Source: Meghimatium bilineatum (taxonomy: Eukaryota > Mollusca > Gastropoda > Stylommatophora > Philomycidae). From it: 64,000 bases of DNA. Where the stretch lies: positions 45,328,094-45,392,093 of the forward strand of contig CM067306.1 of NCBI GenBank assembly GCA_034231615.1. Reading direction: 5' to 3'. The position numbers and the translations under genes are program-made. Below are positions 1-64,000 of the stretch, in pieces; positions within the stretch are counted from its first letter, which is position 1, and each line of letters opens with the position of its first letter. The notes beneath the pieces were generated by a model, which saw only the letters and a program-made list of their open reading frames with translations, ran no database searches and was not told the DNA's origin.

Positions 1-274
1 TTAATGGCACCTTAATACTGCAGATCACTGGCGTATTAAACACGAATTGGGTGTATTGCAGTTTAGTACGCCAAAAATCGTTGTATTCTGGGATATTACT
101 CACAAATTCATTGTACTGAAGCTTACTACACTAGAATTTAGTGTATTCTAGCCTATTACACATGATTTCCTTGTTGTGCAGCTTAATACTTCAGAACTCT
201 TGCGTATTACACACAAATTAGGTGTATTGCAGTTTAGTACGCTAAATCTCGTTGTATTCTGGCATATTACTCAC

Positions 275-1930
275 AGATTCATTGTACTGAAGCTTACTAC
301 ACTAGAATTGAGTGTATTATGGCCTATTACACATGATTTCGTTGTATTGCAGCTTAATACGTCAGAACACTGGCGTATCACATACGAATTGGGTGTATTG
401 CAGTTTACTACGCCACAACTGGTTGTATTCTGGCACATTACTCACAAATTCATTGTACTGAAGCTTACTACACTAGAATTGAGTGTATTCTGGTCCATTA
501 CACATGATTTCGTTGTATTGCAGCTAATACTTCAGAACACTGGCGTATTAAACACGATTTGGGAGTATTGCAGTTTAGTACGCCAAAACTCGTTGTATTC
601 TGGCATATTAATCACAAATTCATTGCATTGAAGCTTAATACACTAGAATTGAGTGCATACTGGCCTATTGCACATGATTTCGTTGTAGTGCAGCTTAATA
701 CGTCAGAACACTGGCGTATTAGACATGAATTGGGTGTATTGCAGTTATGTACGCCAAAACTCGTTGTATTCTGGGATATTACTCACAAATTCATTGTACT
801 GAAGCTTACTACACTAGAATTGAGTGTATTCTAGCCTATTACACATGATTTCCTTGTTGTGCAGCTTAATTCTTCAGAACTCTGGCGTATTACACACAAA
901 TTAGGTGTATTGCAGTTTAGTACGCCAAAACTCGTTGTATTCTGGGATATTACTCACAAATTGGGTGTACTGAAGCTTACTACACTAGGATTGAGTGTAT
1001 TCTGGCCTATTGTACATGATTTCGTTGTACTGCAGCTTAATACGTCAGGACACTGGCGTATTACACAAGAATTGAGTGTATTGCAGTTTAGTACGCCAAA
1101 ACTCGTTGTATTCTGGGATATTACTCACAAATTCATTGTACTGAAGATTAATGCACTAGAATTGAGTGTATTCTGGCATATAACACATGATTTCGTTGTA
1201 TGGCACCTTAATACTGCAGATCACTGGCGTATTAAACACGAATTGGGTGTATTGCAGTTTAGTACGCCAAAAATCGTTGTATTCTGGGATATTACTCACA
1301 CATTCATTGTACTGAAGCTTACTACACTAGAATTGAGTGTATTCTAGCCTATTACACATGATTTCCTTGTTGTGCAGCTTAATACTTCAGAACACATGCG
1401 TATTACACACAAATTAGGTGTATTGCAGTTTAGTACGCTAAATCTCGTTGTATTCTGGCATATTACTCACAGATTCATTGTACTGAAGCTTACTACACTA
1501 TAATTGAGTGTATTCTGGCCCATTACACATGATTTCGTTGTATTGCACCTTAATACTGCAGAACACTGGCGTATTAAACACGAATTGGGTGTATTGCAGT
1601 TTAGTACGCCAAAACTCGTTGTATTATGGGATATTACTCACAAATTCATTGTACTGAAGCTTACTACACTATAATTGAGTGTATTCTGGCCCATTACACA
1701 TGATTTCGTTGTATTGCTCCTTAATACTGCAGAACACTGGCGTATTAAACACGAATTGGGTGTATTGCAGTTCAGTACGCCAAAACTCGTTGTATTCTGG
1801 GATATTACTCACAAATTCATTGTACTGAAGCTTACTACACTAGAATTGAGTGTATTCTGGCCTATAACACATGATTTCGTTTAATGGCACCTTAATACTG
1901 CAGATCACTGGCGTATTAAACACGAATTGA
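275..1930 (+). repeat. Higher-order repeat copy, offset 2564 bp (15 units), copy 1
   Basis: This segment matches 2839-4494 with only a handful of base differences, including a shared 1-base deletion (near 524 and 3088). The offset of 2564 bp is 15 units minus that base. Shared private variants include GTATTATGGCC, CAGTTATGTACGCC and TTTAATGGCACC. The match starts between about 275 and 311 and stops near 1930, where copy 2 switches to a different unit series. Confidence 0.85.
521..530 (+). other. 1-base deletion tag (first of two copies)
   Basis: CAGCTAATAC replaces CAGCTTAATAC. The same deletion is found at 3085-3094, exactly one 2564-bp higher-order period away, so it predates that duplication. 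Confidence 0.85.
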
Positions 1931-2540
1931 GTGTATTGCAGTTTAGTACGACAAAACTCGTTGTATTCTGGGATATTACTCACAAATTCATTGTACTGAA
2001 GCTTACTACACTAGAATTGAGTGTATTCTAGCCTATTACACATGATTTCGTTGTAGTGCAGCTTAATACTTCAGAACTCTTGCGTATTACACACAAATTG
2101 GGTGTATTGCAGTTTAGTATTCTAAAACTCGTTGTATTCTGGCATATTACTCACGAATTCACTATACTGAAGCTTAATACACTAGAAGTGAGTGTATTTT
2201 GGCCCATTACACATGATTTCGTTGTATTGCACCTTAATACTGCAGAACACTGGCGTATTAAACACGAATTGGGTGTATTGCAGTTTAGTACGCCAAAACC
2301 CGTTGTATTCTGGCATATTACTCACAAATTCATTGTACTGAAGCTTACTACACTAGAAGTGAGTGTATTCTGGCCCATTACACATGATTACGTTGTATTG
2401 CACCTTAATACTGCAGAACACTGGCGTATTAAACACGAATTGGGTGTATTGCAGTTTAGTACGCCACAACTCGTTGTATTCTGGCATATTACTCACAATT
2501 TGGGTGTACTGAAGCTTACTACACTAGAATTGAGTGTATT
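1926..2540 (+). repeat. Segment also present at 5345-5959 (and again 3076 bp later)
   Basis: This carries the distinctive series with CAGTTTAGTATTCTAAAACTC, CACGAATTCA, GATTACGTTGTATTGCACC and CACAATTTGGGTG. The same series recurs at about 5345-5959 (offset 3419 bp, 20 units minus 1) and at about 8421-9035. It diverges at 2541, where the later copies read TTCTAGCC instead of TTCTGGCC. Its differing neighbours show it was moved as a block relative to the 15-unit repeat. Confidence 0.75.
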
Positions 2541-2838
2541 CTGGCCTATAACACATGATTTTGTTGTATGGCACCTTAATACTGCAGATCACTGGCGTAT
2601 TAAACACGAATTGGGTGTATTGCAGTTCAGTACGCCAAAACTCGTTGTATTCTGGGATATTACTCACAAATTCATTGTACTGAAGCTTACTACACTAGAA
2701 TTGAGTGTATTCTGGCCTATAACACATGATTTTGTTGTATGGCACCTTAATACTGCAGATCACTGGCGTATTAAACACGAATTGGGTGTATTGCAGTTTA
2801 GTACGCCAAAAATCGTTGTATTCTGGGATATTACTCAC

Positions 2839-4494
2839 ATATTCATTGTACTGAAGCTTACTACACTAGAATTGAGTGTATTATGGCCTATTACACATGA
2901 TTTCGTTGTATTGCAGCTTAATACGTCAGAACACTGGCGTATCACATACGAATTGGGTGTATTGCAGTTTACTACGCCACAACTGGTTGTATTCTGGCAC
3001 ATTACTCACAAATTCATTGTACTGAAGCTTACTACACTAGAATTGAGTGTATTCTGGTCCATTACACATGATTTCGTTGTATTGCAGCTAATACTTCAGA
3101 ACACTGGCGTATTAAACACGATTTGGGAGTATTGCAGTTTAGTACGCCAAAACTCGTTGTATTCTGGCATATTAATCACAAATTCATTGCATTGAAGCTT
3201 AATACACTAGAATTGAGTGTATACTGGCCTATTGCACATGATTTCGTTGTAGTGCAGCTTAATACGTCAGAACACTGGCGTATTAGACATGAATTGGGTG
3301 TATTGCAGTTATGTACGCCAAAACTCGTTGTATTCTGGGATATTACTCACAAATTCATTGTACTGAAGCTTACTACACTAGAATTGAGTGTATTCTAGCC
3401 TATTACACATGATTTCCTTGTTGTGCAGCTTAATTCTTCAGAACTCTGGCGTATTACACACAAATTAGGTGTATTGCAGTTTAGTACGCCAAAACTCGTT
3501 GTATTCTGGGATATTACTCACAAATTGGGTGTACTGAAGCTTACTACACTAGGATTGAGTGTATTCTGGCCTATTGTACATGATTTCGTTGTACTGCAGC
3601 TTAATACGTCAGGACACTGGCGTATTACACAAGAATTGAGTGTATTGCAGTTTAGTACGCCAAAACTCGTTGTATTCTGGGATATTACTCACAAATTCAT
3701 TGTACTGAAGATTAATGCACTAGAATTGAGTGTATTCTGGCATATAACACATGATTTCGTTGTATGGCACCTTAATACTGCAGATCACTGGCGTATTAAA
3801 CACGAATTGGGTGTATTGCAGTTTAGTACGCCAAAAATCATTGTATTCTGGGATATTACTCACACATTCATTGTACTGAAGCTTACTACACTAGAATTGA
3901 GTGTATTCTAGCCTATTACACATGATTTCCTTGTTGTGCAGCTTAATACTTCAGAACTCATGCGTATTACACACAAATTAGGTGTATTGCAGTTTAGTAC
4001 GCTAAATCTCTTTGTATTCTGGCATATTACTCACAGATTCATTGTACTGAAGCTTACTACACTATAATTGAGTGTATTCTGGCCCATTACACATGATTTC
4101 GTTGTATTGCACCTTAATACTGCAGAACACTGGCGTATTAAACACGAATTGGGTGTATTGCAGTTTAGTACGCCAAAACTCGTTGTATTATGGGATATTA
4201 CTCACAAATTCATTGTACTGAAGCTTACTACACTATAATTGAGTGTATTCTGGCCCATTACACATGATTTCGTTGTGTTGCACCTTAATACTGCAGAACA
4301 CTGGCGTATTAAACACGAATTGGGTGTATTGCAGTTCAGTACGCCAAAACTCGTTGTATTCTGGGATATTACTCACAAATTCATTGTACTGAAGCTTACT
4401 ACACTAGAATTGAGTGTATTCTGGCCTATAACACATGATTTCGTTTAATGGCACCTTAATACTGCAGATCACTGGCGTATTAAACACGAATTGG
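2839..4494 (+). repeat. Higher-order repeat copy, offset 2564 bp (15 units), copy 2
   Basis: This is the partner of 275-1930. Differences seen between copies include GAGTGCATAC/GAGTGTATAC, AAATCGTTG/AAATCATTG and TTGCTCC/TTGCACC. That low count over about 1.65 kb, compared with many differences between adjacent units, indicates a recent multi-unit duplication. The last part of this copy is also the start of the 3076-bp tandem duplication. Confidence 0.85.
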
Positions 4495-6860
4495 GTGTAT
4501 TGCAGTTTAGTACGCCAAAAATCGTTGTATTCTGGGATATTACTCACATATTCATTGTACTGAAGCTTACTACACTAGAATTGAGTGTATTCTGGCCTAT
4601 TACACATGATTTCGTTGTATTGCAGCTTAATACGTCAGAACACTGGCGTATCACATACGAATTGGGTGTATTGCAGTTTACTACGCCACAACTGGTTGTA
4701 TTCTGGCACATTACTCACAAATTCATTGTACTGAAGCTTACTACACTAGAATTTGGTGTATTCTGGTCCATTACACATGATTTCGTTGTATTGCAGCTTA
4801 ATACTTCAGAACTCTGGCGTATTAAACACGATTTGGGAGTATTGCAGTTTAGTACGCCAAAACTCGTTGTATTCTGGCATATTACTCACAAATTCATTGT
4901 ACTGAAGCTTACTACACTAGAATTGAGTGTATTCTGGCCTATAACACATGATTTCGTTGTATGGCACCTTAATACTGCAGATCACTGGCATATTAAACAC
5001 GAATTGGGTGTATTGCAGTTTAGTACGCCAAAAATCGTTGTATTCTGGGATATTACTCACAAATTCATTGTATTGAAGCTTACTACACTAGAATTGAGTG
5101 TATTCTAGCCCATTACACATGATTTCGTTGTATTGCACCTTAATACTGCAGAACACTGGCGTATTAAACACGAATTGGGTGTATTGCAGTTTAGTACGCC
5201 AAAACTCGTTGTATTCTGGCATATTACTCACAAATTGGGTGTACTGAAGCTTACTACACTAGGATTGAGTGTATTCTAGCCTATTGCACATTATTTCGTT
5301 GTACTGCAGCTTAATACGTCAGAACACTGGCGTATTACACAAGAATTGAGTGTATTGCAGTTTAGTACGACAAAACTCGTTGTATTCTGGGATATTACTC
5401 ACAAATTCATTGTACTGAAGCTTACTACACTAGATTTGAGTGTATTCTAGCCTATTACACATGATTTCGTTGTAGTGCAGCTTAATACTTCAGAACTCTT
5501 GCGTATTACACACAAATTGGGTGTATTGCAGTTTAGTATTCTAAAACTCGTTGTATTCTGGCATATTACTCACGAATTCATTGTACTGAAGCTTAATACA
5601 CTAGAAGTGAGTGTATTTTGGCCCATTACACATGATTTCGTTGTATTGCACCTTAATACTGCAGAACACTGGCGTATTAAACACGAATTGGGTGTATTGC
5701 AGTTTAGTACGCCAAAACCCGTTGTATTCTGGCATATTACTCACAAATTCATTGTACTGAAGCTTACTACACTAGAAGTGAGTGTATTCTGGCCCATTAC
5801 ACATGATTACGTTGTATTGCACCTTAATACTGCAGAACACTGGCGTATTAAACACGAATTGGGTGTATTGCAGTTTAGTACGCCACAACTCGTTGTATTC
5901 TGGCATATTACTCACAATTTGGGTGTACTGAAGCTTACTACACTAGAATTGAGTGTATTCTAGCCTATTACACATGATTTCGTTGTATTGCAGCTTAATA
6001 CTTCAGAACTCTTGCGTATTACACACAAATTGGGTGTATTGCAGTTTAGTTTTCTAAAACTCGTTGTATTCTGGCATATTACTCACAAATTCATTGTACT
6101 GAAGCTTACTACACTAGAAGTGAGTGTATTTTGGCCCATTACACATGATTTCGTTGTATTGCACCTTAATACGTCAGAACACTGGCGTATTACACACAAA
6201 TTAGGTGTATTGCAGTTTAACGCCAAAACCCGTTGTATTATGGCATATTACTCACAAATTGGGTGTACTGAAGATTACTACACTAGAATTGAGTGTATTC
6301 TGGCCTATTGCACATGATTCCGTTGTACTGCAGCTTAATACGTCAGAACACAGGCGTATTACACAAGAATTGGGTGTATTGCAGTTTAGTACGCCAAAAC
6401 TCGTTGTATTCTGGGATATTACTCACAAATTCATTGTACTGAAGCTTACTACACTAGAATTGAGTGTATTCTGGCCTATAACACATGATTTCGTTGTATG
6501 GCACCTTAATACTGCAGATCACTGGCGTATTAAACACGAATTGGGTGTATTGCAGTTTAGTACGCCAAAAATCGTTGTATTCTGGGATATTACTCACATA
6601 TTCATTGTACTGAAGCTTACTACACTAGAATTGAGTGTATTCTGGCCTATTACACATGATTTCGTTGTATTGCAGCTTAATACGTCAGAACACTGGCGTA
6701 TCACATACGAATTGGGTGTACTGCAGTTTAGTACGCCACAACTGGTTGTATTCTGGCACATTACTCACAAATTCATTGTACTGAAGGTTACTACACTAGA
6801 ATTGAGTGTATTCTGGTCCATTACACATGATTTCGTTGTAGTGCAGCTTAATACTTCAGA
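3785..6860 (+). repeat. 18-unit tandem duplication, copy 1 (3076 bp)
   Basis: This segment is followed immediately by a near-identical copy at 6861-9936. The period of 3076 bp is 18 units minus 2 bases, explained by a 2-base deletion near 6219 that recurs at 9295. The left edge is set by AGATCACTGG, which matches 6861 onward. Private differences seen are AAATCATTG at 3840, CACACATTC near 3862 and AGATTTGAG near 5432. Confidence 0.87.
6212..6224 (+). other. 2-base deletion tag (copy at 9288-9300)
   Basis: GCAGTTTAACGCC replaces GCAGTTTAGTACGCC, a loss of two bases. It is present in both copies of the 3076-bp duplication and explains why that period is 18 units minus 2. Confidence 0.85.
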
Positions 6861-9800
6861 TCACTGGCGTATTAAACACGAATTGGGTGTATTGCAGTTT
6901 AGTACGCCAAAAATCGTTGTATTCTGGGATATTACTCACATATTCATTGTACTGAAGCTTACTACACTAGAATTGAGTGTATTCTAGCCTATTACACATG
7001 ATTTCCTTGTTGTGCAGCTTAATACTTCAGAACTCATGCGTATTACACACAAATTAGGTGTATTGCAGTTTAGTACGCTAAATCTCTTTGTATTCTGGCA
7101 TATTACTCACAGATTCATTGTACTGAAGCTTACTACACTATAATTGAGTGTATTCTGGCCCATTACACATGATTTCGTTGTATTGCACCTTAATACTGCA
7201 GAACACTGGCGTATTAAACACGAATTGGGTGTATTGCAGTTTAGTACGCCAAAACTCGTTGTATTATGGGATATTACTCACAAATTCATTGTACTGAAGC
7301 TTACTACACTATAATTGAGTGTATTCTGGCCCATTACACATGATTTCGTTGTGTTGCACCTTAATACTGCAGAACACTGGCGTATTAAACACGAATTGGG
7401 TGTATTGCAGTTCAGTACGCCAAAACTCGTTGTATTCTGGGATATTACTCACAAATTCATTGTACTGAAGCTTACTACACTAGAATTGAGTGTATTCTGG
7501 CCTATAACACATGATTTCGTTTAATGGCACCTTAATACTGCAGATCACTGGCGTATTAAACACGAATTGGGTGTATTGCAGTTTAGTACGCCAAAAATCG
7601 TTGTATTCTGGGATATTACTCACATATTCATTGTACTGAAGCTTACTACACTAGAATTGAGTGTATTCTGGCCTATTACACATGATTTCGTTGTATTGCA
7701 GCTTAATACGTCAGAACACTGGCGTATCACATACGAATTGGGTGTATTGCAGTTTACTACGCCACAACTGGTTGTATTCTGGCACATTACTCACAAATTC
7801 ATTGTACTGAAGCTTACTACACTAGAATTTGGTGTATTCTGGTCCATTACACATGATTTCGTTGTATTGCAGCTTAATACTTCAGAACTCTGGCGTATTA
7901 AACACGATTTGGGAGTATTGCAGTTTAGTACGCCAAAACTCGTTGTATTCTGGCATATTACTCACAAATTCATTGTACTGAAGCTTACTACACTAGAATT
8001 GAGTGTATTCTGGCCTATAACACATGATTTCGTTGTATGGCACCTTAATACTGCAGATCACTGGCATATTAAACACGAATTGGGTGTATTGCAGTTTAGT
8101 ACGCCAAAAATCGTTGTATTCTGGGATATTACTCACAAATTCATTGTATTGAAGCTTACTACACTAGAATTGAGTGTATTCTAGCCCATTACACATGATT
8201 TCGTTGTATTGCACCTTAATACTGCAGAACACTGGCGTATTAAACACGAATTGGGTGTATTGCAGTTTAGTACGCCAAAACTCGTTGTATTCTGGCATAT
8301 TACTCACAAATTGGGTGTACTGAAGCTTACTACACTAGGATTGAGTGTATTCTAGCCTATTGCACATTATTTCGTTGTACTGCAGCTTAATACGTCAGAA
8401 CACTGGCGTATTACACAAGAATTGAGTGTATTGCAGTTTAGTACGACAAAACTCGTTGTATTCTGGGATATTACTCACAAATTCATTGTACTGAAGCTTA
8501 CTACACTAGAATTGAGTGTATTCTAGCCTATTACACATGATTTCGTTGTAGTGCAGCTTAATACTTCAGAACTCTTGCGTATTACACACAAATTGGGTGT
8601 ATTGCAGTTTAGTATTCTAAAACTCGTTGTATTCTGGCATATTACTCACGAATTCATTGTACTGAAGCTTAATACACTAGAAGTGAGTGTATTTTGGCCC
8701 ATTACACATGATTTCGTTGTATTGCACCTTAATACTGCAGAACACTGGCGTATTAAACACGAATTGGGTGTATTGCAGTTTAGTACGCCAAAACCCGTTG
8801 TATTCTGGCATATTACTCACAAATTCATTGTACTGAAGCTTACTACACTAGAAGTGAGTGTATTCTGGCCCATTACACATGATTACGTTGTATTGCACCT
8901 TAATACTGCAGAACACTGGCGTATTAAACACGAATTGGGTGTATTGCAGTTTAGTACGCCACAACTCGTTGTATTCTGGCATATTACTCACAATTTGGGT
9001 GTACTGAAGCTTACTACACTAGAATTGAGTGTATTCTAGCCTATTACACATGATTTCGTTGTATTGCAGCTTAATACTTCAGAACTCTTGCGTATTACAC
9101 ACAAATTGGGTGTATTGCAGTTTAGTTTTCTAAAACTCGTTGTATTCTGGCATATTACTCACAAATTCATTGTACTGAAGCTTACTACACTAGAAGTGAG
9201 TGTATTTTGGCCCATTACACATGATTTCGTTGTATTGCACCTTAATACGTCAGAACACTGGCGTATTACACACAAATTAGGTGTATTGCAGTTTAACGCC
9301 AAAACCCGTTGTATTATGGCATATTACTCACAAATTGGGTGTACTGAAGATTACTACACTAGAATTGAGTGTATTCTGGCCTATTGCACATGATTCCGTT
9401 GTACTGCAGCTTAATACGTCAGAACACAGGCGTATTACACAAGAATTGGGTGTATTGCAGTTTAGTACGCCAAAACTCGTTGTATTCTGGGATATTACTC
9501 ACAAATTCATTGTACTGAAGCTTACTACACTAGAATTGAGTGTATTCTGGCCTATAACACATGATTTCGTTGTATGGCACCTTAATACTGCAGATCACTG
9601 GCGTATTAAACACGAATTGGGTGTATTGCAGTTTAGTACGCCAAAAATCGTTGTATTCTGGGATATTACTCACATATTCATTGTACTGAAGCTTACTACA
9701 CTAGAATTGAGTGTATTCTGGCCTATTACACATGATTTCGTTGTATTGCAGCTTAATACGTCAGAACACTGGCGTATCACATACGAATTGGGTGTACTGC

Positions 9801-9936
9801 AGTTTAGTACGCCACAACTGGTTGTATTCTGGCACATTACTCACAAATTCATTGTACTGAAGGTTACTACACTAGAATTGAGTGTATTCTGGTCCATTAC
9901 ACATGATTTCGTTGTAGTGCAGCTTAATACTTCAGA
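6861..9936 (+). repeat. 18-unit tandem duplication, copy 2 (3076 bp)
   Basis: This is the direct tandem copy of 3785-6860. At the junction near 6860, TTCAGA joins TCACTGG, whereas the end of copy 2 near 9936 continues as CAGAACTCTTGCG. This is the pattern expected of an unequal exchange between misaligned units. Very few differences from copy 1 indicate a young event. Confidence 0.87.
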
Positions 9937-11334
9937 ACTCTTGCGTATTACACACAAATTGGGTGTATTGCAGTTTAGTACGCTAAATCTCGTTGTATTC
10001 TGGCATATTACTCACAAATTCATTGTACTGATGCTTACTACACTATAATTGAGTGTATTCTGGCCCATTACACATGATTTCGTTGTATTGCACCTTACTA
10101 CTGCAGAACACTGGCGTATTACACAAGAATTGAGTGTATTGCAGTTTAGTACGACAAAACTCGTTGTATTCTGGGATATTACTAACAAATTCATTGTACT
10201 GAAGCTTACTACACTAGAATTGAGTGTTTTCTGGCCTATTGCACATGATTTCGTTGTACTGCAGCTTAATACGTCAGAACACTGACGTATTACACACAAA
10301 TTGGGTGTATTGCAGTTTAGTACGCCAAAACCCGTTGTATTCTGGCATATTACTCACAAATTGGGTGTACTGAAGTTTACTACACTATAATTGAGTGTAT
10401 TCTGGCCTATTGCACATGATTCCGTTGTACTGCAGCTTAATACGTCAGAACACTGGCGTATTACACTAGAATTCGGTGTATTGCAGTTTAGTACACCAAA
10501 ACTCGTTGTATTCTGGGATATTACTCACAAATTCATTGTACTGAAGCTTACTACACTAGAATTGAGTGTATTCTGGCCTATAACACATGATTTCGTTGTA
10601 TGGCACCTTAATACTGCAGATCACTGGCGTATTAAACACGAATTGGGTGTATTGCAGTTTAGTACGCCAAAAATCGTTGTATTCTGGGATATTACTCACA
10701 TATTCATTGTACTGAAACTTACTACACTAGAATTGAGTGTATTCTGGCCTATTACACATGATTTCGTTGTATTGCAGCTTAATACGTCAGAACACTGGCG
10801 TATCACATACGAATTGGGTGTATTGCAGTTTTGTACGCCACAACTGGTTGTATTCTGGCACATTACTCACACATTCATTGTACTGAAGCTTACTACACTA
10901 AAATTGAGTGTATTCTGGTCCATAACACATGATTTCGTTGTATTGCAGCTTAATACTTCAGAACACTGGCGTATTAAACACGATTTGGGAGTATTGCAGT
11001 TTAGTACGCCAAAACTCGTTGTATTCTGGCATATTAATCACAAATTCATTGCATTGAAGCTTACTACACTAGGATTGAGTGTATGCTGGCCTATTGCACA
11101 TGATTTCGTTGTACTGCAGCTTAATATGTCAGAACACTGGAGCGTTACACAAGAATTGAGTGTATTGCAGTTTAGTATTCTAAAACTCGTTGTATTCTGG
11201 CATATTACTCACAAATTCATTGTACTGAAGCTTACTACACTAGAAGTGAGTGTATTCTGGCCCATTACACATGATTTCGTTGTATTGCACCTTAATACTG
11301 CAGAACACTGGCGTATTAAACACGAATTGGGTGT
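9937..11334 (+). repeat. Unit series resembling 20.0-21.7 kb and 22.3-23.3 kb
   Basis: Eight or so units lie between the 18-unit duplication and the next repeated block. The part from about 10391 shares its unit order (CCTATTGCACATGATTCCG, TTACACTAGAATT, TATGGCACC, CATATTCATTG, CTACACTAAAATTG) with 20803 and 22342. The offset of 10412 bp to 20803 equals 61 units minus 19, explained by the 16- and 3-base deletions at 11631 and 13396. It differs by extra substitutions such as AATTCGGTG and GTATGCTGG. Confidence 0.7.
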
Positions 11335-11620
11335 ATTGCAGATTAGTACGCCAAAACTCGTTGTATTCTGGCATATTACTCACAAATTGGGTGTACTGAA
11401 ACTTACTACACTATAATTGAGTGTATTCTGGCCCATTACACATGCTTTCGTTGTATTGCACCTTAATACTGCAGAACACTGGCGCATTAAACACGAATTG
11501 GGTGTGTTGCAGTTTAGTACGCCAAAACTCGTTGTATTCTGGCATATTACTCACAAATTGGGTGTACTGAAGCTTACTACATTAGAATTGAGTGTATTCT
11601 GGCCTATTGCACATGATTTC

Positions 11621-11640
11621 GTTGTACTGCACTCTTGCGT
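11621..11640 (+). other. 16-base deletion within a unit
   Basis: TTGTACTGCACTCTTGCG here stands against the partner at about 15881, which has 16 more bases (GCTTAATACTTCAGAA) between ACTGCA and CTCTTGCG. It is seen once only, so it is younger than the 25-unit-spaced duplication. Confidence 0.85.
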
Positions 11641-12000
11641 ATTACACACAAATTGGGTGTATTGCAGTTTAGTATTCTAAAAATCGCTGTATTCTGGCAT
11701 ATTACTCACAAATTCATTGTACTGAAGCTTACTACACTAGAAGTGAGTGTATTCTGGCCCATTACACATGATTTCGTTGTATTGCACCTTAATACTGCAG
11801 AACACTGGCGTATTAAACACGAATTGGGTGTATTGCAGTTTAGTACGTTAAAACTCGTTGTATTCTGGCATATTGCTCACAAATTGTGTGTACTGAAGAT
11901 TACTACACTAGAATTGAGTGTTTTCTGGCCTATTGCACATGATTTCGTTGTACTGCAGCTTAATACGTCAGAACACTGGCGTATTACACACAAATTGGGT

Positions 12001-12171
12001 GTATTGCAGTTTAGTACGCCAAAACCCGTTGTATTCTGGCATATTACTCACAAATTGGGTGTACTGAAGCTTACTACACTAGAATTGAGTGTATTCTGGC
12101 CTATTACACATGATTTCGTTGTATTGCAGCTTAATACTTCAGAACACTGGCGTATTAAACACGATTTGGGA
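12001..12171 (+). repeat. Representative 171-bp satellite unit
   Basis: This copy has no indel, and its next copy begins at 12172, so the unit is exactly 171 bp. A consensus-like unit has 64 G or C bases (about 37%), 33 C, 31 G and 5 CpG. It contains a HindIII site (AAGCTT) in the third internal block, present in nearly every unit of the array. PstI sites (CTGCAG) come and go between units as TTGCAG/CTGCAG and CTTCAG/CTGCAG variants. The choice of unit start (GTATTGCAG) is arbitrary and was made to match the internal block boundaries. Confidence 0.95.
12001..12171 (+). repeat. Six internal ~30-bp subrepeats (A-B-A-B-A-B) inside one unit
   Basis: The unit divides at each GTATT or GTACT into blocks at 12001-12030, 12031-12060, 12061-12090, 12091-12120, 12121-12151 and 12152-12171. 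Odd blocks (type A) begin like GTATTGCAGTTTAGTAC, GTACTGAAGCTTACTAC and GTATTGCAGCTTAATAC. Even blocks (type B) share GGCNTATTACNCA followed by an A/T-rich end. On consensus units, blocks 2 and 4 match at about 24 of 30 positions, blocks 1 and 5 at about 22 of 28, and the last block's 23-base tail matches block 2 at about 18 of 23. An A against a B block gives about 19 of 30. The last A-B pair is 51 bp instead of 60, so 9 bp appear to have been lost at that boundary. Confidence 0.85.
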
Positions 12172-13460
12172 GTATTGCAGTTTAGTACGCCAAAACTCGT
12201 TGTATTCTGGCATATTAATCACAAATTCATTGCATTGAAGCTTACTACACTAGAATTGAGTGTATACTGGCCTATTGCACATGATTTCGTTGTAGTGCAG
12301 CTTAATACGTCAGAACACTGGCGTATTACACAAGAATTGGGTTTATTGCAGTTTAGTACGCCAAAACTCGTTGTATTCTGGGATATTACTCACAAATTCA
12401 TTGTACTGAAGCTTACTACACTAGAATTGAGTGTATTCTGGCCTATAACACATGATTTCGTTGTATGGCACCTTAATACTGCAGATCACTGGCGTATTAA
12501 ACACGAATTGGGTGTATTGCAGTTTAGTACGCCAAAAATCGTTGTATTCTGGGATATTACTCACATATTCATTGTACTGAAACTTACTACACTAGAATTG
12601 AGTGTATTCTGGCCTATTACACATGATTTCGTTGTATTGCAGCTTAATACGTCAGAACACTGGCGTATCACATACGAATTGGGTGTATTGCAGTTTTGTA
12701 CGCCACAACTGGTTGTATTCTGGCACATTACTCACAAATTCATTGTACTGAAGCTTACTACACTAAAATTGAGTGTATTCTGGTCCATAACACATGATTT
12801 CGTTGTATTGCAGCTTAATACTTCAGAACACTGGCGTATTAAACACGATTTGTGAGTATTGCAGTTTAGTACGCCAAAACTCGTTGTATTCTGGCATATT
12901 AATCACAAATTCATTGCATTGAAGCTTACTACACTAGGATTGAGTGTATACTGGCCTATTGCACATGATTTCGTTGTACTGCAGCTTAATATGTCAGAAC
13001 ACTGGAGCATTACACAAGAATTGAGTGTATTGCAGTTTAGTATTCTAAAACTCGTTGTATTCTGGCATATTACTCACAAATTCATTGTACTGAAATTTAC
13101 TACACTAGAAGTGAGTGTATTCTGGCCCATTACACATGATTTCGTTGTATTGCACCTTAATACTGCAGAACACTGGCGTATTAAACACGAATTGGGTGTA
13201 TTGCAGTTTAGTACGACAAAACTCGTTGTATTCTGGCATATTACTCACAAATTGTGTGTACTGAAGATTACTACACTAGAATTGAGTGTTTTCTGGCCTA
13301 TTGCACATGATTTGGTTGTACTGCAGCTTAATACGTCAGAACACTGGCGTATTACACACAAATTGGGTGTATTGCAGATTAGTACGCCAAAACTCGTATT
13401 CTGGCATATTACTCACAAATTTGGTGTACTGAAGCTTACTACACTATAATTGAGTGTATT
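12070..13460 (+). repeat. 13-unit higher-order repeat, copy 1
   Basis: This matches 14290-15680 at offset 2220 bp (13 units minus a 3-base deletion near 13396 that is present only here). Shared variants include GGGTTTATTGCA, GCAGTTTTGTACGCCACAAC and CAGCTTAATATGTCAGAAC. The left edge is where copy 2 shows AAATTTGGTG rather than AAATTGGGTG. It overlaps the end of the previous 25-unit-spaced block, so the regions are nested. Confidence 0.75.
13391..13400 (+). other. 3-base deletion within a unit
   Basis: AACTCGTATT replaces AACTCGTTGTATT. It is absent from the 13-unit partner near 15611, so it arose after that duplication. Confidence 0.85.
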
Positions 13461-14289
13461 CTGGCCTATAACACATGATTTCGTTGTATGGCACCTTAAT
13501 ACTGCAGATCACTGGCGTATTAAACACGAATTGGGTGTATTGCAGTTTAGTACGCCAAAAATCGTTGTATTCTGGGATATTACTCACATATTCATTGTAC
13601 TGAAACTTACTACACTAGAATTGAGTGTATTCTGGCCTATTACACATGATTTCGTTGTATTGCAGCTTAATACGTCAGAACACTGGCGTATCACATACGA
13701 ATTGGGTGTATTGCAGTTTTGTACGCCACAACTGGTTGTATTCTGGCACATTACTCACACATTCATTGTACTGAAGCTTACTACACTAAAATTGAGTGTA
13801 TTCTGGTCCATAACACATGATTTCGTTGTATTGTAGCTTAATACTTCAGAACACTGGCGTATTAAACACGATTTGGGAGTATTGCAGTTTAGTACGCCAA
13901 AACTCGTTGTATTCTGGCATATTAATCACAAATTCATTGCATTGAAGCTTACTACACTAGGATTGAGTGTATGCTGGCCTATTGCACATGATTTCGTTGT
14001 ACTGCAGCTTAATATGTCAGAACACTGGAGCATTACACAAGAATTGAGTGTATTGCAGTTTAGTATTCTAAAACTCGTTGTATTCTGGCATATTACTCAC
14101 AAATTCATTGTACTGAAGCTTACTACACTAGAAGTGAGTGTATTCTGGCCCATTACACATGATTTCGTTGTATTGCACCTTAATACTGCAGAACACTGGC
14201 GTATTAAACACGAATTGGGTGTATTGCAGTTTAGTACGACAAAACTCGTTGTATTCTGGCATATTACTCACAAATTTGGTGTACTGAAG

Positions 14290-15680
14290 CTTACTACACT
14301 AGAATTGAGTGTATTCTGGCCTATTACACATGATTTCGTTGTATTGCAGCTTAATACTTCAGAACACTGGCGTATTAAACACGATTTGGGAGTATTGCAG
14401 TTTAGTACGCCAAAACTCGTTGTATTCTGGCATATTAATCACAAATTCATTGCATTGAAGCTTACTACACTAGAATTGAGTGTATACTGGCCTATTGCAC
14501 ATGATTTCGTTGTAGTGCAGCTTAATACGTCAGAACACTGGCGTATTACACAAGAATTGGGTTTATTGCACTTTAGTACGCCAAAACTCGTTGTATTCTG
14601 GGATATTACTCACAAATTCATTGTACTGAAGCTTACTACACTAGAATTGAGTGTATTCTGGCCTATAACACATGATTTCGTTGTATGGCACCTTAATACT
14701 GCAGATCACTGGCGTATTAAACACGAATTGGGTGTATTGCAGTTTAGTACGCCAAAAATCGTTGTATTCTGGGATATTACTCACATATTCATTGTACTGA
14801 AACTTACTACACTAGAATTGAGTGTATTCTGGCCTATTACACATGATTTCGTTGTATTGCAGCTTAATACGTCAGAACACTGGCGTATCACATACGAATT
14901 GGGTGTATTGCAGTTTTGTACGCCACAACTGGTTGTATTCTGGCACATTACTCACAAATTCATTGTACTGAAGCTTACTACACTAAAATTGAGTGTATTC
15001 TGGTCCATAACACATGATTTCGTTGTATTGCAGCTTAATACTTCAGAACACTGGCGTATTAAACACGATTTGGGAGTATTGCAGTTTAGTACGCCAAAAC
15101 TCGTTGTATTCTGGCATATTAATCACAAATTCATTGCATTGAAGCTTACTACACTAGGATTGAGTGTATACTGGCCTATTGCACATGATTTCGTTGTACT
15201 GCAGCTTAATATGTCAGAACACTGGAGCATTACACAAGAATTGAGTGTATTGCAGTTTAGTATTCTAAAACTCGTTGTATTCTGGCATATTACTCACAAA
15301 TTCATTGTACTGAAGCTTACTACACTAGAAGTGAGTGTATTCTGGCCCATTACACATGATTTCGTTGTATTGCACCTTAATACTGCAGAACACTGGCGTA
15401 TTAAACACGAATTGGGTGTATTGCAGTTTAGTACGACAAAACTCGTTGTATTCTGGCATATTACTCACAAATTGTGTGTACTGAAGATTACTACACTAGA
15501 ATTGAGTGTTTTCTGGCCTATTGCACATGATTTGGTTGTACTGCAGCTTAATACGTCAGAACACTGGCGTATTACACACAAATTGGGTGTATTGCAGATT
15601 AGTACGCCAAAACTCGTTGTATTCTGGCATATTACTCACAAATTGGGTGTACTGAAGCTTACTACACTATAATTGAGTGT
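14290..15680 (+). repeat. 13-unit higher-order repeat, copy 2
   Basis: This is the partner of 12070-13460, without the 3-base deletion. One private change is TTATTGCACTTTAG near 14567. It ends where CCCATTACACATGCTTTCG begins here while copy 1 continues CCTATAACACATGATTTCG. Confidence 0.75.
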
Positions 15681-16712
15681 ATTCTGGCCCATTACACATG
15701 CTTTCGTTGTATTGCACCTTAATACTGCAGAACACTGGCGCATTAAACACGAATTGGGTGTGTTGCAGTTTAGTACGCCAAAACTCGTTATATTCTGGCA
15801 TATTACTCACAAATTGGGTGTACTGAAGCTTACTACATTAGAATTGAGTGTATTCTGGCCTATTGCACATGATTTCGTTGTACTGCAGCTTAATACTTCA
15901 GAACTCTTGCGTATTACACACAAATTCGGTGTATTGCAGTTTAGTATTCTAAAAATCGCTGTATTCTGGCATATTACTCACAAATTCATTGTACTGAAGC
16001 TTACTACACTAGAAGTGAGTGTATTCTGGCCCATTACACATGATTTCGTTGTATTGCACCTTAATACTGCAGAACACTGGCGTATTAAACACGAATTGGG
16101 TGTATTGCAGTTTAGTACGTTAAAACTCGTTGTATTCTGGCATATTGCTCACAAATTGTGTGTACTGAAGATTACTACACTAGAATTGAGTGTTTTCTGG
16201 CATATTGCACATGATTTCGTTGTACTGCAGCTTAATACGTCAGAACACTGGCGTATTACACACAAATTGGGTGTATTGCAGTTTAGTACGCCAAAACCCG
16301 TTGTATTCTGGCATATTACTCACAAATTTGGTGTACTGAAGCTTACTACACTAGAATTGAGTGTATTCTGGCCTATTACACATGATTTCGTTGTATTGCA
16401 GCTTAATACTTCAGAACACTGGCGTATTAAACACGATTTGGGAGTATTGCAGTTTAGTACGCCAAAACTCGTTGTATTCTGGCATATTAATCACAAATTC
16501 ATTGCATTGAAGCTTACTACACTAGAATTGAGTGTATACTGGCCTATTGCACATGATTTCGTTGTAGTGCAGCTTAATACGTCAGAACACTGGCGTATTA
16601 CACAAGAATTGGGTTTATTGCAGTTTAGTACGCCAAAACTCGTTGTATTCTGGGATATTACTCACAAATTCATTGTACTGAAGCTTACTACACTAGAATT
16701 GAGTGTATTCTA
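15591..16712 (+). repeat. 25-unit-spaced block copy 2
   Basis: This is the partner of 11335-12440 and keeps the 16 bases missing there. It ends at the first copy of the landmark unit (TTCTAGCC followed by TTCCTTGTTGTGCAG) that marks the block boundaries further right. Confidence 0.72.
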
Positions 16713-19300
16713 GCCTATTACACATGATTTCCTTGTTGTGCAGCTTAATACTTCAGAACTCTGGCGTATTACACACAAATTAGGTGTATTGCAGTTTAGT
16801 ACGCTAAATCTCGTTGTATTCTGGCATATTACTCACAAATTCATTGTACTGATGATTACTACACTATAATTGAGTGTATTCTGGCCCATTACACATGCTT
16901 TCGTTGTATTGCACCTTAATACTGCAGAACACTGGCGTATTAAACACTAATTGGGTGTATTGCAGTTTAGTACGCCAAAACTCGTTGTATTCTGCCATAT
17001 TACTCTCAAATTGGGTGTACTGAAGCTTACTAAACTAGAATTGAGTGTATTCTGGCCTATTGCACATGATTTCGTTGTACTGCAGCTTAATACGTCAGAA
17101 CACTGGAGCATTACACAAGAATTGAGTGTATTGCAGTTTAGTACCACAAAACTCGTTGTATTCTGTGATATTACTCACAAATTCATTGTACTGAAGCTTA
17201 CTACACTAGAATTGAGTGTATTCTAGCCTATTACACATGATTTCGTTGTATTGCACCTTAATACTGCAGAACACTGGCGTATTAAACACGAATTGGGTGT
17301 ATTGCAGTTTAGTACGCCAAAACCCGTTGTATTCTGGCATATTACTCACAAATTCATTGTACTGAAGCTTACTACACTAGAAGTGGGTGTATTCTGGCCC
17401 ATTACACATGATTTCGTTGTATTGCACCTTAATACTGCAGAACACTGGCGTATTAAACACGAATTGGGTGTATTGCAGTTTAGTACGCCAAAACTCGTTG
17501 TATTCTGGCATATTACTCACAATTTTGGTGTACTGAAGCTTACTACACTAGAATTGAGTGTATTCTAGCCTATTACACATGATTTCGTTGTATTGCAGCT
17601 TAATACTTCAGAACTCTTGCGTATTACACACAAATTGGGTGTATTGCAGTTTAGTTTTCTAAAACTCGTTGTATTCTGGCATATTACTCACAAATTCATT
17701 GTACTGAAGCTTACTACACTAGAAGTGAGTGTATTTTGGCCCATTACACATGATTTCGTTGTATTGCACCTTAATACTGCAGAACACTGGCGTATTAAAC
17801 ACGAATTGGGTGTATTGCAGTTTAGTACGCCAAAACTCGTTGTATTCTGGCATATTACTCACAAATTCATTGTACTGAAGCTTACTACACTAGAAGTGAG
17901 TGTATTCTGGCCCATTACACATGATTTCGTTGTATTGCACCTTAATACTGCAGAACACTGGCGTATTAAACACGAATTGGGTGTATTGCAGTTTAGTACG
18001 CCAAAACTCGTTGTATTCTGGCATATTACTCACAAATTGGGTGTACTGAAGCTTACTACACTAGAATTGAGTGTATTCTGGCCTATTGCACATTATTTCG
18101 TTGTACTGCAGCTTAATACGTCAGAACACTGGCGTATTACACAAGAATTGAGTGTATTGCAGTTTAGTACGACAAAACTCGTTGTATTCTGGGATATTAC
18201 TCACAAATTCATTGTACTGAAGCTTACTACACTAGAATTGAGTGTATTCTAGCCTATTACACATGATTTCGTTGTAGTGCAGCTTAATACTTCAGAACTC
18301 TTGCGTATTACACACAAATTGGGTGTATTGCAGTTTAGTATTCTAAAACTCGTTGTATTCTGGCATATTACTCACAAATTCATTGTACTGAAGCTTACTA
18401 CACTAGAAGTGAGTGTATTTTGGCCCATCACACATGATTTCGTTGTATTGCACCTTAATACTGCAGAACACTGGCGTATTAAACACGAATTGGGTGTATT
18501 GCAGTTTAGTACGCCAAAACCCGTTGTATTCTGGCATATTACTCACAAATTCATTGTACTGAAGCTTACTACACTAGAAGTGAGTGTATTCTGGCCCATT
18601 ACACATGATTTCGTTGTATTGCACCTTAATACTGCAGAACACTGGCGTATTAAACACGAATTGGGTATATTGCAGTTTAGTACGCCAAAACTCGTTGTAT
18701 TCTGGCATATTACTCACAATTTGGGTGTACTGAAGCTTACTACACTAGAATTGAGTGTATTCTAGCCTATTACACATGATTTCGTTGTATTGCAGCTTAA
18801 TACTTCAGAACTCTTGCGTATTACACACAAATTGGGTGTATTGCAGTTTAGTTTTCTAAAACTCGTTGTATTCTGGCATATTACTCACAAATTCATTGTA
18901 CTGAAGCTTACTACACTAGAAGTGAGTGTATTTTGGCCCATTACACATGATTTCGTTGTATTGCACCTTAATACTGCAGAACACTGGCGTATTAAACACG
19001 AATTGGGTGTATTGCAGTTTAGTACGCCAAAACTCGTTGTATTCTGGCATATTACTCACAAATTGGGTGTACTGAAGCTTACTACACTAGGATTGAGTGT
19101 ATTCTGGCCTATTGCACATGATTTCGTTGTACTGCAGCTTAATACGTCAGGACACTGGCGTATTACACAAGAATTGAGTGTATTGCAGTTTAGTACGACA
19201 AAACTCTTTGTATTCTGGGATATTACTCACAAATTCATTGTACTGAAGCTTACTATACTAGAATTGAGTGTATTCTAGCCTATTACACATGATTTCGTTG
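16713..19300 (+). repeat. Short-period (2-4 unit) higher-order region
   Basis: Units carrying the TTCTAGCC variant end at 16713, 17226, 17568, 18252, 18765 and 19278, spaced 3, 2, 4, 3 and 3 units. Between them alternate AGTATTCTAAAAC and AGTTTTCTAAAAC units and CCCATTACACATGATTTCG/TTGCACCTTAATACTGCAG units. The same series is seen around 5.4-6.2 kb and 8.5-9.2 kb. This is the most compact higher-order pattern in the window. Confidence 0.7.
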
Positions 19301-20281
19301 TAGTGCAGCTTAATACTTCAGAACTCTTGCGTATTACACACAAATTGGGTGTATTGCAGTTTAGTATTCTAAAACTCGTTGTATTCTGGCATATTACTCA
19401 CAAATTCATTGTACTGAAGCTTATTACACTAGAAGTGAGTGTATTCTGGCCCATTACACATGATTTCGTTGTATTGCACCTTAATACTGCAGAACACTGG
19501 CGTATTAAACACGAATTGGGAGTATTGCACTTCAGTACGCCAAAACTCGTTGTATTCTGGCATATTACTCACAAATTGTGTGTACTGAAGCTTACTACAC
19601 TAGAATTGAGTGTTTTCTGGCCTATTGCACATGATTTCGTTGTACTGCAGCTTAATACGTCAGAACACTGGCGTATTACACAAGAATTGGGTGTATTGCA
19701 GTTTAGTACGCCAAAACTCGTTGTATTCTGGGATATTACTCACAAATTGGGTGTACTGAAGCTTACTACACTAGAATTGAGTGTATTCTGGCCTATAACA
19801 CATGATTTCGTTGTATGGCACCTTAATACTGCAGATCACTGGCGTATTAAACACGAATTGGGTGTATTGCAGTTTAGTACGCCAAAAATCGTTGTATTCT
19901 GGGATATTACTCACATATTCATTGTACTGAAGCTTACTACACTAGAATTGAGTGTATTCTGGCCTATTACACATGATTTCGTTGTATTGCAGCTTAATAC
20001 GTCAGAACACTGGCGTATCACATACGAATTGGGTTTACTGCAGTTTAGTACGCAACAACTGGTTGTATTCTGGCACATTACTCACAAATTCATTGTACTG
20101 AATGTTACTACACTAGAATTGAGTGTATTCTGGTCCATTACACATGATTTCGTTGTAGTGCAGCTTAATACTTCAGAACTCTTGCGTATTACACACAAAT
20201 TGGGTGTATTGCAGTTTAGTACGCTAAATCTCGTTGTATTCTGGCATATTACTCACAAATTCATTGTACTGATGCTTACTA
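19301..20281 (+). repeat. Unit series linking the 3-unit region to the 9-unit duplication
   Basis: Six units continue the AGTATTCTAAAAC series, then pass through TATGGCACC, CATATTCATTG and CATACGAATTGGGTTTACTG units. The last part (CTGAATGTTACTAC, then GCTAAATCTCG and CTGATGCTTACTAC) parallels about 9.85-10.05 kb. Offsets to that region agree after the known deletions are counted. Confidence 0.6.
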
Positions 20282-21820
20282 CACTATAATTGAGTGTATT
20301 CTGGCCCATTACACATGATTTCGTTGTATTGCACCTTAATACTGCAGAACACTTGCGTATTAAACACGAATTGGGTGTATTGCAGTTTAGTACGCCGAAA
20401 CTCGTTGTATTCTGGCATATTACTCACAAATTGTGTGTACTGAAGCTTACTACACTAGAATTGAGTGTATTCTGGCCTATTGCACATGATTTCGTTGTAC
20501 TGCAGCTTAATACGTCAGAACACTGGCGTATTACACAAGAATTGAGTGTATTGCAGTTTAGTACGACAAAACTCGTTGTATTCGGGGATATTACTTACAA
20601 ATTCATTGTACTGAAGCTTACTACACTAGAATTGAGTGTTTTCTGGAATATTGCACATGATTTCGTTGTACTGCAGCTTAATACGTCAGAACACTGGCGT
20701 ATTACACACAAATTGGGTGTATTGCAGTTTAGTACGCCAAAACCCGTTGTATTCTGGCATATTACTCACAAACTGGGTGTACTGAAGTTTACTACACTAT
20801 AATTGAGTGTATTCTGGCCTATTGCACATGATTCCGTTGTACTGCAGCTTAATACGTCAGAACACTGGCGTATTACACTAGAATTGGGTGTATTGCAGTT
20901 TAGTACGCCAAAACTCGTTGTATTCTGGGATATTACTCACAAATTCATTGTACTGAAGCTTACTACACTAGAATTGAGTGTATTCTGGCCTATAACACAT
21001 GATTTCGTTGTATGGCACCTTAATACTGCAGATCACTGGCGTATTAAACACGAATTGGGTGTATTGCAGTTTAGTACGCCAAAAATCGTTGTATTCTGGG
21101 ATATTACTCACATATTCATTGTACTGAAGCTTACTACACTAGAATTGAGTGTATTCTGGCCTATTACACATGATTTCGTTGTATTGCAGCTTAATACGTC
21201 AGAACACTGGCGTATCACATACGAATTGGGTGTATTGCAGTTTAGTACGCCACAACTGGTTGTATTCTGGCACATTACTCACAAATTCATTGTACTGAAG
21301 CTTACTACACTAAAATTGAGTGTATTCTGGTCCATAACACATGATTTCGTTGTATTGCAGCTTAATACTTCAGAACACTGGCGTATTAAACATGATTTGG
21401 GAGTATTGCAGTTTAGTACGCCAAAACTCGTTGTATTCTGGCATATTAATCACAAATTCATTGCATTGAAGCTTACTACACTAGGATTGAGTGTATACTG
21501 GCCTATTGCACATGATTTCGTTGTACTGCAGCTTAATACGTCAGAACACTGGAGCATTACACAAGAATTGAGTGTATTGCAGTTTAGTATTCTAAAACTC
21601 GTTGTATTCTGGCATATTACTCACAAATTCATTGTACTGAAGCTTACTACACTAGAAGTGAGTGTATTCTGGCCCATTACACATGATTTCGTTGTATTGC
21701 ACCTTAATACTGCAGAACACTGGCGTATTAAACACGAATTGGGTGTATTGCAGTTTAGTACGACAAAACTCGTTGTATTCTGGCATATTACTCACAAATT
21801 GGGTGTACTGAAGATTACTA
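20282..21820 (+). repeat. 9-unit tandem duplication, copy 1 (1539 bp)
   Basis: This matches 21821-23359 at exactly 9 x 171 bp with very few differences (for example TTCGGGGATATTACTTAC near 20583 and TGGAATATTGCAC near 20645 are private here). The order of unit variants is the same in both copies, from CTATAATTG through CACTAGAATTGGG, TATGGCACC, CATATTC, CACAACTGG and GGAGCATTACAC. Confidence 0.85.
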
Positions 21821-23359
21821 CACTATAATTGAGTGTATTCTGGCCCATTACACATGATTTCGTTGTATTGCACCTTAATACTGCAGAACACTGGCGTATT
21901 AAACACGAATTGGGTGTATTGCAGTTTAGTACGCCGAAACTCGTTGTATTCTGGCATATTACTCACAAATTGTGTGTACTGAAGCTTACTACACTAGAAT
22001 TGATTGTATTCTGGCCTATTGCACATGATTTCGTTGTACTGCAGCTTAATACGTCAGAACACTGGCGTATTACACAAGAATTGAGTGTATTGCAGTTTAG
22101 TACGACAAAACTCGTTGTATTCTGGGATATTACTCACAAATTCATTGTACTGAAGCTTACTACACTAGAATTGAGTGTTTTCTGGCCTATTGAACATGAT
22201 TTCGTTGTACTGCAGCTTAATACGTCAGAACACTGGCGTATTACACACAAATTGGGTGTATTGCAGTTTAGTACGCCAAAACCCGTTGTATTCTGGCATA
22301 TTACTCACAAACTGGGTGTACTGAAGTTTACTACACTATAATTGAGTGTATTCTGGCCTATTGCACATGATTCCGTTGTACTGCAGCTTAATACGTCAGA
22401 ACACTGGCGTATTACACTAGAATTGGGTGTATTGCAGTTTAGTACGCCAAAACTCGTTGTATTCTGGGTTATTACTCACAAATTCATTGTACTGAAGCTT
22501 ACTACACTAGAATTGAGTGTATTCTGGCCTATAACACATGATTTCGTTGTATGGCACCTTAATACTGCAGATCACTGGCGTATTAAACACGAATTGGGTG
22601 TATTGCAGTTTAGTACGCCAAAAATCGTTGTATTCTGGGATATTACTCACATATTCATTGTACTGAAGCTTACTACACTAGAATTGAGTGTATTCTGGCC
22701 TATTACACATGATTTCGTTGTATTGCAGCTTAATACGTCAGAACACTGGCGTATCACATACGAATTGGGTGTATTGCAGTTTAGTACGCCACAACTGGTT
22801 GTATTCTGGCACATTACTCACAAATTCATTGTACTGAAGCTTACTACACTAAAATTGAGTGTATTCTGGTCCATAACACATGATTTCGTTGTATTGCAGC
22901 TTAATACTTCAGAACACTGGCGTATTAAACATGATTTGGGAGTATTGCAGTTTAGTACGCCAAAACTCGTTGTATTCTGGCATATTAATCACAAATTCAT
23001 TGCATTGAAGCTTACTACACTAGGATTGAGTGTATACTGGCCTATTGCACATGATTTCGTTGTACTGCAGCTTAATACGTCAGAACACTGGAGCATTACA
23101 CAAGAATTGAGTGTATTGCAGTTTAGTATTCTAAAATTCGTTGTATTCTGGCATATTACTCACAAATTCATTGTACTGAAGCTTACTACACTAGAAGTGA
23201 GTGTATTCTGGCCCATTACACATGATTTCGTTGTATTGCACCTTAATACTGAAGAACACTGGCGTATTAAACACGAATTGGGTGTATTGCAGTTTAGTAC
23301 GACAAAACTCGTTGTATTCTGGCATATTACTCACAAATTGTGTGTACTGAAGATTACTA
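21821..23359 (+). repeat. 9-unit tandem duplication, copy 2 (1539 bp)
   Basis: This is the tandem partner of 20282-21820. The end of copy 2 differs from copy 1 at AAATTGTGTG versus AAATTGGGTG (near 23337 and 21798). The longer segment 21821 to about 24420 is repeated at about 40800-43399, so the 9-unit product was later copied or moved as part of a 15-unit piece. Confidence 0.85.
23136..23152 (+). other. CENP-B-box-like 17-mer (best match in window)
   Basis: ATTCGTTGTATTCTGGC fits the essential positions of the CENP-B box (NTTCGNNNNANNCGGGN) at 8 of 9, with T in place of the first G of CGGG. A second 8-of-9 copy is at 57672-57688. Most units carry ACTCGTTGTATTCTGGN at this place (7 of 9). 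CENP-B is known from mammals, and nothing shows that this host has a protein that binds here, so this may be chance. Confidence 0.25.
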
Positions 23360-25049
23360 CACTAGAATTGAGTGTTTTCTGGCCTATTGCACATGATTTG
23401 GTTGTACTGCAGCTTAATACGTCAGAACACTGGCGTATTACACACAAATTGGGTGTATTGCAGTTTAGTACGCCAAAACTCGTTGTATTCTGGCATATTA
23501 CTCACAAATTGGGTGTACTGATGCTTACTACACTATAATTGAGTATATTCTGGCCCATTACACATGCTTTCGTTGTATTGCACCTTAATACTGCAGAACA
23601 CTGGCGCATTAAACACGAATTGGGTGTATTGCAGTTTAGTACGCCAAAACTCGTTGTATTATGGCATATTACTCAAAATTGGGTGTACTGAAGCTTACTA
23701 CATTAGAATTGAGTGTATTCTAGCCTATTAAACATGATTTTGTTGTAGTGCAGCTTAATACTTCAGAACTCTTGCGTATTACACACAAATTGGGTGTATT
23801 GCAGTTTAGTATTCTAAAACTCGTTGTATTCTGGCATATTACTCACAAATTCATTGTACTGAAGCTTACTACACTAGAATTGAGTGTTTTCTGGCCTATT
23901 GCACATGATTTCGTTGTACTGCAGCTTAATACGTCAGAACACTGGCGTATGACACACAAATTGGGTGTATTGCAGTTTAGTACGCCAAAACCCGTTGTAT
24001 TCTGGCATATTACTCACAAATTGGGTGTACTGAAGCTTACTACACTAGAATTGAGTGTATTCTGGCCTATTACACATGATTTCGTTGTATTGCAGCTTAA
24101 TACTTCAGAACACTGGCGTATTAAACACGATTTGGGAGTATTGCAGTTTAGTACGCCAAAACTCGTTGTATTCTGGCATATTAATCACAAATTCATTGCA
24201 TTGAAGCTTACTACACTAGAATTTAGTGTATACTGGCCTATTGCACATGATTTCGTTGTAGTGCAGCTTAATACGTCAGAACACTGGCGTATTACACAAG
24301 AATTGGGTTTATTGCAGTTTAGTACGCCAAAACTCGGTGTATTCTGGGATATTACTCACAAATTCATTGTACTGAAGCTTACTACACTAGAATTGAGTGT
24401 ATTCTAGCCTATTACACATGATTTCCTTGTTGTGCAGCTTAATACTTCAGAACTCTGGCGTATTACACACAAATTAGGTGTATTGCAGTTTAGTACGCTA
24501 AATCTCGTTGTATTCTGGCATATTACTCACAAATTCATTGTACTGATGATTACTACACTATAATTGAGTGTATTCTGGCCCATTACACATGCTTTCGTTG
24601 TATTGCACCTTAATACTGCAGAACACTGGCGTATTAAACACGAATTGGGTGTATTGCAGTTTAGTACGCCAAAACTCGTTGTATTCTGCCATATTACTCT
24701 CAAATTGGGTGTACTGAAGCTTACTAAACTAGAATTGAGTGTATTCTGGCCTATTGCACATGATTTCGTTGTACTGCAGCTTAATACGTCAGAACACTGG
24801 AGCATTACACAAGAATTGAGTGTATTGCAGTTTAGTACGACAAAACTCGTTGTATTCTGGGATATTACTCACAAATTCATTGTACTGAAGCTTACTACAC
24901 TAGAATTGAGTGTATTCTAGCCTATTACACATGATTTCGTTGTAGTGCAGCTTAATACTTCAGAACTCTTGCGTATTACACACAAATTGGGTGTATTGCA
25001 GTTTAGTATTCTAAAACTCGTTGTATTCTGGCATATTACTCACAAATTC
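23170..25049 (+). repeat. 11-unit tandem duplication, copy 1 (1880 bp)
   Basis: This is followed directly by a copy at 25050-26930. The period is 11 units minus 1 base, the shared 1-base deletion in ACTCAAAATT at 23671 and 25551. Both copies contain the landmark unit (TTCTAGCC, TTCCTTGTTGTG, GCTAAATCTCG, CTGATGATTAC, CTATAATTG, CATGCTTTCG) and the CATATTACTCTCAAATTGGG unit. Confidence 0.82.
23671..23680 (+). other. 1-base deletion tag (copy at 25551-25560)
   Basis: ACTCAAAATT replaces ACTCACAAATT. It occurs in both copies of the 11-unit tandem duplication and not in the 40.8-43.4 kb relative (near 42655). The deletion therefore arose in the 23-kb lineage after that copy separated, or was lost there by conversion. 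Confidence 0.82.
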
Positions 25050-26930
25050 ATTGTACTGAAGATTACTACACTAGAAGTGAGTGTATTCTGGCCCATTACA
25101 CATGATTTCGTTGTATTGCACCTTAATACTGCAGAACACTGGCGTATTAAACACGAATTGGGTGTATTGCAGTTTAGTACGACAAAACTCGTTGTATTCT
25201 GGCATATTACTCACAAATTGTGTGTACTGAAGATTACTACACTAGAATTGAGTGTTTTCTGGCCTATTGCACATGATTTGGTTGTACTGCAGCTTAATAC
25301 GTCAGAACACTGGCGTATTACACACAAATTGGGTGTATTGCAGTTTAGTACGCCAAAACTCGTTGTATTCTGGCATATTACTCACAAATTGGGTGTACTG
25401 ATGCTTACTACACTATAATTGAGTGTATTCTGGCCCATTACACATGCTTTCGTTGTATTGCACCTTAATACTGCAGAACACTGGCGCATTAAACACGAAT
25501 TGGGTGTATTGCAGTTTAGTACGCCAAAACTCGTTGTATTATGGCATATTACTCAAAATTGGGTGTACTGAAGCTTACTACATTAGAATTGAGTGTATTC
25601 TAGCCTATTACACATGATTTCGTTGTAGTGCAGCTTAATACTTCAGAACTCTTGCGTATTACACACAAATTGGGTGTATTGCAGTTTAGTATTCTAAAAC
25701 TCGTTGTATTCTGGCATATTACTCACAAATTCATTGTACTGAAGCTTACTACACTAGAATTGAGTGTTTTCTGGCCTATTGCACATGATTTCGTTGTACT
25801 GCAGCTTAATACGTCAGAACACTGGCGTATGACACACAAATTGGGTGTATTGCAGTTTAGTACGCCACAACCCGTTGTATTCTGGCATATTACTCACAAA
25901 TTGGGTGTACTGAAGCTTACTACACTAGAATTGAGTGTATTCTGGCCTATTACACATGATTTCGTTGTATTGCAGCTTAATACTTCAGAACACTGGCGTA
26001 TTAAACACGATTTGGGAGTATTGCAGTTTAGTACGCCAAAACTCGTTGTATTCTGGCATATTAATCACAAATTCATTGCATTGAAGCTTACTACACTAGA
26101 ATTGAGTGTATACTGGCCTATTGCACATGATTTCGTTGTAGTGCAGCTTAATACGTCAGAACACTGGCGTATTACACAAGAATTGGGTTTATTGCAGTTT
26201 AGTACGCCAAAACTCGTTGTATTCTGGGATATTACTCACAAATTCATTGTACTGAAGCTTACTACACTAGAATTGAGTGTATTCTAGCCTATTACACATG
26301 ATTTCCTTGTTGTGCAGCTTAATACTTCAGAACTCTGGCGTATTACACACAAATTAGGTGTATTGCAGTTTAGTACGCTAAATCTCGTTGTATTCTGGCA
26401 TATTACTCACAAATTCATTGTACTGATGATTACTACACTATAATTGAGTGTATTCTGGCCCATTACACATGCTTTCGTTGTATTGCACCTTAATACTGCA
26501 GAACACTGGCGTATTAAACACGAATTGGGTGTATTGCAGTTTAGTACGCCAAAACTCGTTGTATTCTGCCATATTACTCTCAAATTGGGTGTACTGAAGC
26601 TTACTAAACTAGAATTGAGTGTATTCTGGCCTATTGCACATGATTTCGTTGTACTGCAGCTTAATACGTCAGAACACTGGAGCATTACACAAGAATTGAG
26701 TGTATTGCAGTTTAGTACGACAAAACTCGTTGTATTCTGGGATATTACTCACAAATTCATTGTACTGAAGCTTACTACACTAGAATTGAGTGTATTCTAG
26801 CCTATTACACATGATTTCGTTGTAGTGCAGCTTAATACTTCAGAACTCTTGCGTATTACACACAAATTGGGTGTATTGCAGTTTAGTATTCTAAAACTCG
26901 TTGTATTCTGGCATATTACTCACAAATTCA
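25050..26930 (+). repeat. 11-unit tandem duplication, copy 2 (1880 bp)
   Basis: This is the tandem copy of 23170-25049. Beyond about 27030 it passes to units with CACGAAGTGGG and AGTACGTTAAAAC, which copy 1 lacks at the equivalent place. Private differences include TACGCCACAACCCG near 25865, against TACGCCAAAACCCG in copy 1. Confidence 0.82.
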
Positions 26931-29194
26931 TTGTACTGAAGCTTACTACACTAGAAGTGAGTGTATTCTGGCCCATTACACATGATTTCGTTGTATTGCA
27001 CCATAATACTGCAGAACACTGGCGTATTAAACACGAAGTGGGTGTATTGCAGTTTAGTACGTTAAAACTCGTTGTATTCTGGCATATTACTCACAAAATG
27101 TGTGTACTGAAGATTACTACACTAGAATTGAGTGTTTTCTGGCCTATTGCACATGATTTCGTTGTACTGCAGCTTTATACGTCAGAACACTGGCGTATTA
27201 CACACAAATTGGGTGTATTGCAGTTTAGTACGCCAAAACTCGTTGTATTCTGGCATAATACTCACAAATTGGGTGTACTGAAGCTTACTACACTAGAATT
27301 GAGTGTATTCTGGCCTATTGCACATGATTTCGTTGCACTGCAGCTTAATACGTCAGAACACTGGAGCATTACACAAGAATTGAGTGTATTGCAGTTTAGT
27401 ACGACAAAACTCGTTGTATTCTGGGATATTACTCACAAATTCATTGTACTGAAGCTTACTACACTAGAATTGAGTGTATTCTAGCCTATTACACATGATT
27501 TCGTTGTAGTGCAGCTTAATACTTCAGAACTCTTGCGTATTACACACAAATTGGGTGTATTGCAGTTTAGTATTCTAAAACTCGTTGTATTCTGGCATAT
27601 TACTCACAAATTCATTGTACTGAAGCTTACTACACTAGAAGTTGGTGTATTCTGGCCCATTAAACATGATTTCGTTGTATTGCACCTTAATACTGCAGCA
27701 CACTGGCATATTAAACACGAATTGGGTGTATTGCAGTTTAGTACGTTAAAACTCGTTGTATTCTGGCATATTACTCACAAATTGTGTGTACTGAAGATTA
27801 CTACACTAGAATTGAGTGTTTTCTGGCATATTGCACATGATTTCGTTGTACTGCAGCTTAATACGTCAGAACACTGGCGTATTACACACAAATTGGGTGT
27901 ATTGCAGTTTAGTACGCCAAAACCCGTTGTATTCTGGCATATTACTCACAAATTGGGTGTACTGAAGCTTACTACACTAGAATTGAGTGTATTCTGGCCT
28001 ATTACACATGATTTCGTTGTATTGCAGCTTAATACTTCAGAACACTGGCGTATTAAACACGAATTGGGTGTATTGCAGTTTAGTACGCCAAAAATCGTTG
28101 TATTCTGGCATATTACTCACATATTCATTGTACTGAAGCTTACTACACTAGAATTGAGTGTATTCTGGCCTATTACACATGATTTCGTTGTATTGCAGCT
28201 TAATACGTCAGAACACTGGCGTATCACATACGAATTGGGTGTATTGCAGTTTAGTACGCCACAACTGGTTGTATTCTGGCACATTACTCACAAATTCATT
28301 GTACTGAAGCTTACTACACTAAAATTGAGTGTATTCTGGTCCATAACACATGATTTCGTTGTATTGCAGCTTAATACTTCAGAACACTGGCGTATTAAAC
28401 ACGATTTGGGAGTATTGCAGTTTAGTACGCCAAAACTCGTTGTATTCTGGCATATTAATCACAAATTCATTGCATTGAAGCTTACTACACTAGAATTGAG
28501 TGTATACTGGCCTATTGCACATGATTTCGTTGTACTGCAGCTTAATACGTCAGAACACTGGAGCATTACACAAGAATTGAGTGTATTGCAGTTTAGTATT
28601 CTAAAACTCGTTGTATTCTGGCATATTACTCACAAATTCATTGTACTGAAGCTTACTACACTAGAAGTGAGTGTATTCTGGCCCATTACACATGATTTCG
28701 TTGTATTGCACCTTAATACTGCAGAACACTGGCGTATTAAACACGAATTGGGTGTATTGCAGTTTAGTACGTTAAAACTCGTTGTATTCTGGCATATTGC
28801 TCACAAATTGTGTGTACTGAAGATTACTACACTAGAATTGAGTGTTTTCTGGCCTTTTGCACATGATTTCGTTGTACTGCAGCTTAATACTTCAGAACAC
28901 TGGCGTATTAAACACGATTTGGGAGTATTGCAGTTTAGTACGCCAAAACTCGTTGTATTCTGGCATATTAATCACAAATTCATTGCATTGAAGCTTACTA
29001 CACTAGAATTGAGTGTATACTGGCCTATTGCACATGATTTCGTTGTAGTGCAGCTTAATACGTCAGAACACTGGCGTATTACACAAGAATTGGGTTTATT
29101 GCAGTTTAGTACGCCAAAACTCGTTGTATTCTGGGATATTACTCACAAATTCATTGTACTGAAGTTTACTACACTAGAATTGAGTGTATTCTAG
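26288..29194 (+). repeat. Landmark-bounded higher-order block of 17 units
   Basis: The block runs from one landmark unit (TTCTAGCC, then TTCCTTGTTGTGCAG) to the next, 2907 bp = 17 x 171. It contains the GAAGTTGGTG, CCCATTAAACATG, GCAGCACACTGGCATATT and GTTTTCTGGCATATTGC series shared with the following blocks. Confidence 0.75.
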
Positions 29195-32100
29195 CCTATT
29201 ACACATGATTTCCTTGTTGTGCAGCTTAATACTTCAGAACTCTGGCGTATTACACACAAATTAGGTGTATTGCAGTTTAGTACGCTAAATCTCGTTGTAT
29301 TCTGGCATATTACTCACAAATTCATTGTACTGATGATTACTACACTATAATTGAGTGTATTCTGGCCCATTACACATGCTTTCGTTGTATTGCACCTTAA
29401 TACTGCAGAACACTGGCGTATTAAACACGAATTGGGTGTATTGCAGTTTAGTACGCCAAAACTCGTTGTATTCTGGCATATTACTCACAAATTGGGTGTA
29501 CTGAAGCTTACTACACTAGAATTGAGTGTATTCTGGCCTATTGCACATGATTTCGTTGTACTGCAGCTTAATACGTCAGAACACTGGAGCATTACACAAG
29601 AATTGAGTGTATTGCAGTTTAGTACGACAAAACTCGTTGTATTCTGGCATATTACTCACAAATTGGGTGTACTGAAGCTTACTACACTATAATTGAGTGT
29701 ATTCTGGCCCATTACACATGCTTTCGTTGTATTGCACCTTAATACTGCAGAACACTGGCGTATTAAACACGAATTGGGTGTATTGCAGTTTAGTACGCCA
29801 CAACTCGTTGTATTCTGGCATATTACTCACAAATTGGGTGTACTGAAGCTTACTACACTAGAATTGAGTGTATTCTGGCCTATTACACATGATTTCCTTG
29901 TATTGCAGCTTAATACTTCAGAACACTGGCGTATTAAACACGAATTGGGTGTATTGCAGTTTAGTACGCCAAAAATCGTTGTATTCTGGGACATTACTCA
30001 CATATTCATTGTACTGAAGCTTACTACACTAGAATTAAGTGTATTATGGCCTATTACACATGCTTTCGTTGTATTTCAGCTTAATACTTCAGAACACTGG
30101 CGTATTAAACACGAATTGGGTGTATTGCAGTTTAGTACGCCAAAAATCGTTGTATTCTGGGATATTACTCACATATTCATTGTACTGAAGCTTACTACAC
30201 TAGAATTGAGTGTATTCTGGCCTATTACACATGATTTCGTTGTATTGCAGCTTAATACGTCAGAACACTGGCGTATCACATACGAATTGGGTGTATTGCA
30301 GTTTAGTACGCCACAACTGGTTGTATTCTGGCACATTACTCACAAATTCATTGTACTGATGCTTACTACACTAAAATTGAGTGTATTCTGGTCCATAACA
30401 CATGATTTCGTTGTACTGCAGCTTAATACGTCAGAACACTGGAGCATTACACAAGAATTGAGTGTATTGCAGTTTAGTATTCTAAAACTCGTTGTATTCT
30501 GGCATATTACTCACAAATTCATTGTACTGAAGCTTACTACACTAGAAGTGAGTGTATTCTGGCCCATTACACATGATTTCGTTGTATTGCACCTTAATAC
30601 TGCAGAACACTGGCGTATTAAACACGAATTGGGTGTATTGCAGTTTAGTACGTTAAAACTCGTTGTATTCTGGCATATTGCTCACAAATTGTGTGTACTG
30701 AAGATTACTACACTAGAATTGAGTGTATTCTGGCCTATTGCACATGATTTCGTTGTACTGCAGCTTAATACGTCAGAACACTGGAGCATTACACAAGAAT
30801 TGAGTGTATTGCAGTTTAGTACGACAAAACTCGTTGTATTCTGGGATATTACTCACAAATTCATTGTACTGAAGCTTACTACACTAGAATTGAGTGTATT
30901 CTAGCCTATTACACATGATTTCGTTGTAGTGCAGCTTAATACTTCAGAACTCTTGCGTATTACACACAAATTGGGTGTATTGCAGTTTAGTATTCTAAAA
31001 CTCGTTGTATTCTGGCATATTACTCACAAATTCATTGTACTGAAGCTTACTACACTAGAAGTTAGTGTATTCTGGCCCATTACACATGATTTCGTTGTAT
31101 TGCACCTTAATACTGCAGCACACTGGCATATTAAACACGAATTGGGTGTATTGCAGTTTAGTACGTTAAAACTCGTTGTATTCTGGCATATTACTCACAA
31201 ATTGTGTGTACTGAAGATTACTACACTAGAATTGAGTGTTTTCTGGCATATTGCACATGATTTCGTTGTACTGCAGCTTAATACGTCAGAACACTGGCGT
31301 ATTACACACAAATTGGGTGTATTGCAGTTTAGTACGCCAAAACCCGTTGTATTCTGGCATATTACTCACAAATTGGGTGTACTGAAGCTTACTACACTAG
31401 AATTGAGTGTATTCTGGCCTATTACACATGATTTCGTTGTATTGCAGCTTAATACTTCAGAACACTGGCGTATTAAACACGAATTGGGTTTATTGCAGTT
31501 TAGTACGCCAAAAATCGTTGTATTCTGGGATATTACTCACATATTCATTGTACTGAAGCTTACTACACTAGAATTGAGTGTATTCTGGCCTATTACACAT
31601 GATTTCGTTGTATTGCAGCTTAATACGTCAGAACACTGGCGTATCACATACGAATTGGGTGTATTGCAGTTTAGTACGCCAAAACCCGTTGTATTCTGGC
31701 ATATTACTCACAAATTGGGTGTACTGAAGCTTACTACACTAGAATTGAGTGTATTCTGGCCTATTACACATGATTTCGTTGTATTGCAGCTTAATACTTC
31801 AGAACACTGGCGTATCACATACGAATTGGGTGTATTGCAGTTTAGTACGCCAAAACCCGTTGTATTCTGGCATATTACTCACAAATTGGGTGTACTGAAG
31901 CTTACTACACTAGAATTGAGTGTATACTGGCCTATTGCACATGATTTCGTTGTACTGCAGCTTAATACGTCAGAACACTGGAGCATTACACAAGAATTGA
32001 GTGTATTGCAGTTTAGTATTCTAAAACTCGTTGTATTCTGGCATATTACTCACAAATTCATTGTACTGAAGCTTACTACACTAGAAGTGAGTGTATTCTG

Positions 32101-32785
32101 GCCCATTACACATGATTTCGTTGTATTGCACCTTAATACTGCAGAACACTGGCGTATTAAACACGAATTGGGTGTATTGCAGTTTAGTACGTTAAAACTC
32201 GTTGTATTCTGGCATATTGCTCACAAATTGTGTGTACTGAAGATTACTACACTAGAATTGAGTGTTTTCTGGCCTTTTGCACATGATTTCGTTGTACTGC
32301 AGCTTAATACGTCAGAACACTGGCGTATTACACACAAATTGGGTGTATTGCAGTTTAATACGCCAAAACCCGTTGTATTCTGGCATATTACTCACAAATT
32401 GGGTGTACTGAAGCTTACTACACTAGAATTGAGTGTATTCTGGCCTATTACACATGATTTCGTTGTATTGCAGCTTAATACTTCAGAACACTGGCGTATT
32501 AAACACGATTTGGGAGTATTGCAGTTTAGTACGCCAAAACTCGTTGTATTCTGGCATATTAATCACAAATTCATTGCATTGAAGCTTACTACACTAGAAT
32601 TGAGTGTATACTGGCCTATTGCACATGATTTCGTTGTAGTGCAGCTTAATACGTCAGAACACTGGCGTATTACACAAGAATTGGGTTTATTGCAGTTTAG
32701 TACGCCAAAACTCGTTGTATTCTGGGATATTACTCACAAATTCATTGTACTGAAGTTTACTACACTAGAATTGAGTGTATTCTAG
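29195..32785 (+). repeat. Landmark-bounded higher-order block of 21 units (fullest form)
   Basis: This block is 3591 bp = 21 x 171. It is the longest form of the series repeated downstream. Its first part is repeated without visible change at 35507-37060, and its second part holds two successive CATACGAATTGGG/CCAAAACCCG units near 31640 and 31810. The next two blocks look like shortened versions of it. Confidence 0.8.
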
Positions 32786-35350
32786 CCTATTACACATGAT
32801 TTCCTTGTTGTGCAGCTTAATACTTCAGAACTCTGGCGTATTACACACAAATTAGGTGTATTGCAGTTTAGTACGCTAAATCTCGTTGTATTCTGGCATA
32901 TTACTCACAAATTCATTGTACTGATGATTACTACACTATAATTGAGTGTATTCTGGCCCATTACACATGCTTTCGTTGTATTGCACCTTAATACTGCAGA
33001 ACACTGGCGTATTAAACACGAATTGGGTGTATTGCAGTTTAGTACGCCAAAACTCGTTGTATTCTGGCATATTACTCACAAATTGGGTGTACTGAAGCTT
33101 ACTACACTAGAATTGAGTGTATTCTGGCCTATTGCACATGATTTCGTTGTACTGCAGCTTAATACGTCAGAACACTGGAGCATTACACAAGAATTGAGTG
33201 TATTGCAGTTTAGTACGACAAAACTCGTTGTATTCTGGCATATTACTCACAAATTGGGTGTACTGAAGCTTACTACACTATAATTGAGTGTATTCTGGCC
33301 CATTACACATGCTTTCGTTGTATTGCACCTTAATACTGCAGAACACTGGCGTATTAAACACGAATTGGGTGTATTGCAGTTTAGTACGCCACAACTCGTT
33401 GTATTCTGGCATATTACTCACAAATTGGGTGTACTGAAGCTTACTACACTAGAATTGAGTGTATTCTGGCCTATTACACATGATTTCCTTGTATTGCAGC
33501 TTAATACTTCAGAACACTGGCGTATTAAACACGAATTGGGTGTATTGCAGTTTAGTACGCCAAAAATCGTTGTATTCTGGGACATTACTCACATATTCAT
33601 TGTACTGAAGCTTACTACACTAGAATTAAGTGTATTATGGCCTATTACACATGCTTTCGTTGTATTTCAGCTTAATACTTCAGAACACTGGCGTATTAAA
33701 CACGAATTGGGTGTATTGCAGTTTAGTACGCCAAAAATCGTTGTATTCTGGCATATTACTCACAAATTGTGTGTACTGAAGATTACTACACTAGAATTGA
33801 GTGTTTTCTGGCATATTGCACATGATTTCGTTGTACTGCAGCTTAATACGTCAGAACACTGGCGTATTACACACAAATTGGGTGTATTGCAGTTTAGTAC
33901 GCCAAAACCCGTTGTATTCTGGCATATTACTCACAAATTGGGTGTACTGAAGCTTACTACACTAGAATTGAGTGTATTCTGGCCTATTACACATGATTTC
34001 GTTGTATTGCAGCTTAATACTTCAGAACACTGGCGTATTAAACACGAATTGGGTTTATTGCAGTTTAGTACGCCAAAAATCGTTGTATTCTGGGATATTA
34101 CTCACATATTCATTGTACTGAAGCTTACTACACTAGAATTGAGTGTATTCTGGCCTATTACACATGATTTCGTTGTATTGCAGCTTAATACGTCAGAACA
34201 CTGGCGTATCACATACGAATTGGGTGTATTGCAGTTTAGTACGCCAAAACCCGTTGTATTCTGGCATATTACTCACAAATTGGGTGTACTGAAGCTTACT
34301 ACACTAGAATTGAGTGTATTCTGGCCTATTACACATGATTTCGTTGTATTGCAGCTTAATACTTCAGAACACTGGCGTATCACATACGAATTGGGTGTAT
34401 TGCAGTTTAGTACGCCAAAACCCGTTGTATTCTGGCATATTACTCACAAATTGGGTATACTGAAGCTTACTACACTAGAATTGAGTGTATACTGGCCTAT
34501 TGCACATGATTTCGTTGTACTGCAGCTTAATACGTCAGAACACTGGAGCATTACACAAGAATTGAGTGTATTGCAGTTTAGTATTCTAAAACTCGTTGTA
34601 TTCTGGCATATTACTCACAAATTCATTGTACTGAAGCTTACTACACTAGAAGTGAGTGTATTCTGGCCCATTACACATGATTTCGTTGTATTGCACCTTA
34701 ATACTGCAGAACACTGGCGTATTAAACACGAATTGGGTGTATTGCAGTTTAGTACGTTAAAACTCGTTGTATTCTGGCATATTGCTCACAAATTGTGTGT
34801 ACTGAAGATTACTACACTAGAATTGAGTGTTTTCTGGCCTTTTGCACATGATTTCGTTGTACTGCAGCTTAATACGTCAGAACACTGGCGTATTACACAC
34901 AAATTGGGTGTATTGCAGTTTAATACGCCAAAACCCGTTGTATTCTGGCATATTACTCACAAATTGGGTGTACTGAAGCTTACTACACTAGAATTGAGTG
35001 TATTCTGGCCTATTACACATGATTTCGTTGTATTGCAGCTTAATACTTCAGAACACTGGCGTATTAAACACGATTTGGGAGTATTGCAGTTTAGTACGCC
35101 AAAACTCGTTGTATTCTGGCATATTAATCACAAATTCATTGCATTGAAGCTTACTACACTAGAATTGAGTGTATACTGGCCTATTGCACATGATTTCGTT
35201 GTAGTGCAGCTTAATACGTCAGAACACTGGCGTATTACACAAGAATTGGGTTTATTGCAGTTTAGTACGCCAAAACTCGTTGTATTCTGGGATATTACTC
35301 ACAAATTCATTGTACTGAAGTTTACTACACTAGAATTGAGTGTATTCTAG
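32786..35350 (+). repeat. 15-unit block: 6-unit deletion derivative of the 21-unit block
   Basis: This block is 2565 bp = 15 x 171. The first part matches 29195-30130 and the second part matches 31170-32785. The join lies near 33742-33760, where CCAAAAATCGTTG is followed by TTCTGGCATATTACTCAC and AAATTGTGTG instead of TTCTGGGATATTACTCAC and ATATTCATTG. It also contains the longest run free of stop codons (33284-35350), which I read as non-coding. Confidence 0.82.
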
Positions 35351-38257
35351 CCTATTACACATGATTTCCTTGTTGTGCAGCTTAATACTTCAGAACTCTG
35401 GCGTATTACACACAAATTAGGTGTATTGCAGTTTAGTACGCTAAATCTCGTTGTATTCTGGCATATTACTCACAAATTCATTGTACTGATGATTACTACA
35501 CTATAATTGAGTGTATTCTGGCCCATTACACATGCTTTCGTTGTATTGCACCTTAATACTGCAGAACACTGGCGTATTAAACACGAATTGGGTGTATTGC
35601 AGTTTAGTACGCCAAAACTCGTTGTATTCTGGCATATTACTCACAAATTGGGTGTACTGAAGCTTACTACACTAGAATTGAGTGTATTCTGGCCTATTGC
35701 ACATGATTTCGTTGTACTGCAGCTTAATACGTCAGAACACTGGAGCATTACACAAGAATTGAGTGTATTGCAGTTTAGTACGACAAAACTCGTTGTATTC
35801 TGGCATATTACTCACAAATTGGGTGTACTGAAGCTTACTACACTATAATTGAGTGTATTCTGGCCCATTACACATGCTTTCGTTGTATTGCACCTTAATA
35901 CTGCAGAACACTGGCGTATTAAACACGAATTGGGTGTATTGCAGTTTAGTACGCCACAACTCGTTGTATTCTGGCATATTACTCACAAATTGGGTGTACT
36001 GAAGCTTACTACACTAGAATTGAGTGTATTCTGGCCTATTACACATGATTTCCTTGTATTGCAGCTTAATACTTCAGAACACTGGCGTATTAAACACGAA
36101 TTGGGTGTATTGCAGTTTAGTACGCCAAAAATCGTTGTATTCTGGGACATTACTCACATATTCATTGTACTGAAGCTTACTACACTAGAATTAAGTGTAT
36201 TATGGCCTATTACACATGCTTTCGTTGTATTTCAGCTTAATACTTCAGAACACTGGCGTATTAAACACGAATTGGGTGTATTGCAGTTTAGTACGCCAAA
36301 AATCGTTGTATTCTGGGATATTACTCACATATTCATTGTACTGAAGCTTACTACACTAGAATTGAGTGTATTCTGGCCTATTACACATGATTTCGTTGTA
36401 TTGCAGCTTAATACGTCAGAACACTGGCGTATCACATACGAATTGGGTGTATTGCAGTTTAGTACGCCACAACTGGTTGTATTCTGGCACATTACTCACA
36501 AATTCATTGTACTGATGCTTACTACACTAAAATTGAGTGTATTCTGGTCCATAACACATGATTTCGTTGTACTGCAGCTTAATACGTCAGAACACTGGAG
36601 CATTACACAAGAATTGAGTGTATTGCAGTTTAGTATTCTAAAACTCGTTGTATTCTGGCATATTACTCACAAATTCATTGTACTGAAGCTTACTACACTA
36701 GAAGTGAGTGTATTCTGGCCCATTACACATGATTTCGTTGTATTGCACCTTAATACTGCAGAACACTGGCGTATTAAACACGAATTGGGTGTATTGCAGT
36801 TTAGTACGTTAAAACTCGTTGTATTCTGGCATATTGCTCACAAATTGTGTGTACTGAAGATTACTACACTAGAATTGAGTGTATTCTGGCCTATTGCACA
36901 TGATTTCGTTGTACTGCAGCTTAATACGTCAGAACACTGGAGCATTACACAAGAATTGAGTGTATTGCAGTTTAGTACGACAAAACTCGTTGTATTCTGG
37001 GATATTACTCACAAATTCATTGTACTGAAGCTTACTACACTAGAATTGAGTGTATTCTAGCCTATTACACATGATTTCGTTGTAGTGCAGCTTAATACTT
37101 CAGAACTCTTGCGTATTACACACAAATTGGGTGTATTGCAGTTTAGTATTCTAAAACTCGTTGTATTCTGGCATATTACTCACAAATTCATTGTACTGAA
37201 GCTTACTACACTAGAAGTTAGTGTATTCTGGCCCATTACACATGATTTCGTTGTATTGCACCTTAATACTGCAGCACACTGGCATATTAAACACGAATTG
37301 GGTGTATTGCAGTTTAGTACGTTAAAACTCGTTGTATTCTGGCATATTACTCACAAATTGTGTGTACTGAAGATTACTACACTAGAATTGAGTGTTTTCT
37401 GGCATATTGCACATGATTTCGTTGTACTGCAGTTTAATACGTCAGAACACTGGCGTATTACACACAAATTGGGTGTATTGCAGTTTAGTACGCCAAAACC
37501 CGTTGTATTCTGGCATATTACTCACAAATTGGGTGTACTGAAGCTTACTACACTAGAATTGAGTGTATTCTGGCCTATTACACATGATTTCGTTGTATTG
37601 CAGCTTAATACTTCAGAACACTGGCGTATTAAACACGAATTGGGTTTATTGCAGTTTAGTACGCCAAAAATCGTTGTATTCTGGGATATTACTCACATAT
37701 TCATTGTACTGAAGCTTACTACACTAGAATTGAGTGTATTCTGGCCTATTACACATGATTTCGTTGTATTGCAGCTTAATACGTCAGAACACTGGCGTAT
37801 CACATACGAATTGGGTGTATTGCAGTTTAGTACGCCAAAACCCGTTGTATTCTGGCATATTACTCACAAATTGGGTGTACTGAAGCTTACTACACTAGAA
37901 TTGAGTGTATTCTGGCCTATTACACATGATTTCGTTGTATTGCAGCTTAATACTTCAGAACACTGGCGTATTAAACACGATTTGGGAGTATTGCAGTTTA
38001 GTACGCCAAAACTCGTTGTATTCTGGCATATTAATCACAAATTCATTGCATCGAAGCTTACTACACTAGAATTGAGTGTATACTGGCCTATTGCACATGA
38101 TTTCGTTGTAGTGCAGCTTAATACGTCAGAACACTGGCGTATTACACAAGAATTGGGTTTATTGCAGTTTAGTACGCCAAAACTCGTTGTATTCTGGGAT
38201 ATTACTCACAAATTCATTGTACTGAAGCTTACTACACTAGAATTGAGTGTATTCTAG
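35351..38257 (+). repeat. 17-unit block: 4-unit-shorter derivative of the 21-unit block
   Basis: This block is 2907 bp = 17 x 171. The first part is the same as 29195-30904. The second part corresponds to 30929-32785 with four units missing. It carries private changes CTGCAGTTTAATACG near 37432 and GCATCGAAGC near 38048. The latter recurs at 54119, tying this block to 51421-54327. Confidence 0.8.
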
Positions 38258-39625
38258 CCTATTACACATGATTTCCTTGTTGTGCAGCTTAATACTTCAG
38301 AACTCTGGCGTATTACACACAAATTAGGTGTATTGCAGTTTAGTACGCTAAATCTCGTTGTATTCTGGCATATTACTCACAAATTCATTGTACTGATGAT
38401 TACTACACTATAATTGAGTGTATTCTGGCCCATTACACATGCTTTCGTTGTATTGCACCTTAATACTGCAGAACACTGGCGTATTAAACACGAATTGGGT
38501 GTATTGCAGTTTAATACGCCAAAACTCGTTGTATTCTGGCATATTACTCACAAATTGGGTGTACTGAAGCTTACTACACTAGAATTGAGTGTTTTCTGGC
38601 CTATTGCACATGATTTCGTTGTACTGCAGCTTAATACGTCAGAACACTGGAGTATTACACACAAATTGGGTGTATTGCAGTTTAGTACGCCAAAACCCGT
38701 TGTATTCTGGCATATTACTCACAAACTGGGTGTACTGAAGTTTACTACACTATAATTGAGTGTATTCTGGCCTATTGCACATGATTCCGTTGTACTGCAG
38801 CTTAATACGTCAGAACACTGGCGTATTACACTAGAATTGGGTGTATTGCAGTTTAGTACGCCAAAACTCGTTGTATTCTGGGATATTACTCACAAATTCA
38901 TTGTACTGAAGCTTACTACACTAGAATTGAGTGTATTCTGGCCTATAACACATGATTTCGTTGTATGGCACCTTAATACTGCAGATCACTGGCGTATTAA
39001 ACACGAATTGGGTGTATTGCAGTTTAGTACGCCAAAAATCGTTGTATTCTGGGATATTACTCACATATTCATTGTACTGAAGCTTACTACACTAGAATTG
39101 AGTGTATTCTGGCCTATTACACATGATTTCGTTGTATTGCAGCTTAATACGTCAGAACACTGGCGTATCACATACGAATTTGGTGTATTGCAGTTTAGTA
39201 CGCCACAACTGGTTGTATTCTGGCACATTACTCCCAAATTCATTGTACTGAAGCTTACTACACTAAAATTGAGTGTATTCTGGTCCATAACACATGATTT
39301 CGTTGTATTGCAGCTTAATACTTCAGAACACTGGCGTATTAAACATGATTTGGGAGTATTGCAGTTTAGTACGCCAAAACTCGTTGTATTCTGGCATATT
39401 AATCACAAATTCATTGCATTGAAGCTTACTACACTAGGATTGAGTGTATACTGGCCTATTGCACATGATTTCGTTGTACTGCAGCTTAATACGTCAGAAC
39501 ACTGGAGCATTACACAAGAATTGAGTGTATTGCAGTTTAGTATTCTAAAACTCGTTGTATTCTGGCATATTAATCACAAATTCATTGTACTGAAGCTTAC
39601 TACACTAGAATTGAGTGTATTCTAG
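38258..39625 (+). repeat. 8-unit landmark-bounded block
   Basis: This block is 1368 bp = 8 x 171. It joins the landmark series to the CCTATTGCACATGATTCCG / TTACACTAGAATTGGG series also found at 20803, 22342, 40124 and 41321. Private changes include GAATTTGGTG near 39178 and ATTACTCCCAAATTC near 39230. Confidence 0.72.
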
Positions 39626-40799
39626 CCTATTACACATGATTTCCTTGTTGTGCAGCTTAATACTTCAGAACTCTGGCGTATTACACACAAATTAGGTGTA
39701 TTGCAGTTTAGTACGCTAAATCTCGTTGTATTCTGGCATATTACTCACAAATTCATTGTACTGATGATTACTACACTATAATTGAGTGTATTCTGGCCCA
39801 TTACACATGCTTTCGTTGTATTGCACCTTAATACTGCAGAACACTGGCGTATTAAACACGAATTGGGTGTATTGCAGTTTAGTACGCCAAAACTCGTTGT
39901 ATTCTGGCATATTACTCACAAATTGGGTGTACTGAAGCTTACTACACTAGAATTGAGTGTTTTCTGGCCTATTGCACATGATTTCGTTGTACTGCAGCTT
40001 AATACGTCAGAACACTGGAGTATTACACACAAATTGGGTGTATTGCAGTTTAGTACGCCAAAACCCGTTGTATTCTGGCATATTACTCACAAACTGGGTG
40101 TACTGAAGTTTACTACACTATAATTGAGTGTATTCTGGCCTATTGCACATGATTCCGTTGTACTGCAGCTTAATACGTCAGAACACTGGCGTATTACACT
40201 AGAATTGGGTGTATTGCAGTTTAGTACGCCAAAACTCGTTGTATTCTGGGATATTACTCACAAATTCATTGTACTGAAGCTTACTACACTAGAATTGAGT
40301 GTATTCTGGCCTATAACACATGATTTCGTTGTATGGCACCTTAATACTGCAGATCACTGGCGTATTAAACACGAATTGGGTGTATTGCAGTTTAGTACGC
40401 CAAAAATCGTTGTATTCTGGGATATTACTCACATATTCATTGTACTGAAGCTTACTACACTAGAATTGAGTGTATTCTGGCCTATTACACATGATTTCGT
40501 TGTATTGCAGCTTAATACGTCAGAACACTGGCGTATCACATACGAATTGGGTGTACTGCAGTTTAGTACGACACAACTGGTTGTATTCTGGCACATTACT
40601 CACAAATTCATTGTACTGAAAGTTACTACACTAGAATTGAGTGTATTCTGGTCCATTACACATGATTTCGCTGTAGTGCAGCTTAATACTGCAGAACACT
40701 GGCGCATTAAACACGAATTGGGTGTATTGCAGTTTAGTACGCCAAAACTCGTTGTATTCTGGCATATTACTCACAAATTGGGTGTACTGATGCTTACTA

Positions 40800-43399
40800 C
40801 ACTATAATTGAGTGTATTCTGGCCCATTACACATGATTTCGTTGTATTGCACCTTAATACTGCAGAACACTGGCGTATTAAACACGAATTGGGTGTATTG
40901 CAGTTTAGTACGCCGAAACTCGTTGTATTCTGGCATATTACTCACAAATTGTATGTACTGAAGCTTACTACACTAGAATTGAGTGTATTCTGGCCTATTG
41001 CACATGATTTCGTTGTACTGCAGCTTAATACGTCAGAACACTGGCGTATTACACAAGAATTGAGTGTATTGCAGTTTAGTACGACAAAACTCGTTGTATT
41101 CTGGGATATTACTCACAAATTCATTGTACTGAAGCTTACTACACTAGAATTGAGTGTTTTCTGGCCTATTGCACATGATTTCGTTGTACTGCAGCTTAAT
41201 ACGTCAGAACACTGGCGTATTACACACAAATTGGGTGTATTGCAGTTTAGTACGCCAAAACCCGTTGTATTCTGGCATATTACTCACAAACTGGGTGTAC
41301 TGAAGTTTACTACACTATAATTGAGTGTATTCTGGCCTATTGCACATGATTCCGTTGTACTGCAGCTTAATACGTCAGAACACTGGCGTATTACACTAGA
41401 ATTGGGTGTATTGCAGTTTAGTACGCCAAAACTCGTTGTATTCTGGGATATTACTCACAAATTCATTGTACTGAAGCTTACTACACTAGAATTGAGTGTA
41501 TTCTGGCCTATAACACATGATTTCGTTGTATGGCACCTTAATACTGCAGATCACTGGCGTATTAAACACGAATTGGGTGTATTGCAGTTTAGTACGCCAA
41601 AAATCGTTGTATTCTGGGATATTACTCACATATTCATTGTACTGAAGCTTACTACACTAGAATTGAGTGTATTCTGGCCTATTACACATGATTTCGTTGT
41701 ATTGCAGCTTAATACGTCAGAACACTGGCGTATCACATACGAATTGGGTGTATTGCAGTTTAGTACGCCACAACTGGTTGTATTCTGGCACATTACTCAC
41801 AAATTCATTGTACTGAAGCTTACTACACTAAAATTGAGTGTATTCTGGTCCATAACACATGATTTCGTTGTATTGCAGCTTAATACTTCAGAACACTGGC
41901 GTATTAAACATGATTTGGGAGTATTGCAGTTTAGTACGCCAAAACTCGTTGTATTCTGGCATATTAATCACAAATTCATTGCATTGAAGCTTACTACACT
42001 AGGATTGAGTGTATACTGGCCTATTGCACATGATTTCGTTGTACTGCAGCTTAATACGTCAGAACACTGGAGCATTACACAAGAATTGAGTGTATTGCAG
42101 TTTAGTATTCTAAAACTCGTTGTATTCTGGCATATTACTCACAAATTCATTGTACTGAAGCTTACTACACTAGAATTGAGTGTATTCTGGCCCATTACAC
42201 ATGATTTCGTTGTATTGCACCTTAATACTGCAGAACACTGGCGTATTAAACACGAATTGGGTGTATTGCAGTTTAGTACGACAAAACTCGTTGTATTCTG
42301 GCATATTACTCACAAATTGTGTGTACTGAAGATTACTACACTAGAATTGAGTGTTTTCTGGCCTATTGCACACGATTTGGTTGTACTGCAGCTTAATACG
42401 TCAGAACACTGGCGTATTACACACAAATTGGGTGTATTGCAGTTTAGTACGCCAAAACTCGTTGTATTCTGGCATATTACTCACAAATTGGGTGTACTGT
42501 TGCTTACTACACTATAATTGAGTGTATTCTGGCCTATTACACATGCTTTCGTTGTATTGCACCATAATACTGCAGAACACTGGCGCTTTAAACACGAATT
42601 GGGTGTATTGCAGTTTAGTACGCCAAAACTCGTTGTATTCTGGCATATTACTCACAAATTGGGTGTACTGAAGCTTACTACATTAGAATTGAGTGTATTC
42701 TAGCCTATTACACATGATTTCGTTGTAGTGCAGCTTAATACTTCAGAACTCTTGCGTATTACACACAAATTGGGTGTATTGCAGTTTAGTATTCTAAAAC
42801 TCGTTGTATTCTGGCATATTACTCACAAATTCATTGTACTGAAGCTTACTACACTAGAATTGAGTGTTTTCTGGCCTATTGCACATGATTTCGTTGTACT
42901 GCAGCTTAATACGTCAGAACACTGGCGTATGACACACAAATTGGGTGTATTGCAGTTTAGTACGCCAAAACCCGTTGTATTCTGGCATATTACTCACAAA
43001 TTGGGTGTACTGAAGCTTACTACACTAGAATTGAGTGTATTCTGGCCTATTACACATGATTTTGTTGTATTGCAGCTTAATACTTCAGAACACTGGCGTA
43101 TTAAACACGATTTGGGAGTATTGCAGTTTAGTACGCCAAAACTCGTTGTATTCTGGCATATTAATCACAAATTCATTGCATTGAAGCTTACTACACTAGA
43201 ATTGAGTGTATACTGGCCTATTGCACATGATTTCGTTGTAGTGCAGCTTAATACGTCAGAACACTGGCGTATTACACAAGAATTGGGTTTATTGCAGTTT
43301 AGTACGCCAAAACTCGTTGTATTCTGGGATATTACTCACAAATTCATTGTACTGAAGCTTACTACACTAGAATTGAGTGTATTCTAGCCTATTACACAT
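40800..43399 (+). repeat. Distant copy of the 21.8-24.4 kb segment
   Basis: Fifteen units in the same order as 21821-24420, including GTGCCTGTTG-free landmarks such as TTACACTAGAATTGGG, GGAGCATTACAC, GATTTGGTTGTACTG and GGCGTATGACACAC. The right edge is near 43400, where this copy reads GATTTCGTTGTAG and the other GATTTCCTTGTTG. Unlike the other copy it has no 1-base deletion in ACTCACAAATTGGG. Confidence 0.78.
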
Positions 43400-43930
43400 G
43401 ATTTCGTTGTAGTGCAGCTTAATACTTCAGAACTCTTGCGTATTACACACAAATTGGGTGTATTGCAGTTTAGTATTCTAAAACTCGTTGTATTCTGGCA
43501 TATTACTCACAAATTCATTGTACTGAAGCTTACTACACTAGAAGTGAGTGTATTCTGGCCCATTACACATGATTTCGTTGTATTGCACCATAATACTGCA
43601 GAACACTGGCGTATTAAACACGAAGTGGGTGTATTGCAGTTTAGTACGTTAAAACTCGTTGTATTCTGGCATATTACTCACAAAATGTGTGTACTGAAGA
43701 TTACTACACTAGAATTGAGTGTTTTCTGGCCTATTGCACATGATTTCGTTGTACTGCAGCTTAATACGTCAGAACACTGGCGTATTACACACAAATTGGG
43801 TGTATTGCAGTTTAGTACGCCAAAACTCGTTGTATTCTGGCATATTACTCACAAATTGGGTGTACTGAAGCTTACTACACTATAATTGAGTGTATTCTGG
43901 CCCATTACACATGCTTTCGTTGTATTGCAC

Positions 43931-43940
43931 CTTAAACTGC
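43931..43940 (+). other. 1-base deletion tag (four copies)
   Basis: CTTAAACTGC replaces CTTAATACTGC, a net loss of one base. Identical copies lie at 46495-46504, 47691-47700 and 49400-49409. Spacings are 15, 7 and 10 units, each minus one base. It marks four blocks descended from one founder. Confidence 0.85.
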
Positions 43941-44754
43941 AGAACACTGGCGTATTAAACACGAATTGAGTGTATTGCAGTTTAGTACGCCAAAACTCGT
44001 TGTATTCTGGCATATTACTCACAAATTGGGTGTACTGAAGCTTACTACACTAGAATTGAGTGTATTCTGGCCTATTGCACATGATTTCGTTGCACTGCAG
44101 CTTAATACGTCAGAACACTGGAGCATTACACAAGAATTGAGTGTATTGCAGTTTAGTACGACAAAACTCGTTGTATTCTGGGATATTACTCACACATTCA
44201 TTGTACTGAAGCTTACTACACTAGAATTGAGTGTATTCTAGCCTATTACACATGATTTCGTTGTATTGCAGCTTAATACGTCAGAACACTGGCGTATCAC
44301 ATACGAATTTGGTGTATTGCAGTTTAGTACGCCACAACTGGTTGTATTCTGGCACATTACTCACAAATTCATTGTACTGAAGCTTACTACACTAAAATTG
44401 AGTGTATTCTGGTCCATAACACATGATTTCGTTGTATTGCAGCTTAATACTTCAGAACACTGGCGTATTAAACACGATTTGGGAGTATTGCAGTTTAGTA
44501 CGCCAAAACTCGTTGTATTCTGGCATATTAATCACAAATTCATTGCATTGAAGCTTACTACACTAGAATTGAGTGTATACTGGCCTATTGCACATGATTT
44601 CGTTGTAGTGCAGCTTAATACGTCAGAACACTGGCGTATTACACAAGAATTGGGTTTATTGCAGTTTAGTACGCCAAAACTCGTTGTATTCTGGGATATT
44701 ACTCACAAATTCATTGTACTGAAGTTTACTACACTAGAATTGAGTGTATTCTAG

Positions 44755-45438
44755 CCTATTACACATGATTTCCTTGTTGTGCAGCTTAATACTTCAGAAC
44801 TCTGGCGTATTACACACAAATTAGGTGTATTGCAGTTTAGTACGCTAAATCTCGTTGTATTCTGGCATATTACTCACAAATTCATTGTACTGATGATTAC
44901 TACACTATAATTGAGTGTATTCTGGCCCATTACACATGCTTTCGTTGTATTGCACCTTAATACTGCAGAACACTGGCGTATTAAACACGAATTGGGTGTA
45001 TTGCAGTTTAGTACGCCAAAACGCGTTGTATTCTGGCATATTACTCACAAATTGGGTGTACTGAAGCTTACTACACTAGAATTGAGTGTATTCTGGCCTA
45101 TTGCACAATATTTCGTTGTACTGCAGCTTAATACGTCAGAACACTGGAGCATTACACAAGAATTGAGTGTATTGCAGTTTAGTACGACAAAACTCGTTGT
45201 ATTCTGGCATATTACTCACAAATTGGGTGTACTGAAGCTTACTACACTATAATTGAGTGTATTCTGGCCCATTACACATGCTTTCGTTGTATTGCACCTT
45301 AATACTGCAGAACACTGGCGTATTAAACACGAATTGGGTGTATTGCAGTTTAGTACGCCAAAACTCGTTGTATTCTGGCATATTACTCACAAATTGGGTG
45401 TACTGAAGCTTACTACACTAGAATTGAGTGTATTCTAG
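44755..45438 (+). repeat. 4-unit landmark-bounded block
   Basis: This block is 684 bp = 4 x 171, the shortest distance between landmark units. It carries AAAACGCGTTG near 45019, also seen at 51686, and ATTGCACAATATTTCG near 45103, which is private. Confidence 0.7.
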
Positions 45439-48343
45439 CCTATTACACATGATTTCCTTGTTGTGCAGCTTAATACTTCAGAACTCTGGCGTATTACACA
45501 CAAATTAGGTGTATTGCAGTTTAGTACGCTAAATCTCGTTGTATTCTGGCATATTACTCACAAATTCATTGTACTGATGATTACTACACTATAATTGAGT
45601 GTATTCTGGCCCATTACACATGCTTTCGTTGTATTGCACCTTAATACTGCAGAACACTGGCGTATTAAACACGAATTGGGTGTATTGCAGTTTAGTACGC
45701 CAAAACTCGTTGTATTCTGCCATATTACTCTCAAATTGGGTGTACTGAAGCTTACTAAACTAGAATTGAGTGTATTCTGGCCTATTGCACATGATTTCGT
45801 TGTACTGCAGCTTAATACGTCAGAACACTGGAGCATTACACAAGAATTGAGTGTATTGCAGTTTAGTACGACAAAACTCGTTGTATTCTGGGATATTACT
45901 CACAAATTCATTGTACTGAAGCTTACTACACTAGAATTGAGTGTATTCTAGCCTATTACACATGATTTCGTTGTAGTGCAGCTTAATACTTCAGAACTCT
46001 TGCGTATTACACACAAATTGGGTGTATTGCAGTTTAGTATTCTAAAACTCGTTGTATTCTGGCATATTACTCACAAATTCATTGTACTGAAGCTTACTAC
46101 ACTAGAAGTGAGTGTATTCTGGCCCATTACACATGATTTCGTTGTATTGCACCATAATACTGCAGAACACTGGCGTATTAAACACGAAGTGGGTGTATTG
46201 CAGTTTAGTACGTTAAAACTCGTTGTATTCTGGCATATTACTCACAAAATGTGTGTACTGAAGATTACTACACTAGAATTGAGTGTTTTCTGGCCTATTG
46301 CACATGATTTCGTTGTACTGCAGCTTAATACGTCAGAACACTGGCGTATTACACACAAATTGGGTGTATTGCAGTTTAGTACGCCAAAACTCGTTGTATT
46401 CTGGCATATTACTCACAAATTGGGTGTACTGAAGCTTACTACACTATAATTGAGTGTATTCTGGCCCATTACACATGCTTTCGTTGTATTGCACCTTAAA
46501 CTGCAGAACACTGGCGTATTAAACACGAATTGAGTGTATTGCAGTTTAGTACGCCAAAACTCGTTGTATTCTGGCATATTACTCACAAATTGGGTGTACT
46601 GAAGCTTACTACACTAGAATTGAGTGTATTCTGGCCTATTGCACATGATTTCGTTGCACTGCAGCTTAATACGTCAGAACACTGGAGCATTACACAAGAA
46701 TTGAGTGTATTGCAGTTTAGTACGACAAAACTCGTTGTATTCTGGGATATTACTCACAAATTCATTGTACTGATGATTACTACACTATAATTGAGTGTAT
46801 TCTGGCCCATTACACATGCTTTCGTTGTATTGCACCTTAATACTGCAGAACACTGGCGTATTAAACACGAATTGGGTGTATTGCAGTTTAGTACGCCAAA
46901 ACTCGTTGTATTCTGCCATATTACTCTCAAATTGGGTGTACTGAAGCTTACTAAACTAGAATTGAGTGTATTCTGGCCTATTGCACATGATTTCGTTGTA
47001 CTGCAGCTTAATACGTCAGAACACTGGAGCATTACACAAGAATTGAGTGTATTGCAGTTTAGTACGACAAAACTCGTTGTATTCTGGGATATTACTCACA
47101 AATTCATTGTACTGAAGCTTACTACACTAGAATTGAGTGTATTCTAGCCTATTACACATGATTTCGTTGTAGTGCAGCTTAATACTTCAGAACTCTTGCG
47201 TATTACACACAAATTGGGTGTATTGCAGTTTAGTATTCTAAAACTCGTTGTATTCTGGCATATTACTCACAAATTCATTGTACTGAAGCTTACTACACTA
47301 GAAGTGAGTGTATTCTGGCCCATTACACATGATTTCGTTGTATTGCACCATAATACTGCAGAACACTGGCGTATTAAACACGAAGTGGGTGTATTGCAGT
47401 TTAGTACGTTAAAACTCGTTGTATTCTGGCATATTACTCACAAAATGTGTGTACTGAAGATTACTACACTAGAATTGAGTGTTTTCTGGCCTATTGCACA
47501 TGATTTCGTTGTACTGCAGCTTAATACGTCAGAACACTGGCGTATTACACACAAATTGGGTGTATTGCAGTTTAGTACGCCAAAACTCGTTGTATTCTGG
47601 CATATTACTCACAAATTGGGTGTACTGAAGCTTACTACACTATAATTGAGTGTATTCTGGCCCATTACACATGCTTTCGTTGTATTGCACCTTAAACTGC
47701 AGAACACTGGCGTATTAAACACGAATTGAGTGTATTGCAGTTTAGTACGCCAAAACTCGTTGTATTCTGGCATATTACTCACAAATTGGGTGTACTGAAG
47801 CTTACTACACTAGAATTGAGTGTATTCTGGCCTATTGCACATGATTTCGTTGCACTGCAGCTTAATACGTCAGAACACTGGAGCATTACACAAGAATTGA
47901 GTGTATTGCAGTTTAGTACGACAAAACTCGTTGTATTCTGGGATATTACTCACAAATTCATTGTACTGAAGCTTACTACACTAGAATTGAGTGTATTCTA
48001 GCCTATTACACATGATTTCGTTGTAGTGCAGCTTAATACTTCAGAACTCTTGCGTATTACACACAAATTGGGTGTATTGCAGTTTAGTATTCTAAAACTC
48101 GTTGTATTCTGGCATATTACTCACAAATTCATTGTACTGAAGCTTACTACACTAGAAGTTGGTGTATTCTGGCCCATTACACATGATTTCGTTGTATTGC
48201 ACCTTAATACTGCAGAACACTGGCGTATTAAACACGAATTGGGTGTATTGCAGTTTAGTACGCCAAAACTCGTTGTATTCTGGCATATTACTCACAAATT
48301 GGGTGTACTGAAGCTTACTACACTAGAATTGAGTGTATTCTAG
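45439..48343 (+). repeat. 17-unit landmark-bounded block with an internal 7-unit repeat
   Basis: This block is 2905 bp = 17 x 171 minus the two 1-base deletions (CTTAAACTGC at 46495 and 47691). Inside it, 45595-46790 recurs at 46791-47986 with a 1196-bp period (7 units minus 1). The second internal copy starts with a chimeric unit near 46760 that lacks the landmark start. Confidence 0.78.
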
Positions 48344-51300
48344 CCTATTACACATGATTTCCTTGTTGTGCAGCTTAATACTTCAGAACTCTGGCGTATT
48401 ACACACAAATTAGGTGTATTGCAGTTTAGTACGCTAAATCTCGTTGTATTCTGGCATATTACTCACAAATTCATTGTACTGATGATTACTACACTATAAT
48501 TGAGTGTATTCTGGCCCATTACACATGCTTTCGTTGTATTGCACCTTAATACTGCAGAACACTGGCGTATTAAACACGAATTGGGTGTATTGCAGTTTAG
48601 TACGCCAAAACTCGTTGTATTCTGCCATATTACTCTCAAATTGGGTGTACTGAAGCTTACTAAACTAGAATTGAGTGTATTCTGGCCTATTGCACATGAT
48701 TTCGTTGTACTGCAGCTTAATACGTCAGAACACTGGAGCATTACACAAGAATTGAGTGTATTGCAGTTTAGTACGACAAAACTCGTTGTATTCTGGGATA
48801 TTACTCACAAATTCATTGTACTGAAGCTTACTACACTAGAATTGAGTGTATTCTAGCCTATTACACATGATTTCGTTGTAGTGCAGCTTAATACTTCAGA
48901 ACACTTGCGTATTACACACAAATTGGGTGTATTGCAGTTTAGTATTCTAAAACTCGTTGTATTCTGGCATATTACTCACAAATTCATTGTACTGAAGCTT
49001 ACTACACTAGAAGTGAGTGTATTCTGGCCCATTACACATGATTTCGTTGTATTGCACCATAATACTGCAGAACACTGGCGTATTAAACACGAAGTGGGTG
49101 TATTGCAGTTTAGTACGTTAAAACTCGTTGTATTCTGGCATATTACTCACAAAATGTGTGTACTGAAGATTACTACACTAGAATTGAGTGTTTTCTGGCC
49201 TATTGCACATGATTTCGTTGTACTGCAGCTTAATACGTCAGAACACTGGCGTATTACACACAAATTGGGTGTATTGCAGTTTAGTACGCCAAAACTCGTT
49301 GTATTCTGGCATATTACTCACAAATTGGGTGTACTGAAGCTTACTACACTATAATTGAGTGTATTCTGGCCCATTACACATGCTTTCGTTGTATTGCACC
49401 TTAAACTGCAGAACACTGGAGCATTACACAAGAATTGAGTGTATTGCAGTTTAGTACGACAAAACTCGTTGTATTCTGGGATATTACTCACAAATTCATT
49501 GTACTGAAGCTTACTACACTAGAATTGAGTGTATTCTAGCCTATTACACATGATTTCGTTGTAGTGCAGCTTAATACTTCAGAACTCTTGCGTATTACAC
49601 ACAAATTGGGTGTATTGCAGTTTAGTATTCTAAAACTCGTTGTATTCTGGCATATTACTCACAAATTCATTGTACTGAAGCTTACTACACTAGAAGTTGG
49701 TGTATTCTGGCCCATTACACATGATTTCGTTGTATTGCACCTTAATACTGCAGCACACTGGCATATTAAACACGAATTGGGTGTATTGCAGTTTAGTACG
49801 TTAAAACTCGTTGTATTCTGGCATATTACTCACAAATTGTGTGTACTGAAGATTACTACACTAGAATTGAGTGTTTTCTGGCATATTGCACATGATTTCG
49901 TTGTACTACAGCTTAATACGTCAGAACACTGGCGTATTACACACAAATTGGGTGTATTGCAGTTTAGTACGCCAAAACCCGTTGTATTCTGGCATATTAC
50001 TCACAAATTGGGTGTACTGAAGCTTACTACACTAGAATTGAGTGTATTCTGGCCTATTACACATGATTTCGTTGTATTGCAGCTTAATACTTCAGAACAC
50101 TGGCGTATTAAACACGAATTGGGTGTATTGCAGTTTAGTACGCCAAAAATCGTTGTATTCTGGGATATTACTCACATATTCATTGTACTGAAGCTTACTA
50201 CACTAGAATTGAGTGTATTCTGGCCTATTACACATGATTTCGTTGTATTGCAGCTTAATACGTCAGAACACTGGCGTATCACATACGAATTTGGTGTATT
50301 GCAGTTTAGTACGCCACAACTGGTTGTATTCTGGCACATTACTCACAAATTCATTGTACTGAAGCTTACTACACTAAAATTGAGTGTATTCTGGTCCATA
50401 ACACATGATTTCGTTGTATTGCAGCTTAATACTTCAGAACACTGGCGTATTAAACACGATTTGGGAGTATTGCAGTTTAGTACGCCAAAACTCGTTGTAT
50501 TCTGGCATATTAATCACAAATTCATTGCATTGAAGCTTACTACACTAGAATTGAGTGTATACTGGCCTATTGCACATGATTTCGTTGTACTGCAGCTTAA
50601 TACGTCAGAACACTGGAGCATTACACAAGAATTGAGTGTATTGCAGTTTAGTATTCTAATACTCGTTGTATTCTGGCATATTACTCACAAATTCATTGTA
50701 CTGAAGCTTACTACACTAGAAGTGAGTGTATTCTGGCCCATTACACATGATTTCGTTGTATTGCACCTTAATACTGCAGAACACTGGCGTATTAAACACG
50801 AATTGGGTGTATTGCAGTTTAGTACGTTAAAACTCGTTGTATTCTGGCATATTGCTCACAAATTGTGTGTACTGAAGATTACTACACTAGAATTGAGTGT
50901 TTTCTGGCCTTTTGCACATGATTTCGTTGTACTGCAGCTTAATACGTCAGAACACTGGCGTATTACACACAAATTGGGTGTATTGCAGTTTAGTACGCCA
51001 AAACCCGTTGTATTCTGGCATATTACTCACAAATTGGGTGTACTGAAGCTTACTACACTAGAATTGAGTGTATTCTGGCCTATTACACATGATTTCGTTG
51101 TATTGCAGCTTAATACTTCAGAACACTGGCGTATTAAACACGATTTGGGAGTATTGCAGTTTAGTACGCCAAAACTCGTTGTATTCTGGCATATTAATCA
51201 CAAATTCATTGCATTGAAGCTTACTACACTAGAATTGAGTGTATACTGGCCTATTGCACATGATTTCGTTGTAGTGCAGCTTAATACGTCAGAACACTGG

Positions 51301-51420
51301 CGTATTACACAAGAATTGGGTTTATTGCAGTTTAGTACGCCAAAACTCGTTGTATTCTGGGATATTACTCACAAATTCATTGTACTGAAGTTTACTACAC
51401 TAGAATTGAGTGTATTCTAG
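48344..51420 (+). repeat. 18-unit landmark-bounded block
   Basis: This block is 3077 bp = 18 x 171 minus the 1-base deletion at 49400. It merges the CATATTACTCTCAAATTGGG / CACGAAGTGGG series (first half) with the GAAGTTGGTG / GCAGCACACTGGCATATT series (second half). The switch is a visible join near 49410-49420. Confidence 0.75.
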
Positions 51421-54327
51421 CCTATTACACATGATTTCCTTGTTGTGCAGCTTAATACTTCAGAACTCTGGCGTATTACACACAAATTAGGTGTATTGCA
51501 GTTTAGTACGCTAAATCTCGTTGTATTCTGGCATATTACTCACAAATTCATTGTACTGATGATTACTACACTATAATTGAGTGTATTCTGGCCCATTACA
51601 CATGCTTTCGTTGTATTGCACCTTAATACTGCAGAACACTGGCGTATTAAACACGAATTGGGTGTATTGCAGTTTAGTACGCCAAAACGCGTTGTATTCT
51701 GGCATATTACTCACAAATTGGGTGTACTGAAGCTTACTACACTAGAATTGAGTGTATTCTGGCCTATTGCACATGATTTCGTTGTACTGCAGCTTAATAC
51801 GTCAGAACACTGGAGCATTACACAAGAATTGAGTGTATTGCAGTTTAGTACGACAAAACTCGTTGTATTCTGGCATATTACTCACAAATTGGGTGTACTG
51901 AAGCTTACTACACTATAATTGAGTGTATTCTGGCCCATTACACATGCTTTCGTTGTATTGCACCTTAATACTGCAGAACACTGGCGTATTAAACACGAAT
52001 TGGGTGTATTGCAGTTTAGTACGCCAAAACTCGTTGTATTCTGGCATATTGCTCACAAATTGTGTGTACTGAAGCTTACTACACTAGAATTGAGTGTATT
52101 CTGGCCTATTACACATGATTTCCTTGTATTGCAGCTTAATACTTCAGAACACTGGCGTATTAAACACGAATTGGGTGTATTGCAGTTTAGTACGCCAAAA
52201 ATCGTTGTATTCTGGGACATTACTCACATATTCATTGTACTGAAGCTTACTACACTAGAATTAAGTGTATTATGGCCTATTACACATGCTTTCGTTGTAT
52301 TGCAGCTTAATACTTCAGAACACTGGCGTATTAAACACGAATTGGGTGTATTGCAGTTTAGTACGCCAAAAATCGTTGTATTCTGGGATATTACTCACAT
52401 ATTCATTGTACTGAAGCTTACTACACTAGAATTGAGTGTATTCTGGCCTATTACACATGATTTCGTTGTATTGCAGCTTAATACGTCAGAACACTGGCGT
52501 ATCACATACGAATTGGGTGTATTGCAGTTTAGTACGCCACAACTGGTTGTATTCTGGCACATTACTCACAAATTCATTGTACTGATGCTTACTACACTAA
52601 AATTGAGTGTATTCTGGTCCATAACACATGATTTCGTTGTACTGCAGCTTAATACGTCAGAACACTGGAGCATTACACAAGAATTGAGTGTATTGCAGTT
52701 TAGTATTCTAAAACTCGTTGTATTCTGGCATATTACTCACAAATTCATTGTACTGAAGCTTACTACACTAGAAGTGAGTGTATTCTGGCCCATTACACAT
52801 GATTTCGTTGTATTGCACCTTAATACTGCAGAACACTGGCGTATTAAACACGAATTGGGTGTATTGCAGTTTAGTACGTTAAAACTCGTTGTATTCTGGC
52901 ATATTGCTCACAAATTGTGTGTACTGAAGATTACTACACTAGAATTGAGTGTATTCTGGCCTATTGCACATGATTTCGTTGTACTGCAGCTTAATACGTC
53001 AGAACACTGGAGCATTACACAAGAATTGAGTGTATTGCAGTTTAGTACGACAAAACTCGTTGTATTCTGGGATATTACTCACAAATTCATTGTACTGAAG
53101 CTTACTACACTAGAATTGAGTGTATTCTAGCCTATTACACATGATTTCGTTGTAGTGCAGCTTAATACTTCAGAACTCTTGCGTATTACACACAAATTGG
53201 GTGTATTGCAGTTTAGTATTCTAAAACTCGTTGTATTCTGGCATATTACTCACAAATTCATTGTACTGAAGCTTACTACACTAGAAGTTAGTGTATTCTG
53301 GCCCATTACACATGATTTCGTTGTATTGCACCTTAATACTGCAGCACACTGGCATATTAAACACGAATTGGGTGTATTGCAGTTTAGTACGTTAAAACTC
53401 GTTGTATTCTGGCATATTACTCATAAATTGTGTGTACTGAAGATTACTACACTAGAATTGAGTGTTTTCTGGCATATTGCACATGATTTCGTTGTACTGC
53501 AGCTTAATACGTCAGAACACTGGCGTATTACACACAAATTGGGTGTATTGCAGTTTAGTACGCCAAAACCCGTTGTATTCTGGCATATTACTCACAAATT
53601 GGGTGTACTGAAGCTTACTACACTAGAATTGAGTGTATTCTGGCCTATTACACATGATTTCGTTGTATTGCAGCTTAATACTTCAGAACACTGGCGTATT
53701 AAACACGAATTGGGTGTATTGCAGTTTAGTACGCCAAAAATCGTTGTATTCTGGGATATTACTCACATATTCATTGTACTGAAGCTTACTACACTAGAAT
53801 TGAGTGTATTCTGGCTTATTACACATGATTTCGTTGTATTGCAGCTTAATACGTCAGAACACTGGCGTATCACATACGAATTGGGTGTATTGCAGTTTAG
53901 TACGCCAAAACCCGTTGTATTCTGGCATATTACTCACAAATTGGGTGTACTGAAGCTTACTACACTAGAATTGAGTGTATTCTGGCCTATTACACATGAT
54001 TTCGTTGTATTGCAGCTTAATACTTCAGAACACTGGCGTATTAAACACGATTTGGGAGTATTGCAGTTTAGTACGCCAAAACTCGTTGCATTCTGGCATA
54101 TTAATCACAAATTCATTGCATCGAAGCTTACTACACTAGAATTGAGTGTATACTGGCCTATTGCACATGATTTCGTTGTAGTGCAGCTTAATACGTCAGA
54201 ACACTGGTGTATTACACAAGAATTGGGTTTATTGCAGTTTAGTACGCCAAAACTCGTTGTATTCTGGGATATTACTCACAAATTCATTGTACTGAAGCTT
54301 ACTACACTAGAATTGAGTGTATTCTAG
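51421..54327 (+). repeat. 17-unit block, close copy of 35.4-38.3 kb
   Basis: This block is 2907 bp, lying 16070 bp (94 units minus 4 single-base deletions) to the right of 35351-38257. It has the same unit order and the shared GCATCGAAGC variant. Differences include AAAACGCGTTG near 51686, ATTGCTCACAAATTGTGTG near 52049, TGGCTTATTACAC near 53812 and CACTGGTGTATT near 54204. Confidence 0.8.
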
Positions 54328-57300
54328 CCTATTACACATGATTTCCTTGTTGTGCAGCTTAATACTTCAGAACTCTGGCGTATTACACACAAATTACGTG
54401 TATTGCAGTTTAGTACGCTAAATCTCGTTGTATTCTGGCATATTACTCACAAATTCATTGTACTGATGATTACTACACTATAATTGAGTGTATTCTGGCC
54501 CATTACACATGCTTTCGTTGTATTGCACCTTAATACTGCAGAACACTGGCGTATTAAACACGAATTGGGTGTATTGCAGTTTAGTACGCCAAAACTCGTT
54601 GTATTCTGGCATATTACTCTCAAATTGGGTGTACTGAAGCTTACTACACTAGAATTGAGTGTATTCTGGCCTATTGCACATGATTTCGTTGTACTGCAGC
54701 TTAATACGTCAGAACACTGGAGCATTACACAAGAATTGAGTGTATTGCAGTTTAGTACGACAAAACTCGTTGTATTCTGGGATATTACTCACAAATTCAT
54801 TGTACTGAAGCTTACTACACTAGAATTGAGTGTATTCTAGCCTATTACACATGATTTCGTTGTAGTGCAGCTTAATACTTCAGAACTCTTGCGTATTACA
54901 CACAAATTGGGTGTATTGCAGTTTAGTATTCTAAAACTCGTTGTATTCTGGCATATTACTCACAAATTCATTGTACTGAAGCTTTCTACACTAGAAGTGA
55001 GTGTATTCTGGCCCATTACACATGATTTCGTTGTATTGCACCATAATACTGCAGAACACTGGCGTATTAAACACGAATTGGGTGTATTGCAGTATAGTAC
55101 GTTAAAACTCGTTGTATTCTGGCATATTACTCACAAATTGTGTGTACTGAAGATTACTACACTAGAATTGAGTGTTTTCTGGCCTATTGCACATGATTTC
55201 GTTGTACTGCAGCTTAATACGTCAGAACACTGGCGTATTACACACAAATTGGGTGTATTGCAGTTTAGTACGCCAAAACTCGTTGTATTCTGGCATATTA
55301 CTCACAAATTGGGTGTACTGAAGCTTACTACACTATAATTGAGTGTATTCTGGCCCATTACACATGCTGTCGTTGTATTGCACCTTAATACTGCAGAACA
55401 CTGGCGTATTAAACACGAATTGGGTGTATTGCAGTTTAGTACGCCAAAACTCGTTGTATTCTGGCATATTACTCACAAATTGGGTGTACTGAAGCTTACT
55501 ACACTAGAATTGAGTGTATTCTGGCCTATTACACATGATTTCCTTGTATTGCAGCTTAATACTTCAGAACACTGGCGTATTAAACACGAATTGGGTGTAT
55601 TGCAGTTTAGTACGCCAAAAATCGTTGTATTCTGGGACATTACTCACATATTCATTGTACTGAAGCTTACTACACTAGAATTAAGTGTATTATGGCCTAT
55701 TACACATGCTTTCGTTGTATTGCAGCTTAATACTTCAGAACACTGGCGTATTAAACACGAATTGGGTGTATTGCAGTTTAGTACGCCAAAAATCGTTGTA
55801 TTCTGGGATATTACTCACATATTCATTGTACTGAAGCTTACTACACTAGAATTGAGTGTATTCTGGCCTATTACACATGATTTCGTTGTATTGCAGCTTA
55901 ATACTTCAGAACACTGGCGTATTAAACACGAATTGGGTGTATTGCAGTTTAGTACGCCAAAAATCGTTGTATTCTGGGATATTACTCACATATTCATTGC
56001 ACTGAAGCTTACTACACTAGAATTGAGTGTATTCTGGCCTATTACACATGATTTCGTTGTATTGCAGCTTAATACGTCAGAAAACTGGCGTATCACATAC
56101 GAATTGGGTGTATTGCAGTTTAGTACGTTAAAACTCGTTGTATTCTGGCATATTGCTCACAAATTGTGTGTACTGAAGATTACTACACTAGAATTGAGTG
56201 TTTTCTGGCCCATTGCACATGATTTCGTTGTACTGCAGCTTAATACGTCAGAACACTGGCGTATTACACACAAATTGGGTGTATTGCAGTTTAGTACGCC
56301 AAAACCCGTTGTATTCTGGCATATTACTCACAAATTCATTGTACTGAAGCTTACTACACTAGAATTGAGTGTATTCTGACCTATTACACATGATTTCGTT
56401 GTATTGCAGCTTAATACTTCAGAACACTGGCGTATTAAACACGATTTGGGAGTATTGCAGTTTAGTACGCCAAAACTCGTTGTATTCTGGCATATTAATC
56501 ACAAATTCATTGCATTGAAGCTTACTACACTAGAATTGAGTGTATACTGGCCTATTGCACATGATTTCGTTGTAGTGCAGCTTAATACTTCAGAACTCTT
56601 GCGTATTACACACAAATTGGGTGTATTGCAGTTTAGTATTCTAAAACTCGTTGTATTCTGGCATATTACTCACAAATTCATTGTACTGAAGCTTACTACA
56701 CTAGAAGTGAGTGTATTCTGGCCCATTACACATGATTTCGTTGTACTGCAGCTTAATACGTCAGAACACTGGCGTATTACACAAGAATTGAGTGTATTGC
56801 AGTTTAGTACGACAAAACTCGTTGTATTCTGGGATATTACTCACAAATTCATTGTACTGAAGCTTACTACACTAGAATTGAGTGTATTCTAGCCTATTAC
56901 ACATGATTTCGTTGTACTGCAGCTTAATACGTCAGAACACTGGCGTATTACACACAAATTGGGTGTATTGCAGTTTAGTACGCCAAAACCCGTTGTATTC
57001 TGGCATATTACTCACAAATTGGGTGTACTGAAGCTTACTACACTAGAATTGAGTGTATTCTGGCCTATTGCACATGATTCCGTTGTACTGCAGCTTAATA
57101 CGTCAGAACACTGGCGTATTACACAAGAATTGGGTGTATTGCAGTTTAGTACGCCAAAACTCGTTGTATTCTGGGATATTACTCACAAATTCATTGTACT
57201 GAAGCTTACTACACTAGAATTGAGTGTATTCTGGCCTATAACACATGATTTCGTTGTATGGCACATTAATACTGCAGATCACTGGCGTATTAAACACGAA

Positions 57301-57677
57301 TTGGGTGTATTGCAGTTTAGTACGCCAAAAATCGTTGTATTCTGGGATATTACTCACATATTCATTGTACTGAAGCTTACTACACTAGAATTGAGTGTAT
57401 TCTGGCCTATTACACATGATTTCGTTGTTTTGCAGCTTAATACGTCAGAACACTGGCGTATCACATACGAATTGGGTGTATTGCAGTTTAGTACGCCACA
57501 ACTGGTTGTATTCTGGCACATTACTCACAAATTCATTGTACTGACGCTTACTACACTAGAATTGAGTGTATTCTGGTCTATTACACATGATTTCGTTGTA
57601 TTGCAGCTTAATACTTCAGAACACTGGCGTATTAAGCACGATTTGGGAGTATTGCAGTTTAGTACGCCAAAATTCGT
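54328..57677 (+). repeat. Transition region after the last landmark unit
   Basis: About 19.6 units. The last landmark unit starts here (with AAATTACGTG in place of AAATTAGGTG near 54393). The start follows 24408 onward; the middle repeats CATATTCATTG units three times in a row (near 55647, 55818 and 55989). The part 56215-57620 recurs at 61546-62951, including TTCTGACC at 56375 and the rare TTCGTTGTTTTGCAG at 57422. Confidence 0.7.
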
Positions 57678-59573
57678 TGTATTCTGGCATATTACTCACA
57701 AATTCATTGTACTGAAGCTTACTACACTAGAATTGAGTGTATTCTGGCCTATAACACATGATTTCGTTGTATGTCACCTTAATACTGCAGATCACTGGCG
57801 TATTAAACACGAATTGGGTGTATTGCAGTTTAGTACGCCAAAAATCGTTGTATTCTGGGATATTACTCACATATTCATTGTACTGAAGCTTAATACACTA
57901 GAATTGAGTGTATTCTGGCCTATTGCACATGGTTTCGTTGTAGTGCAGCTTAATATGTCAGAACACTGGCGTATTACACATGAATTGGGTTTATTGCAGT
58001 TTAGTACGCCATAACTCGTTGTATTCTGGCATATTACTCACAAATTGTGTGTACTGATGTATACTACACTAGAATTGAGTGTTTTCTGGCCTATTGCACA
58101 TGATTTCATTGTACTGCAGCTTAATACGTCAGAACACTGGCGTATTACACACAAATTGGGTGTATTGCAGTTTAGTACGCCAAAACCCGTTGTATTCTGG
58201 CATATTACTCACAAATTGGGTGTACTGAAGCTTACTACACTAGAAGTGAGTGTATTGTGGCCTATAACACATGATTTCGTTGTATGGCACCTTAATACTG
58301 CATATCACTGGTGTATTAAACACGAATTGGGTGTATTGCAGTTTAGTACGCCAATAATCGTTGTATTCTGGGATATTACTCACATATTCATTGTACTGAA
58401 GCTTACTACACTAGAATTGAGTGTATTCTGGCCTATTACACATGATTTCGTTGTATTGCAGCTTAATACGTCAGAACACTTACGTATCACATACGAATTG
58501 GGTGTATTGCAGTTTTGTACGCCAAAAATGGTTGTATTCTGGCACATTACTCACAAATTCATTGTACTGAAGCTTACTACACTAGAATTGAGTGTATTCT
58601 GGCCTATAACACATGATTTCGTTGTATGTCACCTTAATACTGCAGATCACTGGCGTATTAAACACGAATTGGGTGTATTGCAGTTTAGTATGCTAAAACT
58701 CGTTGTATTCTGGCATATTACTCACAAATTCATTGTACTGAAGCTTACTACACTTGAATTGAGTGTATTCTGGCCTATAACACATGATTTCGTTGTATAG
58801 CACCTTAATACTGCAGATCACTGGCGTATTAAACACGAATTAGGTGTATTGCAGTTTAGTACGCCAAAACTCGTTGTATTCTGGGATATTACTCACACAT
58901 TCATTGTACTGAAGCTTACTACACTAGAATTGAGTGTATTCTGGTCCATTACACATGATTTCGTTGTATTGCAGGTGAATACTTCAGAACACTGGCGTAT
59001 TAAACACGAATTGGGAGTATTGCAGTTTAGTACGCCAATTGGGAGTACGCCAAAACTCGTTGTATTCTGGCATATTAATCACAAACTCATTGCACTGAAG
59101 CTTACTACACTAGAATTGAGTGTATACTGGCCTATTACACATGATTTCGTTGTATTGCAGCTTAATACTTCAGAACACTGGCGTATTAAACACGAATTGG
59201 GAGTATTGCAGTTTAGTACGCCAAAACTCGTTGTATTCTGGGATATTACTCACATATTCATTGTACTGAAGCTTACTACACTAGAATTGAGTGTATTCTG
59301 GCCTATTACACATGATTTCGTTGTATTGCAGCTTAATACGTCAGAACACTGGCGTATCACATACGAATTGGGTGTATTGCAGTTTAGTACGCCACAACTG
59401 GTTGTATTCTGGCACATTACTCACAAATTCATTGTACTGAAGCTAACTACACTAGAATTGAGTGTATTCTGGTCCATTACACATGATTTCGTTGTATTGC
59501 AGCTTAATACTTCAGAACACTGGCGTATTAAACACGAATTGGGTGTATTGCAGTTTAGTACGCCAAAAATCGT
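57678..59573 (+). repeat. 11-unit tandem duplication with a 15-bp insertion, copy 1 (1896 bp)
   Basis: This is followed directly by a copy at 59574. The period is 11 x 171 + 15, the extra bases being the insertion at 59037. Shared private variants include ACGCCATAACTCG, CTGATGTATACTAC, CACATGGTTTCG, ACTGCATATCACTGGTG and CACTTACGTATC, none of which I saw left of 57 kb. Confidence 0.85.
59037..59051 (+). other. 15-bp insertion made of nearby unit sequence (copy at 60933-60947)
   Basis: AATTGGGAGTACGCC is inserted directly after a normal TTTAGTACGCC. It equals the preceding 28 bases with 13 bases removed between two AGTA tetramers. It is the only net insertion noticed in the window and is present in both copies of the 1896-bp duplication. 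Confidence 0.88.
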
Positions 59574-61469
59574 TGTATTCTGGCATATTACTCACAAATT
59601 CATTGTACTGAAGCTTACTACACTAGAATTGAGTGTATTCTGGCCTATAACACATGATTTCGTTGTATGTCACCTTAATACTGCAGATCACTGGCGTATT
59701 AAACACGAATTGGGTGTATTGCAGTTTAGTACGCCAAAAATCGTTGTATTCTGGGATATTACTCACATATTCATTGTACTGAAGCTTAATACACTAGAAT
59801 TGAGTGTATTCTGGCCTATTGCACATGGTTTCGTTGTAGTGCAGCTTAATATGTCAGAACACTGGCGTATTACACATGAATTGGGTTTATTGCAGTTTAG
59901 TACGCCATAACTCGTTGTATTCTGGCATATTACTCACAAATTGTGTGTACTGATGTATACTACACTAGAATTGAGTGTTTTCTGGCCTATTGCACATGAT
60001 TTCATTGTACTGCAGCTTAATACGTCAGAACACTGGCGTATTACACACAAATTGGGTGTATTGCAGTTTAGTACGCCAAAACCCGTTGTATTCTGGCATA
60101 TTACTCACAAATTGGGTGTACTGAAGCTTACTACACTAGAAGTGAGTGTATTGTGGCCTATAACACATGATTTCGTTTTATGGCACCTTAATACTGCATA
60201 TCACTGGTGTATTAAACACGAATTGGGTGTATTGCAGTTTAGTACGCCAATAATCGTTGTATTCTGGGATATTACTCACATATTCATTGTACTGAAGCTT
60301 ACTACACTAGAATTGAGTGTATTCTGGCCTATTACACATGATTTCGTTGTATTGCAGCTTAATACGTCAGAACACTTACGTATCACATACGAATTGGGTG
60401 TATTGCAGTTTTGTACGCCAAAAATGGTTGTATTCTGGCACATTACTCACAAATTCATTGTACTGAAGCTTACTACACTAGAATTGAGTGTATTCTGGCC
60501 TATAACACATGATTTCGTTGTATGTCACCTTAATACTGCAGATCACTGGCGTATTAAACACGAATTGGGTGTATTGCAGTTTAGTATGCTAAAACTCGTT
60601 GTATTCTGGCATATTACTCACAAATTCATTGTACTGAAGCTTACTACACTTGAATTGAGTGTATTCTGGCCTATAACACATGATTTCGTTGTATAGCACC
60701 TTAATACTGCAGATCACTGGCGTATTAAACACGAATTAGGTGTATTGCAGTTTAGTACGCCAAAACTCGTTGTATTCTGGGATATTACTCACAAATTCAT
60801 TGTACTGAAGCTTACTACACTAGAATTGAGTGTATTCTGGCCTATTACACATGATTTCGTTGTATTGCAGCTTAATACGTCAGAACACTGGCGTATCACA
60901 TACGAATTGGGAGTATTGCAGTTTAGTACGCCAATTGGGAGTACGCCAAAACTCGTTGTATTCTGGCATATTAATCACAAACTCATTGCACTGAAGCTTA
61001 CTACACTAGAATTGAGTGTATACTGGCCTATTACACATGATTTCGTTGTATTGCAGCTTAATACTTCAGAACACTGGCGTATTAAACACGAATTGGGAGT
61101 ATTGCAGTTTAGTACGCCAAAACTCGTTGTATTCTGGGATATTACTCACATATTCATTGTACTGAAGCTTACTACACTAGAATTGAGTGTATTCTGGCCT
61201 ATTACACATGATTTCGTTGTATTGCAGCTTAATACGTCAGAACACTGGCGTATCACATACGAATTGGGTGTATTGCAGTTTAGTACGCCACAACTGGTTG
61301 TATTCTGGCACATTACTCACAAATTCATTGTACTGAAGCTAACTACACTAGAATTGAGTGTATTCTGGTCCATTACACATGATTTCGTTGTATTGCAGCT
61401 TAATACTTCAGAACACTGGCGTATTAAACACGATTTGGGAGTATTGCAGTTTAGTACGCCAAAACTCGT
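59574..61469 (+). repeat. 11-unit tandem duplication with a 15-bp insertion, copy 2 (1896 bp)
   Basis: This is the tandem copy of 57678-59573, with the insertion at 60933. Differences include TTCGTTTTATGGCACC near 60174 and replacement of the GCAGGTGAATACTTC unit by a CATACGAATTGGGAG unit near 60870-60910, which looks like a local conversion. The match fades near 61431. Confidence 0.83.
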
Positions 61470-61545
61470 TGTATTCTGGCACATTAATCACAAATTCATT
61501 GCATTGAAGCTTACTACACTAGAATTGAGTGTATACTGGCCTATT

Positions 61546-62951
61546 GCACATGATTTCGTTGTACTGCAGCTTAATACGTCAGAACACTGGCGTATTACAC
61601 ACAAATTGGGTGTATTGCAGTTTAGTACGCCAAAACCCGTTGTATTCTGGCATATTACTCACAAATTCATTGTACTGAAGCTTACTACACTAGAATTGAG
61701 TGTATTCTGACCTATTACACATGATTTCGTTGTATTGCAGCTTAATACTTCAGAACACTGGCGTATTAAACACGATTTGGGAGTATTGCAGTTTAGTACG
61801 CCAAAACTCGTTGTATTCTGGCATATTAATCACAAATTCATTGCATTGAAGCTTACTACACTAGAATTGAGTGTATACTGGCCTATTGCACATGATTTCG
61901 TTGTAGTGCAGCTTAATACTTCAGAACTCTTGCGTATTACACACAAATTGGGTGTATTGCAGTTTAGTATTCTAAAACTCGTTGTATTCTGGCATATTAC
62001 TCACAAATTCATTGTACTGAAGCTTACTACACTAGAAGTGAGTGTATTCTGGCCCATTACACATGATTTCGTTGTACTGCAGCTTAATACGTCAGAACAC
62101 TGGCGTATTACACAAGAATTGAGTGTATTGCAGTTTAGTACGACAAAACTCGTTGTATTCTGGGATATTACTCACAAATTCATTGTACTGAAGCTTACTA
62201 CACTAGAATTGAGTGTATTCTAGCCTATTACACATGATTTCGTTGTACTGCAGCTTAATACGTCAGAACACTGGCGTATTACACACAAATTGGGTGTATT
62301 GCAGTTTAGTACGCCAAAACCCGTTGTATTCTGGCATATTACTCACAAATTGGGTGTACTGAAGCTTACTACACTAGAATTGAGTGTATTCTGGCCTATT
62401 GCACATGATTCCGTTGTACTGCAGCTTAATACGTCAGAACACTGGCGTATTACACAAGAATTGGGTGTATTGCAGTTTAGTACGCCAAAACTCGTTGTAT
62501 TCTGGGATATTACTCACAAATTCATTGTACTGAAGCTTACTACACTAGAATTGAGTGTATTCTGGCCTATAACACATGATTTCGTTGTATGGCACATTAA
62601 TACTGCAGATCACTGGCGTATTAAACACGAATTGGGTGTATTGCAGTTTAGTACGCCAAAAATCGTTGTATTCTGGGATATTACTCACATATTCATTGTA
62701 CTGAAGCTTACTACACTAGAATTGAGTGTATTCTGGCCTATTACACATGATTTCGTTGTTTTGCAGCTTAATACGTCAGAACACTGGCGTATCACATACG
62801 AATTGGGTGTATTGCAGTTTAGTACGCCACAACTGGTTGTATTCTGGCACATTACTCACAAATTCATTGTACTGACGCTTACTACACTAGAATTGAGTGT
62901 ATTCTGGTCTATTACACATGATTTCGTTGTATTGCAGCTTAATACTTCAGA
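61546..62951 (+). repeat. Second copy of the 56.2-57.6 kb segment
   Basis: This matches 56215-57620 at offset 5331 bp, which is 31 x 171 plus the two 15-bp insertions lying between. It ends near 62951, where AAACACGAATTGGG replaces AAGCACGATTTGGGAG. Confidence 0.8.
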
Positions 62952-62963
62952 ACACTGGCGTAT

Positions 62964-64000
62964 TAAACACGAATTGGGTGTATTGCAGTTTAGTACGCCA
63001 AAAATCGTTGTATTCTGGGATATTACTCACATATTCATTGTACTGAAGCTTAATACACTAGAATTGAGTGTATTCTGGCCTATTGCACATGGTTTCGTTG
63101 TAGTGCAGCTTAATATGTCAGAACACTGGCGTATTACACATGAATTGGGTTTATTGCAGTTTAGTACGCCATAACTCGTTGTATTCTGGCATATTACTCA
63201 CAAATTGTGTGTACTGATGTATACTACACTAGAATTGAGTGTTTTCTGGCCTATTGCACATGATTTCATTGTACTGCAGCTTAATACGTCAGAACACTGG
63301 CGTATTACACACAAATTGGGTGTATTGCAGTTTAGTACGCCAAAACCCGTTGTATTCTGGCATATTACTCACAAATTGGGTGTACTGAAGCTTACTACAC
63401 TAGAATTGAGTGTATTGTGGCCAATAACACATGATTTCGTTGTATGGCACCTTAATACTGCATATCACTGGTGTATTAAACACGAATTGGGTGTATTGCA
63501 GTTTAGTACGCCAATAATCGTTGTATTCTGGGATATTACTCACATATTCATTGTACTGAAGCTTACTACACTAGAATTGAGTGTATTCTGGCCTATTACA
63601 CATGATTTCGTTGTATTGCAGCTTAATACGTCAGAACACTTACGTATCACATACGAATTGGGTGTATTGCAGTTTTGTACGCCAAAAATGGTTGTATTCT
63701 GGCACATTACTCACAAATTCATTGTACTGAAGCTTACTACACTAGAATTGAGTGTATTCTGGCCTATAACACATGATTTCGTTGTATGTCACCTTAATAC
63801 TGCAGATCACTGGCGTATTAAACACGAATTGGGTGTATTGCAGTTTAGTATGCTAAAACTCGTTGTATTCTGGCATATTACTCACAAATTCATTGTACTG
63901 AAGCTTACTACACTTGAATTGAGTGTATTCTGACCTATAACACATGATTTCGTTGTATAGCACCTTAATACTGCAGATCACTGGCGTATTAAACACGAAT
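62964..64000 (+). repeat. Third, partial copy of the 11-unit series (runs off the window)
   Basis: This matches 59700-60736 at offset 3264 bp (19 x 171 + 15). It carries the same private variants as the two earlier copies (ACGCCATAACTCG at 63167, CTGATGTATACTAC, ACTGCATATCACTGGTG). Differences include TGGCCAATAACAC near 63418 and TTCTGACCTATAAC near 63929. The window ends inside a unit, so the array continues. Confidence 0.85.

Follow-up and report, generated by a model that had tools for sequence, protein, structure and literature searches.

The window analyzed here, that is, the whole 64,000-bp stretch of Meghimatium bilineatum DNA (C9:45328094-45392093, in a 1.61-Gb genome of 32 contigs), is a single tandem array of a 171-bp satellite, whose unit is made up of six blocks of ~30 bp in which two types, A and B, alternate, with one pair of blocks 9 bp short. 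The assembly is described as comprising 25 chromosomes and 7 scaffolds that are not anchored (PMC10770140). The array and the blocks of the copy at 12001..12171 are listed below in window coordinates.

1..64000, forward strand: satellite array segment, lying within the chromosome 9 array (~44,569,829 to ~46,300,380)
12030..12059, forward strand: block 1, type A, 30 bp
12060..12089, forward strand: block 2, type B, 30 bp
12090..12119, forward strand: block 3, type A, 30 bp
12120..12146, forward strand: block 4, type B, 27 bp in the alignment (its end carries 3 bp of the 9-bp deletion)
12147..12170, forward strand: block 5, type A, 24 bp in the alignment (6 bp missing at its start)
12000..12029, forward strand: block 6, type B, 30 bp

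TRF reported 374 copies at a period of 171, together with a weak period-60 array over almost the same span of the window. Our own tiling yielded 373 copy starts, with 358 of the 372 spacings being exactly 171 bp; among the irregular spacings, two measured 186 bp and one 155 bp (copy starts 58875, 60771, and 11533), the rest being near 171. Farther along the same array, at C9:45692094-45694093 (L035), the stretch that separates blocks 2 and 5 is diverged and shortened in some units. With a GC content of ~0.37, the unit is AT-rich. Copies within the window share a mean identity of 0.91 (20,000 sampled pairs among the 358 exact-length copies), and no clear higher-order repeat was found there, copy identity being 0.90 to 0.92 at all 13 spacings tried. 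Matched against itself, the 64-kb window scored 0.878 at lag 171, 0.528 at lag 60, 0.479 at lag 30, 0.419 at lag 90, and 0.396 at lag 51, with 0.267 expected from composition. Rfam returned no match for positions 11001-14000 of the window, and none of the publications listed in our searches of open-access literature is about this satellite.

Read in block register, starting at TGTATT, the consensus of the 358 exact-length copies is A30-B30-A30-B27-A24-B30. An earlier sequence-only reading had proposed the alternation of A and B blocks in this unit; it began the unit 1 base inside block 6, and what it called the 5/6 boundary is the 4/5 boundary here. The short pair, of 51 bp, is made of blocks 4 and 5, with our parser assigning the full loss to block 5 (30+21). 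The proposed alternation was borne out: the split 135|246 ranks first among the 10 possible three-and-three splits of the consensus, is the best split in 358/358 exact-length copies and in 1761/2000 column bootstraps, and is recovered, as that reading had anticipated for a block tree, by neighbor joining (NJ) with 825/1000 bootstraps. An NJ tree of 42 blocks from seven arrays likewise recovers the A|B split, with 57/60 bootstraps. The other three-and-three groupings of blocks were rejected, since they scored lower than 135|246 both in the window consensus and on loci from other chromosomes.

Blocks of like type are, overall, closer to each other than blocks of unlike type, but the identities quoted in support of this by the sequence-only reading (22/28 and 24/30) lie at the upper end of what we observed. 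In the consensus, like-type identities are 24/30, 18/24, and 19/24 for A and 19/27, 19/30, and 21/27 for B, whereas unlike-type identities range from 11/24 up to 16/24, and the like pair 2-6 (19/30) falls below the unlike pair 2-5 (16/24). The copy at 12001..12171 gave 23/30, 19/24, 19/24, 19/27, 18/30, and 21/27 for its like pairs and 8/24 to 19/30 for its unlike pairs. The two types are themselves related, with 19/30 positions identical between the A and B consensus sequences and all nine A-B block pairs (9/9) standing above letter shuffles (p values of <0.0002 to 0.026). The circular self-match of the consensus was 0.550 at lag 60 and 0.509 at lag 30, compared with a shuffle mean of 0.263 (standard deviation, 0.033), and both values exceed the shuffle maximum of 0.433, the top value over lags 2 to 85 in 2000 dinucleotide shuffles. 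Neither of the outcomes that the earlier reading had named as refuting it, a block tree lacking the A/B grouping or a 30-bp self-similarity no higher than in shuffles, was thus observed.

The alternation extends well beyond the window. We parsed 22 loci plus the window, on ten chromosomes, with two profiles built from the six window consensus blocks only and with staying in a type and switching type equally weighted. Of 5143 steps, 5119 alternated, leaving 24 exceptions (3142/3147 alternating steps on chromosome 9 and 1977/1996 on the nine other chromosomes), with a few steps counted twice since loci L039 and L040 share 482 bp. When four loci on other chromosomes were parsed over their first 3000 bases, profiles based on the split 135|246 scored 7063 and alternated in 428/429 steps, whereas the nine alternative splits scored 5917 to 6321 with 60 to 78% alternation. 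Labels are not needed for this result: when nine loci not on chromosome 9 were parsed with a single merged profile and their 1148 blocks were then clustered by 2-means (4 gappy blocks being dropped), 1131/1137 steps alternated. Since the parser and the unlabelled clustering both alternate there, the A and B types are real and common to different chromosomes.

The length of the unit, by contrast, differs between arrays. Units of ~171 bp were found on chromosomes 3, 7, 8, and 9 and in parts of 2, 15, and 24, a 499-bp unit also on chromosomes 2, 15, and 18, and one of ~496 bp on chromosomes 4 and 24; the chromosome 5 array is a mixture of 171-, 219-, and 390-bp units, and one chromosome 18 locus is irregular in unit structure. 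Spacings of 1366 bp at C7:22.125 Mb and of ~1194 bp at C19:29.32-29.41 Mb suggest higher-order repeats of 8 and 7 units, respectively. The view that 171 bp is the final length of the satellite therefore does not hold outside arrays such as that of the window, 171 being elsewhere one of several unit sizes (499, ~496, 219, 390, and 1366 bp). Across these sizes, local tandem repeats at the level of blocks (lags 1 to 24 tested) occurred at lags 4 (1 case), 6 (73), 8 (1), 12 (14), 18 (10), and 24 (2) and at no others; chromosome 24 carries a small local tandem of four blocks (~120 bp). Since local repeats were seen at even block numbers only, the 60-bp A-B pair appears to be the unit of exchange.

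The 499-bp unit of chromosome 2 comprises 18 blocks, that is, nine pairs, and similarity within this array is 0.79 at block lag 6, compared with 0.72 at lag 2 and 0.71 at lag 4. A fit that penalizes breaks of order labels its 18 blocks 5-6-1-2-3-4 three times, with nearest-block labels differing for some of them. Based on this imprint at block lag 6 and on the threefold 5-6-1-2-3-4 labelling, the three-pair stage is probably older than the split between the 171-bp and 499-bp families.

We propose, with a probability of about 0.8, that the satellite arose through successive rounds of unequal exchange or slippage on ever larger scales, with the A-B pair as the exchange unit, and that it occupies a probable centromeric or pericentromeric place. 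Growth would have started from ~10 bp, of which a weak trace is left, and led to the 30-bp block; the block would then have given a 60-bp pair of diverged A and B blocks, the pair a unit of three pairs with one 9 bp short (171 bp), and the three-pair unit, on some chromosomes, the 499-bp unit of nine pairs. Arrays would gain or lose whole A-B pairs, and alternation would survive where unit length differs because arrays change in this manner. Copies would be homogenized in array interiors and decay at the edges. The block structure, the alternation, the local repeats at even steps, the widespread short pair, and the single region of listed copies on each chromosome where they were seen are direct observations; the direction and order of these steps, the exchange mechanism, and the place at the centromere or in flanking heterochromatin are what we infer. 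Given that several of the putative growth stages lie side by side on different chromosomes, the order in which a satellite grows becomes testable within one genome.

The 9-bp step is the part of this history for which another order has to be weighed. The sequence-only reading had held that 30 bp became 60 bp (A-B), then 180 bp, from which 9 bp was lost; the path from 30 to 60 bp to three pairs is supported by the alternation on nine other chromosomes, by the repeats at even block numbers, and moderately by pair similarity in relic copies, but the last step, 180 bp minus 9, is not shown, given that all 12 chromosomes read (chromosomes 2, 3, 4, 5, 7, 8, 9, 12, 15, 18, 23, and 24) have short pairs in their parsed loci and that no 180-bp array was found. 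A 60+60+51 unit already carrying the deletion is as good a fit as 180 bp followed by the loss of 9, and the 9-bp deletion may predate the tripling. We thus consider a variant of nested growth in which the deletion came first, the 51-bp pair arising in a 60-bp array and exchange fixing 60+60+51 without a 180-bp stage, and we place this variant somewhat short of even odds. It accounts for the presence of the short form in 370 of the 372 blocks of the window that match block 5 best at ≥80% identity, at either edge of the chromosome 9 array, and in degenerate copies on chromosomes 12 and 23. In the 499-bp unit, two of the three 4/5 junctions are short by eye, and the third has a different shortening. 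In addition, a second type of 51-bp pair (27+24), in which B lacks 3 bp at its end and A lacks 6 internal bp (L040, L043, L058, and L060), has the same length as the short pair of the window and a different deletion, which argues that short pairs form and become widespread independently.

A census of junctions that covered the window along with the 22 loci and four further pieces, with 4-to-5 called by nearest block, yielded 832 such junctions, of which 794 were short and 38 full-length. Thirty-four of the latter lie in 499-bp arrays, where they start with a block-2-like sequence and are 2-to-3 by order, and three, on chromosome 24, are a secondary 6-bp duplication within an already short junction. 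The remaining one, on chromosome 12 (C12:26722079-26722136; L066), lies in degenerate copies near the array edge; the similarity of its A block is 0.96 to ancestral block 5 and 0.93 to block 3, and the following B is nearer to 4 than to 6. It is the sole candidate for an undeleted 4/5 relic, ambiguous between 4-5 and 2-3, and it could thus speak against the deletion having come first. Also against that order, no pure 60-bp or 60/51 array was found. Undeleted 180-bp arrays and pure 60-bp arrays were sought with two hypothetical queries, one for the undeleted junction (40 of 597 candidates scored) and one for three undeleted pairs (40 of 2492 candidates scored), as well as in the parsed loci, and neither kind turned up. 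Runs of at least six full blocks numbered 7/886. On chromosome 8, nine full blocks in a row were considered as an undeleted array and rejected, as they are explained by ordinary units having lost a 4-5 pair between them.

If the pairs descend from one 60-bp ancestor, those of older copies should resemble each other more closely. The window gives a within-type similarity of 0.718 for its three pairs, the chromosome 23 relic 0.789, the chromosome 12 relic 0.830, and a six-family consensus 0.812. A control without an older stage (star-like mutation of the window unit, same consensus) gave 0.710, with a maximum of 0.737 in 500 trials. The relics were the top matches to a query made of the A-B average, so that the way in which they were chosen explains part of their higher pair similarity; when they were left out, the family consensus gave 0.781 for the three 499-bp hexamers, 0.758 with the window added, and 0.724 with chromosome 18 and a chromosome 2 array also included. 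Other arrays ranged from 0.680 to 0.756, with chromosomes 18 (0.695) and 2 (0.680) below the window. The edges of the chromosome 9 array, located by bisection alone, show the ancestor-like state at 12/38 informative sites, versus 7 to 12% in five other loci, with window-like states being commoner (19/38) and the ancestor partly built from the selected relics. Altogether, the age test supports a nested birth only moderately. At the base of the proposed series, a weak ~10-bp period underlies the 30-bp block: the mean self-match over lags 10, 20, 40, 50, 70, and 80 is 0.335, versus 0.253 in 3000 joint column permutations (P = 0.003), a weak effect.

The place of the satellite on the chromosomes was approached with a 28-base A-block pattern, which had 132,301 genome matches with at most 3 mismatches, the reversed control having none. 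From the density of one match per 167 to 255 bp in the window and 11 loci, we estimate a content of ~22 to 34 Mb, or 1.4 to 2.1% of the genome; the repeat table of the genome paper gives 0.48% for satellites (PMC10770140). Among the matches listed, the satellite forms one interval per chromosome on 19 of the 25 chromosomes (1, 2, 3, 4, 5, 7, 8, 9, 12, 13, 14, 15, 16, 18, 19, 20, 22, 23, and 24). The widest listed interval is 3.4 Mb, on chromosome 8, and chromosomes 12 and 20 are each represented by one place; chromosomes 6, 10, 11, 17, 21, and 25 have none among the matches listed and may still contain the satellite. The array on chromosome 9, sampled at points over 1.73 Mb (~44,569,829 to ~46,300,380), is the only one with a measured extent. 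Strand changes occur within single regions at C3:49.72-49.90 Mb, C8:24.35-27.79 Mb, C22:54.71-55.73 Mb, and C23:39.50-42.75 Mb, and they may be real or an effect of the assembly. Repeat order inside the arrays is uncertain because the contig N50 is given as 1.36 Mb (PMC10770140).

Other repeats and insertions were encountered along the way. The TTAGGG telomere motif is abundant in the genome, and a short internal TTAGGG stretch lies at C1:110571854, distant from the chromosome end. A nuclear insertion of mitochondrial DNA at C2:121988305-121991928 (L017) contains a COX1 that is open over 208 residues in the invertebrate mitochondrial code, preceded, by eye, by ND4-like and ND2-like stretches and adjoined by a short tandem repeat. 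This nuclear copy presumably resembles stylommatophoran COX1.

Since the listed copies lie in one region per chromosome (19 of 25), the arrays are, as judged from their distribution, probably centromeric or pericentromeric. That they belong to pericentromeric or other heterochromatin and are not the kinetochore-bearing satellite is a serious contender, to which we grant slightly less than an even chance. One region per chromosome fits a pericentromere and a centromere alike, and the mouse major satellite, the closest structural analogue, is described as lying in pericentric regions (PMC8191757).

Selection could also maintain the alternation, if A and B made different protein or nucleosome contacts and arrays with a broken register were lost. 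Across ten chromosomes with differing unit lengths, the alternation has hardly any breaks, and two different deletions each yield a 51-bp pair, as such a constraint might lead one to expect, but exchange between like blocks alone already predicts alternation. The CENP-B box (NTTCGNNNNANNCGGGN), moreover, is incomplete in these repeats: its 288 matches with at most 2 mismatches, above 100/100 shuffles (mean, 38), reflect one two-mismatch site recurring in most units, and among the 200 of these matches that were listed, none was exact and two had one mismatch. We therefore regard selection as unlikely. Still a little more doubtful, in our view, is the idea that the A-B pair serves as a functional phase unit with two faces of ~three helical turns each, binding different factors; if that were so, the surviving rearrangements would be those that kept whole pairs, and the two different 9-bp deletions would be constrained shortenings instead of accidents. 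Finally, chance or composition as the cause of the 30-bp self-similarity, which the AT-richness of the unit might invite, is ruled out by the shuffles, every value of which lies below those of lags 30 and 60, and by the recurrence of both types on other chromosomes, and it retains practically no weight.

The slug satellite, for which growth from a short block by exchange of whole pairs is our preferred reading, can be compared with several known satellites. Primate alpha satellite also has a 171-bp unit (PMC4053949), a dimeric alternation, and chromosome-specific higher-order repeats (PMC8122249), and it thus shares with the slug satellite both length and dimeric habit. However, alpha satellite alternates whole monomers, whereas the slug satellite alternates at 30 bp inside the 171 bp and showed no complete CENP-B box; because of the phylum and of this internal structure, we do not class the slug satellite as alpha satellite, and the equal length is taken as a coincidence. 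In Sorghum, variants A and B form an AB-dimer higher-order repeat, as judged by an NJ tree (PMC4053949), and those dimers consist of full monomers, whereas the slug A-B dimer lies below the monomer. Among gastropod satellite DNAs, an origin from a Nin-SINE was proposed for PcH-Sat of the limpet Patella caerulea (PMC11121367); the origin seen in the slug is from a short block.

The closest parallel is the mouse major satellite, the 234-bp unit of which is described as 58+60+58+58, each part composed of a 28-bp and a 30-bp subunit, with subunits made of 7- to 11-bp pieces and with higher-order repeats (PMC3218096). When the plans, and not the sequences, are compared, the slug satellite has the same nested organization with almost equal block sizes: ~60-bp subunits (60+60+51; self-match of 0.550 at lag 60), two related ~30-bp halves per subunit (A and B, 19/30 identical), a weak ~10-bp periodicity (P = 0.003), and higher-order repeats above the unit (499, ~496, and 1366 bp), the mouse unit having four pairs and the slug unit three. 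Since the two animals belong to different phyla, we read this likeness as convergent growth and not as descent. The nested subrepeat plan was already known from the mouse, and the slug satellite would add a molluscan case, suggesting that growth from ~30 bp to ~60 bp and on to nucleosome size may be a general path for satellite DNA.
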